Shown here piece after piece: positions 1-64,000 of a stretch of DNA of 64,000 nt. The stretch covers positions 1-64,000 of the forward strand of contig JADBKR010000006.1 in the NCBI GenBank assembly GCA_014896295.1. The letters are read 5' to 3'. The notes beneath the pieces are model-generated. The model was given only the letters and a program-made list of their open reading frames with translations, ran no database searches and was not told the origin of the DNA. Numbering within the stretch: position 1 is the stretch's first letter; every line of letters starts with the position of its first letter. This DNA comes from Limnochordaceae bacterium. GTDB lineage: Bacteria > Bacillota > Limnochordia > Limnochordales > Geochordaceae. A program made the position numbers and the translations under genes.

Positions 1-85
1 CGTTGCAGCTCGTAGCGACAATTCAAGGTGACAAAGAGCGACATGACGGGATCTATAAGGGCTGAGGTGGACAAAGCGGTTGTAT

Positions 86-1744
86 CTACGCCGTTTTCCG
101 GGTGGGCGTCACAATCTTCAGGTAGTGGGGCGGTCGGTCGACCTTCAGGGCCTGAAACAGCGCCTTCTGCTCTTCGGTGAGGGGGCGGACCTGCCAGACC
201 TCGCCGTGGGCGGTGACGTGGCGGCCCACGTCGATGGGGGCGACCAGATCCCGCATCTGTCGCCAGGTCTGGCCCGTCTCGTTCTCGGCCACCCGGATCA
301 TGAGGAGGGCCAGCCAGCACAGCAGCACGTGGGACCGGATGCGGTCGTCGAGCCGGTGGTACATCGGCCGGACGTCGACCGTGTGCTTCAGGTCCCGGTG
401 CACCCGTTCCACCTGCCAGAGTTGCTTGTAGCCGTAGACCAAGTCTTCGGCGGGCAAAAAGTCGTCGGAGCTGCTGATCACAAACTTCCCGTCGAGGGCG
501 GCTTCTCGGCGAACCTTGGCCGCGTCGATGACCAGTCGCGCGCCCCGCGTCTGGCGCAGGTAGCGGCCGAAGGTCTCGTGGGCCCGCAGCTCGCAGGCTG
601 CCTTGGTATGCGCCTCGCCCTGCTCCTGTTGGAGCGCTTCGAGCCGCTGGCGAAGCTCGGCCAGGATGGACTCCCGCTTCTGGCGGTCCCGCTCGGCCTC
701 CTCGGGGTTGCGGACGATGACGAAGCGCCGGCGGGCGGCGCTATCCCCTCCGACCACGACCTCCTTGATCTCCAGCCCGTCCGGGAGCTTGCGGTACTTG
801 CCGCCCCGGCGCAGCGCCTCCGCGGGCACCCCCTGGGGGCCCAACCGCAACTTCTCCCCGATGATGTAGTGATCGCCGGCGCCCTGCAGAATGCGGCGGT
901 TCGCCTCGGAGTTGAAGCCCGTGTCCAACACCACGACCACCCGGTTGAGCTTCCAGCCGTTGAGATCCCGTTTGACCTCGGCCACGACGTTCTGGTCGCC
1001 GGTGTTGCCGGGCCAGACCCAGCAGCGGACCGGGATGCCGTCCCGGGTCACGGCCCAGCCGATGACCACCTGGGCCATCTTCGGATGATCATCGGCGCTA
1101 TGCCCCCAGCGGCGCAGGCCGTCGGCGTCCTCGCCCTCCATTTCGAAGTACGCAGTCGTCGTATCGAAGAAGATGACGTCCACTTCGAGGTTGAAGAGGT
1201 TGGCCAGCGTCCAGAAGACCTCGCGCTGGATCTCCTCGGCAGCCTCCAGCAGAAAGTCCATGGCCCGGTAGAGCTGGTGGACTTCCACCGCGGGCAGCTG
1301 GTCGATGTAGACGTCCTGCGCCACCCACTTCTCGATGGCCAGCTTGCTGGACGGCGCCAGGGCCCGGTTGGCCACCATGGCGAAGAGGAGCCGCTCGATG
1401 GGGGTCTGGTAGTGGCGCTGCTGGAGCAGGCGCTGCAGGGTCTTCTGGATGCCCAGCCGCCGCCACAGCCCGTCCAAAAGCCACGTCCCGCCCAGCTTCA
1501 GGGAGCCCAGGTACCGAAAGGGCCACTCCATGCCGAGATCCTTCTGCAGTTGGGCCTGCTCGTCGGGGGGCAGGAACCGGGCGATGCTGCGCACCAGGCG
1601 GCGCAGCGCGTCCAGGTCGAGCTGGTCGACCCGGCCGAAGGTGTACAGCACCTGGGCCCGGGGCTGTCCGGTCTTGGGATCCCGGACGTTATGGGCAAGC
1701 TGGGCGTATTGGATGCCCTTGGAAGTGACGGTGCGCACGTACAT
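86..1744 (-). mobile_element. IS1634-type (IS4 superfamily) DDE transposase
   Basis: A 552-residue transposase that should cut and join the ends of its insertion sequence. An RNase H-like DDE core is visible: the first Asp lies in FFDTTTAYFE (about residue 195), the second in VVVLDTGFNS, and the catalytic Glu in the helix QVERVHRDLK near residue 450. The N-terminal part, beginning MYVRTVTSKGIQYAQL, and the overall length fit the IS1634 family. The frame is intact. Clear terminal inverted repeats and a target duplication could not be defined; an imperfect CGTAG-led pair at about 11-35 and 1793-1812 is only a weak candidate. It sits at the edge of the mobile region, among decayed genes. Confidence 0.88.
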
Positions 1745-2028
1745 CGTGCCTACATCGTAACTCGTTTACCACGCTGTGTCAATAGCTACATCTCTTGTGG
1801 TTGTGTCTACGCGCATCCGCGTTTTTCTACGGGGAATGGCCCGCAAACCCGCTTCGCACCGTGGGGGCGGGGCCGGGTTGTGGCCACTTACTGTACAACG
1901 CCAGCCGGAGGAATACGCCCTACTGCTCGCCCTGAAGGCTCTTGACAAGGTGGGGCATAGAGACTTCAGTGCGAGTGAACAGGCGCGAAAGCGTGATCGT
2001 GGCATGACGCAACGGTGGAGTGGGCCTG

Positions 2029-2634
2029 ATGCCGACGTTTGAGCAAGGACTGTTCGCAGCGCTTTTCATCATACCTGGCTACGTCATGCTAAAGGTCACC
2101 TCACTGACCATGGCTGTGGACTTCGGGCGGAGCGCGACTGACCTCCTAATACGATGTCTCTTGCTGAGCGCCGTTAGCTATGTTTTCTCTTTGCCTTTCG
2201 TTGTGTGGGCTTCCCACGCGTCGTGGTTCAATACCCCATTCGGTTTGCTCTTGGTGGGTATAGTATCTCTCTTTGTTGTTCCGTCCTCCCTGGCTAGCGC
2301 CTATATAATCCTGGTGCTAAAGAAGGGCCTCCTTAGGAGACTGCTGGGCTGGGCTGGGGTACCCTACAACTATCCGGATCCGTCGGCATGGGACGCGGCA
2401 TTCCGGCGGTTCGGGGAAAAGGCGGACTTCGTGCGCGTTACCCTTAGGTCCGGCCAGGCGATTGGGGGCTTCTTTGGTCGCAAATCCTACGCAGGTAACT
2501 TCCCAGGACCGCGGGACATGTTCATAGAACTGGCCTATCGGATGGACGATCAAGGGAACCTGGTAGAGCCACTCGACGGAAACGGGGGCGTTTACATTGT
2601 AGAGGATGAGATTGCGGTCGTAGAATTCACCTGA
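2029..2634 (+). CDS. DUF6338-like membrane protein
   Basis: A protein of about 201 residues with an N-terminal membrane part of three hydrophobic segments (residues about 5-25, 40-62 and 70-98), followed by a soluble domain with the pattern WDAAFRR, then FGRKSYAGNFPGPRDMFIE, and ending IVEDEIAVVEF. This architecture matches my memory of DUF6338 proteins, whose function is unknown. The ATG at 2029 is preferred over the GTG at 2020 because GGAG lies 8 bases upstream of it. It stands alone downstream of the insertion sequence. A GGGAGGGG run just after the stop looks like a ribosome binding site, but no convincing gene follows. Base use is less GC-biased than in the chromosomal genes to the right, consistent with transfer. 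Confidence 0.72.
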   Translation: MPTFEQGLFAALFIIPGYVMLKVTSLTMAVDFGRSATDLLIRCLLLSAVSYVFSLPFVVWASHASWFNTPFGLLLVGIVSLFVVPSSLASAYIILVLKKGLLRRLLGWAGVPYNYPDPSAWDAAFRRFGEKADFVRVTLRSGQAIGGFFGRKSYAGNFPGPRDMFIELAYRMDDQGNLVEPLDGNGGVYIVEDEIAVVEFT

Positions 2635-3665
2635 AGGGAGGGGAACACTGGGGGACAAGCAGGAAAGGCCAACACCGAAGCCGCTCGGTGAGGTTTGGGC
2701 CGGGCAGTCGTCAGTCGCAGGGCTTCCACGAGGCCAAACGCAGAAACCCCTTTGGCTTCACCACCGCCGCCCAGTCTGGAGCCGGCTCGCTCATCACCCT
2801 ACTCAACGCGGCCCAACTCCCCAATCCTCCTGCAAAAGGCGGTGGGGGAGTCCATCCCGGGTGGCAAGATGGGGAAGAGAGGGCTTGGGCTGGGTGCCCA
2901 GGGAAGGCATAGGCCGGCGTATCTCGGCAAGTTGGCCCGGCCTCCCACTCCCACGAAGTGATTGAGGGAGAAGCCCCAACTGTGCAGGCGGCGAGACTCA
3001 GAGAGGGCACCCGCCAGGTGGATCATGGGTGGCAAGCTGTCCCTGCCAGATCGCACGCTTTCTCGGATGGCTGCGCCGCCCTTCCGAAAGGAACCGCCGA
3101 ACTGCAGCCCCTCACGGCGGCTCCAGGCGTTCTCCCCGGGCGCATCCGTCCTACAGTGGCTTCTCGTTCATCGGCCCTGAAAGGCTCACGAGCGATGCAC
3201 GTTGCGACCGACGCACCCACCCAGTCCGTGGGATATCCGTGTACACCCTAATGATGGTGCAGTCGAAAGTCGATACGTCTGAGCCCACGCTGCGCGAGTA
3301 AAGCACGATCCGTCCACGCCGCGTCGCAGCCGCAGGGCTGCTTCGCCGCCCTTGGTTCGACAAGTAGCTTGGGCGAGCGCCAACCCCTCTATTTCTGCCT
3401 CGTATACGTGTTCCCCCAGAGCTTGATTCATCGGTCCGGAGACTCTGGCGACCAAGCGTACGGCGAGCCCCGTGGGACCCCCCAATCGCTTCCGTTGTTA
3501 CCGCATCGGCCTCAGCCAGGTCACACTTCGAACGGCGCGTCGGGTTTGTACATGTCTCTACCTTTCGCTCTGCTCTTCGGGGAGCAGCGACGGCGCTTTT
3601 ACGTGCGGTTGACCCACCGGACGCCCTGCCTACGCCCTGAGTCTCGACGGGAAGCCATGTGTTGC
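2635..3665. other. About 1 kb without a convincing intact gene
   Basis: All six frames here give only short, low-complexity open frames that mirror one another, with no ribosome binding site joined to a protein-like sequence. On the minus strand an SD-like GAAAGG precedes an ATG near 3551, but that frame stops after ten codons. The stretch looks like decayed mobile-element DNA. Confidence 0.4.
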
Positions 3666-3836
3666 CTACCAGTCGGTGGTCTCGCCGGTCAATCGGTTCA
3701 CCCGTACCAGCCCCTGGGAGTCGTGCTCGTAACGGTAGGGAGTCGGCCAAACGAACCACGCCACGACAACGGCAGCAATCCCAAGCCACCACTTGGCGCC
3801 GGATCGACCTTGGCCGCCCGGAGTCTCGCTGCCCAT
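3666..3836 (-). CDS. Small single-span membrane protein, hypothetical
   Basis: A 56-residue protein with a hydrophilic Gly/Ser-rich N terminus, one transmembrane helix (GIAAVVVAWFVW, about residues 17-29) and a short polar tail ending VNRLTGETTDW. The ATG at 3836 is chosen because a GGGGGGAG run sits 6 bases upstream; a longer reading from a TTG at 3866 lacks such a site. The protein-like hydrophobicity profile and good start signal argue for a real gene within an otherwise degraded stretch. No family is recognised. Its partner could be a membrane complex of the mobile element, but nothing shows this directly. Confidence 0.5.
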   Translation of the reverse strand: MGSETPGGQGRSGAKWWLGIAAVVVAWFVWPTPYRYEHDSQGLVRVNRLTGETTDW

Positions 3837-4264
3837 AGGCGCTCCCCCCCTGGGAGCTACGGCCAAGCCTATTCGTGAGCAGGTGAAGTCTTCTATGCAA
3901 ATTGCCGTGTTTCCTCTTTCCGCGAGAACCGAGCATGAGGTTGTAAGCTGAGCCCTCGCATGGTGTCTCAGGCAATTCCGAGAACACGCCGATTCCGTGA
4001 CCGTCTATCGCCCCCTTGAGGTCCCTGAGCAGAGGGAGCAGTGTCGCCACGACGTAGACACGCCCGCCCCCGCCTGTATGCGACTCCGCTGAAGATACCG
4101 AATGGGCAGAGCATGCGGGAAAAGGGGAAGGGGTGAGCGATAGGCTACCGTGCCTAGAAACCCCAAAGGAGGCCACGGGAGGGGCGTTTGGGGCCGCGGG
4201 CCGAGGTACAGGTGGCCCCGATAACAAGGCGCTACGGGGCGTTTTTGGAGGCCCAGGCGAAGGT

Positions 4265-4445
4265 ACCACGGTCCCGCCTCGACGTATTGCGGTCTCGGAG
4301 AAGTCAACCCCGTGGCCGGGATGGCGCCGGAGCCAGGCGACGGTTTCAGTGTGGCCCGTCTCGAAGCACCCTGCGTAAACCGGATGAAGCCTCCGTCCGG
4401 CGCGTTGCCCAACATGAGGCCCTTGTGCGGTGACGCGAACCGCAC
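4265..4445 (-). pseudogene. Frameshifted remnant of the element's HTH-associated C-terminal domain
   Basis: Two minus-strand frames together spell RVRFASPHKGLMLGN, then, after a frameshift near 4385, VYAGCFETGHTETVAWLRRH followed by PGHGVDF. This matches, motif for motif, the C-terminal domain of the intact protein at 7855-8295 (RVRFTSRHGGLMLF, then VYETDDPEEIAWLRRLPTFG and VDF). The N-terminal HTH part is not recognisable here. It is a decayed second copy of the same domain, so this part of the window probably belongs to the same or a related mobile element. The break could be one or two missing bases. Confidence 0.62.
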
Positions 4446-4995
4446 ACGCGGCGTCGGCGGCGTTCGGTGAGGTGTTGGCCCAGAGGTTAGCTCGCTGGCG
4501 GCCCGTAAACTGCGTGTGCATAACTCAACGGATCCTGCCCCTCCTCCCGAGGTTGGGCAAGTCCTCGTCGTCCGAAAGCAGGACCCACGTCCCAAGTACC
4601 AGCGCCTCCGCCGGGTACGGGGTCCACGTCCCTCTTGACGAGGTGGGAGATGGCCTCCACCGTGTTCTTCTAGGCTTTGTAGGCCACCCTCCTCCAACTC
4701 TCCCGACCCCTTTAGTTCGAGACACATCTTGGGATGGTGGTCCCTCCAGTAGGTGAGTGCCAGCTAGCCACACCGGCCAGGCGGTACTGCTGCTTGGGCT
4801 CCCTCGCGGCGCGCTCCCGTGGCATCGGATACCACTTCCTGCTGCCTGACTTGGCCGGCAAAGGCCAAGATGTCCTGTCGCCGTCACACCGGCCCGCTCC
4901 CCCGTCAGGGGTGCAGGGGGCCCCGAGACGCCCGAACAGAGACTCGTATCGGCCCCGCAGAACAGCGAAGGATAGGCGGGACGGGTAAGAAAAGC

Positions 4996-5781
4996 CTACT
5001 CACCCGACAACGAGCACTCTGTAAGGCGGTTTTGCGCCCATCTGCGCCGGGTTGTGGCATGGCAGTCCGGCCACTGGTGGTGGAGTATTCTCCGTTCTTC
5101 TCCGCTACATCGTCCGGCCGCCTTGGGCCTCCTGGCCCGTGCCCTTCGCCGAGCCTGCGCTGCCTCGTCTTCTTGGGCCAGCTCGGTCAGCAGCTCCTGC
5201 ACGACGGCCAGGCGCTCGGGAAACCGCCGGCCAACGTCCTCGATGCGCTGGCGCCCATCCCGAATCGCTCGGGCCGTGCGAGGGCCGTCCGAGGCTCCTC
5301 GAAGACGCGCTCGGCGGTCCGTCGCAGGCGCAGGGGCTCCCGCAGAAGCTCGCCCAGGTCTAGGCGCGCCAGCATGGTTCGCACAGACCTCGGCCACAGG
5401 TAGCGGTAAGCGTCTCGGTCCGCCACGGTGACGGGCCGTTGGGCCGGCGGCGTGTCCTTCGCCCACGGGGCCGGCTCATTGGCAAACAACGGCGCCCGCC
5501 GCAGCGCCTCAAAGTACGCTCACAAGATGGGCCGGGGACCCTCGGGCAGCCCGTAGAGCGTCTCTGTTTCACTACCTCGCGCCTCGGGCGCACAGTTGCA
5601 CCTCTAGCTTGGCCCAGTCCACCCCGCCAGGGTGCTGCTGCTCGACGCGGGCCTTGAGGGCGGGAGTTAGCCGGGGCCTGGCGCCCAGGTAGGCCAGGCG
5701 TACCTGCCGCACCCGTCCGCCTTCGCGCACTGCCTGCACCAGTTCGGCGTAGCGCCCCCGCCGCCACACCAGGTAGGCCAC
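4996..5781 (-). pseudogene. Decayed hypothetical gene(s) with frameshifts and a stop
   Basis: The 5' end looks real: GGAGG lies 7 bases before a GTG at 5781, opening a frame that starts VAYLVWRRGRYAELVQAVRE and runs 69 residues to a stop at 5572. Protein-like sequence then continues in a second frame (AYFEALRRAPLFANEP, DRDAYRYLWPRSVRTMLARL) across one in-frame TGA, and returns to the first frame near 5270 (RQRIEDVGRRFPERLAVVQE) to end at 4996. The C-terminal part is helical and Arg/Leu-rich. The simplest reading is one gene broken by two frameshifts and a nonsense codon, or a 69-residue protein followed by a broken gene. No family is recognised. Confidence 0.5.
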
Positions 5782-5867
5782 GGTACGTCCTCCGGCGTGG
5801 GCACAGTTACACGACAAGGATTCGCGACGGGCCGAGGGTGCGTCAAGGTTGGGGAGCGTACTGGAGG

Positions 5868-6263
5868 TCACTCATCATTGTTTTCGGTGCTTCGCCCGCC
5901 CATAGCCGTGCGGGTGGGCATCCGGCCCGCTTCGGGATGGGTGAGGAGAAACTCCACCAACGCCTTCACGAAACGTTGCCAGTCGTCCGGTAGGCCGCCT
6001 ACCAGGTGTGCCACGTCACCGGGGGTCTGCCTCGCGTCGCCTGGCTCATCGATGGCGGCGACGAGGGAGGCCGCGGGTACGTGGAGGGCAGCGGCCAAGC
6101 GGACGAGGGCTTCCAGGCTCGGGGAGATCCGGGCTGCTTCCACCTTCTGGATGTAAGTGGGGTGGAAGTGAGCCAGTTCCGCCAGTTGCTCCTGGGTGAG
6201 CCGGCGCTCTAGGCGAAGGCGGCGCAGATGCTCGGCCAGCCGACGTCGCGGGCTGCTGTCCAA
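5868..6263 (-). CDS. XRE-family helix-turn-helix regulator
   Basis: A 131-residue DNA-binding protein. Residues about 8-65 form a Cro/C1-type HTH: LAEHLRRLRLERRLTQEQLA, then FHPTYIQKVEAARISPSLEAL and VRLAAALHVP. The remaining 60 residues are a short tail of unknown role. The TTG at 6263 is taken as the start because AGGAGG sits 8 bases upstream; the longer open frame to 6563 has no ribosome binding site and runs through the regulatory region. Such proteins often repress mobile-element genes and themselves. A palindrome and repeats immediately upstream (6301-6377) are candidate operators. Its C terminus is adjacent to the decayed gene at 4996-5781. Confidence 0.85.
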   Translation of the reverse strand: MDSSPRRRLAEHLRRLRLERRLTQEQLAELAHFHPTYIQKVEAARISPSLEALVRLAAALHVPAASLVAAIDEPGDARQTPGDVAHLVGGLPDDWQRFVKALVEFLLTHPEAGRMPTRTAMGGRSTENNDE

Positions 6264-6300
6264 CCGGCGCACCTCCTGCGCCCTCGATTGTGCCCCGATT

Positions 6301-6377
6301 GCCGATCTAGCAGGAACATCCCCACAGTCCGTCGAATCACGATTCGCAGTCTGGAGCGGCCAGCGGGCCGATCTAGC
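6301..6377. promoter_or_regulatory. Candidate operator region upstream of the XRE regulator
   Basis: An 11-base direct repeat GCCGATCTAGC occurs at 6301-6311 and 6367-6377. Between them lies the palindrome CGAATC-AC-GATTCG at 6333-6346. This arrangement in the leader of an XRE gene suggests autoregulation. Binding is inferred, not shown. Confidence 0.45.
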
Positions 6378-6398
6378 GAACCGGGGGTTGGGATGGTT

Positions 6399-6430
6399 CC
6401 GGGCCTCCATCGCTACGGATGGAGGCCCGG
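6399..6430. repeat. Perfect 13-bp stem hairpin
   Basis: CCGGGCCTCCATC (6399-6411), a 6-base loop, and GATGGAGGCCCGG (6418-6430) form a perfect inverted repeat between the divergent XRE and lipoprotein genes. There is no T-run on either side, so it is not a classical intrinsic terminator. It could be a protein-binding site, a structured leader or an element-specific repeat. Confidence 0.55.
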
Positions 6431-6535
6431 CCGCATTGCAATGGCGCTGACAGAGGGATGGGCGCAGCCCTACGGTGCCGTGCGGGCGGTGCCTCGTGTG
6501 AGCGTCAGGGGGCTCGATGACGGGGAGGGAACGAG

Positions 6536-6994
6536 ATGAAGCGCCAGCGGGTCCTACTTCCACTCCTTGTCCTTGGCCTTGCAGTCACAGTGTCTGGTTG
6601 CTTCGGGGCCGGCGCCCCCACGAGTCCTGTTCAGTCCCCAAAGCCCGAAGTGGCCATCTCCGACGCCAGCGTGAAAAAGCACAGAAGCACCATCATTACA
6701 GGCGAAACCTACCTTGCCTATTACTGGTCGGTGATCCTGTATAACAAGGGCAACGCTGATGGCCGCGTAAAGGTCTCTGTGTGCGCCCCGCCCGCCGGCT
6801 GTCAAACGAACCTCGGGGAGTCTGATTGGGTCATCGTCAGCCCAAGCAGCTTTAGATCTGTCTCGGGCAGTACGTCGGAGTCGGCGAGCCTGCCTGACCT
6901 CAACCAGGCCGTGGTAAACGTCTGGCAGGATTTGGGCGCTCAGGGCTCAGTACTGGTGGATAGCTGGCAGGTCAACATTGAGCCCGGGTACTGA
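6536..6994 (+). CDS. Small lipoprotein, hypothetical
   Basis: A 152-residue exported protein. A basic start (MKRQR), a hydrophobic core and the lipobox VSGC place the lipidated cysteine at about residue 22, so the mature protein should be anchored to the outer face of the membrane. The mature part begins with a Pro/Ser-rich linker and continues with a beta-rich domain (TYLAYYWSVILYNKGNADGR, then VKVSVC) resembling the Ig-like folds of extracellular lipoproteins. Two cysteines in VCAPPAGC could form a disulfide. GGGGAGGG lies 6 bases before the ATG. It stands alone, divergent from the XRE gene. The family is not recognised; in a mobile element it could serve surface exclusion or host interaction, which is only a guess. 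Confidence 0.72.
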   Translation: MKRQRVLLPLLVLGLAVTVSGCFGAGAPTSPVQSPKPEVAISDASVKKHRSTIITGETYLAYYWSVILYNKGNADGRVKVSVCAPPAGCQTNLGESDWVIVSPSSFRSVSGSTSESASLPDLNQAVVNVWQDLGAQGSVLVDSWQVNIEPGY

Positions 6995-7132
6995 TGCCAC
7001 GCGAAGGCAGCGCGCCTGGCCGTGGCCTCCATCCGCTGCCTCTCCGAGGGCCGGTGGCAGGTTACCCAGCTCGAAAGGTACGCTTTCCTTTTGGGTGGAG
7101 CGGCGCCACGCGCTCGATGGCCTTGGCCAGCC

Positions 7133-7726
7133 TCACAGCCAGCCAAGAGCCCTCGCCTGTCGCAGGACTCGCTCCACCACCACGGACGGCGGCACCCCCT
7201 CCGCCTGCGCCTTCGCCTGCACGGCAGCACCCAACGCCTCGTCGATGTACCAGGCGAACGTCCGGCGGTGTCCCCTGCGGCGCTCCGGTAGGCTCACGGC
7301 AGGCGGCAGGAGCAGCGCGCGCCGCAGGGCGTTCACCTGCTCAGGCGGGGCCGTCGCCAGCTCGTCGAGCAGCGCGGCCAGGACGGGTCTGGTGACTGAC
7401 TCCTGACCCGTTGGTGATGACTCGCCAGGAAGCGCGTCGGGCTTCACTGAGCCGTTGCTGACGGGTTCGGTGATGACTCCCTCACCAGGCGCACCCCCGT
7501 CCTGGCCTTGTGGTTGCGAAGGCGTCACCGACTCGTCACTAACCGACTCCGGCCTGTCAGGGAGGGTCGTCACTGGAGGGGTCGGTAACTCGTCACGGAC
7601 CGCCTCTACGTCGGGAGTGGTCACTGACGCCGTTACGGAGTGGTCACGAACGACGGCAGGCGAAGACTGCTCACCGGTCACCGACGACTCACGAAGCGGT
7701 CGTTGCTTTCGGGTCCCTCGCGGCAT
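7133..7726 (-). CDS. Protein with Ser-Val-Thr repeat linker and RHH-like C-terminal domain
   Basis: About 197 residues in two parts. Residues 1 to about 125 are low-complexity, with recurring SVT and VTx motifs (SSVTGEQ, HSVTASVTT, ESVSDESVTPS, ESVTRP) rich in Ser, Thr, Pro, Glu and Asp. The C-terminal part (RRTFAWYIDEALGAAVQAKA, then SVVVERVLRQAR) resembles a ribbon-helix-helix or similar small DNA-binding fold. The ATG at 7726 is 9 bases after GGAGG; an ATG at 7732 is too close. The repeats are visible in the DNA as recurrent GTGACTGA-like words. Possible roles are partition, relaxosome accessory or regulator. No specific family can be named. Confidence 0.6.
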   Translation of the reverse strand: MPRGTRKQRPLRESSVTGEQSSPAVVRDHSVTASVTTPDVEAVRDELPTPPVTTLPDRPESVSDESVTPSQPQGQDGGAPGEGVITEPVSNGSVKPDALPGESSPTGQESVTRPVLAALLDELATAPPEQVNALRRALLLPPAVSLPERRRGHRRTFAWYIDEALGAAVQAKAQAEGVPPSVVVERVLRQARALGWL

Positions 7727-7854
7727 CTCCATACACCTCCCAACCCCTTCGTAACTCCTCTCGTGAGCAGACCACAAGACGGAACACCCGCGCGCCGTCC
7801 GTCTGTTCGGTGAGGGGAGCCGAAGCAGTCAGGAGGCAGTCAGGAGTCGAGCCG

Positions 7855-8295
7855 TCAGGAAGTGGTTACTGGCTCCTCGCGAAAGTCCACGCCGAAGGTT
7901 GGGAGACGCCGGAGCCAGGCGATCTCCTCCGGGTCGTCGGTCTCGTAGACGCCGCCGCTGAACTTCACCGTCCCCCGCGGGCCGCCGAAGAGCATCAGCC
8001 CGCCGTGGCGGCTCGTGAACCGCACACGCTCCACCCTCGGCGCAGGCTTCGGCTCCGGCTCCGGCTGGCGCACCGGCTCCTGCTTCGACTCCGGGCTCGC
8101 TATGTGCGCGACCCTGTACGCCTCGATGGCGGCGCGCGACCAGATTGGGCCGCTCGCCAGCCACGCCCACGGAGCAGGCAGCGTCCCTCTGGCGGCGTAG
8201 GTGCTCACCTTGTTCGGGCTCCACCCCAGCAGCGCAGCTACCTCGGCGGCCCCCAGCAGAGGGGCACGCAGGTTGAGGGGACGGGCTTTCCGCAT
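7855..8295 (-). CDS. AlpA/MerR-type HTH protein with conserved element C-terminal domain
   Basis: A 146-residue protein. Residues about 15-58 (LLGAAEVAALLGWSPNKVST, then GTLPAPWAWLASGPIWSRAA) are a helix-turn-helix of the helix_turn_helix_17/AlpA type, which reads DNA as an excisionase or regulator. A Pro/Glu linker leads to a C-terminal module (RVRFTSRHGGLMLF, GGVYETDDPEEIAWLRR, FGVDF) seen in my memory of phage-associated proteins. The ATG at 8295 has GGGGTGA 5 bases upstream; the GTG at 8304 has none. A decayed copy of the C-terminal module lies at 4265-4445. A palindrome about 45 bp upstream may be its operator. Confidence 0.72.
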   Translation of the reverse strand: MRKARPLNLRAPLLGAAEVAALLGWSPNKVSTYAARGTLPAPWAWLASGPIWSRAAIEAYRVAHIASPESKQEPVRQPEPEPKPAPRVERVRFTSRHGGLMLFGGPRGTVKFSGGVYETDDPEEIAWLRRLPTFGVDFREEPVTTS

Positions 8296-8341
8296 TGCAC
8301 TCACCCCATGACGAAGTAGTCACGAAGCCCTTACCTACCAG

Positions 8342-8358
8342 TGTTGTAACGTACAACA
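8342..8358. promoter_or_regulatory. Palindrome TGTTGTA-ACG-TACAACA
   Basis: A perfect 7-bp inverted repeat with a 3-base spacer, 47 bp upstream of the AlpA-type HTH gene. Its spacing and symmetry fit a dimeric repressor site. Which protein binds it is unknown. Confidence 0.5.
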
Positions 8359-8359
8359 G

Positions 8360-8752
8360 CGTAGTGAGCAAGCAGTCGGCGAGTCGTTACGGACGACAGT
8401 GACGCCACAAGTGCGAAGGGGCGCAAATGGCGGCGTGACGGGCAGGAGCGGGGTTCGGGCCACACGCGACCCCACACCTCAAAAAGGGCGGCGAAACACT
8501 GAGACAGCGCAAAAAACGGCAACGAGGCGGTCTTGTGGGCAGGCGGCGTTCCATATCGCTCAACACCCCAACGCGCGCGCGAGACGACCGTGGCGCAGGC
8601 GTTCGGCGCGACTCGGCACCTAAAAACACGCGGGGTCACACGCCCCAAAAAGGCGTCGATGCGCGGACCGCGACGGCATGCGGCAACGGGACCGCCGGCA
8701 AGCTGGCCGCGTCACAACATGTCACAGCCTAATGCGCGCGTGCGGGGCCGCC
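8360..8752. other. 393-bp gap, no supported gene
   Basis: Open frames here are short, on both strands, and have no ribosome binding site. Two related words, CACCTCAAAAAGGGCG near 8465 and CGCCCCAAAAAGGCG near 8640, recur. With the adjacent palindrome this could be a control or replication region of the element, but no iteron array is evident. Confidence 0.35.
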
Positions 8753-8977
8753 TCAGCGACGGCCCACCCAGACGGCCCCTTCGGCCTGCCGGGTAAGACG
8801 CTCGACGACCAGCTCGGCCGGCGTCCCCCGTCGCAGTGCCTCTTCCACCTGGCGGGCCACAGTCAGCACGGCCAGCCGACCCAGCGCCGACGCGCTCAAG
8901 CCCGCCTCGAGGGCGATGCGGCGTATGCGGCGCCGCTCATCGCGGTCCAGGTAGATGGTTAATGCCGGCGGCTTCAT
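8753..8977 (-). CDS. Ribbon-helix-helix protein
   Basis: A 74-residue protein with the RHH pattern: a short beta strand (ALTIYLDRDE) followed by two helices (RRRIRRIALEAGLSASALGR). The C-terminal helix carries many Glu and Arg residues. Such proteins bind DNA as dimers and often act as plasmid- or ICE-encoded regulators or relaxosome accessories. AAGGGGGGAGG lies 5 bases before the ATG at 8977, so the longer frame to 9064 is discounted. It is transcribed in the same direction as the primase gene cluster and could be its last gene, about 105 bp after the zinc-binding gene. Confidence 0.7.
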   Translation of the reverse strand: MKPPALTIYLDRDERRRIRRIALEAGLSASALGRLAVLTVARQVEEALRRGTPAELVVERLTRQAEGAVWVGRR

Positions 8978-9082
8978 CTGGCCTCCCCCCTTCCTGTCCA
9001 GATGCCAGCGTGCGAGGATGCGGCCATGATGGGATGCTGGCACTCTATGGCGCGTCGTGGTCACATGCCCACGACAGCCGCC

Positions 9083-9316
9083 TCACGCCCCGTCCTCACC
9101 GGCCCGCTCTGGCCTGCAGCGAAGGTGGTGCAGGGAATCAGGCCGCCATGCCCGACCCCACGCCACCGTCTCCCCCGGCAAAATCGCCCGCCCGCAGTAG
9201 CAACAGACCACCTCACGCTCCCATGCCCATGCGAAGTCTCGGATGAACCTCGCCCCGGCCACGAAAGGCGGGCGGAGTAGCGGCGTACTGGCCTTGCGTG
9301 CAGTCGGAAACCTCAT
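9083..9316 (-). CDS. Small putative zinc-binding protein
   Basis: A 77-residue protein whose second half carries CCYCGRAILPGETVAW followed by LHHLRC: a CxxC knuckle and an HxxC pair about 25 residues apart, the spacing of a small zinc ribbon or treble clef. Its ATG at 9316 overlaps the stop of the upstream 31-residue frame in an ATGA junction, so it is likely translated by coupling. It is the last coupled gene of the cluster beginning with the primase. Function is unknown; such proteins in phages and ICEs often bind nucleic acid. Confidence 0.6.
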   Translation of the reverse strand: MRFPTARKASTPLLRPPFVAGARFIRDFAWAWEREVVCCYCGRAILPGETVAWGRAWRPDSLHHLRCRPERAGEDGA

Positions 9317-9408
9317 CGCACCACCCTCATTCCGGCGACCGCAGCCTCATCCGGAACGGCGGCGATGGGCAGTCGGAACTTCGAGTCCAGCACCGCAGCG
9401 ACCATCAT
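9313..9408 (-). CDS. 31-residue coupled small ORF
   Basis: A very short frame (MMVAAVLDSKFRLPIAAVPD, then 11 more residues) linking two genes. Its start ATGATG at 9408-9403 overlaps the stop of the 169-residue gene upstream, and its stop overlaps the ATG of the zinc-protein gene downstream. Double four-base-type overlaps and coherent codon use suggest it is translated. Its role may be no more than carrying ribosomes across the junction. Confidence 0.45.
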   Translation of the reverse strand: MMVAAVLDSKFRLPIAAVPDEAAVAGMRVVR

Positions 9409-9914
9409 CGGGCCGTCACCTCCTCGGCAGCCGCCATAACCTGCACCGGCTTGAGGCGAACAAACGTTTGGGCTACCGTCTCGGCCAGGCTGGCGGCGTC
9501 GGCGAAGCCGTCCAGCCGCGCCAGGCACAGCGCCGGACTCGTCTCCACGCCCGACGCTCCAGCACGACCGGCCAGGCGGCGGAACGCAGCCTGCGCCTCC
9601 TCACTCAGCCTCCGGCGTGCATGGGCGGCGTCGAGGCTGACGACCCACCCGCCGTCCATGCGCTCAATAGCCACCAACGGTCGGCGGGCGGCCAGGCACC
9701 ACCAGGCGTACAGCCCGGCGGCCAGAGCCGTCTGGCCAGCGAAGATGCACCATCCACGTCGCTTGAAGCGGCGGTACGCGGACAGCTTCTCGTCGCCAAG
9801 CGGCCCAGGCAGGAGCACCCCGGCGACGGCGACAACCATCTTTCCGTAGGCGGCGGCGTCCACGGCCTCGGGCCTCAGCAAGTCAGCAGAGGGAAGGCTC
9901 AGCACGCCGGGCAC
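9405..9914 (-). CDS. Hypothetical element protein, 169 residues
   Basis: Starts at GTG 9914, with AGGAGG 9 bases upstream, overlapping the end of the previous gene by 16 bases. A central hydrophobic stretch (GQTALAAGLYAWWCLAARRP, about residues 60-78) could be a membrane helix or buried core. The C-terminal half is helical (EEAQAAFRRLAGRAG). No known motif is recognised. It lies in a tightly coupled string after the primase and the TubC-like gene, so a role in replication or maintenance of the element is likely but unproven. Confidence 0.55.
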   Translation of the reverse strand: MPGVLSLPSADLLRPEAVDAAAYGKMVVAVAGVLLPGPLGDEKLSAYRRFKRRGWCIFAGQTALAAGLYAWWCLAARRPLVAIERMDGGWVVSLDAAHARRRLSEEAQAAFRRLAGRAGASGVETSPALCLARLDGFADAASLAETVAQTFVRLKPVQVMAAAEEVTAR

Positions 9915-10411
9915 GGGGCGTCGCCTCCTTCTCCCTTGGGAGCGTCTGGCAGAAGCCTCGCGCCTAAATAGCGCTTCACGGACACCAGCAGCTCGACTTC
10001 TTCCGGGCTCTCGCAGTCCAGAAGCGCCCGTGCCTCGTATGGCAAGAAGACCGGCACGCCGGGGCGCTTCTCTTCGGCCCAGCGGGCCGCGTCCAGCGAG
10101 GGGGCGAGCACCACGGGGCCGAAGGCGGTCTCCAACAGCACCGGGCGGCCGCTTCGCAGGCGCTTCGCTACTTGGCGAACCAGGGACTCAGGCACGGGGC
10201 GGCGGGGCGCAGAGGGCTCCGAGGGCTTTGCGTCAGCCTGCGCGAGCAGGTGCGCCTTCACCTCCCGCGCCCGAGCCTTCAGCTCGTCCAGCAGCGCGTC
10301 TACGTCGGGCGGAGCGTCATCGGGTACGTCAGCCCGCAGTTGGCCTTCGGGGTCAAGGTAGACGCGTACCCGAGCAGCGTTGGCGTGTGCAAGAAGCTCG
10401 CCGACCGTCAT
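9899..10411 (-). CDS. Protein with TubC-like N-terminal docking domain
   Basis: A 170-residue protein. Residues 1-55 (MTVGELLAHANAARVRVYLD, then LRADVPDDAPPDVDALLDEL, then EVKAHLL) match the TubC_N docking fold, which also occurs next to primases of phages and ICEs. A charged linker leads to a second domain (SLVRQVAKRLRSGRPVLLET, then VPVFLPYEARALL). The ATG overlaps the primase stop in ATGA, so the pair is translationally coupled. A likely role is to bind or assist the primase. That is inferred from position and the known docking role of such domains, not from catalytic motifs. Confidence 0.6.
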   Translation of the reverse strand: MTVGELLAHANAARVRVYLDPEGQLRADVPDDAPPDVDALLDELKARAREVKAHLLAQADAKPSEPSAPRRPVPESLVRQVAKRLRSGRPVLLETAFGPVVLAPSLDAARWAEEKRPGVPVFLPYEARALLDCESPEEVELLVSVKRYLGARLLPDAPKGEGGDAPCPAC

Positions 10412-12735
10412 TCGAGCACCACCCCCACGCCACGCCGCCTGGAGGCACCTGCGGTGGTCGTGTGTGTACCATCCACCCCGACGCCCGAATCACCCGAATT
10501 AGGTGCCGAGCCGTCATGACGGCGTTCGATTCGGGCGATGGCGGTTTCGCCCGAAGACGCCCGAACGCCCGAACCCGATACTCCGTTCCCGGACTTCGGG
10601 TCATTCGGGCTAGTTCGGGCGTAGGCCGGATCGCCCGAAGCGGAAGGCCGAAATGACGGCTTCGGCAGGGCTTCGGGCGATTCGGGCGCGGCGGGGGTCG
10701 CAACACACACGCGCGCCATCTCATCGTGAGACGGGAGGATAGGCTCATCGACAGGCAGGGGCTCCCGGCTGCGGCGGTAGCGGTGGGGACGGCCTGGGCC
10801 GGGCCGCTCTTCAAGGTCGATCAGGTAGCCCTCGGCGGCAGCCTCCGCCAATAGTCGGCGCAGCCACCGCTCGTCCCGCTTCAGCTCGCGCGCCAGGGTT
10901 TGCACGGTGACGCCGCCCCCGTCGGCAGGCTCCAGCCGTTCCACCTGCTCGATGACTTCGCGCATCGCAGGCGGCACGGCGGTCTTCGCGCCTCGCTGGA
11001 TTAGCGGCCCAACCAGCCGCACCACCGCCGCATAGTCATCTAACGTCGCAACGACGCGCCCCTGGGCGTCTGGCTCTCGGTTCGCCCGATGGAGTAGGGC
11101 GTGAGCTTGTACCAATGACCACAACGCCGGCATGTCCCGCCGGAGGCGCACCGCCACCGCCTTCGTGCGCTTCGCAACATCGGGGGCAAACGGTATGATG
11201 ACCTGCGCCGGGTTCGACGCGAGCCACTGCTGGAGTGCGTGCCAAGGCGTCAAGTCGGGCGGCTCCTGCGGGCTGGCGACCGACTCGGCCTGCGCCTCGA
11301 TGATGCGCCGGGTCTGTTCTGGCGAAGCGTCGGTAGTCAGCCGCAGCAGCCGAGTCTCAAGCTCAAAGTCCAGCGTGAGCTTCGTCGTGGTCGTGATAAA
11401 CTGCGTCGGGCCGGCCTTCTCGATGGTCACGGCCTGAAGCCCGTCCGGCCCCTTCAGCACAGTCGGGTATCGAAGGCGGTTCTCGCTCAGAAGGCTCCGC
11501 AGGCCGTAGGTGAACAGGTCATCCGCCAGCCCGGCCGCCTCCTGCACGAAGAACGTCTTGTGCTGGAGGTCATCCCCCATGTAGAACAGGGCGTGACTGC
11601 TCATGGCAGTGGCGTCGACGGCCTGCCCGTCAGGCAACAACTTGAGCGCCGTCTTTACAAGGTGCGTCTTGCCTGCCGACGACGGCCCCTCCACCACGAC
11701 ATGCACGGGCCGCTCCAGCAGCCGGCTCGTGACGGCGAGATACAGCAGCTTGGCGTTGTCAGCCTCGCCCACAAGCCCCAGGCGCGGCAGGATGCGCTCC
11801 AGTTCCGCCAGGATGTCAGGTGAGCGGGCAAGCGGCCCCGCCTTCTCCAGCGCCTCCGCAGCGGCCTTGCGCGCGGCCTCCGCCTCGAGTTCGCCCACCG
11901 GCACGGCGGCAGCCATGGCCGCCTCGATCTGCGCCCGGAAGGCTTCCTTGCGCCCTTCGTCGTCCAGGCCGTCGGGAAGGCCGAGCCACACCTCCGACGG
12001 GTCCTTCGCTCCGTCCGGCAGGCGCACGACCCGCAGCCGATCTCGAAGACCCGGCGTCTTCGCCAGGCGCTCCACCATGCCTGCTCCGGCCTTGTCCGGC
12101 TCCTGCACGACGTACACCGTGGCAATGCCGTCGAGGAACGATGCCCATTCCGGCCTCCACGTGGTGGCACCCGGCAGGCCGAGGGCCGGAAAGCCGGCGA
12201 ACCACAACGCATGACAGTCGCTTTCGCCCTCTACCAGGATGACGTGCCCGGCCTTCCGGGCTTCAGCGAGGCGGTTCAATCCGTATGGCAGAACCTTCGC
12301 GCCGCGCCGCCAGGTGAACCGCCGGTCGCCCGTCATGGCGTGACGGTAGCGGGCTGCCACTTCCTCGCCGCGCTCGTCGAGGTAGGGGATCGCCACCGCA
12401 TCATGACGGTCGTCGCCTTGACCGATGCGTACATCCCGAATGCCGAGCCCTCGCAGGAACTCGACGGGCAAGCGCTTCGCCCGTGCGTACTCGTCCAACG
12501 TCAAGCCCGCCATGACACCGAGCCGACGGGCCAGGTCCGTCAGGGTGCCGGCGGCTCCGCACCCCTGGCACCGATACCGACCGCTGGCTGCGTGAATGCC
12601 GAAGCTGGGTGTCGTGTCGGCGTGTGTCCCGAGCGGGCACCGGCAGGTGATCCAACCGCGCCGGTCGGGGCCTGTGTGATCGCCAATTTTGGCGAGGATG
12701 GCGCGCAAAAGTGTGATATCATATACGCGAGCCAC
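10408..12735 (-). CDS. CHC2-type primase / P-loop ATPase of the mobile element
   Basis: A 775-residue replication protein. Order of domains: a CHC2 zinc finger (ITCRCPLGTHADTTPSFGI, then YRCQGCGAAG, residues about 27-65); a TOPRIM domain (HVILVEGESDCHALWFAGFP, then VYVVQEPDKAG, about 160-240); and a helicase-like P-loop ATPase with Walker A EGPSSAGKTHLVK (about 355) and FFVQEAAGL as a plausible Walker B region. A winged-helix-like and low-complexity Ser/Gly-rich tail follows. It should prime, and perhaps unwind, element DNA. The GTG at 12735 is chosen because GGAGGT lies 7 bases upstream; the ATG at 12750 overlaps that site. The gene heads the coupled cluster down to 9083. Confidence 0.88.
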   Translation of the reverse strand: MARVYDITLLRAILAKIGDHTGPDRRGWITCRCPLGTHADTTPSFGIHAASGRYRCQGCGAAGTLTDLARRLGVMAGLTLDEYARAKRLPVEFLRGLGIRDVRIGQGDDRHDAVAIPYLDERGEEVAARYRHAMTGDRRFTWRRGAKVLPYGLNRLAEARKAGHVILVEGESDCHALWFAGFPALGLPGATTWRPEWASFLDGIATVYVVQEPDKAGAGMVERLAKTPGLRDRLRVVRLPDGAKDPSEVWLGLPDGLDDEGRKEAFRAQIEAAMAAAVPVGELEAEAARKAAAEALEKAGPLARSPDILAELERILPRLGLVGEADNAKLLYLAVTSRLLERPVHVVVEGPSSAGKTHLVKTALKLLPDGQAVDATAMSSHALFYMGDDLQHKTFFVQEAAGLADDLFTYGLRSLLSENRLRYPTVLKGPDGLQAVTIEKAGPTQFITTTTKLTLDFELETRLLRLTTDASPEQTRRIIEAQAESVASPQEPPDLTPWHALQQWLASNPAQVIIPFAPDVAKRTKAVAVRLRRDMPALWSLVQAHALLHRANREPDAQGRVVATLDDYAAVVRLVGPLIQRGAKTAVPPAMREVIEQVERLEPADGGGVTVQTLARELKRDERWLRRLLAEAAAEGYLIDLEERPGPGRPHRYRRSREPLPVDEPILPSHDEMARVCVATPAAPESPEALPKPSFRPSASGDPAYARTSPNDPKSGNGVSGSGVRASSGETAIARIERRHDGSAPNSGDSGVGVDGTHTTTAGASRRRGVGVVLE

Positions 12736-12808
12736 GTTGCCTACCTCCATTTACCGCCGCCCTCGCCGTCCGGGGCGGCGTTTTCGTTGTTGGCTGCGCG
12801 GGCCGCCC

Positions 12809-13042
12809 TCAGCGAGCGGCCCGGTCGTCGTCCTGCTGCATCCGCTGCACGGCCGCCGGGTCCGCGAGCAGCCGCTCCAGCGCCAGCCGTGGAATGACGA
12901 ACTTCCGCCCAACTCGAAGCGCCGGAATAGCCCCGGCATGCAGTAGGCGGTACACAGAGTTTTTGGACAGACCGAGAATCTGCATGACCTCCGGCACCAT
13001 CACATACTCACGGTCGATTTCCCCCAGGCGCACGCTTCGCAT
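12809..13042 (-). CDS. Excisionase-like helix-turn-helix protein
   Basis: A 77-residue DNA-binding protein with the HTH_17/excisionase pattern YVMVPEVMQILGLSKNSVYR, then AGAIPALRVGRKFVIPR. This family includes Xis-type directionality factors and AlpA-like regulators. AGGAGG sits 9 bases before the ATG at 13042. It is divergent from the unknown gene at 13148, with a shared 105-bp control region, and lies upstream of the primase in the same direction. Being about 1.7 kb from the attachment site, it could steer excision of the element or regulate the primase operon. The HTH is clear; the exact role is not. Confidence 0.78.
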   Translation of the reverse strand: MRSVRLGEIDREYVMVPEVMQILGLSKNSVYRLLHAGAIPALRVGRKFVIPRLALERLLADPAAVQRMQQDDDRAAR

Positions 13043-13065
13043 GGAGTCGCACCTCCTGGCACGCA

Positions 13066-13135
13066 ATCTTGCCAAGTCTACTCATGGAGCTTTAAACTGA
13101 ACGCGGCAAGATGCGATCAAGTGCTTCGTTTAAAC
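13066..13135. promoter_or_regulatory. Divergent promoter/operator region with inverted repeats
   Basis: ATCTTGCC (13066-13073) and GGCAAGAT (13105-13112) form an 8-bp inverted repeat 31 bases apart. TTTAAAC occurs at 13091-13097 and again within the palindrome GTTTAAAC (13128-13135). This AT-rich patch is the only gap between the divergent excisionase-like and unknown genes and is therefore the likely shared control region. Confidence 0.5.
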
Positions 13136-13147
13136 GGAGGCAGCCCT

Positions 13148-14608
13148 GTGGAGTTGGAGGAACTGCCCCTCGACGATCACGAGCCCGAGCGGGCGACGTG
13201 GGGCTACACGTTGTACGAGGTGCGGAGCCAGAAGCGCGGGGAACACCGCCGCTACGTAGAGCGTCTCAGGCTGACGTGGCGCGAGCCCCTGGACCCCGAT
13301 GGGGAGCGGTGGGCCATTGTGGCCCGGTCGCTTCCCCCATCGGATGCGCCGCCTGGGTACTTGGCGTGGGCGGTGCTTGCCTCTGGCCCGTCGCTGGTGG
13401 CAACGGGGCGCCGAGCCTGGGCTCACTACCTGGACCGACACCCCGAAGCGGCCAAGGGGCGGATGTTTTCTCAGAAGCCAGAGCGGCCAACCCCGCAGGC
13501 TCTCGCCCTGGCGGGACTCATCGTCCGCCACTTGCAGGCCGTGCGGGAGGCGATGGTGCGGGAGAGGGGCCTGTCATTGCCCGATGACTGGGCGGATGCC
13601 AACGTGCCAGGTTCCGTCTTTTGGGTCGGGGAGACGCTGGACAGTATCCGGCGCGCTGTCGAGGCGGCCACGGGCCAGCCGCTTCGGTTGCGCCACCGTT
13701 GGCACCTGGCGGGCCGTCAGGCGCAGAAAGCGTTGCGGGTGAAGCCTGGGCGATTACCGAGCGAAGAAAGACACCCGGAACGGGCCCAGGGGCTCTTGCC
13801 TTTCGAGGCGTTGTTGGTTCGCAAGGGCAAAGTCGCCGAGAAGTGGGAGGGCCTACCGGATGACTGGAAGCCCGGCGACCCCGTTCCCGAGGAGTGGCTT
13901 CCAACGACCACCGCCAGGATGCGCCAGGCCGTGCGGCAGTTGGGCGAGTGGCGGCCCGACGAGTTGGGGCTTCCCATCCGGCTCTCTCCCGCCAGGCTCG
14001 ACCGCGCAGTGCGTCGGCATGAGGAGGAGTGCGGGGCGCTCACCATCGAGGCCGGCGAGGCGCGGTTCGACAGGCTCGTGTCGCTGGTGTGGCTTAGCGC
14101 GGTCCACGGGGTCGAGGCCCGGAACCTGTTCACCTGCGTGCGGTGCGGGGGCCTGGGGATCCGCGAGGAGGGCGGGATGCGCCGGCGGCTCCTGTGCGAT
14201 CACTGCCTCGCGGAAAGACGTGGGGAGTCCAAGAGAAGCCGCCGTCTCGCCGTCGAGGATGACGCCCTGCAACGGGCTATCCAGCGGGCGAGGGTCTGGA
14301 TCGCCAACACGCTGGGGCGAGCCGAGGAGCGCTATCTGCAAGAGAATCCGGCGGCCGCCATCTGGCTCGACTTGCCGCAGCAGATGGACCAAGCCGCTCT
14401 CGACGAGGCCATCGCCAGGGGGTTCATACCAGAGCATGCGGTTCACGCTATCCGGGCCGTCATGGAGGTTCGGCGACGAATCAAGGAAGCGAGGGCGTTG
14501 ATCCACCAGGCGATTCGCGAGGGCTGGGACGCCGATACGTTCGAGAAGGCGTTCGACAAGCGGTTCGGGCGACAACGAGGAAGGGGCCGACCACGCTCCA
14601 TCCCTTGA
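13148..14608 (+). CDS. Unknown attachment-site-proximal protein with zinc-finger-like motif
   Basis: A 486-residue protein with no family I can name. Visible parts: an N-terminal alpha/beta region (about 1-130); a helical middle with repeated Trp/Pro motifs (LPDDWADANVPGSVFWVGET, EGLPDDWKPGD); a Cys cluster CVRCGGLG followed by LLCDHC (about residues 334-362) that fits a four-Cys zinc finger; and a basic C terminus, RQRGRGRPRS, resembling an AT-hook. GTG at 13148 has ACGGAGG 7 bases upstream. The R-H-R-Y set of tyrosine recombinases is not evident. Its place next to the tRNA attachment site and opposite the excisionase-like gene suggests a DNA-binding role in the element. Confidence 0.6.
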   Translation: MELEELPLDDHEPERATWGYTLYEVRSQKRGEHRRYVERLRLTWREPLDPDGERWAIVARSLPPSDAPPGYLAWAVLASGPSLVATGRRAWAHYLDRHPEAAKGRMFSQKPERPTPQALALAGLIVRHLQAVREAMVRERGLSLPDDWADANVPGSVFWVGETLDSIRRAVEAATGQPLRLRHRWHLAGRQAQKALRVKPGRLPSEERHPERAQGLLPFEALLVRKGKVAEKWEGLPDDWKPGDPVPEEWLPTTTARMRQAVRQLGEWRPDELGLPIRLSPARLDRAVRRHEEECGALTIEAGEARFDRLVSLVWLSAVHGVEARNLFTCVRCGGLGIREEGGMRRRLLCDHCLAERRGESKRSRRLAVEDDALQRAIQRARVWIANTLGRAEERYLQENPAAAIWLDLPQQMDQAALDEAIARGFIPEHAVHAIRAVMEVRRRIKEARALIHQAIREGWDADTFEKAFDKRFGRQRGRGRPRSIP

Positions 14609-14770
14609 CGCGGCGGCCATGGGCGGGCTACTGCACTACTGGAATTTTACTGCAACGCCGCAGAGATTCGGTGGGATTCGAGGGGAGAACATGGGATCGG
14701 GTAGGGCCGCAAAGCCCATCACGTCGCACTGCTTCCCGTAGCGTCCCTGGGAGTTTCTGGGTGGATCCGT

Positions 14771-14826
14771 CTCAAAATCGAGTGGGGTGACCCCCCATGC
14801 GGGTTCGACTCCCGCCGCCGGCACCA
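14771..14826 (+). other. Attachment site: 3' half of tRNA-Leu(CAA)
   Basis: The sequence reads as the second half of a leucine tRNA: anticodon loop CTCAAAA (14771-14777, anticodon CAA), 3' anticodon strand TCGAG, a long variable arm GGGG-TGA-CCCC, T-arm GCGGG-TTCGACT-CCCGC (14799-14815), acceptor strand CGCCGGC, discriminator A and encoded CCA (14824-14826). The bases before 14771 cannot pair as the missing anticodon, D-arm or acceptor strands, so no intact tRNA exists here. Tyrosine integrases typically cross over in the anticodon loop, leaving exactly such a half. The mobile element lies to the left and the chromosome to the right. Confidence 0.8.
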
Positions 14827-14993
14827 ATCCCGAGGAGCAGCCAACGTCGCCCTCCCGGGGGTGTACGGTGTACTCTTCGGGCGGCCTGCGCACCCTTCAT
14901 TTACCCCGGTCGAGGCCGCGCACTCCGGCGGCACCTGCGAAGGTCCAACGAGCGGCTTCGTGGCAACGTCGGTGGAGCAGACGGCCCGCCGGT

Positions 14994-15512
14994 TCATGAC
15001 CGCTTGCTACCTGCAGGGCCGCCGTCCGTACTGTCCCCGGGCACCCTGGCCAGCGTGGCCACGGCGCCGAAGAGGGCGAGGCCGGACAGGGCAAGGGGCG
15101 CAAGAGGCGGGGGCATCTCCCTGCGGCGGAAGGACGGAGCCGGGAGCCCTTGCGCGCGAGCGACCGGAATGGACCTGCGCTGGAAGCCTTCGGGCTGCTC
15201 GAAACGCCCCTCCGAGGGGAAACCCGGCGGGAAGCCGCGGCGCTGGGCGTGTTCGGCGACCCCGATCGGGCCTGATATGGCGAGGAGTGCGAGAAGCACG
15301 GCCGCCCAGACCGCCGCACGCCCGTGCAGGAGGAAGGCGGCTCCGGCCAACAACAAGCCGATCAGGGCCGCGACCACTGCCATGATCTGGGGGCCGTCCG
15401 TGTGCCGGGTCACGAGCAGTTCGGCGAGCACCGTGAGGAACCCCAGGCCGACCAGAACCAAACTCCACTCGGGCAAATGAAGGCGTGCTCCGGCCTGGAT
15501 GCGTTGAAGCAA
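14994..15512 (-). CDS. Four-helix membrane protein, hypothetical
   Basis: A 172-residue protein with hydrophobic segments at about residues 16-34, 42-62, 66-88 and 135-155, separated by a basic, Arg/Pro-rich loop (about 90-130). It lies just outside the attachment site, so it is the first chromosomal gene. The TTG start at 15512 follows a weak GGACGGTGA. No catalytic or transport motif is visible and the family is not recognised. It may be the partner of the truncated permease fragment immediately upstream. Confidence 0.55.
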   Translation of the reverse strand: MLQRIQAGARLHLPEWSLVLVGLGFLTVLAELLVTRHTDGPQIMAVVAALIGLLLAGAAFLLHGRAAVWAAVLLALLAISGPIGVAEHAQRRGFPPGFPSEGRFEQPEGFQRRSIPVARAQGLPAPSFRRREMPPPLAPLALSGLALFGAVATLARVPGDSTDGGPAGSKRS

Positions 15513-15608
15513 GTTGGTTCACCGTCCTCGAAGGCCGCAGTGGACTTGGGTACTCCGAGCGCGACTGTAGCATGCCGGGCACCCGACCCTGTGAACGCAT
15601 TGTGAAGA

Positions 15609-15735
15609 TTACTGGGAGGGATTCTGAATATCCCGCCAGGTATCAACCGGGTGCATGCGCGCGGCATCCCAGGCCGGGTAGAGCCCGGCCACGACCCCGA
15701 GGAGGACGGCCAGTCCGACGCGGTCTGGGATGCGG
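15609..15735 (-). pseudogene. C-terminal fragment of a MacB/FtsX-type permease
   Basis: The minus-strand frame reads RIPDRVGLAVLLGVVAGLYP, then AWDAARMHPVDTWRDIQNPS and a stop. This is the characteristic last helix and tail of FtsX/MacB ABC permeases. The rest of the gene is missing: upstream lies the end of the sugar permease gene. A deletion or rearrangement joined the two operons and left only about 40 codons of the permease. Confidence 0.6.
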
Positions 15736-15788
15736 CAACGGCCTGGTCGGGGTCGGGAACTTGCACAGGCGAGCCCTTTGGCCGGACC

Positions 15789-16628
15789 TCACTTGATGCT
15801 CCCCGCGGTCAACCCCTGGACCAGGTACTTCTGGATCAACAAGCCGAACACGACGAGGGGAAGGGCGGTCACGACGCCTGCCGCGCTCATGGTTCCCCAG
15901 TCGACGGCCTTCTCTGTCACGTACATGCTGACGAGGACCGGCAGGGTGCGCGCCTCGGCCCCACCCAGTACCAGCGGGAACAGAAACTCGTTCCACACCA
16001 GGATGGCACATAGCACGGCAGTCGCCGCCAGCCCGGGGGCCGTCAGCGGAACCACCACGCGAAGGGCAGCCCTCGACCGCGTGGCGCCATCGACCATGGC
16101 GGCCTCTTCCAACTCCACGGGAATCTCCGCGAAGAAACCCCGCATCATCCACACGGCAAAGGGCAGCGCCAGGAAGGCACCCGCCAGCACCAGTACCGTG
16201 CGCGTCCCTGCGAGGCCGATCCAGCGAGCACCGACGAAGAAGGGGAGAATCATGACGACCGGCGGCGTCATGCGTGCCAGCAGGATCAAGAAGCTCACCG
16301 TCTCTCCCGACCGCAGGCGAAACCGGGAGAGGGCATACGCCATCGGCACTCCCAGGAGTAAGGCCACGGTGACCCCACCGCTTGTGACCACGACGGTGTT
16401 GGCGATGACCCGAAGGACCTCATGGCTGGACAGGAAGTGCCGGTAGTTGTCCAGGCTCGGCTGCCGGGGCCACCATGCCGGCGGTACGGCAAACTGTTCG
16501 GCTTGCGGCTTCAGCGACGAGACGACCACCCAGACCACGGGATAGAGGCTCCACGCGACCACCCCGAGGAGCCACGCTGCGGCGGCCAGGTCCCCGGCCC
16601 GCCGGGCCCACGAGCGACTGCTCATCAT
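15789..16628 (-). CDS. CUT1-family ABC permease (MalG/UgpE-like)
   Basis: A 279-residue inner-membrane permease with six predicted helices. The cytoplasmic EAA loop, which docks the ATPase, is LEEAAMVDGATRSRAALRVV. The N-terminal SLKPQAEQF after helix 1 and the C-terminal KYLVQGLTAGSIK are standard for the MalG branch. The start ATG at 16628 overlaps the stop of the partner permease (ATGA), so the two are translated together. With the MalF-like permease and binding protein it imports a sugar or nucleoside-like substrate. No ATPase is encoded in the operon; a shared MsmX/MsmK-type ATPase elsewhere is the usual solution. Confidence 0.9.
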   Translation of the reverse strand: MMSSRSWARRAGDLAAAAWLLGVVAWSLYPVVWVVVSSLKPQAEQFAVPPAWWPRQPSLDNYRHFLSSHEVLRVIANTVVVTSGGVTVALLLGVPMAYALSRFRLRSGETVSFLILLARMTPPVVMILPFFVGARWIGLAGTRTVLVLAGAFLALPFAVWMMRGFFAEIPVELEEAAMVDGATRSRAALRVVVPLTAPGLAATAVLCAILVWNEFLFPLVLGGAEARTLPVLVSMYVTEKAVDWGTMSAAGVVTALPLVVFGLLIQKYLVQGLTAGSIK

Positions 16629-17590
16629 TCCCACCCAATCCCCTTACGGTATGCGAGCGTCATCAATAGCGCCACGATCAGCGAAAGAACGCCGAGCGCT
16701 CCTGCGTATCCGAGCTGGTAGCTCTGGAAGGCCATGCGATAGGTATAGAAGCTCAACACTTCGCTGGACGACCCTGGCCCGCCGCCGGTCACGACATAGA
16801 CCGCGTCGAACAAACGCAGGGCGCTCAGGGTGCGGATGACGACGGCCACGAGGAAGGCAGGCCTCAGCAGCGGAATCGTGATATGCCACAGGCGCTGCCA
16901 CGCTCCCGCGCCGTCTACCAGGCTCGCTTCGAACGGCTCTGCCGGCAACGCCTTCAACCCTGCCAGCACGACGAGAGTCACGAAGGGGAAGGCCTGCCAG
17001 GCGTCCAGGCCGATCAAGACAGGTAGCACGAGCGCCGGGTTGGCCAGCACGGGCGGATCGACCAGGGCCGTCCATCCAAGCCACCGGAAGAGCCAGGGCA
17101 ACGGCCCGAAGTCGTTGTTGAGCAAAAACCTCCAGGCGAACGCGGCCACCACGGGGGTCATCATGAAAGGTACGAGGATGATGGACGTGATGACCCGGCT
17201 TCCCGGTAGTCCCCGGTGGAGGGCGAAGGCGGTGATGGTCCCGAGGAAAAGCTCCAGGACGACGGCGCCCACGACGAAGAAGAGGGTACGCCCCAGTGTC
17301 TGCCACGTAAAAGGATCCGTCAGCATGCGTTGGAAGTTGGCCAGGCCAGCCCAGCGTATGCCCAGGTCGGGTCGCAGGAGGCTCCACCTCACCAGCGACA
17401 GGCCCACGCTGTAGGCCAGGGGGACGGCGAATATCAGGGCGAGGAAGCCGAGCCCTGGAGCGAGGTACGGTACTGCCTCCGGCACATACCGGCGTTTACG
17501 ACCGGGTGACCCAACCGTCCGTGTCCGGATGAAGAGGCCATGGGGCGGGAGGGCCCCGCCCCGCATGCTCTTGAGGGTCTGTCCGAGCAT
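16625..17590 (-). CDS. CUT1-family ABC permease (MalF/UgpA-like)
   Basis: A 321-residue permease with a cytoplasmic N terminus (about 45 residues) and six to seven membrane helices. The EAA loop reads FEASLVDGAGAWQRLWHITI. LFDAVYVVTGGGPGSSSEVL, late in the chain, is the hallmark of MalF-type proteins. The start ATG overlaps the stop of the binding-protein gene (TGATG). It pairs with the downstream MalG-like subunit to form the channel. The first 30 residues are unusually basic, so a later start is possible. Confidence 0.9.
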   Translation of the reverse strand: MLGQTLKSMRGGALPPHGLFIRTRTVGSPGRKRRYVPEAVPYLAPGLGFLALIFAVPLAYSVGLSLVRWSLLRPDLGIRWAGLANFQRMLTDPFTWQTLGRTLFFVVGAVVLELFLGTITAFALHRGLPGSRVITSIILVPFMMTPVVAAFAWRFLLNNDFGPLPWLFRWLGWTALVDPPVLANPALVLPVLIGLDAWQAFPFVTLVVLAGLKALPAEPFEASLVDGAGAWQRLWHITIPLLRPAFLVAVVIRTLSALRLFDAVYVVTGGGPGSSSEVLSFYTYRMAFQSYQLGYAGALGVLSLIVALLMTLAYRKGIGWE

Positions 17591-18903
17591 CAGTAATAAC
17601 CCGCGTCCTTCATCATGCGATCCACTTGGGCGGCTGCGTCCCTCAGGGCTTGGTCTGCGCCCTTTTCACCTGACAGGAAGCTGGAGACGGCCGGTGCGAT
17701 CGCCTCGTTGACGATCGGCGGCCCCTCCGGGATGAGCGGGACCATCGGGGTCGGTACACAGTGAGACAGCGCATCCTCGAAAGCCCCCAACCACGGCATC
17801 TTCCCCTGTAGCACGGGACTCCGCAGGGCCGACAGCCGTGCCGGGATGTTACCGACCGGAGCCGCCGCAATCATGGGAGCGGTGCCGGTGACGTGCTGCA
17901 CCCATTGGATGGCCTGCTCCTTGACCGGCGAGCGGGCGCTCACGACGAACCCCCACGAGATGTACAGCATGGGCAGCTTCTTGCCCGCCTGTCCGTCGGG
18001 CCTGGGGAAGCCCACGAACGAAGCCTTGCCGGCGATCTTGGAGGACTTCGGGTCGTTGGCATAAAAGAGCCCCGTCGTCCACAATTCGGCCATGGCACTT
18101 CGACCCGACGAGAACTCGGTGAGCGCTTCCTGGAAGTCGTAGGAGTAGGCTGCCGGGTTGGCGAACTGGAACATCTCCTTGACTTCGTTGAGCGCTCGCA
18201 GACCCTCAGGCCCATCGAAGGCGGGGTGCATCCGCTCGTCCAACAGTTTCCCGCCGTACGCCCATAGCCGGTTGAGGAAGTGCGTTGCCAGGAAGATGCT
18301 CCGCTTACCCATCAACGTTACCCCGTAGAGCTTGGGAGGACGGTGGAAGAACTCCGCGACATCCCGGTATTGAGCCAGCGTCCTTGGGGGCGCCAGTTCG
18401 TAGCCGTAGCGCTCCCTGAAGGCCGCCTTTTCCTTCGGATCGTTGAAGAGGTCCGTCCGGTAGACGATACCGCCCAGCTCGTTCATGTACGGGATGAAGT
18501 ACAGGTGCCCCTGCTGAATGGCGTTGACGATGCCGGGCATGTCCTGCCGCATGGCGTCGCCGAGCAACCCGTCGAGGGGCTCGAGGTAACCGGCCGTCGC
18601 AAACGACGGGTACCAGAGCATGCTCACGTACGCGACGTCGAATGCGGGCCTCCCGCTGGTGAAGTTGAGGGTCAGGTAATCGAGATAGTTGGCGTACGGC
18701 ACTTGTTCGAGGACGACGTCGATGCCTGTCTTCTCCTCGAACGGCTGGATCTGCGTCTTCCAGGCCTCGGTATGAATGCCGAACTCGCTGACCACCCGCA
18801 CTCTTACGGGCGCGGCCAGCGCCTGCGCACCCGCGAGGAGCGCCATCGACGCCACCGCCGCGGCCCATGCACCGAGACTCAGCCATGTCCGCTTGCCCTG
18901 CAT
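17590..18903 (-). CDS. Extracellular solute-binding protein, family 1
   Basis: A 437-residue binding protein of a CUT1 transporter. A Sec signal peptide (MQGKRTWLSLGAWAAAVASM, then hydrophobic to ALA) precedes the mature domain beginning APVRVRVVSEFGIHTEAWKT. Typical MalE-like features are YVSMLWYPSFATAGYLEPLD and QEALTEFSSGRSAMAELWTT. The ATG at 18903 has GGGGAG upstream and starts two bases before the stop of the phosphorylase gene is complete. It is the third gene of the GntR-led operon; the neighbouring nucleoside phosphorylase suggests a nucleoside or N-glycoside substrate. Confidence 0.88.
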   Translation of the reverse strand: MQGKRTWLSLGAWAAAVASMALLAGAQALAAPVRVRVVSEFGIHTEAWKTQIQPFEEKTGIDVVLEQVPYANYLDYLTLNFTSGRPAFDVAYVSMLWYPSFATAGYLEPLDGLLGDAMRQDMPGIVNAIQQGHLYFIPYMNELGGIVYRTDLFNDPKEKAAFRERYGYELAPPRTLAQYRDVAEFFHRPPKLYGVTLMGKRSIFLATHFLNRLWAYGGKLLDERMHPAFDGPEGLRALNEVKEMFQFANPAAYSYDFQEALTEFSSGRSAMAELWTTGLFYANDPKSSKIAGKASFVGFPRPDGQAGKKLPMLYISWGFVVSARSPVKEQAIQWVQHVTGTAPMIAAAPVGNIPARLSALRSPVLQGKMPWLGAFEDALSHCVPTPMVPLIPEGPPIVNEAIAPAVSSFLSGEKGADQALRDAAAQVDRMMKDAGYY

Positions 18904-18904
18904 T

Positions 18905-19744
18905 TCACGGCTCCCCTCTCTCGTTCTTCCCGTCCGGCGACTCCGATTGCAGCTGATGGGCGAGCAACCGGGCCGCTTCGAGCGCAATCTGGATGGATGC
19001 TCGTACCCCGCGCTGGATCACGTCGCGGGTTGGAGAGTCGACGCTGAGATCGACTCGCTCCGAACGGCTCTGGCGGTACCGGTTGGCGTAGACGGTACCG
19101 ATGAAGCCCGAGTGGACCCCGCGCAGCGAGGCCACCACCATCAGCGCGGCCGCTTCCATCTCCATGGACACGACGCGTTTTCGGACCCACTGGTCGAAGT
19201 ACTCGGGGGTTCGCGCATAAAACGCGGAGTGGGTCCAGTTGATCCCCGTGTGGAATCGGTAACCCATCTTGTTGGCCGCCTGTATGAGGGCCTGGTATAC
19301 CGGAGGGCTCGCGGCCGCGGGGTAGTTCTCAGGGACGTAATAGCGGCTGACCCCGTCGTCCCGTACGCAGGCGTACGGGATCACGAGATCGCCTTCCTCG
19401 AGCTCGGGCTGAAGGCCTGCAACGCTGCCCACTCGGATCAGCACGGTCACCCCGAGGTTGATGAGCTCTTCGTAGGCGATCGCCGCCGACGGCCCGCCCA
19501 TGCCGGTCGACGTGACACCCACGTCCACGTCCCGGTACCGTCCCCGGTAGGTGATGAGGCCGCGGTTGTCGGCGATGAGCCGGGCGTTCGCCAGTTCACT
19601 GACGATGAGCGGGACCCGCCCCTGGTCTCCCGGCACGATGACGGTGCTCGGGACGTCGCCGGGACCGCAGGCGATGTGGTACTGGCGCTTTCCTTCGAGC
19701 CCCGTCGGCTGGCGGTAGTCCGAACGTTCCAGGTGACCCTCCAA
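18905..19744 (-). CDS. Uridine/purine nucleoside phosphorylase family protein
   Basis: A 279-residue cytosolic enzyme of the PNP/UDP phosphorylase family, which splits nucleosides with phosphate into base and (deoxy)ribose-1-phosphate. Visible signatures: VIVPGDQGRVPLI (phosphate loop region), STGMGGPSAAIAYEELINLG (the family's GxGxP motif), RVGSVAGL, and VVSMEMEAAALMVVASLRG, with the Glu that contacts ribose. The MEMEAA motif and length are closer to uridine phosphorylase than to trimeric PNP. It lies between the GntR regulator and the binding protein in one operon, so the transporter probably brings in its substrate. Confidence 0.85.
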   Translation of the reverse strand: MEGHLERSDYRQPTGLEGKRQYHIACGPGDVPSTVIVPGDQGRVPLIVSELANARLIADNRGLITYRGRYRDVDVGVTSTGMGGPSAAIAYEELINLGVTVLIRVGSVAGLQPELEEGDLVIPYACVRDDGVSRYYVPENYPAAASPPVYQALIQAANKMGYRFHTGINWTHSAFYARTPEYFDQWVRKRVVSMEMEAAALMVVASLRGVHSGFIGTVYANRYRQSRSERVDLSVDSPTRDVIQRGVRASIQIALEAARLLAHQLQSESPDGKNERGEP

Positions 19745-19774
19745 TGCGTGACCCCTCTTCCTGTCCAGGATGCG

Positions 19775-20545
19775 TCACGTGCGGCGCTGGCGCACGATTT
19801 GGAGCTTGAAGCGGTGCCAGACGATGTAGTCCACGGAGTGGATGATGGGGACGTTGCGATCGTCGAAATGGGTCTCCGTGAGTTTGACGAGCGGGGTTGC
19901 CGGATCGACCTCCAGCAAGGCCGTCAGCTCGGCGTCGGGCAGTTCGGCCGCAATCTCGGCCACGGCGTACCGCACGCGGCGGCCGGCGACCTGGTCCAGC
20001 ACCTCGAAAAGGGGCCGCCCCTGCTGCCCGGCGTCGATCGCCTCGCGGCCCAGGACATCCAGGGGCACGCCGACACGCTGCGGCAGCCGGCTGACACCCA
20101 GGGCGATGGGATGCCCGTCGGCCCGGTACACCTGCCGGATGGCGACCACCGTGTCACCCGGGGAGACCTGGAGCGCCCCGGCCACGTCCGGAGTCGCAGG
20201 CTCCAGGCTCCACTGTTGATGGTCGATGCATGGCTCTTTGCCGCTCGCCCGGATGATCCGCGGGATTCCTCGGAGCTCTTCCAGCCCGGTCGTGACCGAG
20301 CGATCGGGACCGAGCACGAAGGTCCCTACACCCTGGCGCCTCAGGATCAGCCCTTCCCGCTCGAGCGCGTGCAGGGCCTCTCGAACGGTAGGCCGGCTGA
20401 CCCCTAACTGGGAGGCGAGCTTGGGCTCGCTGGGCAAGGGGGCGGAGCGGGGCCATGACTGGATGAGTTGCCGGAGATCCTGCTGGACCTCCGCGTAGAG
20501 GGGGAGGCGACGCCTCCGGTGTTGGATGCGGAGCTCTTCGGACAA
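19775..20545 (-). CDS. GntR-family regulator with UTRA ligand domain (HutC type)
   Basis: A 256-residue transcription factor. Residues about 15-75 are a GntR winged helix ([53 protein letters not shown]). Residues about 95-250 form a UTRA ligand-binding domain ending [20 protein letters not shown] and DYI. The TTG at 20545 is the start because GGAGG is 8 bases upstream; a nearby ATG is out of frame. It heads the operon with the phosphorylase and transporter and probably responds to a (phospho)nucleoside or sugar ligand. The candidate operator lies at 20569-20586. Confidence 0.9.
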
Positions 20546-20568
20546 GGGCCATGCCTCCGGGCCGGAGT

Positions 20569-20586
20569 TTGTCTGACATCTTACAA
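20569..20586. promoter_or_regulatory. Candidate GntR operator
   Basis: TTGTCTGACATCTTACAA, an imperfect palindrome with TTGT/ACAA ends, lies 24 bases upstream of the GntR-family start. HutC-type regulators often bind such spaced TTGT/ACAA half sites next to their own gene. Assignment is by position and symmetry only. Confidence 0.4.
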
Positions 20587-20733
20587 GTACACCTTTCTGA
20601 AAGCGGCGTCAAGGGGGCAATCGCCTGGGTCGTCCTCCCTCTCTGTCCGCCGGCAGGAGGAGAGGCCACGGGGGTGCGAGGCGACGCGTCGGCGTTGCGG
20701 CCCAGGGCTGGGCGAAGCCGGGGAGCACGAGGG

Positions 20734-20763
20734 TTGACAGCGCAGCCTCGGGAAGTGTATAAA
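20734..20763 (+). promoter_or_regulatory. Sigma-A-type promoter of the LIV/CoA-ligase operon
   Basis: TTGACA at 20734-20739 and TATAAA at 20758-20763, spaced by 18 bases, is the best promoter match seen in the window. Transcription would begin near 20770, about 90-120 bases before the first gene. The gap 20546-20860 otherwise holds only the GntR operator and this leader. Confidence 0.7.
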
Positions 20764-20860
20764 CGGTTTCAAAGTTGCGTACCGGATCGACGAGATTGTC
20801 GTTGCATTCACATTCGCCTGGCGCCGGCTGCTTCCGAGCCGGCGGGCGAGGCCGGGCGGT

Positions 20861-21676
20861 ATGGGACGCCGAGCGAGGGGCTCACACGAGGTGCAGGCGC
20901 CGTACGTTCTCGACTGCGTTGAGGTTCAACGATCCTTCGGCGGCATCAAAGCCCTTGATGGGGTCACGGTACGGGTGCGTGCGGGAAGCATACTGGGCGT
21001 GGTCGGGCCCAACGGTAGCGGAAAGACCACGCTCGTCAACGTCATTACGGGGTTCTACCCGCCGCAGGGTGGTCGCATACTCTTCGACGGGCAGGACGTC
21101 ACGGGCCTCCGGCCGCACCGCATCGCTTCCCTGGGTATCGCGCGCACCTTCCAGAACCTCGCACTCTTCCGAGGTATGAGCGTGCTCGACAACGTCCTGT
21201 TGGGTCGCCACGTACGGCTCCGTCCCGGGGTGTTGAGCACGGCGCTCTATTGGTGGTGGGGGCAGGAAGAGGAGGTACGGCATCGTCGAGAGGTGGAGGA
21301 GATCATCGACTACTTGCAGCTCGAGGGGGTTCGCCAGGAGCCGGTAGAGCTATTGCCCCTCGGCCTGCAAAAGCGGGTCGAGCTCGCCCGTGCGCTGGCG
21401 GCCAAGCCCAGGCTCTTGATCCTCGACGAGCCCATGGCCGGCATGAACCAAGAGGAGAAGGAGTACATGGCCCGCTTCATCCTCGACGCCCACGACGAGC
21501 TTGGCTGTACCGTCGTGCTGATCGAACACCACATGGACGTAGTCATGGCCCTCTGCGAGGAGCTCGTCGTGCTCGACCACGGATCCGTGATTGCCGCGGG
21601 CCCTCCGGAGCTGATGCGGGCGGATCCGAAGGTGATTGCCGCGTACGTCGGTAGCACGGCCGGGTCACCGAACTGA
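20861..21676 (+). CDS. livG: Branched-chain amino-acid-type ABC transporter ATPase (LivG)
   Basis: A 271-residue ATPase of the HAAT (LIV) importer family. It carries Walker A GPNGSGKTTLVNVITG, the Q-loop FQNLALF, a signature region LPLGLQKRVELARALAAKP (diverged from LSGGQ at its first residues), Walker B LLILDEP, and the H-loop VVLIEHHMDVV. The long insert between Q-loop and signature is typical of LivG. Two starts are possible: ATG 20861, or GTG 20891 closer to the usual N terminus. It is the first gene of an eight-kilobase operon with two permeases, a binding protein, LivF and two CoA ligases. Confidence 0.9.
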   Translation: MGRRARGSHEVQAPYVLDCVEVQRSFGGIKALDGVTVRVRAGSILGVVGPNGSGKTTLVNVITGFYPPQGGRILFDGQDVTGLRPHRIASLGIARTFQNLALFRGMSVLDNVLLGRHVRLRPGVLSTALYWWWGQEEEVRHRREVEEIIDYLQLEGVRQEPVELLPLGLQKRVELARALAAKPRLLILDEPMAGMNQEEKEYMARFILDAHDELGCTVVLIEHHMDVVMALCEELVVLDHGSVIAAGPPELMRADPKVIAAYVGSTAGSPN

Positions 21677-21693
21677 GCGGAGGGAGGCCTGCC

Positions 21694-23718
21694 GTGTCGT
21701 CAGAGCTGCCAGGCTTCGTCGCTCAAGAGACACGAGAGACCGGCGCAACCCTCGAGACGCCGGTCCAACGAACCGGTGCCCGGGACGGCCATCTCTCCCC
21801 GCAGCCCACGCTTCATCGCCTCTTGCTCGAGAACGCGACCCGGTTTCCTCACCGAGTCGCCATGCGGGAGAAGGACCTCGGCATCTGGTGGGAGTTCACC
21901 TGGGCCGACTGCCTGCGTGAGGTGGCGACGCTGGCCGCCGGCTTGGAAGCGCTGGGATTCGGGCAGTCGGACGCCCTTGTTGTCATGGGGGACAACCGGC
22001 CTCAGCTCTACTTCGGGATGCTGGCGGCTTCGGCGTTACGGGGGTATCCGACTCCCATTTACCCCGACGCGATCCCGGAGGAGGTGTCGTACATCGCCAG
22101 ATCCTCCGGGGCCCGGTTTGCGCTCGTCGAAGATCAGGAGCAGGTGGACAAACTGCTGCTTCTCTCCAGCGAGTTGCCCGCTCTCGAGACCATTGTCTAC
22201 GAAGATCCTCGGGGTCTGGCAGGCTACGGCAGAGATGGGCTGCTGTCGTACGCGAGCTTGCTCGAAGTGGGGCGTCGTCGCCTCGAGCAAGATCGGGGGC
22301 TGGAGCACCGCCTCATGTCTCTCGCGCAGCCTGAGGACCCGGCCGTCCTGCTCCACTCTTCCGGGACGACTGGCAAACCCAAGGGGGTGGTCCTCCGGCA
22401 CTGCAACGTCATGGCGGCTGTCGAAAACGCGTATCGCGCCGGGTACTTCCGGGAAGGCGAGGAGATAGTGGCTTACCTGCCGATGGCCTGGGTCGGAGAC
22501 TTCACGTTCTCGGTGGCCGCTGCCATCGCCCTGCGCTTCACGGTCAACATCCCGGAGCGCCAGGAGACCGTTCTGGACAACCTTCGAGAGATAGGGCCAA
22601 CGTTTTACTTTGCCCCTCCGCGCAGCTGGGATCAGCTGTTGACACGGATTCAGGTGCGCATGGAAGAGTCGACCCCGTTCAAGCGATGGCTCTATCGATG
22701 CTTCGTGCCGCCGGCCATTCGAGCGGAACGGGAGCGTCTCGAAGGAAGGCGGCCGAGATTCTGGACGAAAGCGGCCCGGGCCGCAGGCGAACTCCTGGTC
22801 TATGGCCCCATCAAGGACCAGCTGGGGCTTTCGCGAGTTCGCTCCGCCTACACGGCGGGCGAGGCGATCGGCGAGGACACCTTCGTCTTCTTCCGAGCTT
22901 TGGGGGTCAACTTGAAGCAGTTCTACGGGCAGACGGAGAACTGTGCCCTCACTGCGGCCCAACCGGACGGCGACGTGCGGCTCCACACTGTGGGGAAAGC
23001 TCTTCCGGGCGTCGAGGTCCGGGTCAGCGAAGAAGGAGAAATCTTGCTCCGAGCCGACAGCCTGTTCGCCGAGTACCTCCACGACCCCGAGGCAACCCGG
23101 CGTGCCATCCGTGACGGGTGGTTCCATACAGGGGACGCCGGCTACGTAGAGCCGGACGGCCACCTGGTGGTGCTTGGCCGGTTCGACGAGGTGGTGACGA
23201 CCCGCACGGGCCAGCGGTTCGTCCCCCAGTACGTGGAGAACCGGCTCAAGTTCAGCCCGTACGTGAAGGAAGCGGCCGTCTTCGGCGCGGGGAAGGATTT
23301 CCTCGCTGCCATCGTCTGCATCGATCGGGAGGCCGTCGGCCACTGGGCCGAGCTCTGCCATATTGCCTACACGTCCTACGCGGATCTTTCCCAGAAGCCT
23401 GAAGTGTACGACCTCATCGCGAGCGTCATCCTCCAGGTCAACCGATCGCTGCCTGCGGGCCTGTCCATTCGGCGTTTTACCAACCTTCACAAAGAGTTCG
23501 ATCCCGACGACGGAGAACTCACCCGAACGCGCAAGCTCCGGCGCCGGGTGATCGAAGAGCGCTACCGGCCGATCATCGAGGCGCTCTACTCGGATGCGCG
23601 AAACATGGAGGTATCGGGCCGGGTCGTCTACGAGGACGGGACGTCCGGCATCATCCGTCGAACGCTGGCCATTCGTGACGTCGAGGACGGGGCGGCGAGG
23701 GTGGCACACCGGTCGTGA
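21694..23718 (+). CDS. AMP-binding acyl/aryl-CoA ligase (long-chain ACS type)
   Basis: A 674-residue ATP-dependent ligase that should activate a carboxylic acid to its CoA thioester through an acyl-AMP. The P-loop motif LLHSSGTTGKPKGVV is at about residue 225; FYGQTENC and WFHTGDAGY mark the adenylate-binding and hinge regions. Length, and a helical insert after about residue 310, fit the FadD15/long-chain ACS branch. GGAGG lies 6 bases before the GTG. Its stop overlaps the LivH start. Placement inside a LIV transporter operon suggests it activates the imported acid; chain length or aromatic nature cannot be read from the sequence. Confidence 0.87.
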   Translation: MSSELPGFVAQETRETGATLETPVQRTGARDGHLSPQPTLHRLLLENATRFPHRVAMREKDLGIWWEFTWADCLREVATLAAGLEALGFGQSDALVVMGDNRPQLYFGMLAASALRGYPTPIYPDAIPEEVSYIARSSGARFALVEDQEQVDKLLLLSSELPALETIVYEDPRGLAGYGRDGLLSYASLLEVGRRRLEQDRGLEHRLMSLAQPEDPAVLLHSSGTTGKPKGVVLRHCNVMAAVENAYRAGYFREGEEIVAYLPMAWVGDFTFSVAAAIALRFTVNIPERQETVLDNLREIGPTFYFAPPRSWDQLLTRIQVRMEESTPFKRWLYRCFVPPAIRAERERLEGRRPRFWTKAARAAGELLVYGPIKDQLGLSRVRSAYTAGEAIGEDTFVFFRALGVNLKQFYGQTENCALTAAQPDGDVRLHTVGKALPGVEVRVSEEGEILLRADSLFAEYLHDPEATRRAIRDGWFHTGDAGYVEPDGHLVVLGRFDEVVTTRTGQRFVPQYVENRLKFSPYVKEAAVFGAGKDFLAAIVCIDREAVGHWAELCHIAYTSYADLSQKPEVYDLIASVILQVNRSLPAGLSIRRFTNLHKEFDPDDGELTRTRKLRRRVIEERYRPIIEALYSDARNMEVSGRVVYEDGTSGIIRRTLAIRDVEDGAARVAHRS

Positions 23719-24611
23719 GCGCCTCCGACCTTTCGTTTCTGGCAGAGCTCGCCGTCAACGGTGCCCTCGTAGGGCTCATGTACGCCCTTGTCGGCATGAG
23801 CATCGTGATGGTCTACAAGTCGTCGGGCGTGGTCAACCTCGCACAGGGCGCCCTGGTGATGCTGGCCGCGTACCTCGCCTGGGCTTTCGCCCGACACGCC
23901 GGAATGCCCGTCGTGCTGGCCGCCGGCTTGGCCGCGGTGGCCATGTGCGGAGCCGGGGCCCTGATCGCGTGGGGTGCGCTTCGGAGGATGGTCGGCCAGC
24001 CCCCGATCATGGCGCTCATGCTGACCCTCGGCCTCGACATACTGCTCCGCGGGCTGGCGCCCGCGCTTTGGGGGCCTGACACCAAGCCCCTCGACCTGGG
24101 CTTCGGCCAGGCTCCTCTCGCAGTGCTGGGCCTGCTCGTCAACGGTACGTATCTCATCGGGGGAGTGGCCGCCCTGGCAGTGTTGGGACTGCTGGCCCTC
24201 TTCTTCCGGACGCGCATCGGTATCATGCTCCGGGCTGCCTCCGACGATCACCTGGCCGCATGGTCGGTCGGTGTCTCGGTCGAGCGAGCCATGGCCCTCA
24301 GCTGGGCGATAGCGGGCGCGATCGGTGCGGTGGCCGGCGTGCTCTGGGCGTCGGTGCAGGGAGTGGAATGGAGCCTGTCGCTGCTGCTGATCAAAGGGCT
24401 GGCCGTGGCCGTATTAGGAGGGCTCGACAGTACGGGCGGGGCGGTATTGGGCGGGTTGGTGCTCGGGGTGCTCGAGAACGTGGTCTCGGGTTTCGCGGAC
24501 GCGTACGTGGGGGGCGGCACCAAAGAGGTGGTGGCTTCCCTCGTGATCCTGGCGACCATCCTGGCACGACCGCATGGTTTCTTCGGCCGAGAGGTCATTG
24601 AAAGGGTCTGA
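23715..24611 (+). CDS. livH: Branched-chain-type ABC permease (LivH)
   Basis: A 298-residue inner-membrane permease, mostly hydrophobic, with eight or so helices. Family markers include the N-terminal NGALVGLMYALVGMSIVMVY, GVVNLAQGALVMLAAYLAWA, and the C-terminal KGLAVAVLGGLDSTGGAVLG, the LivH/LivM glycine-rich cytoplasmic motif. The GTG start overlaps the stop of the CoA ligase (GTGA), so translation is coupled. It forms the channel with LivM. Confidence 0.92.
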   Translation: MSASDLSFLAELAVNGALVGLMYALVGMSIVMVYKSSGVVNLAQGALVMLAAYLAWAFARHAGMPVVLAAGLAAVAMCGAGALIAWGALRRMVGQPPIMALMLTLGLDILLRGLAPALWGPDTKPLDLGFGQAPLAVLGLLVNGTYLIGGVAALAVLGLLALFFRTRIGIMLRAASDDHLAAWSVGVSVERAMALSWAIAGAIGAVAGVLWASVQGVEWSLSLLLIKGLAVAVLGGLDSTGGAVLGGLVLGVLENVVSGFADAYVGGGTKEVVASLVILATILARPHGFFGREVIERV

Positions 24612-24616
24612 CCCGG

Positions 24617-25699
24617 GTGTTGTACCGGCAGTGCGGGATCCGACATACCACGTACGTTTCGGACCGCCGGCTCCTGCCCATTCCCGCCGATCGGCGGCTC
24701 GCCGCGGCCGTCGTGCTCGCGGCCGCGACCGCTCCGTGGTGGATGGATCGACTGTACCTCTCCAGCTACTTGACTCCCTGGGTCATCTGGAGCACGGCGA
24801 CGCTCAGCCTCAACCTCCTGATGGGCTGGGCAGGCCAGATGCACCTGGGGTTTGCCTCGGTGATGGCGATCGGGGCTTACGCCTCCGTACATCTGGCCCG
24901 CCTCGGCGCGCCTTTCGTCCTGGCGTTTGCGGGAGGCGGGGTGGCCTCGGCTCTCGTAGGGTCGGCGTTTGGCGTACCGGCCGTTCGGGTGCGCGGTCTG
25001 TATCTGGCCGTCAGCACCCTCGCCCTCCAGTACGTCGTCGACTGGATCACGATCCACGTCCCTGCCATCAGCGGAGGGGCCCAGACCACGCTCCAGGCGC
25101 CCCCTATGCAGCTGGGCTCGGTGGTCCTCGCCTCCGATCTGGCACGCTACTTCGTTTCGCTGGCATGGTGCGCGATGGTGACACTTTTCCTTCTCAACCT
25201 GCGCCGCACTGGGCTGGGCCGGGCGCTGGTCGCCGTGCGGGAGAAGGACTATGCCGCGGAGGTGATGGGCGTCAACGTAGGTTACTACAAAGGGTTGGCT
25301 TTTGGGTTGAGCTCGTTCCTGGGCGGCGTCACGGGCGCCGTGCTCGCCTTCGCCTACTACAGGGCCGTCACTCCGGAGCAGTTCAGCCTGGACGTCTCGA
25401 TCCAGGTGGTGGCCATGGTCATCGTGGGAGGGCTGGGGAGCGTCATCGGCAGCTTCTTCGGAGCCGGTTTCGTCCTGCTGGGGCCCATCGTGCTCAGTCG
25501 CCTCGTGACACAGTTCATGCAGGCGTGGCACTTGCGGGTGCCCGTGGAAGTGATGGCCCACATACCCGTCATCCTGTACGGCGCGCTCATCATCTTGTTC
25601 TTGCTGGTGGAGCCGTTGGGGCTTGCCAAGATTTACGACAACGTCCGCAATTACCTGTTGGTCTGGCCTTTCGGCTACACGCGTCGCCGGGCGGCTTAG
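24617..25699 (+). CDS. livM: Branched-chain-type ABC permease (LivM)
   Basis: A 360-residue permease with about ten hydrophobic segments. The motif LNLLMGWAGQMHLGFASVMA near residue 75 and VVAMVIVGGLGSVIGSFFGA near residue 280 are characteristic of LivM. The charged loop LVAVREKDYAAEVMGVNVGY, between membrane segments, is the family's conserved ATPase-contact region. GTG at 24617 lies 5 bases after the LivH stop. It is the LivH partner in the same operon. Confidence 0.92.
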   Translation: MLYRQCGIRHTTYVSDRRLLPIPADRRLAAAVVLAAATAPWWMDRLYLSSYLTPWVIWSTATLSLNLLMGWAGQMHLGFASVMAIGAYASVHLARLGAPFVLAFAGGGVASALVGSAFGVPAVRVRGLYLAVSTLALQYVVDWITIHVPAISGGAQTTLQAPPMQLGSVVLASDLARYFVSLAWCAMVTLFLLNLRRTGLGRALVAVREKDYAAEVMGVNVGYYKGLAFGLSSFLGGVTGAVLAFAYYRAVTPEQFSLDVSIQVVAMVIVGGLGSVIGSFFGAGFVLLGPIVLSRLVTQFMQAWHLRVPVEVMAHIPVILYGALIILFLLVEPLGLAKIYDNVRNYLLVWPFGYTRRRAA

Positions 25700-25767
25700 G
25701 GGCATTTCGCCGTCAGCGTACCGGTCGGCCGCGAGGAGTGAAGCCCACTCGAGGGAGGTGCCGGGTC

Positions 25768-27054
25768 ATGCAGCAGGCGTCGGAGCGGGTCATGAGATGG
25801 GCACGGATGGTTGGAGCGTCGGCAGCAGTGGGGCTGGCTTTGAATATGTTGGGCGCAGCGGCCTCGGCCGCCGAGCAGAAGGTCGTGAAGATCGGTCTCG
25901 CCCAGGATTTCACGCGTGTATACACCTTCGTTTCATCAGAGTACGCCCAGGGGGAGCAGGATTACCTGGAGCTGGTCAATCTTCAGGGCGGCGTCGGCGG
26001 CTATCAGTTCGAGGCGCTGGTGACCGACATGGGCAACGAACCCCAGCGCGGGATCGAAGCGTACGAGCGCTTTCACCGCCAGGGAGCCATTCTTTTCGAT
26101 TTCCTCAGCACGCCGGTATCGCGCGCGGTCGTGCCCAGGGCGTTGGAAGACAAGGTGGTGGTCATCACTCCCTTCCACGGGCGGGCCGATGCCACCGACG
26201 GGAAGACGTTTCCCTATGTCTTCCCGTTGATGGCGACATACTGGTCGCAGGCCACCATCATTGTGGACTATATCCGCCAGCAGGAGGGGGCCAACCTCGA
26301 GGGCAAGCGCCTGGCATTCGTGCACATCGACTCTCCGTTCGGCCGGGAGCCCATCCCCGTGATGCAGACGCTGAGCCAGCGCCTGGGCTTTCAGCTCGGC
26401 CTCTTCCCTTATCCGTCCCCCGGGTCCGAGCAGTCGGGTACCTGGACGCAGGTCCGCCGGTTTCGCCCGGACTGGATCGTGCTTTGGGGGGCCGGTACCG
26501 GGCAGCCCGTGTCCGTGAAGGAGGCTTTGCGCAACGGGTTCCGCCCCGACCGGATCATCTCGGTGGTGTGGTTGGCGGAAAAGGACATGCAGGTAGTGGG
26601 GGCTTCGCAAGCTCGTGGCGTCCTTCGGTTTGAGGGGGCCGTTCCCGGGCAGTCGCCGAAGATCATCCAGGCGATCAAGGCGGAGGTGTACGAAAAGGCG
26701 GGGCGCGGGCACGGCGACCGGGCCATCGTAGGCACTACGTACTACAACTACGGCGTGGCCGCCATGGCCGCCGTCGTGGAAGCCGTACGGATTGCCCTGC
26801 GGCGCTTCGGCGAGCCGCTTACCGCGGACAAGTTGCGACAGGGCCTGGAAGCGCTCAGCCGGTTCGACGCCGACGGCCTCATGGCACCCATCACGATCAC
26901 CCCGTCGGACCACGAGGGCGGGGGCGTGGGGCGCATCGCACGATGGGACGGCTCCCAATGGGTGCCGGTGACCGGCTGGACCAGCGCGTATCGCGACGTC
27001 GTGTGGGACATGGTGACGCAGTCGGCCGAAGAGTTCCGCCGTTCAGGGACGTAG
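25768..27054 (+). CDS. LIV-type periplasmic/extracellular substrate-binding protein
   Basis: A 428-residue binding protein of the type 1 periplasmic fold (Peripla_BP_6). A signal peptide (residues about 1-33, ending GAAASAA) precedes VVKIGLAQDFTRVYTFVSSE. Conserved stretches are NLQGGVGGYQFEALVTDMGN and DWIVLWGAGTGQP. The open frame extends far upstream inside livM, but GGGAGGTG 7 bases before the ATG at 25768 fixes the start. This subfamily is commonly found with AMP ligases and is thought to carry hydrophobic or aromatic acids rather than leucine. The substrate is inferred. Confidence 0.9.
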   Translation: MQQASERVMRWARMVGASAAVGLALNMLGAAASAAEQKVVKIGLAQDFTRVYTFVSSEYAQGEQDYLELVNLQGGVGGYQFEALVTDMGNEPQRGIEAYERFHRQGAILFDFLSTPVSRAVVPRALEDKVVVITPFHGRADATDGKTFPYVFPLMATYWSQATIIVDYIRQQEGANLEGKRLAFVHIDSPFGREPIPVMQTLSQRLGFQLGLFPYPSPGSEQSGTWTQVRRFRPDWIVLWGAGTGQPVSVKEALRNGFRPDRIISVVWLAEKDMQVVGASQARGVLRFEGAVPGQSPKIIQAIKAEVYEKAGRGHGDRAIVGTTYYNYGVAAMAAVVEAVRIALRRFGEPLTADKLRQGLEALSRFDADGLMAPITITPSDHEGGGVGRIARWDGSQWVPVTGWTSAYRDVVWDMVTQSAEEFRRSGT

Positions 27055-27067
27055 GAAGAGGCCTTGC

Positions 27068-27865
27068 ATGGCGCCGGTTCTCCGCCTCACCGGGGTCGAG
27101 GTGATCTACGACAAGGTATTCCTGGCCGTGAAGGGCGTCTCCCTGGAGGTGCCCGAAGGCGGTATCGTGGCCCTCCTCGGAGCCAACGGGGCGGGGAAGA
27201 CCACCACGCTCAAGGCGGTCAGCGGACTGCTGGGCCCCGAGCGTGGGGAGGTCACCCGTGGGAGCGTCGAGTTCGCGGGCCAGGACGTGGGGAGCCTTCC
27301 GGCGCCGGCCCGCGTCCGGCTCGGGATCGTCCAGGTTCTGGAGGGACGGCGGGTCTTCGAGCACCTGACCCCCGAGGAAAACCTGCTCGCCGCCGCGGCC
27401 GCGCGGCACGGCGGCGACCGCAGCTCCACCGCGAAATGGCTCGAGACCGTGTACGACTACTTTCCCAGGCTCTACGAACGCCGGAGCGTGAAGGCTGGTT
27501 ATCTGTCCGGGGGCGAGCAACAGATGCTGGCCATCGGGCGAGCACTCGTGACGCGGCCCCGGCTGTTGATGCTCGACGAGCCAAGCCTTGGGCTTGCCCC
27601 CATCCTGGTCCGAGAGATCTTCTCCATCATCCGGCGCATCAACGTCGAACAGGGTGTGAGCGTTCTGCTCGTGGAACAAAACGCCATCGCTGCGCTGGAC
27701 CTGGTCTCCCACGCGTATCTGTTGGAAAACGGCCGGGTCGTCATGGACGGGCCGTCGCAGGCCCTCAAGGAGAACCCTGACATCCAGGAGTTTTACCTGG
27801 GGGGACACGGCAAGAGTTACCATGAGGTCAAGCATTACCGCCGACGCAAGCGCTGGCTGACCTGA
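27068..27865 (+). CDS. livF: Branched-chain-type ABC transporter ATPase (LivF)
   Basis: A 265-residue ATPase, second of the LIV pair. Walker A LLGANGAGKTTTLKAVSGLL, Q-loop VQVLEGRRVF, signature YLSGGEQQMLAIGRALVTRP, Walker B LLMLDEPSLGLAP and switch region VLLVEQN are all present. The C-terminal tail (YLGGHGKSYHEVKHYRRRKR) is longer and more basic than in E. coli LivF, a feature seen in LivF proteins of ligase-containing clusters. The gene follows the binding protein by 13 bases. Confidence 0.93.
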   Translation: MAPVLRLTGVEVIYDKVFLAVKGVSLEVPEGGIVALLGANGAGKTTTLKAVSGLLGPERGEVTRGSVEFAGQDVGSLPAPARVRLGIVQVLEGRRVFEHLTPEENLLAAAAARHGGDRSSTAKWLETVYDYFPRLYERRSVKAGYLSGGEQQMLAIGRALVTRPRLLMLDEPSLGLAPILVREIFSIIRRINVEQGVSVLLVEQNAIAALDLVSHAYLLENGRVVMDGPSQALKENPDIQEFYLGGHGKSYHEVKHYRRRKRWLT

Positions 27866-27904
27866 GTGTCGCTGTAGGAAGCCGGCCAGGAGGCAGGTGC
27901 TGCG

Positions 27905-29155
27905 GTGTCGACTTACATACCTGAACCGCCGGGCGAGGCGGGAGTCAGAGCGTTCTTGGAGCAGGCGTATCGCGACGTCATGGCCGTACGGGAGCTTTTC
28001 GAACGGGCCGGCGTCGCTCCCTCTGGGGGCCTTTCTGTGGCCGCCTTGCTGCAACGGTTGCCCGTCACGTCCAAGGACGAGCTCCGAGAGAAGCAACGCA
28101 CCAGGCCGCCCTTCGGTGGATGGGTGCGGGAAGACTTGCGCGACGTGGCCCGGGTCTTCGTATCGCCTGGGCCGATATACAACGTGGAAGGGCGCCGCGT
28201 TGACGACTGGGGGGCCCAGGAGGCGCTGCAGGCCGCGGGGTTCGCGGCGGGAGACCTGGTTCTCAACACCTTCACGTACCACCTGAGCCCGGCTTCGTTC
28301 ATCGTGGAAGGGGGCCTGCGAGCGCTCGGCGCGACGGTCATCCCGGCCGGCACCGGATCCAAGGCGGACCTGGTACGGCTGCTGCTGCACTTGCCGGTGA
28401 CAGCCTTTGCAGGGGTGCCGAGCTATCTCAAGGCCCTCTTGGACGAAGCGGCCGCGGGGGACGGCAACGGCCGGAGCAGGCTTTCCTTGCGCAAGGCCTG
28501 GTTCACCGCGGAAGGGCTCCCAGGAGCGCTACGGCAGCACTTCCAGGACGTGTGGGGAATCGAAGCTTTCCAGGGGTACGGCACGGCCGAACTCGGTATC
28601 GTGGCGTACGAGTGCCGCGAGCGGGACGGGTTGCACCTGGGAAGCCAGGTCGTCGTCGAACTGCTCGACCCGCAAACCCGGCAGCCCGTGCCGGATGGCG
28701 AAGTGGGCGAGGTGGTGGTGACGTCGCTCCGGCCGGCCTATCCGCTGGTCCGGCTCGCCACCGGCGACCTTTCCCGCCTGATCACCCAACCGTGCTCCTG
28801 TGGCCGCCGCTCGCCCAGGCTGGCCGGCGTGCTGGGGAGGGTGGGCTCCGGTGTGAAGGTGCGCGGTATGTTCGTCTACCCCCACCAAGTCGAGGAGCTT
28901 GCGCGGTACGTCGCCGGCGCTGCCCGGGTCGTCGCGACGGTGGAGCGGGTGGATTTCCGGGATTCGCTCATGCTGGAGGTCGAAGCCCAGCCGGCCGGGG
29001 CCGTGGCGTCAGCGCCCGGAAGTCTACCCGAGTTCGAGCGGGCCGTGAGCCAGATCGCGCGGGAACGGCTGCGCGTGCGGCCCGACGCCATCAGGGTGGT
29101 TCCCCCCGGTAGCCTGGAAGGGCGGCCTGCCCTCACCGATCGGCGGGCCGGGTGA
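27905..29155 (+). CDS. Phenylacetate-CoA ligase-like AMP-forming ligase (PaaK type)
   Basis: A 416-residue member of the PaaK branch of ANL enzymes, which forms aryl-CoA from an aromatic acid, CoA and ATP. Visible: LPVTSKDELREKQRTRPPFG near residue 48, AGTGSKADLVRLLLHLPVTA in place of the usual SSGTTG-like loop, FQGYGTAELGIVAYEC, and CSCGRRSPRLAGVLGRVGSG near residue 300, then KVRGMFVYPHQVEEL. AGGAGG lies 9 bases before the GTG start. It is shorter than the first ligase and from a different subfamily, so the operon has two distinct CoA-activating enzymes. Confidence 0.85.
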   Translation: MSTYIPEPPGEAGVRAFLEQAYRDVMAVRELFERAGVAPSGGLSVAALLQRLPVTSKDELREKQRTRPPFGGWVREDLRDVARVFVSPGPIYNVEGRRVDDWGAQEALQAAGFAAGDLVLNTFTYHLSPASFIVEGGLRALGATVIPAGTGSKADLVRLLLHLPVTAFAGVPSYLKALLDEAAAGDGNGRSRLSLRKAWFTAEGLPGALRQHFQDVWGIEAFQGYGTAELGIVAYECRERDGLHLGSQVVVELLDPQTRQPVPDGEVGEVVVTSLRPAYPLVRLATGDLSRLITQPCSCGRRSPRLAGVLGRVGSGVKVRGMFVYPHQVEELARYVAGAARVVATVERVDFRDSLMLEVEAQPAGAVASAPGSLPEFERAVSQIARERLRVRPDAIRVVPPGSLEGRPALTDRRAG

Positions 29156-29159
29156 TCCT

Positions 29160-29668
29160 TCACGGGATGGTTTCCGGGTATTGGGTGGCCAGGCGAAGCG
29201 CCGTCTCCACGGCTGTCTCCGGGTCGCCGACTCGCACGATGGGGTCTTGGAAGCCTTCTCGGCCGTGCCCGTCTTTGTCCAACCGCCAGGTCGAAAGGCC
29301 CACCACCGGAATCCCGAGCTTGAGGGCGAACGCGATCTCGCTCAGGGTCCCGTAGCTGCCGCCCACCGCGACGATGGCCTGCGCCGAACGCACCACGATG
29401 CTGTTGCGCGCCTCTCCCAAATTGGTCACGATGGGCACGTCGATGAAGGGGTTGGCCGACGACCGGTGAGCCCCGGGCAGGATGCCCACTGTGAGCCCCC
29501 CGGCCCGTTTGGCCCCGCGCGCCGCCGCCTCCATCACGCCGCCCATGCCTCCGCACACCAGCACGGCGCCGCGCCGGGCAAGGGCCTCGCCCACCGCTCC
29601 GCCAGCGCCGCCATCTCCGGGCCACACTCCTGCTCACCGATGACGCCGATGAACGGCCTTCTCGACAT
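29160..29668 (-). CDS. LOG/TIGR00725-family nucleotide-binding protein, frameshifted
   Basis: A Rossmann-fold protein of the lysine decarboxylase-like (LOG) superfamily. The N terminus reads MSRRPFIGVIGEQECGPEMA; after a frameshift near 29605 it continues VGEALARRGAVLVCGGMGGV, then ARGAKRAGGLTVGILPG and IVAVGGSYGTLSEIAFALKL. The GGMGGVMEAA and GG-GTLSE motifs are the family hallmarks. Restoring one G (GGAGGC instead of GGAGC) gives one continuous protein of about 169 residues. Its 3' end faces the ligase gene, 5 bases away. The break is likely a sequencing error; otherwise the gene is inactive. Confidence 0.75.
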
Positions 29669-29755
29669 GGACGCCAACCCCCAGAGCGACGAGCCAGGGC
29701 ATGCGGGAGTGCGAGGACGTGGCCGCCGTGCCCGCCGATCCGGGCGAGGCCGTTC

Positions 29756-30703
29756 TCACAGGCGGCGGGCCTGCGGCGCCTGGGGCAGCAAATCCTCGAC
29801 CTCCTGCAGTGCCGGGAACGATACCTGAGTCCCCATCCTGGTGACGGAGAGCGCTGCTGCCGCGTTGGCGAACACCACGGCCTGGGCCAGGGGCTCGCCC
29901 ATTCCGATACGGGCGGCCAGGGCCCCGATGAAGGCGTCGCCGGCACCCGTGGTGTCCACCGCCTTCACCGGGAAGGCCGGGAAAAACTGCGCGGCTTCGC
30001 CCGCCTCGCACAGCAGCGCTCCTCGCTCGCCCATGGTGATGACCACCGCCCGTGCCCCCCGTTCGAGCAAGCGGCGAGCCGCATCCCGCGCGCTCTCGGG
30101 GTCGTGGATCGCCACGCCGCTGAGCGTCTCGGCTTCTCCCTCGTTGGGCGCCAGGACGTCGCTCAGCTCGAAGAGCTCGTCCGGCATGGGCAGGGCCGGC
30201 GCCGGGTTGAGGATGGTCGTGCGGCCGTGCCTGCGGGCGAGCCGCAGCGCCTCGGCGGTGACCTCCACCGGCACCTCGAAGCCCCCTACCACCACGTCCG
30301 AGCCGGCGATCGCCGGCTCGGCCTGGCGGACTTCGGCCGGGGTGAGGCGGTAGCTTGCCCCCGGTACGATCGCGATGAGGTTGTGGCCCTCGTCGTCCAC
30401 GAAGATGGTCGCGACTCCAGAGGAAGCCTCATCGTCCCAGAAGACGTACCGGGTGTCCACGCCGTGCTTGCGGTAGTTGTCGATGGTGATCTGCCCGAAC
30501 GTGTCGCGGCCCAGCTTGGTCACCATGGTCACCTGCGCTCCGAGCCGGGCCGCCATCACGGCCTGGTTGGCCCCCTTGCCCCCGCAGCCCATGTGGAACC
30601 GATGCCCGATCAAGGTCTCTCCCATCCGGGGCATCCGGGGGATACGGGTGACGAGATCCGTGTTGGAGGTACCGACGACCAGGATCCGGGGTGGCTGGGG
30701 CAT
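29756..30703 (-). CDS. Ribokinase-type PfkB sugar kinase
   Basis: A 315-residue kinase. ILVVGTSNTDLVTRIPRMPR begins the fold, GCGGKGANQAVMAARLGAQV is the first PfkB signature and VKAVDTTGAGDAFIGALAAR the second, holding the anion hole and catalytic Asp. Length and motifs fit ribokinase, which phosphorylates D-ribose at O5. The ATG at 30703 has GGAGG only 3 bases upstream, with a second purine-rich stretch further out, so the start is slightly uncertain. It stands apart from a transporter here, though ribose could come from the nucleoside operon at 15.8-20.5 kb. Confidence 0.88.
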   Translation of the reverse strand: MPQPPRILVVGTSNTDLVTRIPRMPRMGETLIGHRFHMGCGGKGANQAVMAARLGAQVTMVTKLGRDTFGQITIDNYRKHGVDTRYVFWDDEASSGVATIFVDDEGHNLIAIVPGASYRLTPAEVRQAEPAIAGSDVVVGGFEVPVEVTAEALRLARRHGRTTILNPAPALPMPDELFELSDVLAPNEGEAETLSGVAIHDPESARDAARRLLERGARAVVITMGERGALLCEAGEAAQFFPAFPVKAVDTTGAGDAFIGALAARIGMGEPLAQAVVFANAAAALSVTRMGTQVSFPALQEVEDLLPQAPQARRL

Positions 30704-30798
30704 AGGCCTCCACTCTCTCCTCCTCGGCGCTACCACTTTGACACCGGAGACGGGCCTCCTGTCGCCCATGCCCCCGCGCTGGCGCACTCCGAGCCGGC

Positions 30799-32535
30799 TC
30801 ACGCGGCCTTCTCGACCTTGAAGCGTTTGACTGCCTCCAGCAGCTGGCCGGCCATCCGGGCCAGGGCCTCCACGGAGCCGGTCATGTGTTGCACGGCGGC
30901 GGACTGCTCCTCGGTCGTCGACGAGACCTCTTGCGCCCCCGCGGCGGCCTCCTGGGTGGCCGCCGCCATCGACGAGACGGCGTGCAGGGTCGAGTCGACC
31001 CGGTCGACGACCTCCTTCGCCACCTGTTGCACCGTCGCCGCCTGCCGGTCGAGCTCCTCGATCCGCTGCGCCATCGCGTCGAACGCCTTGCCGAGCTCCA
31101 GCGCCCCTGCCACGCCCTCCTCGGTCGTAGCCCGGGCCTGGTCCATGGCCTCCACCGCGACCCGGGTACGCTCCTGCACCTGGCCGATGAGCTGGGCGAT
31201 CCGCCCGGCGGCCTGCCGGGACTGCTCGGCCAGTTTGCGGACTTCCTCGGCGACCACGGCGAAGCCACGGCCCTGCTCTCCGGCCCGGGCCGCCTCGATG
31301 GCGGCGTTGAGCGCCAGGAGATTGGTCTGTTCGGCGATGCCGGTGATGACGTCCACGATCTGCCCGATCTGTGCGGAGTCGCGGCCCAGCTGGCTGATGG
31401 CCTCGGCCCCGCGCTCGACGCTGCTGGCCAGTGCCCGCATGCGTTCGTCGGTGTGGGCGGCGGTCGTCCGGCCCTGGTCACGCAGAGCGCCCAGTTCGCC
31501 GGAGAGCTGCGATAGCACCTGGGCCGCCTGCACGGCGGCCTGCGCGGCCGAGCCCATCTGCTGGGCGTCTTTGCCCGCGAGTTCTGCCTGGTGGGCGAGG
31601 TCTCCCACCGAGCGGGCCATCTGGTTGACCGTGTCCGCTACCTGCTGCACGCTTTGCCCGACCTGGCGGGCCGTGGCGGAGAGCTCCTGGCTGGATCCCG
31701 CCAGCTGCCGGGCGCCCGCCGCCACCGACGCGACCAGGCCCCGAAGGCTCTCCGTCGCCTTTCGTACGCTCTCGATGGCCCGGCCCACCTCGTCTCCGGC
31801 GCGGTACGACGGTTGCTGGGTCAGGTCGCCCTCCGCCAGGCTGGCCACCGAGTGCACCAGGACGGTGAGAGGCCGGGCGATGGTGGTGTGGGCGACCCAC
31901 AGGGTGAGCGCCGCCACCACGAGGGCGGCTGCCACGGCGATCAGCAGCAACTGCTGGAAGCGCCCGGCCCGGGTGCGAGCGCCGCCGACCGCCGCCGCCA
32001 CGGCGCCGTGGTTGGCCGTGAGCAGCTGATCGAGGTGTTGGCGAATGCGCACCTCGATGTGACCCAGCTGTTCTGCGTACGAGCGAAGGGCGGCGGCCCC
32101 GCCGGCGTCCAGCGTGCCGGCATCCATGTAGGCTTTGACCGCCTCCTTGAGCTGGGACCAGTCGCCGGCGATCCGGTCGAGGCTGACCTGCTCGTCTTCG
32201 CCATGCCGCCCGCTGCGGTAGTGCTCCATCGCCTTTTCGAACTGCTGCATGAGCCGGTCGACGTCGGAGGCTGCCTCCGCCCTGGCCGCGTCGGTGGAGG
32301 CCAGGCTGTAGGTAAGCAGGGAGCCGTCGATGCTGGCGAGCGACTCGGCCATGGCGTAGGCATCTTCCAGGCTCGCGACGCTCACGCTCTGGAGGTCTGC
32401 CATGTTTCCCGTGAGTTGCCGCATGCCGACGAATCCCGTGACGCCCACGGCCACCGTGAGGAGGAAGGAGACCAACGCGACGATGGAGAGTTTCGCGACG
32501 ACCCGCCGGTCTCGGAGCCCGCGCATGGATGCCAT
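30799..32535 (-). CDS. Methyl-accepting chemotaxis protein
   Basis: A 578-residue membrane chemoreceptor. Residues about 14-36 are the first helix, about 37-190 a four-helix-bundle-type sensor domain, about 193-215 the second helix, then a HAMP domain ([20 protein letters not shown]). The cytoplasmic signalling tip [20 protein letters not shown], then [18 protein letters not shown], is highly conserved and contacts CheA/CheW. A lone chemoreceptor here implies that a chemotaxis system exists elsewhere. GAAAGG precedes the ATG. It is divergent from the P1 peptidase with about 240 bp between them. Confidence 0.94.
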
Positions 32536-32773
32536 CTACCTTTCTGCCGGGATGCAGCGATCTGTACCGCGATTGGTTGCTGCTCGCACCGGAGAACCGG
32601 CCTTGGCGCCGGATCCGGCCTCCGTCTTTGTGTCGGCCGGGGGTTGACGGGACCTGAGGCGACCGAAGGAGGGGCTCGACGGGTGGCAGCCGCAGGGAGC
32701 AGGAGGCAGCCTGCACGTGCCCAACTTCCCTGCTCTGGCGGTGCCATCAGGCAGGACAGAGGAGGGCGCTCGC

Positions 32774-33913
32774 ATGGGCAACGGCAGGCCGAGGGCGCGG
32801 GAGTGGGGGCTGAGGCTCGGGGTGCTGCCGCCCGGCCCTCGCAACGCCATCACCGACGTCGAGGGCGTGGCGGTGGGGCACACGACCCTCTGGATGGGGG
32901 AGGGGCCGCTGGTCGAGGGGGTGGGGCCGGTCCGGACCGGCGTGACGGTGATCCTGCCCCACCGCGGCAACCTGTACCTCGAGAAGGTGCCGGCCGCCCA
33001 GTTTACCTTCAACGGGTACGGCAAGGCGACGGGGCTTGCGCAGATCGACGAGACGGGGACGCTCGAGAGCCCGATCGCCGTCACCAGCACCCTCAACGTG
33101 GCGCGGGTGGCCGACGCGCTGGTCAGCCATTGCCTGGAGCAAAACCCCGGCGTGGGCCGGGTGCTCGGCACGTTCAGCCCGCTGGTGGCGGAGATCTACG
33201 ACGGGTTCCTGAGCGATGCCCGGGGGCGGCACGTGCGGGAGGAACACGTCCGGGAGGCGATCCGGTCGGCCTCCACGGGGCCCGTGGAGGAGGGGTGCGT
33301 GGGCGCCGGCACGGGGGCGATGGCGTTCGGGTGGAAGGGCGGCGTCGGCACGTCCTCCCGGGTGCTCCCGGCAAGCCACGGCGGGTGGACGGTGGGAAGC
33401 CTCGTGGTCACCAACTTCGCTGGGGTGCTGACCATCCAGGGTTTGCCGGTAGGGCCGCTTCTGGGCCACATGCCGCTCGACCTGCCCGCGAGCGAGGCGG
33501 ACGCCCAGCCCCATGAGGGAGGCTCGGTGATCGTGGTGCTGGCCACCGACGCACCCTTGTCGCCTCGCAACCTGCATCGCCTGGCACGCCGGGGGGTCAT
33601 AGGATTGGCCCGGACGGGCTTTTTCGGCACGCACACGAGCGGCGACTTCGTCCTCGCCTTCTCCACCGCCGTTCGCATCCCCCATGCGGCGCGCCTTCCG
33701 AGCGGGCAGGAGTCCCTCGTCCTGCCGGGTACCGGCGAGGTGCGCAACGAGGCCACATCGGCGCTTTTCCTGGCAGCTGCGGAGGCGACGGAAGAGGCCG
33801 TACTCAACGCGCTCTTCCGGGCGACCACCGTAGTCGGCCGGGACGGCCACCGGGCCGAGGCGCTCGACCTGGAGAAGCTCCGGGAGCTGCTGGGTACCCT
33901 CGTGTCTCGGTAG
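32774..33913 (+). CDS. P1-family (DmpA/BapA-like) aminopeptidase
   Basis: A 379-residue Ntn-type hydrolase precursor. Members cut themselves before a Ser or Thr to form alpha and beta chains and then release N-terminal residues, including D-amino acids or beta-amino acids. Here the motif HEGGSVIVVLATDAPL puts the cut between Gly250 and Ser251, the same position as in DmpA. Other family segments are RNAITDVEGVAVGHTTL near the start and GCVGAGTGAMAFGWKGGVGT. GAGGAGG lies 8 bases before the ATG at 32774. No signal peptide is visible, so it is probably cytosolic. Confidence 0.9.
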   Translation: MGNGRPRAREWGLRLGVLPPGPRNAITDVEGVAVGHTTLWMGEGPLVEGVGPVRTGVTVILPHRGNLYLEKVPAAQFTFNGYGKATGLAQIDETGTLESPIAVTSTLNVARVADALVSHCLEQNPGVGRVLGTFSPLVAEIYDGFLSDARGRHVREEHVREAIRSASTGPVEEGCVGAGTGAMAFGWKGGVGTSSRVLPASHGGWTVGSLVVTNFAGVLTIQGLPVGPLLGHMPLDLPASEADAQPHEGGSVIVVLATDAPLSPRNLHRLARRGVIGLARTGFFGTHTSGDFVLAFSTAVRIPHAARLPSGQESLVLPGTGEVRNEATSALFLAAAEATEEAVLNALFRATTVVGRDGHRAEALDLEKLRELLGTLVSR

Positions 33914-33939
33914 AGGGGGTGCCGGTGCCGGAGAAAGCG

Positions 33940-33959
33940 CCCGGCGACCCCTCGCCGGG
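33940..33959. terminator. Hairpin between convergent genes
   Basis: CCCGGCGA-CCCC-TCGCCGGG is a perfect 8-bp stem between the convergent P1 peptidase and WrbA genes. It has no T-run, so it may act as a bidirectional, Rho-aided or RNA-stabilising element. Confidence 0.5.
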
Positions 33960-33961
33960 GG

Positions 33962-34603
33962 TCAGTTGACGTCGACGTGGGCTTCGGCCCGCCGCCCGGC
34001 CATCACCCAGCGGGTGACCTGCGTGACCCGCTCGGCCAGGTGGCGCAGGGCGGCTCTGGCGGCATCGCTCAGGGGCGGCTCACCTCGGTTGGCCGTCCAG
34101 CTTGCGCCGTACGGGTTGCCGCCGGCCGCGAAGACCCGGGGGTCGGTGTATCCGGGGCTCACCACGATGCATCCCCAGTGGTACAAGACGTTGTAGAGGG
34201 CGAGCAGCGTCGACTCCTGACCTCCGTGGGGATTGGACGCGCTGGTGAATCCGGCCGCTACCTTGTTGGCGAGCCTGCCCTGCGCCCAAAGCGGCCCCGT
34301 GCTGTCCATGAACTGCTTGAGCTGCGACGCTACGTTGCCGTAGCGGGTCGGCGTGCCGAAAAGGTAGGCGTCTGCCCACTCGAGGTCGTCGAGACTGGCC
34401 AGGGTCACGCCCGAAGTGGCCTCGACGTGGGCCTTCCAGGCAGGGTTTTGCGCAATCGCCTCGGGCGGGGCGAGTTCGGCCACCCGCCGCAACCGCACCT
34501 CGGCTCCTGCCTCCCGGGCGCCGGCCTCCAGTTCTCGGGCCATCCGGTACACGGTGCCCGTCGCGCTGTAGTAAACGACCGCAATCTTGGGTGCCTGTGC
34601 CAT
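33962..34603 (-). CDS. wrbA: NAD(P)H:quinone oxidoreductase, WrbA family
   Basis: A 213-residue flavodoxin-like enzyme that reduces quinones by two electrons using FMN and NAD(P)H. The FMN phosphate loop VVYYSATGTVYRMARELEAG is at residues 9-28. FGTPTRYGNVASQLKQFMDS and FTSASNPHGGQESTLLALYN are the WrbA-type flavin and tetramer contacts. Length is close to the usual 200. A -10-like TATACT lies at 34642-34647 on the same strand. It is convergent with the peptidase and divergent from the SIS gene. Confidence 0.92.
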   Translation of the reverse strand: MAQAPKIAVVYYSATGTVYRMARELEAGAREAGAEVRLRRVAELAPPEAIAQNPAWKAHVEATSGVTLASLDDLEWADAYLFGTPTRYGNVASQLKQFMDSTGPLWAQGRLANKVAAGFTSASNPHGGQESTLLALYNVLYHWGCIVVSPGYTDPRVFAAGGNPYGASWTANRGEPPLSDAARAALRHLAERVTQVTRWVMAGRRAEAHVDVN

Positions 34604-34718
34604 GGTTCTCTTCGATGCTCCCCTTCCTGCGAGGCGCAGATAGTATAGCCGCGTCCTGCCGGAAGGTGGGGGCCATCCTGTGCAAGCTCGCCGGCCCGCG
34701 GCGGGCGACGACCCCAGG

Positions 34719-34724
34719 TATAAT
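34719..34724 (+). promoter_or_regulatory. -10 box of the SIS-domain gene
   Basis: A perfect TATAAT 40 bases before the ATG of the SIS-domain gene. No good -35 box is visible at 17 bases, so only the -10 is supported. Confidence 0.45.
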
Positions 34725-34763
34725 CGGCAGGGGGCGGCCAGCCCCGCCAGGGAGGTCTCCGCC

Positions 34764-35527
34764 ATGCTCGCACAGCAGTACCTGCTCGAAGTGGAAAAGG
34801 TGATGCGCCACATCCGGGAGACTCAGCTCTCCGCGGTCTTGCAGGTGGCGCCGAAGATCGTGGAACACATGGGCGATACGGGCACGCTTTTCGTATTCGG
34901 CGCCTCGCACTCTTCCATGATCGCCCAGGAGGTCTACTACCGGGCGGGCGGCCTTGCCACCGTGAAGGCGCTCTTGCGCCCGGGCTGATGCTCGACCAGC
35001 AGCCGGTCACGATGACGAGCGAGCTCGAGCGCCTGGAGGGCCTGGGCCGGATCGTCGTGCGTTCGCACGGCCTCGGCGCTCGAGACGTCCTGGTCGTCGT
35101 ATCCACCTCGGGGCGCAACGCCGTCCCGATCGACGCAGCGCTGGAGGCCAAGGAGCGCGGGGCCATGGTGGTCGCCCTCACGTCACTCCCCTACAGCCGT
35201 TCGGTGCCCTCCCGGCACAGTTCGTCGAAGCGGCTGTTCGAGGTGGCCGACGTGGTGCTCGATACCGGCACCCCGGCCGGGGATGCGGCCGTGGACGTCC
35301 CCGGTACGGGCAAGAAGATGGGGCCGTTGAGCACCGTGGCCGGCGTGCTCCTGATCAACCTGCTGATCCTTCAGGTCGTGGAGGAGCTCGTGGCGCGGGG
35401 CCGCAACCCTGCCATCCTCGTCAGCGGCAACCTCGACGGAGGTCACGAGGCCAACCTCGCCACCTACCGGCGCCTCGACTCGTCAGCCTTCTCGCATGGT
35501 GACGGGCCGGGACGGGTGGCTCGGTAG
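34764..35527 (+). CDS. SIS-domain sugar-phosphate-binding protein, frameshifted
   Basis: A protein of about 254 residues when one frameshift near 34975 is repaired. The first part (MLAQQYLLEVEKVMRHIRET, FVFGASHSSMIAQEVYYRAG, then a stop after RPG) runs into a second frame that begins PGLMLDQQPVTMTSELERLE and holds VLVVVSTSGRNAVPIDAALE, the SIS phosphosugar motif. Restoring one G (TTGGCGCCC) fuses them as APGLMLD, as in full-length relatives (UPF0309 type). GGGAGG precedes the ATG by 8 bases. The second half would otherwise lack its N-terminal part. It probably binds or isomerises a sugar phosphate. Confidence 0.78.
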
Positions 35528-35543
35528 GGTAAGGGCTGCCGGT

Positions 35544-35573
35544 GGTCGGAGGGGGGCGGGGCCCGACCTTTTT
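35544..35573 (+). terminator. Intrinsic terminator
   Basis: GGTCGG (35544-35549) pairs with CCGACC (35563-35568), followed by TTTTT. It lies just after the SIS-domain gene and faces the same way. Confidence 0.7.
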
Positions 35574-35617
35574 GGCAGGTCTGGCCCCTTTCCCCGTGCC
35601 ACACGGCCGGCCCGGCG

Positions 35618-36079
35618 TCAGAGCTGGTGAAGCATGGCCGTCCAGAGCCTCGAGTGGTTGTACTCGTCCCCCAGGATCCAGGTGAAGAGGTAGCGGATCT
35701 CAGGGGTCGGCGCCCTGGCCGCCAGGTCCGCGTAGCGGCGCACGGCCGCCATCTCCCCCAGCACGGCCCGCTGGACGTCGGGCACGAAGCCCTCGAGCGA
35801 CGGCGCCGGCTCGGGTGGGGCCGGGGCCGGCGGCGGCGTCGTGCCGAGCAGCGCCGCCTGCGTACGAGCGTGGCCGTACTCGTCGGCGACGATGCTCATC
35901 GTCAACAGCCGCAGGGCCTCGGTGGGTGCCTCGGTGCCGATCCCGGTGTAGAAGTTGACGTCGCTGATCTCGTCCTGAATGGACGCGTCGATGTCCGCGC
36001 GGTACTGTTCGTCCGCCGGGGGCGCCTGCTGCGCGAGCACCTCACCAGCGGCCGCCACCGGTGCGGTAGGCACGCTCAT
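35618..36079 (-). CDS. Ferritin-like domain protein
   Basis: A 153-residue protein with two helical halves joined by a Pro/Ala-rich hinge (PPPAPAPPEPAP, about residues 88-99). Half one has SIQDEISDVNFYTGIG and VADEYGHARTQAALLG; half two has AVLGEMAAVRRYADLA and ILGDEYNHSRLWTAML. The two DEYxH motifs and the matching Glu positions are those of a di-iron four-helix bundle. It may store or oxidise iron or protect against peroxide; a spore-coat-like role is also possible. The ATG at 36079 lies 14 bases from GAGGAGG, so the exact start is uncertain. Confidence 0.75.
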   Translation of the reverse strand: MSVPTAPVAAAGEVLAQQAPPADEQYRADIDASIQDEISDVNFYTGIGTEAPTEALRLLTMSIVADEYGHARTQAALLGTTPPPAPAPPEPAPSLEGFVPDVQRAVLGEMAAVRRYADLAARAPTPEIRYLFTWILGDEYNHSRLWTAMLHQL

Positions 36080-36174
36080 GGGAGTCTCAGTCACCTCCTC
36101 TTGTCCGGTTGCGGGCACATTCTATGCACCGCCCGGACAAGCGGGAGGGGACCCCAGGCTCATTCGTGGCGCCG

Positions 36175-36648
36175 TCAGGCCCGCTCCCCTGCCGCGGGTC
36201 GGCGGCGAAAGAGTTCCATCCCGGCCATGCGCTCCAACGCCTCGACCACCGAGGCTGCCTGCTCGGGCGACAGGCGGGACAGGTACCGCTGCGCCAGGCG
36301 CGTCCGCCGGCGCTCCGCCCTGGCCAGGGTCGACCTGCCCGGCCGGGTGAGGCGGATGCGCACCACCCGCCGGTCGGCCGGGTCTCGCCGCCGGGCGATC
36401 AGGCCCATCTGCTCCAGCCGGTTGAGCAGGAGGGTGACCGCGCTCGGGCCCACGCCCAGGGACATGGCCAGGGACGTGACGGACACGGGCTCCGGCTCTC
36501 GCAGGGAACGCAGCACGAACAGTTGTACCGGCGTCAAGCCTGTCCCGCTTCGAGCCGCCGCCTTGGCCAGCCTCCGGCACAAAGCCGTGAGCGCCCGGTC
36601 GAACCGGCACGCGAGCGACACCTCCGGGGCTCCGCCACCCCCGGTCAT
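36175..36648 (-). CDS. MarR-family transcriptional regulator
   Basis: A 157-residue winged-helix regulator. The domain reads LTPVQLFVLRSLREPEPVSV, then SLAMSLGVGPSAVTLLLNRL, EQMGLIARRRDPADRRVVRI. The wing (DPADRRVVRIRLT) is strongly conserved. Its ATG overlaps the stop of the efflux pump gene (ATGA), so both are made from one transcript with the pump first. MarR proteins of this kind usually repress their own pump operon until a toxic ligand binds. A palindrome upstream of the pump is the likely site. Confidence 0.92.
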   Translation of the reverse strand: MTGGGGAPEVSLACRFDRALTALCRRLAKAAARSGTGLTPVQLFVLRSLREPEPVSVTSLAMSLGVGPSAVTLLLNRLEQMGLIARRRDPADRRVVRIRLTRPGRSTLARAERRRTRLAQRYLSRLSPEQAASVVEALERMAGMELFRRRPAAGERA

Positions 36649-38318
36649 GGCTCGCCCTCCTCCTCGGCGTAAAACTCGTCGCGCTTGAGGGGGATTTCCT
36701 GGAGCAACAGCGTCGCCACCAGGGCCGCGAGCGCCAGCCACAGCCCAAGGGTGAAGAGCCGCCCCGTCCCGTCTGCCAGCGCGTACCGCAACGCATGGAC
36801 GAACGTCTCGTACATCCGCTGGCCTTGCGCCCCCGTCCCTTCGAAGGCGCCCCTCAGCCTGGCCTGGGCGTCGGCGGTGATGAGCGCCTGCGGGTCGAGC
36901 GAGAGCCGGCGCACCACCCCTGCCAGCGGCTCCTGCAGCCGCTGCTCCAGGCCGGCCTGGAAGGCCCGGGTCAGGATGGTGCCGAAGACCGGCGCCGCCA
37001 CGACCCCGCCCAGCGAGCGGACGAACTGCTGCGTGGCGTTGACCACGCCCAGCATCCGGTACGGGAAGGCGTTTTGGGCGGCGACGTTGACGAGCGGCAT
37101 GAGCGAACCGACCCCGACGCCCAGGATGACGGCGTTGCGCACCACGTCGCCGGTGGAGCTGTCGACTCCCATGTGGCGGAGCATGCCCATCCCGGCGACC
37201 ATGACGCCGGCACCCAGGATCGCCTGCACCTTGTACCGGCCCGTGCGCGACAGGATCTGCCCGCTGAGGGCGCTGCCGGCGATGAAGCTCAGCATCATGG
37301 GGGTCATGACGACGCCCGACCCTTCGGCCGACGTGCCCAGCACGCCCTGGACGAACAGGGGCATGAACATCACGCCTGCGAACATCGCGATGGAGACCAG
37401 CAACCCCACGACAGCCGTCGAGGCGAAGATGGGCTGGGCGAACAGCTCCGGCGCGAGCAGCGGGTCGGGCGCACGCCGCTCCACGACCAGGAACCAGGCG
37501 AACGCCACGGCCGACGAGACGAGCGCGGACACGACCTGCGGCGAAGTCCACGAGTAAGTCGACCCTGCCCACGTGAAGGCGAGGAGCATGGGCACGAGGG
37601 CCACGACCAACAGGGCGCTACCGGCCCAGTCCACTCGTGGACGTCCGGGCAGGCGTACCGTGGGCAGGGCGTACGCCACGGCCAGGAGGGCTGCCGTACC
37701 CACGGGCAGGTTGATGTAAAAGACCCACCGCCATCCCATGTGGTCCGTGATCCAGCCGCCCAGCGTGGGGCCGATGATGCTCGAGACTCCGAAGAGCAGC
37801 ATGACGAGGCCCATCCAGCGGGCTCGTTCCCGTGGGTTGAAGATGTCGCCGATGGTGGCCGACGGCATGCTGAGGAGAGCGCCGCCGCCGATTCCCTGCA
37901 GGGCCCGGGCGGCCACCAGCCACTCCATGCTGCGGGCCTGCCCCGCCAGGATCGATCCCGCCATGAACGTCGCCAGGCCGAAGACGTAGAAAGGCTTGCG
38001 ACCGTATACGTCCGACAGCTTTCCGTAGATGGGCACCGTCACCGCGGAGGCCATCATGTACGCCGTGAAGACCCAGGCGTACAGGGCGAAGCCGTGGAGC
38101 TCCCCGATGATGACGGGCATCGCCGCCGAGACGACCGTCTGGTCGAGCGAGGAGAAAAACATCGACACCATGACGGCGGCCAGAGCCCACCACCGGCGGG
38201 CCCCCGTGATGCGGTTGCTCGCCCGGATGGCCTCCGTCACCCGGCCGGCCTCTCCCGCCGCATCTCCACCCGCCGCCATGTTCCCGCCTGTCCGCGCGCC
38301 GATGGTCGTATCTTCCAT
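36645..38318 (-). CDS. DHA2-family (EmrB/QacA type) drug efflux transporter
   Basis: A 557-residue major facilitator with 14 predicted helices. SMFFSSLDQTVVSAAMPVII is DHA2 motif D1 with the conserved Asp, GKLSDVYGRKPFYVFGLATF is motif A, and ARALQGIGGGALLSMPSATI is the antiporter-type motif B. A soluble loop of about 90 residues (LTRAFQAGLEQRLQEPLAGV to GAQGQRMYETFVH) precedes the last helix, as in EmrB-type pumps. It should export lipophilic drugs in exchange for protons. It is coupled with marR downstream. Confidence 0.92.
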   Translation of the reverse strand: MEDTTIGARTGGNMAAGGDAAGEAGRVTEAIRASNRITGARRWWALAAVMVSMFFSSLDQTVVSAAMPVIIGELHGFALYAWVFTAYMMASAVTVPIYGKLSDVYGRKPFYVFGLATFMAGSILAGQARSMEWLVAARALQGIGGGALLSMPSATIGDIFNPRERARWMGLVMLLFGVSSIIGPTLGGWITDHMGWRWVFYINLPVGTAALLAVAYALPTVRLPGRPRVDWAGSALLVVALVPMLLAFTWAGSTYSWTSPQVVSALVSSAVAFAWFLVVERRAPDPLLAPELFAQPIFASTAVVGLLVSIAMFAGVMFMPLFVQGVLGTSAEGSGVVMTPMMLSFIAGSALSGQILSRTGRYKVQAILGAGVMVAGMGMLRHMGVDSSTGDVVRNAVILGVGVGSLMPLVNVAAQNAFPYRMLGVVNATQQFVRSLGGVVAAPVFGTILTRAFQAGLEQRLQEPLAGVVRRLSLDPQALITADAQARLRGAFEGTGAQGQRMYETFVHALRYALADGTGRLFTLGLWLALAALVATLLLQEIPLKRDEFYAEEEGEP

Positions 38319-38365
38319 GTGGGCACCCTCCGCCGTGAACTAACGACTGTTATGCGTGAAAGCCA

Positions 38366-38379
38366 TTTGTTTTGACAAA
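38366..38379. promoter_or_regulatory. Candidate MarR operator
   Basis: TTTGT-TTTG-ACAAA is an AT-rich inverted repeat 48 bp upstream of the efflux pump start, within an unusually AT-rich stretch. MarR proteins favour such palindromes over their own promoters. Confidence 0.45.
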
Positions 38380-38553
38380 CTAAACTATCGTCCCGCCAGA
38401 GTCTACTCACCGTGGCCGGATCACGTCAAGGCCAGTGGACGACCCTGGCCTGCGCGACGTCGATGGCGCCGGGTGCGGTATACTGGGGTCGGCGCAGCCC
38501 CGGCATGTCCGGCCCGCTGCCGAAGGATGTCAGAGAAGGGCGGCGGCAAGACG

Positions 38554-39203
38554 ATGACGGTGCACTTGAGGGAACCCGTGAGCGGGCTGACCCACGCGGC
38601 CGGGGCGGTCCTGTCGATCGGCGCGCTGGTCCTGCTGGTTCGCACGGCTGCATCCAGCGGCAGTGTGTGGGCCGTGGTGGGGTTCGCGCTGTTCGGAGCG
38701 AGCCTGATCCTTCTTTACACGGCGAGCGCCCTCTACCATCTGCTCCCCCTGCCTGCCAGAGGGACGGCCATCCTGCGGCGCATCGATCACTCCATGATCT
38801 ACGTGCTCATCGCCGGCACGTACAGCCCGATCCTGCTGGCGCCCCTGCGCGGGGCTGGGGATGGAGCCTGTTCGCCCTGGTGTGGACGCTGGCTGCCATC
38901 GGCATCACGCTCAAGGTCTTCTGGTTCGGCACGCCGCGGTGGCTGACCGTGCTCTTCTACGTCGGGCTCGGGCTGCTGGTGGTCCCGATGCTGCCCCTGC
39001 TGCTCCGGGCGGTCCCTGCCGGCACGCTCACGTGGATCGGCATCGGCGGGCTGTTCTACCTGGCCGGCGCGGCCGTCTACGCGCTCAAGTGGCCCCGGCT
39101 GGCGGTGGGGCGCTTCGGTTTCCACGAGCTCTTCCACCTGCTGGTGATGGCCGGCAGCTTCAGCCATTTCTGGGGTATCTGGGCCTTCTTGTTGCCGCGT
39201 TGA
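38554..39203 (+). CDS. Hemolysin III / PAQR-type membrane protein, frameshifted
   Basis: A seven-helix membrane protein of about 216 residues once a frameshift near 38855 is repaired. The first frame gives EPVSGLTHAAGAVLSIGALV, TASALYHLLPLPARGTAILR and RIDHSMIYVLIAGTYSPILL; the second continues GWGWSLFALVWTLAAIGITL and ends HELFHLLVMAGSFSHFWGIW. The SxxxH, DH and HxxxH residues form the family's metal site. Adding one G to the run in CGCGGGGCTGG joins the halves. Despite the family name, a haemolytic role is not implied; members act in membrane lipid homeostasis. Confidence 0.85.
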
Positions 39204-39225
39204 AACCGGCGCCGCCGCCTGGCGC

Positions 39226-40002
39226 TCAGCCCCCCGCTGCCCGGTTACGGCGGTACACGATCGCGAGGCCCTTGAGCGCCAGGAACGGATCCACGGCGTC
39301 GATGGTCTCGCTCGCCTGGCTCACCAGCTCGGCGTACGTACCCGTCGCCACGACCCTTGCCTCGGCGCCGAGCTCCTGGCGGATGCGCCGCACGATCCCG
39401 TCGACCTGCCCGGCGAAGCCGTACAGGATGCCGGATTGCATGGACTGCACCGTGTTGCGCCCGATGACCCGGGGCGGCCGGAGCATCTCCACCCGCGGCA
39501 ACCTCGAGGCGTGCTCGAAGAGCGCCTCGGTCGCGATGCCCACGCCCGGTGCGATGACCCCTCCGGCATACGCCCCGGCCGCGTCCACCACGTCGAAGGT
39601 CGTCGCCGTCCCGAAGTCGATGGCGATGACGGGCGCCCCATGCTCCTCGTGGGCGGCTACTGCGGTCACGATGCGGTCGGCGCCGACCTCTCGCGGGTTT
39701 TCGTAGCGGATGGGCATCCCGGTGTGCACCCCCGGCCCCACGACGAGCGGTTCCGAGCGGAGGTCCCGGCGGACGAACCGCTCGATGGCCGCCAGTGCCG
39801 GCGGCACGACGCAGGCGATGGCAGCGCCGTCGACCTCGGCGAGCTTCCGGCCGGCCCGGGCAAAGAGCACCTCGAGCACGATGCCCCACTCGTCCGCCGT
39901 GCGGTCCGCCTGGGTGGAGAGGTCCCAGTGCTGGGACAGCACCCGCCCCTGCAACAGCCCGATCTTCGTCGACGTGTTGCCGACGTCGAAGACCAGCAGC
40001 AT
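39226..40002 (-). CDS. coaX: Type III pantothenate kinase
   Basis: A 258-residue ASKHA-fold enzyme that phosphorylates pantothenate, the first step of coenzyme A synthesis. The phosphate-1 motif MLLVFDVGNTSTKIGLLQGR opens the protein, VGADRIVTAVAAHEEHGAPV holds the catalytic Asp, and IAIDFGTATTFDVVDAAGAY is the phosphate-2 motif. Length is standard. It lies 6 bases downstream of the ECF S component in the same direction, pairing uptake of pantothenate with its activation. CoA demand also fits the two CoA ligases at 21.7-29.2 kb. Confidence 0.95.
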   Translation of the reverse strand: MLLVFDVGNTSTKIGLLQGRVLSQHWDLSTQADRTADEWGIVLEVLFARAGRKLAEVDGAAIACVVPPALAAIERFVRRDLRSEPLVVGPGVHTGMPIRYENPREVGADRIVTAVAAHEEHGAPVIAIDFGTATTFDVVDAAGAYAGGVIAPGVGIATEALFEHASRLPRVEMLRPPRVIGRNTVQSMQSGILYGFAGQVDGIVRRIRQELGAEARVVATGTYAELVSQASETIDAVDPFLALKGLAIVYRRNRAAGG

Positions 40003-40007
40003 GGCGT

Positions 40008-40846
40008 TTACCCTCCCCGGGCGCCGGTGCCGTAGCTCTCAGGGGCGCCTTCGCCGGCCGGCGCGCGCACCAGCCCCGCCCGCCGCAGTGCCCGGTAGAC
40101 GGCCACGGTGAGGATCATGGCCACGAACGCCTCCGGCAACCCCTGCACCGCGCCGATGCCGAGCGACACCTGCCACGGCAGGTAGCCCCGCCACGTGGCC
40201 AGCCCCAGGACGCCCACCGTGTTGGTAAGGCTCCCGAGCAGCGCCGCGAGGGCCGGGCCCACGTCCCGGCTCCGCAACAGCCGCAGCGTCAGCCATACCG
40301 TCAGCGCCGCCACGGCCAGCACAGCCACCAGGCCCGCCGGGGTGACGACCGGGTACGGGTCCGAGACCGATGTTTGCCGCTGGCTGGTCAGGCGATAGGT
40401 CGCGTCGGCGAGCACGGTGGCCACCAGGAACGCGACCGCCCACCGGCCGCCGCGGCTCGCGGCGGCGCGCAGCGCCAGGTATGCCACGATGCCGATGAGG
40501 ATGCGGGGCCGAAGGCGACCAGAGGGTCGCTGAACATCATGCGCGCAATGGGATTGGGAGCTGCGGTGATGGCCCGCCAGAAGCTGAACGCCCCGAACAG
40601 CAAACCCGTCACGGCGCCCGCCGCCGGCCCCTCGGCCAGCGCCGCCAGGATGACCGGGATGTGAATGGTCGTCGCGGCGCCTGCCGGCGTGGGGACGGGT
40701 ACGAAACCCGCCGGCGTGAGGCCCAGCGCCACGACCAGCGCGCTCATGAGCGCGGTGACGAGCATGGTGCGGATCCGGGCGCGGCTTTGAGTCTGGGTCG
40801 CGGCAGCAGGGGACGCATCAGGAGAGGGAACCTGAGAAGCAGCCAT
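40008..40846 (-). CDS. ECF transporter S component, PanT-like, frameshifted
   Basis: A membrane substrate-binding subunit of an energy-coupling-factor transporter, about 280 residues with a frameshift near 40505. The N-terminal frame reads TMLVTALMSALVVALGLTPA, HIPVILAALAEGPAAGAVTG and MMFSDPLVAFGP, the other RILIGIVAYLALRAAASRGG and later LTNTVGVLGLATWRGYLPWQ. Adding one C to the CCCC run yields FGPRILIGIVAYL, the usual family sequence. The family and the coaX neighbour point to pantothenate. The ECF ATPases and T subunit must be elsewhere. GGAGG lies 9 bases before the ATG. Confidence 0.8.
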
Positions 40847-41000
40847 ACCGGGTTGCCTCCGTTCCGGCTCCGCCCGTGCGGCGGATGCCGTTCGTCGATT
40901 TCGGGCTCCGCCCGCCCTGGCCGCCGGTCGACGCGGTGCGAAGCGCTGCTCCCGCTTTCGCCCGCTCCGCCGGTCAGGGCCGGATCTCGGAACCCCTTTC

Positions 41001-41006
41001 AGTATA
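41001..41006 (-). promoter_or_regulatory. -10 box upstream of the ECF S component / coaX
   Basis: TATACT on the minus strand, with transcription expected to start near 40994. It leaves a GC-rich leader of about 145 bases (40847-40994) with two copies of GGCGGAGCC that could fold. I cannot match the leader to a known riboswitch class. Confidence 0.4.
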
Positions 41007-41097
41007 CCTCGAGCACCGCCTGCGCCGACCTCCCGGCGCAGGGGGCCGGGCTACGGCGGGTCGGCCCCGCCGCAGCCTCGGCCCCGACTGCCGCCCT

Positions 41098-42852
41098 TCA
41101 TCCGGCCGGGTGCACCCGCCCCAGGTGGATCAGGATGATGTGGAACGGGTCGGTGTACAGGCTGTTACGGTAAATGGGGTCGCCGTCGGGCGGCCATCCC
41201 GCCACCCGCACGTTCTCCAGCACGGCGTTGTTGCCGTAGCGCTCCCACAGCGGGATGATGGGGAGCAGTTCGTTGAAGGCGATGGCTGCCTTGGCCACCG
41301 CATCCTTTTGCTTGGCTTCGTCGAGGCCGGCGCCGGCCTCGACCACGAGCTGCTCCAGGTCCACCTCGCCCAGGGCCTTGGTCTTCTGCTTGAGGTCGAA
41401 GCTCATGCCGGGGCCGGGGGCGAGCACGTAGTTGTAGGTGAACAGATCCTGCACGAAGGAGAAGTGGGGATGGGGGTTGCCGACTCCCCATGCCTGGATG
41501 GCCATCTGGAACCGGCCCTGCTGGATCTCGATCGGCTGTTGCGTGAAGGTGATGGCCCGCACGGTCGTCTTGATGCCGAAGCGCGTCAGCTGCTCCGCGG
41601 CGTTTTCGGCCGCCGCCGACCAGTCGGCGTACTCGGCCGGTACCGAGAGCTCGAGCGCCATCGGCTTGCCCTGGTCGGTCACCCAGACCCCGTCAGAGCC
41701 CTTCCGGAATCCTATGGACTTCAGCAGCTCGGCCGCTTTGTCGGGGTCGTACGCGTAGGGGTCGAGCCGCTCCCGCTGGCTTTCCGTCAGCCACGCAGGG
41801 ACGAGGTTGTCGCTGAAGCCTGCCATGTACCGGGACGGCTTCGCCGAGTCGCCGAGCGACACGCGGGCGTTTTCGTCTCGTTTGATGACCATGGCGATGG
41901 CCTGCCGGACCTCGGGCCGGTTCAAGGGATATACCTTGTTGTTGAAGAAGATCGCGGGCCCCGTGTACGTCGGAGGCCGAACCACGCGGATACCTTGCTG
42001 CACCATGCTTCTCTCGGTAGCGGGCGGAAAGCCGTGCGTGGCGTAGTCGACCTGCTTCGACAGCACCAGCGGCGTGACCTGGGGCGTCTCCCCGTTGTAC
42101 AGCACCACGCGGTCGAACTTGACCCTCGACGCCGCCCACGCCGTCGGCACCTTCACCAGGGTCGCCTGCGACTCCGAGATGCTGCGGACGTCGAGGTTAT
42201 AAGGCCCCGTCCCTACGATGCTCGATGGCCGGAACTTCTCGAAGTCGGCCCGCAGCTGCTTCCATTCCGGCGAATCGGTGCCCTTGCCCTCCTCGAGGAG
42301 TTGCTGCACCCGCTTGGCCCAGGTGCCGTAGACCGAGTCGGAGCGGATGGGCTCCCTCAGAGCGTAGCGCGGCACCACGCTGGAAGGATCCTTCATGTGG
42401 AACACGACGGTGGAGTCGTTGACCTTCTCGATCCTGTCGACGTACTTCCAGATGACCCAGTTGTACAGCCGCCCGATCGCGAAGGTCGCGACCACGTCAT
42501 CGGCGTTGAAGGGCGTCCCGTCGCTGAAGCGCACGCCCTGGCGCAGGTGCACCTCGAACCGATCGGGTGGGATGACGCGCCACTCCGTGGCCAGGACGGG
42601 CTCGTACGTGCCCGAGGCCCAATAGTAGAACGCCAACGGCTCTTCCATCAGCTGTTGGTACAGGCCCATCCCGAGATGGTTGACGACGAACGTGTTGAAG
42701 TGTCCTCCCGGTGGCACCACGTACGGCCATGCTCCGTGGAACTCGCTCGGTGCGGCCGCGATGCCCGCGGCGCTCCCGAGGCCCGCCGCCAGCCCTACGA
42801 CCAGCACCATCGCCAGTATGCGCCCGATCCTCCCGTCGCTGCTGCGCCGCAT
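41098..42852 (-). CDS. Oligopeptide-type ABC solute-binding protein, family 5
   Basis: A 584-residue binding protein of the OppA/DppA family. A signal peptide (residues about 8-33, ending GSAAGIAAA) precedes the mature part. Family 5 markers: RQGVRFSDGTPFNADDVVAT, VVFHMKDPSSVVPRYAL, IVGTGPYNLDVRSISESQAT and IFFNNKVYPLNRPEVRQAIA. The AGGAGG lies 12 bases before ATG 42852, a little far. It is the last gene of a minus-strand operon with permeases and two ATPases. Substrate cannot be read from the sequence; the adjacent MurNAc operon makes a muropeptide or cell-wall peptide attractive. Confidence 0.9.
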   Translation of the reverse strand: MRRSSDGRIGRILAMVLVVGLAAGLGSAAGIAAAPSEFHGAWPYVVPPGGHFNTFVVNHLGMGLYQQLMEEPLAFYYWASGTYEPVLATEWRVIPPDRFEVHLRQGVRFSDGTPFNADDVVATFAIGRLYNWVIWKYVDRIEKVNDSTVVFHMKDPSSVVPRYALREPIRSDSVYGTWAKRVQQLLEEGKGTDSPEWKQLRADFEKFRPSSIVGTGPYNLDVRSISESQATLVKVPTAWAASRVKFDRVVLYNGETPQVTPLVLSKQVDYATHGFPPATERSMVQQGIRVVRPPTYTGPAIFFNNKVYPLNRPEVRQAIAMVIKRDENARVSLGDSAKPSRYMAGFSDNLVPAWLTESQRERLDPYAYDPDKAAELLKSIGFRKGSDGVWVTDQGKPMALELSVPAEYADWSAAAENAAEQLTRFGIKTTVRAITFTQQPIEIQQGRFQMAIQAWGVGNPHPHFSFVQDLFTYNYVLAPGPGMSFDLKQKTKALGEVDLEQLVVEAGAGLDEAKQKDAVAKAAIAFNELLPIIPLWERYGNNAVLENVRVAGWPPDGDPIYRNSLYTDPFHIILIHLGRVHPAG

Positions 42853-42927
42853 GGTCGATCGTTGCCTCCTTCCGCTCATCGCCGGACCTTTGCCCTCCGC
42901 ATCCCGTTTCCGACCGACGATTTGTGC

Positions 42928-43107
42928 TCACGGGCTCTTCCGGACCACGGCCACCACGATCCCCACCCACACGGCGGCCACCCCGAAGGAGACGACCGCC
43001 ACCATCCGCTCGGCGCTTCCCGGAGGGCTCCAGGCAACGGCCACTCCCGAAAGCAACAGCAACCACAGCCCTACCTGGAAGATCGCCCGGCCCAGCCGCG
43101 GGTTCAC
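42928..43107 (-). CDS. 59-residue two-helix membrane protein
   Basis: A short protein reading MNPRLGRAIFQVGLWLLLLS, a first helix up to VAVAW, a loop SPPGSAERM, a second helix VAVVSFGVAAVWVGIVVAVV and the end RKSP. Its GTG start overlaps the stop of the ATPase upstream (GTGA), and its stop lies 76 bases before the binding-protein start. The overlap, the two clean helices and the placement between transporter genes argue for a real gene, perhaps an accessory of the transporter. No family is recognised. Confidence 0.6.
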   Translation of the reverse strand: MNPRLGRAIFQVGLWLLLLSGVAVAWSPPGSAERMVAVVSFGVAAVWVGIVVAVVRKSP

Positions 43108-44195
43108 CGGACGCTCACCTGCTGGCCGGACGGGGCCACGGCCGCCATGGGGGGCAGTTCGCCCGACTCATCCACCCTGTGGCACGCCACGGCCCTCCCC
43201 GAGGCCGCCGGCCCTTCCCGGCTCGCCGACCTCGTGCCGCGGCTGGAGATGGCCCGCAGCGGCGGCACCGAGGCGTCGCACAGCCCCGGCTCGTACCAGG
43301 GGCATCGCGGATGAAAGGGACACCCCGGCGGCATCCGCAGCAGGCTCGGCACGTCCATGCTCCGGGGCTCGATGCGCCGGCGCGTGCGGGTGCGCGCCGG
43401 GTCGGGCTCCGCCACCGCGTCGAGCAGAATGCGGGTGTAGGGATGGATGGGCCTGGCCACCACCTCCTCCGTCGGCCCCTGTTCTACCATCCGGCCCAGG
43501 TACATGACCCCGATGGAGCCGCCGCGCCCGAAGTACCGCGCCACCGCGAGATCGTGGGTGATGAAGACGAACCCCACTCCCGCTTCATCCCGCAGCCTCT
43601 CGAGCACCTTCAAGATCCCGGCCCGCAGGCTGACGTCCACCATCGAGACCGGCTCGTCGGCCACCACCACGCTGGGCTCCACGGTCATCGAACGGGCGAT
43701 GCTGACCCGCTGGCGCTGCCCGCCGCTGAGCTGGTGCGGAAGCTTCGGCAAGAAGTCGCCCGGCGGCGTCAGGCCCACCATGGTGAGCAGCTCCGCCGCC
43801 CGCTGCCGGGCCTCGCGGCGGCTCAGGCCCGGGTGGTGGCGTTGCAGGGGGATGGCCAGGGTGTGTTCGACGGAGTGCAGGGGGTTGAGGGAGGCGTAGG
43901 GGTTTTGGTGGATGATCTGCACGCTGCGCCGGAAGGTGGCGAAGTCCTCCCGGGAAAGCCGCCACACATCGTCCCCACGGAAGCGAACGGTGCCCCGGCT
44001 GGGGCGGATCAGCCCGGCGGCGATGCGCCCGGTGGTGGTCTTGCCGCAGCCGCTTTCGCCCACGAGGCAAAAGGTCTCCCCTCGCCCCACCTCCAGCGAG
44101 ACGTCCTGCACGGCCCATACTTCGCGCGAGCCCACCCGGAACGACCTCGAGATGCCCTCCAGCTCCAGTCCTTCACGCAGGCTTTCACGCGCCAT
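43104..44195 (-). CDS. Oligopeptide ABC transporter ATPase (OppF/DppF type)
   Basis: A 363-residue ATPase. Walker A LVGESGCGKTTTGRIAAGLI, Q-loop IIHQNPYASLNPL, signature HQLSGGQRQRVSIARSMTVE, Walker B VVVADEPVSMVD and switch FITHDLAVARYF are intact. The C-terminal oligo_HPY domain (YTRILLDAVAEPDP to GCPFHPRCPWYEPGLC) has the Cys residues that, in relatives, bind a [4Fe-4S] cluster. It is the second ATPase of the operon; its start overlaps the OppD-type gene by 11 bases. Confidence 0.93.
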   Translation of the reverse strand: MARESLREGLELEGISRSFRVGSREVWAVQDVSLEVGRGETFCLVGESGCGKTTTGRIAAGLIRPSRGTVRFRGDDVWRLSREDFATFRRSVQIIHQNPYASLNPLHSVEHTLAIPLQRHHPGLSRREARQRAAELLTMVGLTPPGDFLPKLPHQLSGGQRQRVSIARSMTVEPSVVVADEPVSMVDVSLRAGILKVLERLRDEAGVGFVFITHDLAVARYFGRGGSIGVMYLGRMVEQGPTEEVVARPIHPYTRILLDAVAEPDPARTRTRRRIEPRSMDVPSLLRMPPGCPFHPRCPWYEPGLCDASVPPLRAISSRGTRSASREGPAASGRAVACHRVDESGELPPMAAVAPSGQQVSVR

Positions 44196-45241
44196 GGCTC
44201 GCCGCCTCCAGCAACTGCTCTGTGAAGTGACACGCGCTCATGTGGCCGGGCGCCGGTTCGTGCAGCAGCGGCACGACGGTACGGCACTCGGGGCGTGCCA
44301 TCGCACACCGTGGGGCGAACGCGCACCCCGGCGGGAGCCGGGACGAGGCTCGGGGCGCGCCGGCGAGCACCCGGAGGTCACGCAACTCTCCTCTGAGCAC
44401 CGGGAGGGATTGGAGCAGCGCCTGCGTGTACGGGTGTAGCGGGGTGGCGAAGACCGCGTGGACCGGCCCGACCTCCACGATCCGACCGGCGTACATGGTC
44501 ATGATGCGATCGGCCAGTTCGGCGGCGAGCGCCAGGTCGTGGGAGATGAGCAGGAGCGTGAGGCCGAGGCGCTGCTTGAGCGAGCCGGAGCAGGCCGATG
44601 ATGTTGCGCTGCGTCAGGATGTCGAGGGCGGTGGCCGGCTCGTCGAGAATGAGGATGTGGGGGTCGAGCAGCAGGGCCAGAGCGAGGAGAGCCCGCTGGC
44701 GCATCCCGCCGCTCAGCTCGTGCGGGTAGGCCTGGAGCACCCGGGAAGGCTCGAGCTGTACCAGCTCCAAGAGCTCGCCGGCCCGGCGGAGCACCTCCCG
44801 GCGCGAACGGATGCCGTGGGCCGCTGCGGTCTCCAGGAAGTGATCCCGGATGCGGAGCAGCGGGTTGAAGGCGTTGAGCGCGGATTGGAAGACCATGGCG
44901 GCCACCCGCCACCGAAGGGCCCGGACCCCGTCCTCGCCGGCGCCGGGCAACTCGATGGACGTCCCGTCCACCCGGTAACGCACGCGCCCGCCCGTCACGG
45001 CGGCCGAACGCGGCAGCAGCCCCACCAGCGCGAGCGCCAGGGTGGTCTTGCCGCACCCGCTCTCGCCGACGATGGCCAGCGTCTCTCCCCGGAGGAGATC
45101 GAAGGTGGCACCCTGCACCGCCCGGACCGGGCCCGCCGGTGTCCGGTATTGCACGTCCAGGCCCTCGACGCGCATGACGGCGCCATCGCGCGGCGGCGCC
45201 GTCTGGTCCGGTCGTTGGTCGGTGCGTCCCATCTCGCTCAT
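44185..45241 (-). CDS. Oligopeptide ABC transporter ATPase (OppD/DppD type), frameshifted
   Basis: An ATPase of about 352 residues with one break near 44580. The first frame carries Walker A IVGESGCGKTTLALALVGLL, Q-loop VFQSALNAFNPLL, signature HELSGGMRQRALLALALLLD and Walker B ILILDEPATALDILTQRNII. The second frame picks up with SLKQRLGLTLLLISHDLALA and ends in an oligo_HPY domain with FAPRCAMARPEC. Adding one G to CGGCTC restores GSLKQRLG. All catalytic motifs are conserved, so decay is unlikely. It is the partner of the OppF-type protein. Confidence 0.85.
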
Positions 45242-45297
45242 CGCCTGCTTCCCTCGGCCCGGCTCCCATGCCGGAGCTTGCTCCGTAGTACCGCATG

Positions 45298-46200
45298 CTA
45301 CGTGCCCCGGCTGAGCCGTGGGTTGTAGATTTCTTCGAGCGCACGCGACAGCCACACGAGGGAGAGCTGGAAGCCGGCGATGGCGGCGATGGGGGAGAGG
45401 ATGTACCAGACGCTGTCGCGGAAGAAGAGGGCTCCCCGCACCCACGCCAGATTGATCATGACCGCCCAGTTGTGGCCTGAGAGCGGTACCAAACCAAGGA
45501 AAATGAGGCCGACCTGCGCGTACATCGCCGAGGTCATGGCGAAGATGAGGTTGATGACGATGTAGCCCATCATGTTGGGCAAGACTTCGCCGAAGACGAT
45601 CCGGCCCGTCCCGAGGTCGAGCGCCCGGGCCGCCTCGACGAACTCCCGCTCCTTGAGCGACAGCACCTGCGAACGCACCGCCCGCAGGAGGGTCGGCCAC
45701 GACAGCGCCCCGATGATGACCGCCAGAGCGGTCTGGCTGGTCAAACGCACGAAGCCGCTCAACACGGCCAGCAGCGGGAACTGCGGGATGGTCAGCACGA
45801 TGTCGGTGACGGCCACGACCAGCCCGTCGAACCACCCGCCCACGTAAGCGCTGAGCGCCCCCAGCGTCACGGCGATGAACGTCGACAGGAGCCCCGCCAG
45901 CGCGGCCACGTAGAGGAGGTCGCGCCCGCCGTGGACGATCTGGGACAAGATGTCCCTGCCCTGGTGGTCGGTCCCCAGGGGATGCTGGAGGGACGGGGGC
46001 CGGTAGATGGCCGCTACGTCGGCACGGGTATCGAAGGGCACGGCCAGCGGGCCGAGGAAGCTCAGCAGCACGAAGAACGTGACGCCCACCAGCCCGGCGA
46101 TACCCGACGGCGACCGGAGCAGCAACCGGAGCGTCCCACCGGCGGCCCGCCGCCCGGGCCCGGCCGCGGGATCGAGCTCCGCAGCACTCTGGAGCGCCAC
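45298..46200 (-). CDS. Oligopeptide ABC permease, DppC type (read through from DppB)
   Basis: About 300 residues with a DppC/OppC architecture: LRLLLRSPSGIAGLVGVTFF as the first helix, HPLGTDHQGRDILSQIVHGG as the periplasmic family motif, and the EAA loop EFVEAARALDLGTGRIVFGE. The C terminus LVWLSRALEEIYNPRL is typical. A GTG at 46200 with GGGAGGGA 8 bases upstream is a proper independent start, yet the frame is continuous with the upstream DppB part. One missing G in that SD region would account for the fusion, as CAG-GGG-AGG-GAA-TGA would stop DppB. Confidence 0.8.
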   Translation of the reverse strand: MALQSAAELDPAAGPGRRAAGGTLRLLLRSPSGIAGLVGVTFFVLLSFLGPLAVPFDTRADVAAIYRPPSLQHPLGTDHQGRDILSQIVHGGRDLLYVAALAGLLSTFIAVTLGALSAYVGGWFDGLVVAVTDIVLTIPQFPLLAVLSGFVRLTSQTALAVIIGALSWPTLLRAVRSQVLSLKEREFVEAARALDLGTGRIVFGEVLPNMMGYIVINLIFAMTSAMYAQVGLIFLGLVPLSGHNWAVMINLAWVRGALFFRDSVWYILSPIAAIAGFQLSLVWLSRALEEIYNPRLSRGT

Positions 46201-47283
46201 GCCGTCATTCCCTCCCTGGATGCGGATGCGCGGGTCGATACGCGAGTAGAGGAGGTCGGTGAGAAGGTTGGCCAGGATGACGCTGATGGTGATGAGCAGG
46301 AAGACACCTTGCATGACCGGGTAGTCGCGCTGGTTGATGCTGCTGATGAGCAACAGGCCGATGCCCTGGTAGACGAAGACGTACTCGATGAGAAGCGATC
46401 CTCCCACCACGAACCCGGCCGCGATGGTGAGCTGTGTAAACAGCGGCAACGAAGCGTTGCGGCCGACGTAAGCGGTGAGGATGCGCCGCTCCGGCAGCCC
46501 CCTGGCCCTGGCCACGGTGACGTAGTCCTCCTCCAGGGCGCTCAACGTGCTGTTTTTCATGGTGAGCATCCAAAAACCCACCGTGGTGAGGACGTACGTG
46601 GCAATCGGGAGCGCCGCGTGGTACAGCACGTCGCCGACGAACGCCGCCGACCACGACGGCACCGTCCCGGGCGACAGCACGCCGCGCATCTGGTGGATGG
46701 GCAGCACCGGCCACTGCACGCCCAGCAGCACGAGGATCATCATGGCGATGAGGTAGTTGGGCACGGAGCTCATCAAAGAGGCGACCGACGAGAGTACCTG
46801 GTCGAGCCACGAGCCGCGCCGGTAGGCCACCACCATGCCGAGGCCCATGCCGATCGTGAAGCTCAAGAGGAGCCCCGTACCCACGCTGAAGAGCGTCCAC
46901 GGCAGGAAACGCCCGAGGATCACGGTGACCGGCGTGCCGGGCGACAGGAACGACGTGCCCAGGTTGCCGGAGGCCAGGTTGCGGAGGAAGTGCAGGTACT
47001 GCTGCCACAACGGCTGGCGGAGGTCGAGGGAGAAGAGGGCGGCCGCCTGGTTGAGCGCCTCGGCGTACGGGATGCCGTACTGGGCGATGAGCTGGGTGAC
47101 GTAGACTTCGATGGGATTGCCGGGCATGAGGCGGATGATGAAGAACGTGAGCGTGACCACGGTAACAGCGGTCGCCAGCGCCCTGAGGGCCCGCCCGGCG
47201 ACGAACCCGAGCTGGCGTAGACGGACCGAGCCGCAGGCTCTGATAGCGCTTACAGATTTGTCGTACCGTAACGGTGGCGGCAC
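46201..47283 (-). CDS. Oligopeptide ABC permease, DppB type (fused in frame to DppC)
   Basis: About 360 residues of DppB/OppB type: first helix AVTVVTLTFFIIRLMPGNPI, followed by a periplasmic loop, then AYRRGSWLDQVLSSVASLMS, the EAA loop EEDYVTVARARGLPERRILT and the usual end TDLLYSRIDPRIRI. The frame does not stop there but continues into DppC. The start is uncertain: GTG 47283 has no ribosome binding site, and the protein proper could begin nearer RLRQLGFVAGRALRA. First gene of the operon, divergent from murR over a 270-bp gap. Confidence 0.78.
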
Positions 47284-47556
47284 TCATACGCGACCCCCGG
47301 GAAGAGCCTTCGACGACCGTCGGCCGGCCTGCGGCCATCGCGGTCTGCCGCTATCCTACCACGTCCCGACGGCTCCGGCAAAGAGGACCCGCTACGCAGG
47401 CGGCCACGGCGTAGCGGCGAAGGCGGGCTCGGCAAGGCCGGGTGGCGTTGTGCAGGAACATAACTTTCCGCTCTGCGCATTCTGCAGAAGGAATCTTTCC
47501 TTCCTCGTCGAACCGCTCTCTCGAACCGTCCCGAACGGGGAGGGTCGAGGGGCGCG
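47284..47556. other. Intergenic region between peptide transporter and murR
   Basis: A 273-bp divergent gap. It contains the MurR-like palindrome at 47487-47503 and must carry both promoters; no strong -35/-10 pair stands out. No gene is seen. Confidence 0.5.
47487..47503. promoter_or_regulatory. Candidate MurR/RpiR operator
   Basis: GAAGGAA-TCT-TTCCTTC is a perfect 7-bp palindrome with the GGAAnnTTTCC core common to RpiR/MurR-type sites, 54 bases before the murR start. It could control both murR and the divergent peptide transporter. Confidence 0.5.
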
Positions 47557-48449
47557 ATGGGACAGTTGCCGGAGCGGTGCCTGGCCCGGGTCCGGGGCGT
47601 CTACACCGGTCTGCGCCCCGCCGAGCAGCGGGTGGCGGACTACCTGCTCGCGCACCCCGACCGGGCGCTGGCGCTGAGCGTCACGGAGCTCGCATCCGCC
47701 GCCGGCACCAGCGAGTCGACGGTCGTGAAGTTTGCCCAGAAGCTCGGGTACGGCGGGTACCGGCAGCTGCGGTTGGCCCTCGCCCTCGAGTCGGGCGACC
47801 GGGGTGCCGAGGCCGGTCCCCGTCTACGGCGAGATCGAAACGACCGACTCCCTGGAGACCATTCGCAGCAAGCTGCTGGCGGCTTACACGAGCACGCTCC
47901 AGCGAGACCATGGAGCTCCTCGATCCGCCGCTTTGGGAGCGAGCGGCCGACGCCCTCGCCCGGGCGCGGCGCATCCACTTCTACGGCGTGGGGGCGTCGG
48001 GGTTCGTGGCCCTCGACGCCCAGCACAAGTTCGCTCGCATCGGCATGGACGCCTGGGCCTACACCGACCCCCACCTGGCGTCGGCGTTCGCCGCGCTGCT
48101 GGAGCAGGGCGACGTCGCGGTCGGGATCTCCCACTCCGGCGGCACTCTCGACACGTTGCACGCGCTGCGCGCGGCCCGAGAGGCCGGCGCCACCACGATG
48201 TGCATTACCCACCGCATGGACGCGCCCATCGTCGAGCTGGCGAGCATCGCACTCTTCACCAGCGGGCACGAGGCGCCGTTTCGGAGCGGGGCCATTGTCT
48301 CTCGCATGGCGCAGCTGGCGGTGGTGGACGCCTTGTTCATCGCCGTGGCCATCCGGCGGGGCGCCGACGCCATGCGGCGGCTGCTCGCAAGCCGAGAAGC
48401 CGTGGAGGAGAAGCACGTCGGCCCAGGCAAGGCGTGGCGAGATACTTGA
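47557..48449 (+). CDS. RpiR/MurR-family regulator, twice frameshifted
   Basis: A regulator of about 297 residues spread over three frames with breaks near 47818 and 47905. The N-terminal HTH_6 domain is clear: RPAEQRVADYLLAHPDRALA, then VTELASAAGTSESTVVKFAQ and KLGYGGYRQLRLALALE. The middle reads PVPVYGEIETTDSLETIRSK; the SIS domain reads ARARRIHFYGVGASGFVALD, HKFARIGMDAWAYTDPHL and GISHSGGTLDTLHALRAARE. In MurR the SIS domain senses MurNAc-6-phosphate. It heads the amino-sugar operon. Conserved sequence on both sides of each break suggests read error rather than decay. Confidence 0.82.
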
Positions 48450-48474
48450 CGGATGGGATGGGTGAAGCGCATTG

Positions 48475-49452
48475 ATGGAGCCATCGCCGGGACGGCCGGC
48501 CACGCACGTGCCCGTGCCCGGTCCCTGGGACAGCCCCAAGGCGACGGAGGCCCGCAATCCCAAGTCTTACCGGCTTGACACGATGAGCACCCTCGAGATC
48601 GTCTCCCTCATGAACCAGGAGGACGCCGAAGTGGTGCGGGCCGTCGGCGCCGTGCTGCCCGAGATTGCCCGGGCCGCGGAGCTCGTCGCCGACCGGTTGC
48701 GTGCCGGCGGCCGGGTCTACTACGTCGGCGCCGGCACGAGCGGGCGGATCGGCGCCCTGGATGCGGCCGAGTGGCGGCCGACGTTCGGGGTGGAGCCGGA
48801 CACCGTACAGGCCGTCCTGGCGGGCGGGGAGCGCACGCTGCGCGCCGCCGCCGAGGAGGCGGAAGACGACGAGGAAGCCGGGCGGCAGGCCATGCTGGAG
48901 CGGGTGAAGCCGGGCGACGTGGTGGTAGGCCTTGCCGCCAGCGGCGACACGCCGTTCGTGATGGGCGCCCTGCGGGGCGCCCGGGAGCGTGGCGCCGTGA
49001 CCATCGGTGTGGCCTGCAACCGGCCGGCCGGGATCGAGCCGCTGGTGGACGTGGCCATCCTGCCCGTACCGGGGGCGGAGGTGCTGACCGGCAGCACGCG
49101 GCTGAAGGCCGGCACGGCCCAGAAGATGGTGCTCAACATGATCAGCACCGCTGCCATGGTGCGGCTCGGCAAGGTGTATGAAAACCTCATGGTGGACATG
49201 CGGCCGACCAACCGCAAGCTGGTCAAGCGGGCCCTGCGTGCCATCCAACAGGCGACCGGGGCGCCCGAAGAGCAAGTGGCGCAGGCGTTCGAGGCGGCCG
49301 GTCACGAGGTCAAGACGGCGATCGTGATGCTTCTGGCAGGCGTCGGCGTCGACGAGGCCAGGGCGCTGCTCCACCAGGCCGGTGGGTGGGTACGGCAGGC
49401 CGTGGCATTTGCCGGTCGTCGTCCGACAGGGTCTTCCGAAGGGAGGGGGTAG
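48475..49452 (+). CDS. murQ: N-acetylmuramic acid 6-phosphate etherase
   Basis: A 325-residue SIS-fold enzyme that removes D-lactate from MurNAc-6-phosphate, giving GlcNAc-6-phosphate. Motifs: ATEARNPKSYRLDTMSTLEI at the N terminus, RVYYVGAGTSGRIGALDAAE with the catalytic Glu region, then GLAASGDTPFVMGALRGARE and NRPAGIEPLVDVAILPVPGA, and TRLKAGTAQKMVLNMISTAA. Length is slightly above the usual 300 because of the N-terminal extension. The ATG at 48475 follows a GGGTGAAG. Second gene of the murR operon. Confidence 0.95.
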   Translation: MEPSPGRPATHVPVPGPWDSPKATEARNPKSYRLDTMSTLEIVSLMNQEDAEVVRAVGAVLPEIARAAELVADRLRAGGRVYYVGAGTSGRIGALDAAEWRPTFGVEPDTVQAVLAGGERTLRAAAEEAEDDEEAGRQAMLERVKPGDVVVGLAASGDTPFVMGALRGARERGAVTIGVACNRPAGIEPLVDVAILPVPGAEVLTGSTRLKAGTAQKMVLNMISTAAMVRLGKVYENLMVDMRPTNRKLVKRALRAIQQATGAPEEQVAQAFEAAGHEVKTAIVMLLAGVGVDEARALLHQAGGWVRQAVAFAGRRPTGSSEGRG

Positions 49453-49552
49453 GGCAGGCGCCAACGAGGCCCATCAGGATTTCATAGGGGTCGGGTACGG
49501 GTGTTTGCGACGGGCAGGTCAGCTCGACGGGCTCGTGGGAGGGGAAAAGGCT

Positions 49553-50826
49553 ATGGTCGCGCATCATCGGATGCATCGCTGGGTCGTCGCAGCCGTGGCG
49601 GCGGCACTCGTGCTGGCGCTCTTCGCCGGCACCGCGCTGGCCGCGTCCGAGGTCACGTTGAAGTTTTGGAGCTGGCGCACCGAAGACGTACAGCAGTACG
49701 CGAAGTTCATCGAGGCGTTCCGGGCGAAGCATCCCGACATCGACGTGCAGTTCATCCCGTACAAGAACACGGAGTACAACACCATCCTCGCCACCGCGCT
49801 CCAGGGCGGCGCCGGCCCCGACGTTGCGCACTTGCGAGCGTATGGTGGGCTGGAACCGCTGGCCAACGCCGGCTATCTGGTTCCCCTCGACGGCAAGGTG
49901 GAAGGCCTGAAGCGGTTCCCGAGTGACCTCCTCGCCGGCGCCCGCAACCGCCGCGACGGCCACGTGTACGGGGTGCCGTTCGCCGTCCAGACGGTGCAAA
50001 TCTTGTACAACAAGCGGATCTTCCGCGAGCTTGGGCTGCGGGAGCCGCAGACGTGGGACGAATTCCTGGCCCTGGCCGGCAAGGTCAACAACTCTGGGCG
50101 CATCGCCTTCTCCAACGGCTCCAAGGAAGGCTGGACGATGGAAACTTTCTTCGGAGCCGTGGCTCCCAACTTTTACGGCGGCACGCCTTTCTACAACGAA
50201 CTGGTGAGCGGTAAGGCCACGTTCGAGGATCCCCGGTTCATCAACGCCCTTCGCAAGATGCTGGAGGTCAAGCCGTACTTGCCGCAAGGGTTCCAGGGGA
50301 TCGGGTACACGGACATGCAGGCCATGTTCGCCCAGGAGATGGCGGCCATGTGGATGGCCGGGTCGTACGAGCTGGGCACCATGCGAACCATGAACCCCAA
50401 GATCGAGATCGGGGTGTTCCCGGTGCCCCGGAGAAGCCTGGCCAGCGGGTCTGGGTCAGCACCTACCTGGACGGTCTGACCGGCATCAACAAGGAGAGCA
50501 AGCACCAGGCCGAGGCGCTGGAGTTCGTGCGCTGGCTTGCCACCCCCGAGTTCGGGCAGATGTACTCGGACGAGCTCGAGCAGATCTCGGCGGTGCCGGG
50601 TACGGCTCCGAAGTCGCCGACCCTGGCGAAGATCGTCGACATGATGAATCGCTACGGCACGCCGTACCTGATGCTGGCGGGCTTCCGCTATGGCCAGCCG
50701 AGCGGGTCGACGCTGCTACAAAACACGCTGCAGGGGCTCTTCGCGGGGCAGCTCACGCCGGAGCAGGTGGCGAAGGAGATCCAGCAGGGCGTTGCCCGCT
50801 GGTACGAGCCGTTCCAGAAGAAGTAA
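49553..50826 (+). CDS. CUT1-family ABC solute-binding protein, frameshifted
   Basis: A sugar-binding protein of about 425 residues with one break near 50432. A signal peptide (about residues 6-32, ending TALA) leads into ASEVTLKFWSWRTEDVQQYA. Further markers are LATALQGGAGPDVAHLRAYG and QAMFAQEMAAMWMAGSYELG. The second frame continues RVWVSTYLDGLTGINKESKH and ends LAKEIQQG-like AKEIQQGVARWYEPF. Adding one C to GTGCCCCGG joins them as PVPPEKPGQRVWVST. GGGAGGGG precedes the ATG. In this operon the ligand is probably MurNAc, GlcNAc or a small muropeptide sugar. Confidence 0.85.
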
Positions 50827-50944
50827 GAGGCGGGTGGGCTACCGGCCCCTCCTCGGTGGGGCCCGGTGGCCCACCGCTCCTTTCCATGGCGCCTTTGAGG
50901 GGTGCCATCGTGACCGGTGCCAGGCTCTTCGGGGGGAAAGACCG

Positions 50945-51865
50945 GTGCTGGACAGGCTGCTGGGCAAGCGGGTTTACGTGGCCTTCTTGCTGCCGGGACT
51001 GGTGCTGTACACGCTGTTCATGGTGTACCCGCTGCTCTCGTCGCTGGGATACAGCCTGTTCGACTGGGACGGGCTGGTGCGCAAGGGCTTCATCGGGTTG
51101 CGCAACTTCGTGACGGTGCTGGCAGAAGAGCCGTACCGGACGCGCTTTTTCGGGGCGCTCGGGCACAACGTCGTCTTCTTCCTGACGACCCTGGCCATCC
51201 AGAGCACGCTGGGGCTGGCCTTTGCGATGGCGCTGCGGCGCAAGCGGCCGGGAGCAGCCTTCTTCCAGATGGCTTACTTCCTGCCCTACACGCTCTCGCT
51301 GGTCGTCGTCGGCTTCTTGTGGTTGCTCCTGCTCAACCCCATGTGGGGCGCGTTCAACCAGATGCTGAGGGTGGTGGGGCTCGGGCGGTGGGCCCAGCCA
51401 TGGCTGGGGCAGACCAGCACGGCGCTCATCAGCATCATCCTGGTGAACGCGTGGCGGTGGATTGGCTTTCCGATGCTGGTCTTCTTGGCGGGGCTCCAGG
51501 GCATCCCCGCCGAACTGGAGGAGGCGGCCCGGGTAGACGGCGCCGCCGGGTGGCAGGCGTTCCGGCACGTGACGTTGCCCCTGCTGGCGCCGGTCATCGG
51601 GATGGTGAGCATCCTCACGTTCATCTACGACTTCAACGCGTTCGAGCTGGTCTTCGTGATGCAAGGGTCGAGCGGCAACCCCTTCTATGCGACGGACCTG
51701 CTGGGGACGTTCTTTTATCGGACAGCCTTCGGGGATTCGACGACCGGCGGGGAACCGGGGCAAATCGGTATCGCGTCGGCGATCGCCGTCCTGATGTTCG
51801 TCATGGTGGGGATCGTCTCGTCCATCGGGGTGCGATCGCTGCAGCGACGGCAGGTGGAGTACTGA
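50945..51865 (+). CDS. CUT1-family ABC permease (MalF/UgpA-like)
   Basis: A 306-residue permease with six helices: FLLPGLVLYTLFMVYPLLSS is the first, LEEAARVDGAAGWQAFRHVT the EAA loop. GSSGNPFYATDLLGTFFYRT, late in the chain, corresponds to the GGPGxSTxxL region of MalF. GTG at 50945 has GGGGGGAAAG upstream. The upstream gap 50827-50944 contains GGTGGGC...GCCCACC, which could form a hairpin that tunes expression of the permeases relative to the binding protein. Partner of the next gene. Confidence 0.9.
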   Translation: MLDRLLGKRVYVAFLLPGLVLYTLFMVYPLLSSLGYSLFDWDGLVRKGFIGLRNFVTVLAEEPYRTRFFGALGHNVVFFLTTLAIQSTLGLAFAMALRRKRPGAAFFQMAYFLPYTLSLVVVGFLWLLLLNPMWGAFNQMLRVVGLGRWAQPWLGQTSTALISIILVNAWRWIGFPMLVFLAGLQGIPAELEEAARVDGAAGWQAFRHVTLPLLAPVIGMVSILTFIYDFNAFELVFVMQGSSGNPFYATDLLGTFFYRTAFGDSTTGGEPGQIGIASAIAVLMFVMVGIVSSIGVRSLQRRQVEY

Positions 51866-51866
51866 C

Positions 51867-52766
51867 GTGACGCGGACGGCAGTGGGATCGGCGGCCGAGC
51901 GCAGGGCGGCCAGCCGCGTAGCCTTCGGTGCGGGGCTGGCGGCCAGGCGCGTCGCCGGTGCCGCAGCGCTTTACGTGGTACTGGCCTTCATGGCGGTCGT
52001 CTTCCTGGCGCCCGTGGCGCTCATGATCGTGACCGCCTTCAAGAGCACCCAGGAGATCTTCATGAACCCGTTCGGGCTCCCGGCGTCGTGGAGCCTGGAG
52101 CCGTTCGTGCAGGTGTGGACCCGAGCGAGCTTCTCGGTGTACTTCCGCAACAGCGTCTGGGTGACGGTAGCATCGCTCGTGGTGGTGCTGGCCAGTTCGT
52201 CGATGGCCGCGTACGCGCTGGCGAGGCTGCCGTTTCGAGGCAGCACGTGGATCTACATGTTCTTCCTGGCCGGCATCATGGTACCCATCCGGCTGGGGAT
52301 CCTGCCTTTGTTCCTGCTGATGCGGAACCTCGGGCTGCTCAACACCCACTGGTCGCTCATCCTCACGTACGCGGCGAGCGGCATGCCCATGTCCGTCTTC
52401 TTGCTCACGGGGTTCTTCCGGTCTCTGCCGGGAGAGGTACGGGAAGCGGCTCGGATGGACGGGTGCACGGAGTTCCAGACTTTCTGGAAGGTCATGCTGC
52501 CGCTCGTGCGGCCCGCGCTGGCCACGGTGGCCATCGTCAACTTCGTGCCGTGGTGGAACGACATGTTCTTCCCGTTGCTCTTCATCCAGAAGGACGCCCT
52601 GAAGACCATCCCGCTCGGGATGACCATCTTCTTCGGCCAGTACCAGACGGACTGGGGCTTGCTCTTCGCGGGGATGGTCATGGCCAGCGTGCCGCTGGTG
52701 GCCATGTACCTGGCCATGTCTCGCCACTTCATCGCGGGGCTCACCGCAGGAGCGGTCAAGGGATGA
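51867..52766 (+). CDS. CUT1-family ABC permease (MalG/UgpE-like)
   Basis: A 299-residue permease. MIVTAFKSTQEIFMNPFGLP follows the first helix; the EAA loop is VREAARMDGCTEFQTFWKVM, and the C terminus MSRHFIAGLTAGAVKG is typical. The first 30 residues are hydrophilic. GTG at 51867 follows the previous stop by one base, and its own stop overlaps the kinase start, so the three genes are coupled. As in the operon at 15.8-20.5 kb, no ATPase is encoded nearby. Confidence 0.92.
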   Translation: MTRTAVGSAAERRAASRVAFGAGLAARRVAGAAALYVVLAFMAVVFLAPVALMIVTAFKSTQEIFMNPFGLPASWSLEPFVQVWTRASFSVYFRNSVWVTVASLVVVLASSSMAAYALARLPFRGSTWIYMFFLAGIMVPIRLGILPLFLLMRNLGLLNTHWSLILTYAASGMPMSVFLLTGFFRSLPGEVREAARMDGCTEFQTFWKVMLPLVRPALATVAIVNFVPWWNDMFFPLLFIQKDALKTIPLGMTIFFGQYQTDWGLLFAGMVMASVPLVAMYLAMSRHFIAGLTAGAVKG

Positions 52767-53833
52767 GCGCTCTCCAGGACGCGAGTGCTGCGCCGGAAGG
52801 GGCCAGGTACGTAGCCGGGATCGACGGCGGGGGCACTTCCACCCGTTGCTGGGTGGCCGGGCTCGACGGCAAGGTCGCCGGGCGCGGCGAGGCGGGGCCC
52901 AGCAACCCCCGGGCCATCGGTCTCGAGCGGTCGGTCGGGGCGCTACGGGAAGCGGCGGGCCTGGCGCTCCAACGGGCGGGAGCCCGGGCGGATGACATCG
53001 TGGCCGTGGTAGTAGGCCTGGCAGGTGGCGCCGGGACGTCGGTCGGGGAGGCGGTGGAGGCGGCCCTGCGCCGGGAGTTTACGGCGGCGCAAGCGGTACG
53101 GGTCGTCCACGACGCCCGCATCGCGCTGGCGGCTGCCACGGGCGGCGGGCCGGGCATCATCCTGGTCGCGGGCACCGGATCCGTGGCGTACGGGATGGAT
53201 GAGCAAGGGCGAGAAGCCCGGGCCGGCGGATGGGGGTACCTGCTGGGCGACGAGGGCAGCGCCTATGACATCGGCCGCAGGGCGATCGGAGCCGTACTGC
53301 GTGCGGCCGATGGGCGTGGGCCCGCCACCGCTCTCGCAAGAGTGGTCGAGGCCGGCCTCGGATCCATCGAGCCGCCGGCGATCATCGACGCCGTCTACTC
53401 GGGGGCCGCGCCCCGGGAGCGGATTGCCCGGCTGGCTCGCGGGGTGCTCCAAGCTGCCCGCGACGGGGACCGGGTGGCGGAAGCGATCGTGCGGGCGGCG
53501 GCCGACGAGCTCGCCCGGCTCGTGGCCGCCGTTGACGACAGGCTGCGCCTGGCGCCGCCGGTGCGGGCGTATGCGAGCGGCGGCTTGCTAGCAGGTCATC
53601 CCGGGCAGCCTCCGGCGGGAACGACGCCGGGTGAGATGGCCGTGCCGCGGGACACGCTCGCGCATTGGCTCCTCGAAGAGGTGGCCAGACGCTTGCAGGC
53701 GTTACGCCCCGGCCGCGACATCCGCCTCGAGGTCTCGGCGCGCCCGCCGGCGGCTGGTGCCGTGCTGCTGGCGCTCGAGGCCGTGCTCGGCGAGAGCGCC
53801 AGGACGCTGGTACCTCGTCTCAGCGCGTGGTGA
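52763..53833 (+). CDS. BadF/BadG-type N-acetyl amino-sugar kinase (MurK/NAGK-like)
   Basis: A 356-residue ASKHA kinase. The phosphate-1 loop is VAGIDGGGTSTRCWVAGLDG; RVVHDARIALAAATGGGPGI provides the catalytic Asp; ILVAGTGSVAYGMDEQGREA and GWGYLLGDEGSAYDIGRRAI follow. The family includes GlcNAc kinase and the MurK kinase of Clostridium acetobutylicum, which phosphorylates both MurNAc and GlcNAc. With MurR, MurQ and a transporter in the same operon, phosphorylation of imported MurNAc before the MurQ step is the best role. Start ATG 52763 overlaps the permease stop. Confidence 0.87.
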   Translation: MSALQDASAAPEGARYVAGIDGGGTSTRCWVAGLDGKVAGRGEAGPSNPRAIGLERSVGALREAAGLALQRAGARADDIVAVVVGLAGGAGTSVGEAVEAALRREFTAAQAVRVVHDARIALAAATGGGPGIILVAGTGSVAYGMDEQGREARAGGWGYLLGDEGSAYDIGRRAIGAVLRAADGRGPATALARVVEAGLGSIEPPAIIDAVYSGAAPRERIARLARGVLQAARDGDRVAEAIVRAAADELARLVAAVDDRLRLAPPVRAYASGGLLAGHPGQPPAGTTPGEMAVPRDTLAHWLLEEVARRLQALRPGRDIRLEVSARPPAAGAVLLALEAVLGESARTLVPRLSAW

Positions 53834-53933
53834 GGCGGTCGACCATCCACCGAGTGGTGAGGTCGATGACTTCGTCGGACGGCCCCTGGTCCGGCGTCAG
53901 GGCGGCCGCCGGATCTACAGAGGCGTGAGGCAC
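53820..53933 (-). CDS. 37-residue ORF directly after the radical SAM gene
   Basis: A short frame starting GTG at 53933, five bases after the radical SAM stop, reading MPHASVDPAAALTPDQGPSD then EVIDLTTRWMVDRLTTR. It overlaps the end of the kinase gene on the other strand. No clear ribosome binding site is present, so translation would rely on coupling. It contains no Cys or Gly-rich core typical of known precursors. Support is its position and coherent amphipathic sequence only. Confidence 0.28.
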   Translation of the reverse strand: MPHASVDPAAALTPDQGPSDEVIDLTTRWMVDRLTTR

Positions 53934-53938
53934 GGAAT

Positions 53939-55255
53939 CTACACGTCGGTGTGGAGGTCGAACGTATCCGGGGTGGTCAGGTCCACCCGGAGCTCCCGCA
54001 AGTACTCCCCGTCGTCCCGGCTTTCCATGACGGCCGTCGAAAGGGCCAGTTGCACCGGCAGTCCCCGCAGCAACGGAACGTGAGTGGGCAGGAACTCGAC
54101 GTAGCCCCGGGCATCATCCACGCCGAAGTCAACGACCCCCTGATGGCGCAAGCGGGCCATGACCGGGCCCATCTCCTCGCCGAACGCCTTGACGGTCTTG
54201 AAGAAGAAGTCGCGCTCCGAGAAGACGTGGTGCGGCGGGATGTCGCCCCCTGCATTTTGCTGGTAGACCTGCCCCGTATGCTTGTTTTCCAGCGAACAGT
54301 AGTGCACGCCCATCGAAAGCCCGTGGTCCAGGCTCCACTCCACCAGCCGCAGGCACTCCGTCTCGCTGCCGGCGACCGGTAGCCCGCCGGCGTACCAGTA
54401 GTTGTAGAGCACCCGGTACGGCGGCCACTTGAGCCGGTAGCCCCGCGCCCGGAACGCCTCGACGTTGTGGAACGGATAGCATAGTTCCAGGAGGTTGATG
54501 CCTGCGATGCGCAGGCCGTCCAGCTCTTGCAGCAGTTGGGTCATGCGGTCGAACGAGCCGGGGAGTACCGGCATTTCCACCATGACGCGAGGCACGAACT
54601 CCCGGGCGAGCGCAATGGCCGAGAGCGTGTGCCGCTGGGCCGCTTCGCCGTCCGGCAGGCGGATGCTGAACCGGATCTCCTGCAGGCCCGCCTCGCGGAG
54701 TTCTTGCAGGACGGCCTCGTCGACGAAATCTCCGGAGGTGTACAGGCGCGTGGTCGCTTCCGGAAACAGGCGGCGCGCCTCCCGAAAGAAGCTGACCGCC
54801 TCAGGCTTGTGGAGCAGCGGCTCTCCTCCCGTGAGGGCCACGTGATCCACCTGGAAGCCGGCGGCGGCGATGTCGCGTAGCTCCGCGACCACGTCGCGCT
54901 TGGTGTGCCGGAAGTACGTGAACCCCTCCTGGTTGGGGTTGAAGCAGTAGAAACAGCGGCGGTGGCAGCGCAGCGAGATGAAGAAGGTCACGCTGCCGGC
55001 ACCGGTCCGGCATGCGGTGCACGCCGGGGAAATCCAACGGCTGTAGACGCTCTTCCCGTCGTTGCGTACCACGGCACCTTTCGCCTGCAGGCGACGCAAC
55101 GCCGGTTCAGTTTCGGGGGCCGGCTCCAAGGGAAGGCCGGTCTCCCGGAGGCGCGCGGCCAGGGTCTCTGCGATCCGGACGTATTGTTCGGCGTAGGCGC
55201 GAAAGGAGGGGTCATGAATGATGGGGAGATTCTCGCGGTCGATGGCCACGAGCAC
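53939..55255 (-). CDS. Radical SAM protein of the Dms operon
   Basis: A 438-residue radical SAM enzyme. The [4Fe-4S] motif CHRRCFYC sits at about residue 97, just after CTACRTGAGSVTFFISL, which offers extra Cys ligands. DHVALTGGEPLLHKPE is the GGE motif, TTRLYTSGDFVD the following strand. Further Cys and His (ELCYPF, TECLRL, HYCSLENKH) lie in the C-terminal half, but a full SPASM pattern is not evident. GTG at 55255 has GGAGGGG 6 bases upstream. It is the last enzyme gene of the DmsC-TorD-DmsA-DmsB operon, so it may mature a cofactor or protein of that complex. Confidence 0.83.
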   Translation of the reverse strand: MLVAIDRENLPIIHDPSFRAYAEQYVRIAETLAARLRETGLPLEPAPETEPALRRLQAKGAVVRNDGKSVYSRWISPACTACRTGAGSVTFFISLRCHRRCFYCFNPNQEGFTYFRHTKRDVVAELRDIAAAGFQVDHVALTGGEPLLHKPEAVSFFREARRLFPEATTRLYTSGDFVDEAVLQELREAGLQEIRFSIRLPDGEAAQRHTLSAIALAREFVPRVMVEMPVLPGSFDRMTQLLQELDGLRIAGINLLELCYPFHNVEAFRARGYRLKWPPYRVLYNYWYAGGLPVAGSETECLRLVEWSLDHGLSMGVHYCSLENKHTGQVYQQNAGGDIPPHHVFSERDFFFKTVKAFGEEMGPVMARLRHQGVVDFGVDDARGYVEFLPTHVPLLRGLPVQLALSTAVMESRDDGEYLRELRVDLTTPDTFDLHTDV

Positions 55256-55285
55256 GAGGTGCCCCTCCTTTCGCGAAGGCAAAGG

Positions 55286-55834
55286 TCAAACTCGCGCCTC
55301 CGGCTTGGGCGTGATGGTCACGGCCGGATGCGTCAGGTTGGGGTCGGGAAGCCCCCGTACCCGGTCGGTGCCGCCGTGCTTGGCCCGCAGCTTCTCGATG
55401 TCCCCAAACTCGATGGCCCGCATCGGGCAGGCGTCGACGCAGGCGGGGTCGAGACCCTGATCGACCAGGTCGGCACACCCGTCACACTTGCCGATGCGGC
55501 CCTCTTCCTCGATGTACTGGGGTGCGCCGTACGGGCAGGACCAGACGCAGTAGCGGCAGCCGATGCACCTGGCCTTGTCGAGGACCACGAGCCCGTCCGG
55601 CCGCTTGGAGAGGGCGCCGGTGGGGCAGTTGGCCACGCACCGGGGCGCCTCGCAGTGGTTGCACCCCACGGACAGGTGGTAGAGCCATGGGCGGGGATAC
55701 TTGCCGCCTTCGAACGCGTATACCCTGCGATAGAGGACCCCGATGGCGAGGTCGTTTTTGTCCTTGCACGCAATCTGGCATGTACGGCAACCGATGCAGG
55801 CCGTCATGTCTACATAAAACCCGAGCTGACCCAT
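55286..55834 (-). CDS. Fe-S electron-transfer subunit (DmsB/PsrB type)
   Basis: A 182-residue ferredoxin-like subunit carrying four [4Fe-4S] clusters: CIGCRTCQIAC, CNHCEAPRCVANC, CIGCRYCVWSC and CDGCADLVDQG with later Cys pairs (ACVDACP). This set and spacing fit DmsB, PsrB and NrfC. It passes electrons between the membrane anchor and the molybdenum subunit. It follows the DmsA-type gene by 16 bases and has no signal peptide, as expected for a partner carried out with a Tat-signal protein. Confidence 0.93.
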   Translation of the reverse strand: MGQLGFYVDMTACIGCRTCQIACKDKNDLAIGVLYRRVYAFEGGKYPRPWLYHLSVGCNHCEAPRCVANCPTGALSKRPDGLVVLDKARCIGCRYCVWSCPYGAPQYIEEEGRIGKCDGCADLVDQGLDPACVDACPMRAIEFGDIEKLRAKHGGTDRVRGLPDPNLTHPAVTITPKPEARV

Positions 55835-55850
55835 GCTGCCTCATGCCTCC

Positions 55851-58448
55851 TCAGAGCGCGATCCGTTGGGGCCACTTGTCGTCGGGCAGAAGAGGCTCTC
55901 CCGACCATTTCTCGACCTGGACGACACAAGTGTTCCAACCCGAAGTGCCCTGGCCTGTCGGGATCGCCCCTTCGATGACGTTGTCGGCTCCGGCCTTGTC
56001 GATCCCCGTCTTCTCGTCCATCTCCACCCAGGCGCCGTGAGGCAAGGCTACAACCCCGGGCATGAGGCGCTCCGTCAGGTAGACAGGCCGTAGGCTCTTG
56101 CCGTGACGGCTCCTGATCAACACGGTGTCTCCGTGCCGGATGCCGCGCTCCTGCGCATCCTTGGGGTTCATGAAGAGCGGGTTGGGGAAGGCCTCGCGCA
56201 GCCAGGGGATATTGTCGAACACCGTATGGGACCGTCGTAGGTAATGCGGCGTGTACAGCTGGAGTGGATACTCTCCCTTGGTCTTGGACTTCCAATCGGA
56301 GAACGTATCCTCGTACCCCTCGGACGGTCGGTTGTAGGCAGGAATGGGGCGTACCTCCGTCCATCCGAAGCTCTTTATCTTCTCCACGAGTGCTTTCGAG
56401 TAAATCTCGAACTTGCCGGTCGCAGTCTTCAGCGGATACTTCTCCGGATCTTCCCGGAAGCGCTTGTACGCGATGTACCCGTAGTGGTCGTTCGGTTTGC
56501 GCTCCACCTGGTAGATGCCACGGTCCAGGAACGCCTTCAGCGATATGCGTCCCTGCTGCGGTTGTCCCTGGACCCCCCATTCTGCTATGTCTTGTTCGGT
56601 GATGGTCACGAGCGGTTCGTAATCCGACTCCGAGTTCGGCTTGTCTGCCTTCATCACGGTGGACCCGGCGATCGCGTTGAAGAAGCGCTGCTTCGGCGAG
56701 ACAGGATAGACCTGTTGGGGGTCCAATCCCAGCCGTCGTCCTATCTCCGTGGCGATCCATTCGTCATCCTTCGCCTCGTAGAGGGGTGGAGTGACCTGGC
56801 TGTACACGATGAGGATCTCGCGGTTGCCGGTCAAGAGCCCTCCGATGCGTTCCCATTCGGTCGTCACGGGCAGGATGACGTCGGAGTACCGCGCGTTCGT
56901 CGTGAGGAACTGGGCGTGCGAGACCACGAATTCTACCTTACGATGCGCCTCGATACCCTTGACCATGCCGTCGCGGGTCTGGAGAATGGCGTTCCCGCCA
57001 TGGTAAATGAGCTGGATGTCAATGTCACGGATATCGCCCAATCCTGCCGTGTACTTACCGGTCAGGATGGCGCTCCAGATTTCGTTGTCGTTGATATTGT
57101 CGTCGATGGGGTTGTTGACCCGAGGAAGCCCGGCAGAGCCAGGCTTGACCAGTGGCGGTCCGCCGTTTCCAGCCCGGTTGTGACAACTGACCCCTGTCAT
57201 CCTTCCCGGTTGGCCGATGTGGCCCGTCATGCACCCAAGGGTCATGAACATCTGGGGCCATGAGTCACCGTTATGAATACGGGCGGGAGCCCATCCCGTC
57301 AGTAAAGCCACGCGCTTGGTCGAACCAATCGTTCGGGCGAGTTGTCGGATCTTGTCGGGTTGAACCCCGCATATCTCGGATGCCCATTCGGGGGTCTTGG
57401 GTACGTGGTCGTACGTTCCCAGGACATAGTCTTTGAAGTTATCCCTCGGGTCCTCTCCGGGCGGCATGTGCTGGGCGTCGAAGCCCACGGTGCATCGATT
57501 GAGGAAATCCCAGTCGATGAGAGGATTGGTCACCGGATCGTCCTCGGTGATGAGGGTGTATGCCATCCCCAGGAGCATGGCATGGTCCGTGCCCGGCCTG
57601 ATCGGGATCCACTCGTCGGCGAGCACCGCAGCCGATTCACTGAAATAAGGGTCGACATAGATGAACCGGGTGCCGCGACGTTTCGCCTGCAGGAGATTGT
57701 AAGTCGGATTGCCGGCGCTGCTCCATGCGGAATTGTTACCCCAGAACACAACCAGCTCGGAGTTTCGGATGTCCATCCTGTCGTTGAAGGTTACCTCAGG
57801 AGTACGGCCCGGCATCCCGACGACCTCGCCGGTGTACATCCACGTTCCATAGGAGCTCGTTCCCCAGCGGGAAACGTAACCCCCGGACAGCGCCAGCACC
57901 CGTTGGATCTCTCCACCCCCCGTGACGAAGATGGAGCGGTTCCCGTAAGTCTGCCGTATGCGCTGGATCTCGCTCGCGACGATGTCCAGGGCCTCGTCCC
58001 ACGAGATGCGTACCCACTCGTCACGGCCACGCAGACTCTTGTCGCCGCCACCGGGGGCCCAGTGCTTGCGCTTCATCGGGTACTTGATGCGATCGGCGCC
58101 GAAGACCTGCTTGCGCTGCGAGCGGCCACGAGCGCAGGCGCGCTGCTGGGGGAAGTCGGGACTGTCCGGGTGGGTGTCGTCCGTCTTCTGACGGATGACG
58201 ACCCCGTCCACCACGAGCGCTTTGTTCAAGCACCGCCCGCCGCAGTTGTGCCAGCAGGCGGCCGTGATCCACTTTCCCGCGTGGCCCGCCGACGAGGCGG
58301 CGGCCGCCGCCTGCGCGGGGCCTAGCTTTGCCAGGCCCAGCTTACGAGGGCCGATGGCCAGGGCCGCCGCCGTGGCCGCGGCCCATCCCAACAAGACCCG
58401 GCGGCTTACCCCTCGATTGAGATCCATGGGCTCAGGCGTCCGTTCCAT
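55851..58448 (-). CDS. Molybdopterin oxidoreductase catalytic subunit (DmsA-like)
   Basis: An 865-residue bis-MGD molybdoenzyme. The N terminus has a twin-arginine-type signal (VSRRVLLGWAAATAAALAIG). Next is a [4Fe-4S] site ACWHNCGGRCL followed by QQRACARG. GGYVSRWGTSSYG aligns with the DmsA segment holding the Ser ligand of molybdenum, favouring a DMSO/N-oxide-reductase-like site over a Cys-ligated nitrate or polysulfide type. The C-terminal MGD-binding domain includes YTPHYLRRSHTVFDNIPWLR. ATG 58448 has GGAGGT 11 bases upstream and overlaps torD. The actual electron acceptor cannot be decided from this. Confidence 0.9.
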   Translation of the reverse strand: MERTPEPMDLNRGVSRRVLLGWAAATAAALAIGPRKLGLAKLGPAQAAAAASSAGHAGKWITAACWHNCGGRCLNKALVVDGVVIRQKTDDTHPDSPDFPQQRACARGRSQRKQVFGADRIKYPMKRKHWAPGGGDKSLRGRDEWVRISWDEALDIVASEIQRIRQTYGNRSIFVTGGGEIQRVLALSGGYVSRWGTSSYGTWMYTGEVVGMPGRTPEVTFNDRMDIRNSELVVFWGNNSAWSSAGNPTYNLLQAKRRGTRFIYVDPYFSESAAVLADEWIPIRPGTDHAMLLGMAYTLITEDDPVTNPLIDWDFLNRCTVGFDAQHMPPGEDPRDNFKDYVLGTYDHVPKTPEWASEICGVQPDKIRQLARTIGSTKRVALLTGWAPARIHNGDSWPQMFMTLGCMTGHIGQPGRMTGVSCHNRAGNGGPPLVKPGSAGLPRVNNPIDDNINDNEIWSAILTGKYTAGLGDIRDIDIQLIYHGGNAILQTRDGMVKGIEAHRKVEFVVSHAQFLTTNARYSDVILPVTTEWERIGGLLTGNREILIVYSQVTPPLYEAKDDEWIATEIGRRLGLDPQQVYPVSPKQRFFNAIAGSTVMKADKPNSESDYEPLVTITEQDIAEWGVQGQPQQGRISLKAFLDRGIYQVERKPNDHYGYIAYKRFREDPEKYPLKTATGKFEIYSKALVEKIKSFGWTEVRPIPAYNRPSEGYEDTFSDWKSKTKGEYPLQLYTPHYLRRSHTVFDNIPWLREAFPNPLFMNPKDAQERGIRHGDTVLIRSRHGKSLRPVYLTERLMPGVVALPHGAWVEMDEKTGIDKAGADNVIEGAIPTGQGTSGWNTCVVQVEKWSGEPLLPDDKWPQRIAL

Positions 58449-59157
58449 GCGATCTGCCCACCTCCGCACATTGTCCGTCCATGAGTTCGTGGAGAAGCGC
58501 TCGATCGACGGTGAGGGAACCTCTCAAGACCATCGCCATGCCCCGGTAGAAGTCCGTGGACGCGGCCTTCTCCACGTCCAGGGTGAAGCGGGGTATCCAG
58601 CGCATCAGATGCTCTCGCAGGAAACGCTGCTGGTCGTGCAGGAGCTGGGGATACGGGGCCCCTGCTGTCGCTCCGGCAGCCTCCGGATCACGCTTCCGGG
58701 ATGAACGACCAAATCGCTCCAGGCTGAGCTCCGCCAGACGGGCCATGAACTCGAGCTCCAGGCCTACATGGTCGTCGGCTTCGTGAGGAAAGTGCCGCGG
58801 TACCAGGGCGTATTGGAGGTAGGCCCGCCGTACGGCCAGGGTGGGCTCGGCGAAGAGCAGCCGCTCTTCGGTGAGATAGGCAGATTCCCACGGTGGCGCC
58901 GGCAGCCTCGCCGGGCCGATGAAAAGGCGCGTGTAGTCCCAGCGCAGCCGATCCAGGCCTTCCTCGCTCAGGCTCTCCGGTTGCTCGAGGTAGCCGGCGG
59001 CGAGCGCCGTGCCCTGCTCCACCTCCGCATTGGCCCGTGCCAGGGGGAAAGCACGCAGAGCCCGGCTCTGCGCGAGGCCCCGGAGCCAGCGGGGGTCCGG
59101 TTCGTCGAGGAAGACCTGCGAAAGCAATTGATACGCTGCAAGGCGGGCTTGCAGCAA
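58432..59157 (-). CDS. TorD/DmsD-family molybdoenzyme chaperone
   Basis: A 241-residue, all-helical cytosolic chaperone. The signature RWDYTRLFIGPARLPAPPWE, then SAYL, is the classical TorD/DmsD motif, followed by PHEADDHVGLELEFMARLAE, another conserved helix. It binds the Tat signal of the catalytic subunit until the cofactor is inserted. Its 3' end overlaps the DmsA-type start by 17 bases, so both are translated together, matching their one-to-one partnership. Confidence 0.9.
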   Translation of the reverse strand: MLQARLAAYQLLSQVFLDEPDPRWLRGLAQSRALRAFPLARANAEVEQGTALAAGYLEQPESLSEEGLDRLRWDYTRLFIGPARLPAPPWESAYLTEERLLFAEPTLAVRRAYLQYALVPRHFPHEADDHVGLELEFMARLAELSLERFGRSSRKRDPEAAGATAGAPYPQLLHDQQRFLREHLMRWIPRFTLDVEKAASTDFYRGMAMVLRGSLTVDRALLHELMDGQCAEVGRSHGTDA

Positions 59158-59193
59158 CCGGCGTGTCTCCTCGCGGGATGGCAGCGTATGCCC

Positions 59194-60042
59194 TCACCCT
59201 ATTCCGGTCGGGATGGCCGTGGCGTAAAAGAGGTAGCGGCCCACGACCTCTCCGGCGATGATCGCGATCCCGGCGAGGTAGACGAGAGAAGCGGGCGCCG
59301 GGCCATCCGCCGCGCGCCGCAAGACCATCACGAGCGGCACGACCCCACCGCCGAGCAGGAGCACCCATCGCAAGAGCAGCCACGGCGCATAGGGCCCTGC
59401 GAGCAAGCCCGCCGTCGCCTGGGCCGCCGGGTCGCCCGAGGCGAGGGAGACCAGGTAGAGGGGCAACACGACCACCTCGGCCAGGGCGACGACGATGGCC
59501 ACCCAGCTGAGATCCTTGAGGTCCCGAGCCAGCCCCTCGTCGCGCTGCCCGGTGACTGCCAGCACTCCGGCCGTCAGAGCCGTGCCGGCGAGCAGCGCGG
59601 TGGCGCCGAAGGCCACGTAAGTGTAGAAGCCCTCCCAGGCGGGCTTGACCGCATGGGTGTAAATCGAGGCCATGCTGGCGATGCAGGCGATGCCCGCAGC
59701 GGCGACCACATACTCCACGGAGCGCTGGAGCCGGGGGTTGCGGCGCAGCAGCACGGCCACCACCAGCAACGCCACGAAGGCGCCCGTGAAGAAGATCTCC
59801 CTCGAAAGCCAGCTCGACCCGAGGTTGAGCAGAGAGTTGAGCGCGTAAAGCGGCCGGCCCAGGTGGGCGAGGGAGGCGAGCATCGCGAGGATGGCAACGG
59901 GAATCAACACGAATTCAACTCGGTCGTGGGGGACCCCGGAGTCCTTGCTCCTCTCTCGCAACCACAAGTTGAGCAAGAAAGCGCCGACACAGGCCTGCAT
60001 GAGGACGGTGAAGACGACGAGGGACCATTCCCGAGGCTCCAT
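59194..60042 (-). CDS. Membrane anchor subunit (DmsC type)
   Basis: A 282-residue integral membrane protein with eight predicted helices and no cofactor motif, as in DmsC. Helix 1 is LVVFTVLMQACVGAFLLNLW; the loop SLAHLGRPLYALNSLLNLGS, then SWLSREIFF, holds the His/Arg residues that contact quinol in DmsC. AGGAGGGG is 4 bases before the ATG. It is the first gene of the operon; it should oxidise menaquinol and hand electrons to the DmsB-type subunit. Confidence 0.9.
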   Translation of the reverse strand: MEPREWSLVVFTVLMQACVGAFLLNLWLRERSKDSGVPHDRVEFVLIPVAILAMLASLAHLGRPLYALNSLLNLGSSWLSREIFFTGAFVALLVVAVLLRRNPRLQRSVEYVVAAAGIACIASMASIYTHAVKPAWEGFYTYVAFGATALLAGTALTAGVLAVTGQRDEGLARDLKDLSWVAIVVALAEVVVLPLYLVSLASGDPAAQATAGLLAGPYAPWLLLRWVLLLGGGVVPLVMVLRRAADGPAPASLVYLAGIAIIAGEVVGRYLFYATAIPTGIG

Positions 60043-60371
60043 GCTTCCCCTCCTACGTCGATGGGATGGACGGCAGGAACATGGCACGTTCACAGCCTTG
60101 CGGATCCTTCACCAGGTGTGCAGTTTCCCGGAGCCGTCGCTTCTGTTCATTCAAATCGGAGGCGTTAGCCTTTATGCTCCCACCCCACGAAGGCCCACGA
60201 CTTCTCGCCTGAGCATAGGCGCGCGTGATGGCCCTCGCAATGGACTTCCGTACTGGGCAATGGTTACAACGGCGTTTGAAGAGGTAGAACAGCACACCTG
60301 ATGAAGGGCGCCCTGTGGCGCGCCCGCCGGCCGATCAAATCCGGCGGCCCAGTTCGAGTCCGGAGCGGGGT
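60043..60371. other. Control region upstream of the Dms operon
   Basis: About 330 bp without a supported gene. A minus-strand open frame (60053-60295) has no ribosome binding site and little protein character. The region must contain the Dms promoter and perhaps the terminator of the MobA-like gene (GGGCGCC...GGCGCGCCC near 60305-60325). No FNR-type TTGAT-N4-ATCAA site was found. Confidence 0.4.
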
Positions 60372-61004
60372 TTACCGCCCTTCGTGGGAGCTGCCCGGCG
60401 CCACGCGCACCAGGTCCTCCGGGGTGTCGACGTCGGCCAGCTCGGCCTCGGGCGCTTCGACGGCCTGCACCCGGGCGCCCAGGCTCGCGAGCACCCTGCG
60501 GGCTCCCTGATCGCCCGCGATCTCCCGCAAGGCAGGCCACGTCGAACGATCCAGGACGCACGGGGGCCCCAGGTGGCCCCCCGGATAGCGGCACGCTGCA
60601 GCCGGGGCACCCCGGCTCGCCTCGATGACCTTCCGCAACAGTTCGGCCGTAACGGCCGGCTGGTCTGCCAGCAGGACGAGCGCGCAGGCGGCCTCGGCGG
60701 GCAGCGCGAACACCCCGGCGCGAAGCGACGTGCTCATGCCTCGCTGCCAGTCGGCGTTGTAGAGCACCCGCAGCCGCTCGACGTCGAGGCCGTGCAGCGC
60801 CTCCAGCACCTCCCCGGCGGCCGCCCCCGCCACCACCACGACGCCGTCCACTCCGGCCTCGAACGCCCGGCGTACCACCCGGCGCACCATGGGCTCGCCT
60901 TCGACCGGCAAAACGGGCTTGGGCAGCGTGCTGCGACCCGCCAGCATCCGGCGCCCTTCCCCTGCGGCCAGCACCACGGCCCAAACCTCGCCTTCGGCCG
61001 GCAT
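60372..61004 (-). CDS. MobA-like NTP transferase
   Basis: A 210-residue Rossmann-type nucleotidyltransferase. VWAVVLAAGEGRRMLAGRST and LPKPVLPVEGEPMVRRVVRR form the nucleotide-binding site; ALVLLADQPAVTAELLRKVI carries the metal-binding Asp. The order resembles MobA and MocA, which attach GMP or CMP to molybdopterin. A role in making the cofactor of the nearby Dms enzyme is attractive, but MocA-type proteins more often serve xanthine-dehydrogenase-type enzymes, and purine metabolism (adenine deaminase) is the immediate neighbour. The start is uncertain: ATG 61004 or GTG 61034. Confidence 0.82.
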   Translation of the reverse strand: MPAEGEVWAVVLAAGEGRRMLAGRSTLPKPVLPVEGEPMVRRVVRRAFEAGVDGVVVVAGAAAGEVLEALHGLDVERLRVLYNADWQRGMSTSLRAGVFALPAEAACALVLLADQPAVTAELLRKVIEASRGAPAAACRYPGGHLGPPCVLDRSTWPALREIAGDQGARRVLASLGARVQAVEAPEAELADVDTPEDLVRVAPGSSHEGR

Positions 61005-61044
61005 GGCACGCGCCTGCTCCTCTCTCGACCCCACGTAGCCCTGC

Positions 61045-62865
61045 TCATCCCCGGGCCGCCGGGCCGGCCGCCCAGCTCACGACCCGGCCGGCGGAGGCGT
61101 CCACCAGGCCCCGGTCGGTGAGCTTCAGCTCGGGGATCACCGACAGCGCCATGAACGAAAGCGCCATGAACGGCGCGGCGATCTGCACGCCCAGGCTCCT
61201 GGCTGCCAGCTCCAGCCGATCGAGCGCCTCGACGACCTCCGGCAGCGGCCTTTGCGACATGAGCCCCGCCACCGGCAGCGGCAACTCCGCCAGCACCCGG
61301 CCACCCTCGACCGCCGCGAAGCCGCCGCCGCTGCGGGCCACGGCTCGGGCCGCGGCCAGGATATCGTCGTCCGATACGCCGGCGACGATGAGATTGTGCG
61401 CGTCGTGGGCGACCGTGGAAGCGAGCGCCCCTCGCTTGAGCCCGAGCCCCTGCAACAGCCCGACGCCGATGCCGCCGCTGCGCCCATGGCGCTCGATGAC
61501 CACGAGCTTGACCAGGTCTTGCTCCGGGGCGGCGACCACCTGGGCGTCGACGACCGGGGGCTCCACGGCGAGTGCGCGCGTGACGATCTGGCCCGGCAAG
61601 AGCCCGATGGCCCGCACCGCCCCGGCTTCGACCCGCGGCAGCCGGATGCGCTCCAGGCTCAGCGGCGGCAGGTGGACGGTGTGGAGCAGCCGGGGATCGG
61701 TGGGGGCATCGACCTCCACCAGCAGCCGCCCGTGGGCCGCCACCAGCCGGCCATCCTTGAACACGGCCCGTGCGGAGAGGTCGACCGGATCGAGCACCAC
61801 CACGTCCGCCCGGTACCCCGGGGCCACGGCGCCTCGGCGCCGCAGGCCGAAGTAGCGGCACGGGTTGAGCGTTGCCATCTGCACGGCCGTCGGCAGGTCG
61901 AGCCCCAGGGCGACCGCCTTCCGCACGGCGTGGTCGACGCCCCCCTCGCGCACGAGGTCGTGCGGATGACGGTCGTCCGTCACCAGGCAGAACCGGTCCT
62001 TGGTACGGGGGGTGACCAGCGGGAGCAGGTCGGCCAGGTTGCGCGCCGCCGAACCCTCCCGGATGAACACCATCATGCCGAGGCGAAGCTTCTCCCGGGC
62101 CTCCTCCAGGGAGACGGACTCGTGGTCCGAGGCCACGCCCGCGGCGACGTACGCCGAAAGTGCCCGGCCTCCGAGCAGCGGCGCGTGGCCGTCGGTGACC
62201 TTACCCCGCCGTTCGGCCATCCAGATCTTGCGGAGCTCCTGCTCGTCGCCAGCGGCGACGCCCGGGAAGTTCATCAGTTCCGCGAGGCCGACGACCCCGT
62301 CCATGGCGAGCGCCTCGTCCAGATCTCCGGCGCCCAGGCAGGCGCCCGCCGTCTCGAGGGGGCTGGCGGGCACCGAGGACGACGCCGTCAGGAAAACGTC
62401 CAGCGGCAGGCCCCGGGTGGAGGCCGACGCCGCCTCGAAGGCGACCTTGCCCACCACGTTGGCCCACTCGTGAGGATCCCAGACCACGGCGGTCACACCG
62501 CGAGGAACGACGGCCCTCGCATACTCCCGAGGCTCCACCAGCGCCGACTCCAGGTGAACGTGCCCGTCCACGAAACCGGGCACTACCAGCCCTCCGGGAA
62601 GTTCCACGACCTCACGGGCCTGCGACCGGGCGGCCTGCTCGCCGGTGGCCGCGATGAGGCGGCCGGCGAACACCACCGGCCCGGGGAGGATCTCCCCGGT
62701 GAAGACGTTGACGACGTCGACGCCCCGCAGCATCACGCTGCCTGCCTCGCGGCCGGCCGCCACGGCGACGGCTCTGCGTACCTCCTCCGGTGCCAGCGGG
62801 CCACCGGGTGGGCCCAAGGGCGCCGCCGGGCCTTCCGGCGTCGTCCAGCCTGCTTTGCCTGCCAT
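61045..62865 (-). CDS. ade: Adenine deaminase
   Basis: A 606-residue amidohydrolase that converts adenine to hypoxanthine and ammonia. Metal-binding HVH lies in VVPGFVDGHVHLESALVEPR (about residue 103). GMMVFIREGSAARNLADLLP, FCLVTDDRHPHDLVREGGVD and the late VAHDAHNLIVAGVSDDDILA are the adenine-deaminase-specific motifs. Length is standard for the Ade family. The N-terminal 35 residues are Pro/Gly-rich. GAGGAGG precedes the ATG. It is followed by the MobA-like gene after about 40 bases, suggesting a purine-salvage unit. Confidence 0.93.
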   Translation of the reverse strand: MAGKAGWTTPEGPAAPLGPPGGPLAPEEVRRAVAVAAGREAGSVMLRGVDVVNVFTGEILPGPVVFAGRLIAATGEQAARSQAREVVELPGGLVVPGFVDGHVHLESALVEPREYARAVVPRGVTAVVWDPHEWANVVGKVAFEAASASTRGLPLDVFLTASSSVPASPLETAGACLGAGDLDEALAMDGVVGLAELMNFPGVAAGDEQELRKIWMAERRGKVTDGHAPLLGGRALSAYVAAGVASDHESVSLEEAREKLRLGMMVFIREGSAARNLADLLPLVTPRTKDRFCLVTDDRHPHDLVREGGVDHAVRKAVALGLDLPTAVQMATLNPCRYFGLRRRGAVAPGYRADVVVLDPVDLSARAVFKDGRLVAAHGRLLVEVDAPTDPRLLHTVHLPPLSLERIRLPRVEAGAVRAIGLLPGQIVTRALAVEPPVVDAQVVAAPEQDLVKLVVIERHGRSGGIGVGLLQGLGLKRGALASTVAHDAHNLIVAGVSDDDILAAARAVARSGGGFAAVEGGRVLAELPLPVAGLMSQRPLPEVVEALDRLELAARSLGVQIAAPFMALSFMALSVIPELKLTDRGLVDASAGRVVSWAAGPAARG

Positions 62866-63395
62866 CGTCGACCTCCTCGGCGTTTGACCAGAGGATTAGG
62901 GAACGCTCTACCACGTCCCTGCCGGCTCGTCCCGGGCTGCCGCCGGGCAGGGCCTGGCCCGCGAGGATACCCCGGTCGAGGCGCTCGGGCTCGGAGCGCG
63001 TACGGGACCGAAGTGACACCGTATCGGATGTGCCGCCGAGCGCCGGCAGGAGAGCGGCTGAAAATGAGTATCCAGTGCACTAGCATGCCCTCCCACAGGC
63101 GTTGACAGAGAAGGCAAATCCAAGTAGCCCTAGGGTGGGATAGGGCCGAAGTCATGCATCGCAGGTCCCGGTACGAAGTCCTATTCCGGGCGGCAGCGGA
63201 GTCCAGGCGTTGCGAGCGTAGCAGAGCGGAGAGAGTGGGGGCGGGTTCGTCGGAGGACGGGGCCGCCCCTGCTCGCGCTCGCCACCGGGCCTCGCCCCGG
63301 TGAAGTCCCGCCCCTGCGCCGGCGGGGGTGGCACTTGCGGAGCGTACTGCTCTTTGCCCTCGCCGCGTACACCTCCGGGTGGGAGGGCCACGGGG
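62866..63395. other. Divergent intergenic region, no supported gene
   Basis: A 530-bp gap between the adenine deaminase and ZIP genes. Open frames are short shadows without start signals. The GC-rich stretch 63190-63330 has several complementary runs (GGGGCGGGTTCG, CCGCCCCTGC, GGGCCTCGCCCCGG) and could be a structured leader of the ZIP gene. No known riboswitch class is recognised. Confidence 0.35.
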
Positions 63396-64000
63396 GTGCA
63401 GGTGGTGTGGGCCAGCCTGGCTGCAGGGCTCGCGACGGCGGTGGGGGCCCTGCCGGCGGTGGCGTTTGCCCGGCTGCCGGAGGACGTGCGGTCGTTCGCC
63501 ATGGGGGTGAGCGCGGGAGTCATGACCGTCGTCTCCATCTGGGGGCTCGGGGTGCCCGCCCTCAGCAGCGGGCCAGGGGCGGCGGCCGGGGGGCTCTTTG
63601 GCGGCACGGCGGCCATGTGGGGGCTGGACCGGCTCGTCCGGCGGGCGGTTCTTGGTCAGGGGCGCCAGACGCCCCCGAGCGCCCGGCGGCAACACGCCCG
63701 CCGGGCGCTCTTGCTCTGGACGGCCATCGTGCTGCACAACATCCCCGAGGGGCTCGCCGTCGGCGCCGCCTATGCCGCTCCTATTCCCGTTCGGGCGGCC
63801 ATGCTGGCCGTCTCCATCGGCGCCCACAACCTGCCGGAGGGGCTGGCCGTGGCCGTGCCGCTGAGGGCGGCCGGCGCGCACCGGTGGCTCGCATGGGCTG
63901 CTGCCGCGGCGGCGGGACTCGTAGAACCCCTGGCCGCGGCGACGGCCTATCTGACTTTGGTCTCTGCGCCCGGGTGGCTGCCGGCCGCGCACGCGGGCGC
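63396..64000 (+). CDS. ZIP-family metal transporter, partial (runs off right edge)
   Basis: At least 201 residues of a ZIP-type divalent-metal transporter, open at the window end. Helices I-III at the start (VVWASLAAGLATAVGALPAV), a short loop, then the two metal-binding helices: ATxVxHNIPEGLAVG-like AIVLHNIPEGLAVGAAYAA and SIGAHNLPEGLAVAVPL. LVEPLAAATAYL follows, as in the family. GTG at 63396 has GGGAGGG 8 bases upstream. It should move zinc, manganese or iron into the cytosol. The final one or two helices are beyond the edge. Confidence 0.85.
   Translation, partial: MQVVWASLAAGLATAVGALPAVAFARLPEDVRSFAMGVSAGVMTVVSIWGLGVPALSSGPGAAAGGLFGGTAAMWGLDRLVRRAVLGQGRQTPPSARRQHARRALLLWTAIVLHNIPEGLAVGAAYAAPIPVRAAMLAVSIGAHNLPEGLAVAVPLRAAGAHRWLAWAAAAAAGLVEPLAAATAYLTLVSAPGWLPAAHAG

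Follow-up and report, generated by a model that had tools for sequence, protein, structure and literature searches.

About half of the islands in the Islander catalogue have an anticodon-centred site, and the islands of this class combine an intact tRNA gene, a displaced 3' fragment of it and an integrase inside (PMC4383910). In layout, the 7-base anticodon loop and the stem on either side of it correspond to the overlap and core of lambda attB (PMC8371274). A well-described integration cassette at a tRNA-Leu gene is that of the Cluster J mycobacteriophages, such as Omega and BAKA, in which the 3' end of int faces an attP some 100 bp away, the core is 44 bp long, pairs of roughly 10-bp direct repeats flank the core on both sides and, in Omega, inverted arm-like sites are present at the int start (PMC3706429).

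The element of the Limnochordaceae bacterium described here is an ordinary tDNA island, of a well documented kind and not novel. An intact tRNA-Leu(CAA) gene is located at one end and a 3' fragment of it in the same orientation at the other, an integrase is encoded inside near one end, and the empty site is present in a genome of the same species, G071. No essential difference from the anticodon-centred Islander islands was seen; here the two ends lie on separate contigs. The layout is also that of the Omega/BAKA cassette: int is directed toward the attachment site, the core (57 bp) lies in a tRNA-Leu gene, and direct repeats, differing in sequence from those of the phages, flank it on both sides. 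Unlike in the Cluster J phages, no structural gene (capsid, terminase, portal or tail) was found among the proteins scanned from the assembled 22 kb, and the mycobacteriophage integrases among the matches listed are only about 31% identical to this one.

The displaced tRNA half, the intact gene and the integrase

The window, i.e. the whole stretch of DNA analysed (64,000 nucleotides, from the first position of contig JADBKR010000006.1), contains at positions 14771-14826 a segment (CTCAAAATCGAG...GCCGGCACCA) of 56 bp that matches, at 100% identity, the 3' part of a tRNA-Leu(CAA) gene carried by a different contig of this genome, C2. If A14827 is counted, the identity is 57 bp and extends from the first base of the anticodon loop to just past the CCA. 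This attR core (14771..14827, plus strand) is an exact copy of C2:7418-7474 (minus strand); at the G071 empty site, the core follows directly on its own 5' half. The initial annotation placed the start of the match exactly at the anticodon loop, which is correct for the exact 56 bp; with one mismatch allowed, the match begins three bases earlier (59/60 over 14768-14827). No further shared stretch of 18 or more bases was found between the window and the 16-kb end of C2 outside the core, which excludes a chance match. ARAGORN predicted no complete tRNA anywhere in the window, so the fragment lacks its 5' half, as had been stated; without it, the fragment 14771-14827 has no tRNA function. An Rfam search of window positions 1-25000 gave no matches. 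An antisense open frame with ESNP-like residues (14636-14893, minus strand) runs over the tRNA fragment; frames over tRNA pieces are prone to gene annotation, and this one is presumably spurious.

The intact tRNA-Leu(CAA), which had been expected upstream with the same terminal 56 bases and an integrase beside it, was located by ARAGORN at C2:7419-7505 (minus strand), on a separate contig because the assembly is interrupted within the element. The tRNA 3' part is present in only two copies across the assembled genome. The adjacent gene (C2:6087-7271) encodes a full-length tyrosine integrase of 394 aa (PF00589, E=4.2e-25) with an N-terminal SAM-like domain and the catalytic motifs R, K, HxxR, H and Y. 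The two genes are convergent, with 147 bp between the integrase stop codon and the tRNA 3' end. A nucleotidyltransferase-like and HepT-like pair, a possible MNT-HEPN toxin-antitoxin, is encoded just upstream of the intact tRNA, outside the element (C2:7552-8444, minus strand); its HepT-like part is found in G071 too.

An empty site within the species

The comparison with a relative lacking the element, proposed with the initial annotation, was made possible by G071, a complete genome that came up via the integrase search. A composite made in silico from the left flank with the tRNA and the right flank aligned to G071 as a single piece, with 1365 of 1401 columns identical (97%); the only gap is of one base and does not lie at the junction, whose sequence is ...CCGGCACCAATCCCGAGG... 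The G071 flanks are thus directly joined through one intact tRNA-Leu(CAA), and no additional half tRNA-Leu was reported at them. The two genomes are collinear for 5.7 kb to the left of the junction and for about 6 kb to its right, where there is one small difference in length, and the part of the element in the window is absent from G071 except for an IS fragment and trivial matches. Removing one 57-bp copy and everything between the copies restores the empty site exactly. The locus records gain or loss of the element inside a single species, in a class that has been sampled sparsely. Flank searches of 60 relatives, a set without G071, returned only other tRNAs and distant similarities. In collections of genome contigs and viral contigs, exact-pattern scans for the tRNA 3' part gave no matches and integrase searches gave distant relatives only.

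Candidate integrase arm sites

Comparison of the attL and attR arms revealed a common 15-mer, AATTTTACTGCAACG, within a TACTGCA doublet. The doublet CTACTGCA...TACTGCAACG in the attR arm (14628..14657, plus strand) is a probable arm-type site of the integrase, and the other two copies in the genome are located beside and ahead of int. The pattern CTACTGCA-N(2-14)-TACTGCAACG occurs 3 times in the 2.89-Mb genome, each time where an arm site would be expected, and not at all in G071; its reversed control has no occurrences. Relative to the loop, the doublet lies at +115 to +136 in the attL arm and at -143 to -114 in the attR arm. Judged from the sequence, the TACTGCA doublets are probably the arm sites of the integrase, in an arrangement already known from the tRNA-Leu cassette of Omega.

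This feature is not confined to one element. Nineteen related integrases that adjoin tRNA genes (Leu, Ser, Val, Met, Phe, Trp, Arg, Lys, Cys) were inspected, and 15 of them have exact direct doublets of 8-16 bp with a period of 11 or 12 in the tRNA-int gap; the rate in control segments of the same loci was 2.9%, which is an upper bound because the controls may include arm pieces. The motif sequences vary between elements. A doublet of period 11-12 beside the tRNA may serve as a simple predictor of integrase arm sites for many related elements.

The third copy of the doublet is inverted and lies about 210 bp ahead of int, while the inverted arm-like sites of Omega are at the int start. It is conceivable, though doubtful, that the inverted doublet is a regulatory site by which this clade of integrases represses its own gene; for most other related integrases tested, no exact copies of the arm motif were seen ahead of int. 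The inverted doublet may be a device common to some tRNA-convergent integrases, and the tRNA-Ser(TGA) element of G071 (see below) has one too.

Gene content of the element and its chromosomal flank

At least 22.2 kb of the element, which may be a prophage, a satellite or a mobilizable element, is assembled. Both contigs end inside it, the middle being unassembled, and no overlaps able to close the gap were found between contig ends; contig C1 of this assembly (3.6 kb) was set aside as a candidate for the missing middle, as its frames resemble, by eye, ATP-synthase subunits and cytochrome c. The right-hand part (window 1..14770) was delimited by its lack of counterparts in G071 and by the joined flanks there. 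Beside the contig end, it encodes an IS1634-family transposase (86..1744, minus strand; NF033559, E=1.6e-109), followed by a DUF6338 protein (2020..2634, plus strand; PF19865, E=2.1e-28), an HTH repressor-like protein (5868..6563, minus strand; PF13560, phrog_5823) and a primase/helicase-like replication protein (10408..12750, minus strand; phrog_239, E=5.2e-18). An excisionase-type HTH protein (12809..13075, minus strand; TIGR01764 above the cut-off, PF12728) presumably drives excision. Adjoining attR is a gene for a 495-aa protein (13121..14608, plus strand), for which no match was found in Pfam, NCBIfam, PHROGs or PADLOC.

The left-hand part (C2:1-7418) encodes, between the integrase and the contig end, small proteins and a type I-like methyltransferase to which a specificity domain is fused. 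This methyltransferase (898 aa, C2:2137-4833, minus strand) resembles MAD2 of the methylation-associated defence system, with a score below the family cut-off. Relaxase or conjugation genes were not detected in Pfam and NCBIfam scans of the assembled element parts. To the right of attR, the chromosomal flank (14828..20966) encodes a sugar-type ABC transporter (PF00528) and a nucleoside phosphorylase-like protein (PF01048), and is collinear with G071 at 97.6-97.9%.

Integration model and alternatives

Segment 14771-14826 is almost certainly the attR scar of site-specific integration by the tyrosine integrase of the element, with the integrase-proximal tRNA completed by the copy that the element carries. 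The initial annotation had read the fragment as a footprint of tyrosine-recombinase integration, and this reading is borne out by the intact gene, the adjacent integrase, the empty site in G071, the lack there of the part of the element in the window and the doublets in both arms; the 15 of 19 related integrases with such doublets and the tRNA-Ser(TGA) element of like plan in G071 agree with it. In the proposed mechanism, the integrase would recombine an attP that carries 57 bp identical to the 3' part of tRNA-Leu(CAA) with the tRNA gene of the host; the working tRNA gene at attL (C2:7419-7505) would then be completed by the element's copy, and the original 3' part of the host displaced to the far end (14771-14827, attR). 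Strand exchange would most likely take place within the 7-base anticodon loop CTCAAAA (14771..14777, plus strand), a probable overlap region suggested by its position at the start of the identity block and by analogy with anticodon-centred sites. Because the attL, attR and G071 copies are identical, the sequence does not place the exchange point inside the block. As for the base-level boundary between accessory and chromosomal DNA that had been claimed, the scar does fix it, with the 56 bp on the chromosomal side and the exchange point located only to within the 57-bp identity.

The ends of C2 and of the window's contig would be parts of one element; their flanks are adjacent in G071, and the middle is unassembled. 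Accretion of elements at tRNA genes is common, and tRNA-Leu(CAA) might carry two or more elements in tandem, with the C2 integrase coming from one and the part in the window from another. Such an arrangement could be accommodated by the missing middle and by the GC contents of the two parts (0.607 vs 0.663), but it is improbable: the assembled genome contains just two copies of the tRNA 3' part, although the unassembled middle might conceal a third copy of the core, and the identical, specific doublet in both arms is as expected of one attP. Half tRNAs can arise by other routes, but the idea of a stray pseudogene produced by duplication or rearrangement, with no part played by site-specific recombination, is refuted for practical purposes by the exact restoration of the empty site, the integrase at the opposite end of the element and the doublet common to both arms. 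Integration of a single element by its own integrase thus remains the preferred reading.

Related elements and relics

G071 itself contains at tRNA-Ser(TGA) a complete small element of about 7.6 kb (G071:C1:2996446-3004194). Its integrase is related (34% identity) and convergent on the tRNA, and at its far end a half tRNA, running from the anticodon loop to CCA, is 87% identical over 60 bp. As in the tRNA-Leu element, there is a doublet next to the tRNA and an inverted one ahead of int; the tRNA and the repeat sequence are different.

In the genome studied here, a decayed integrase at C6:97833-98349, up to 67% identical to that on C2, adjoins tRNA-Leu(GAG), and the neighbouring C6:98356-98503 is 79% identical to window positions 5580-5727, which suggests the remains of a related element. 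A search of C6:90-146 kb revealed no half copy of tRNA-Leu(GAG). Another integrase, at C3:11742-13259 near the contig start, is convergent on tRNA-Cys(GCA) and has a doublet of period 12; this locus is probably one more island interrupted by an assembly break.
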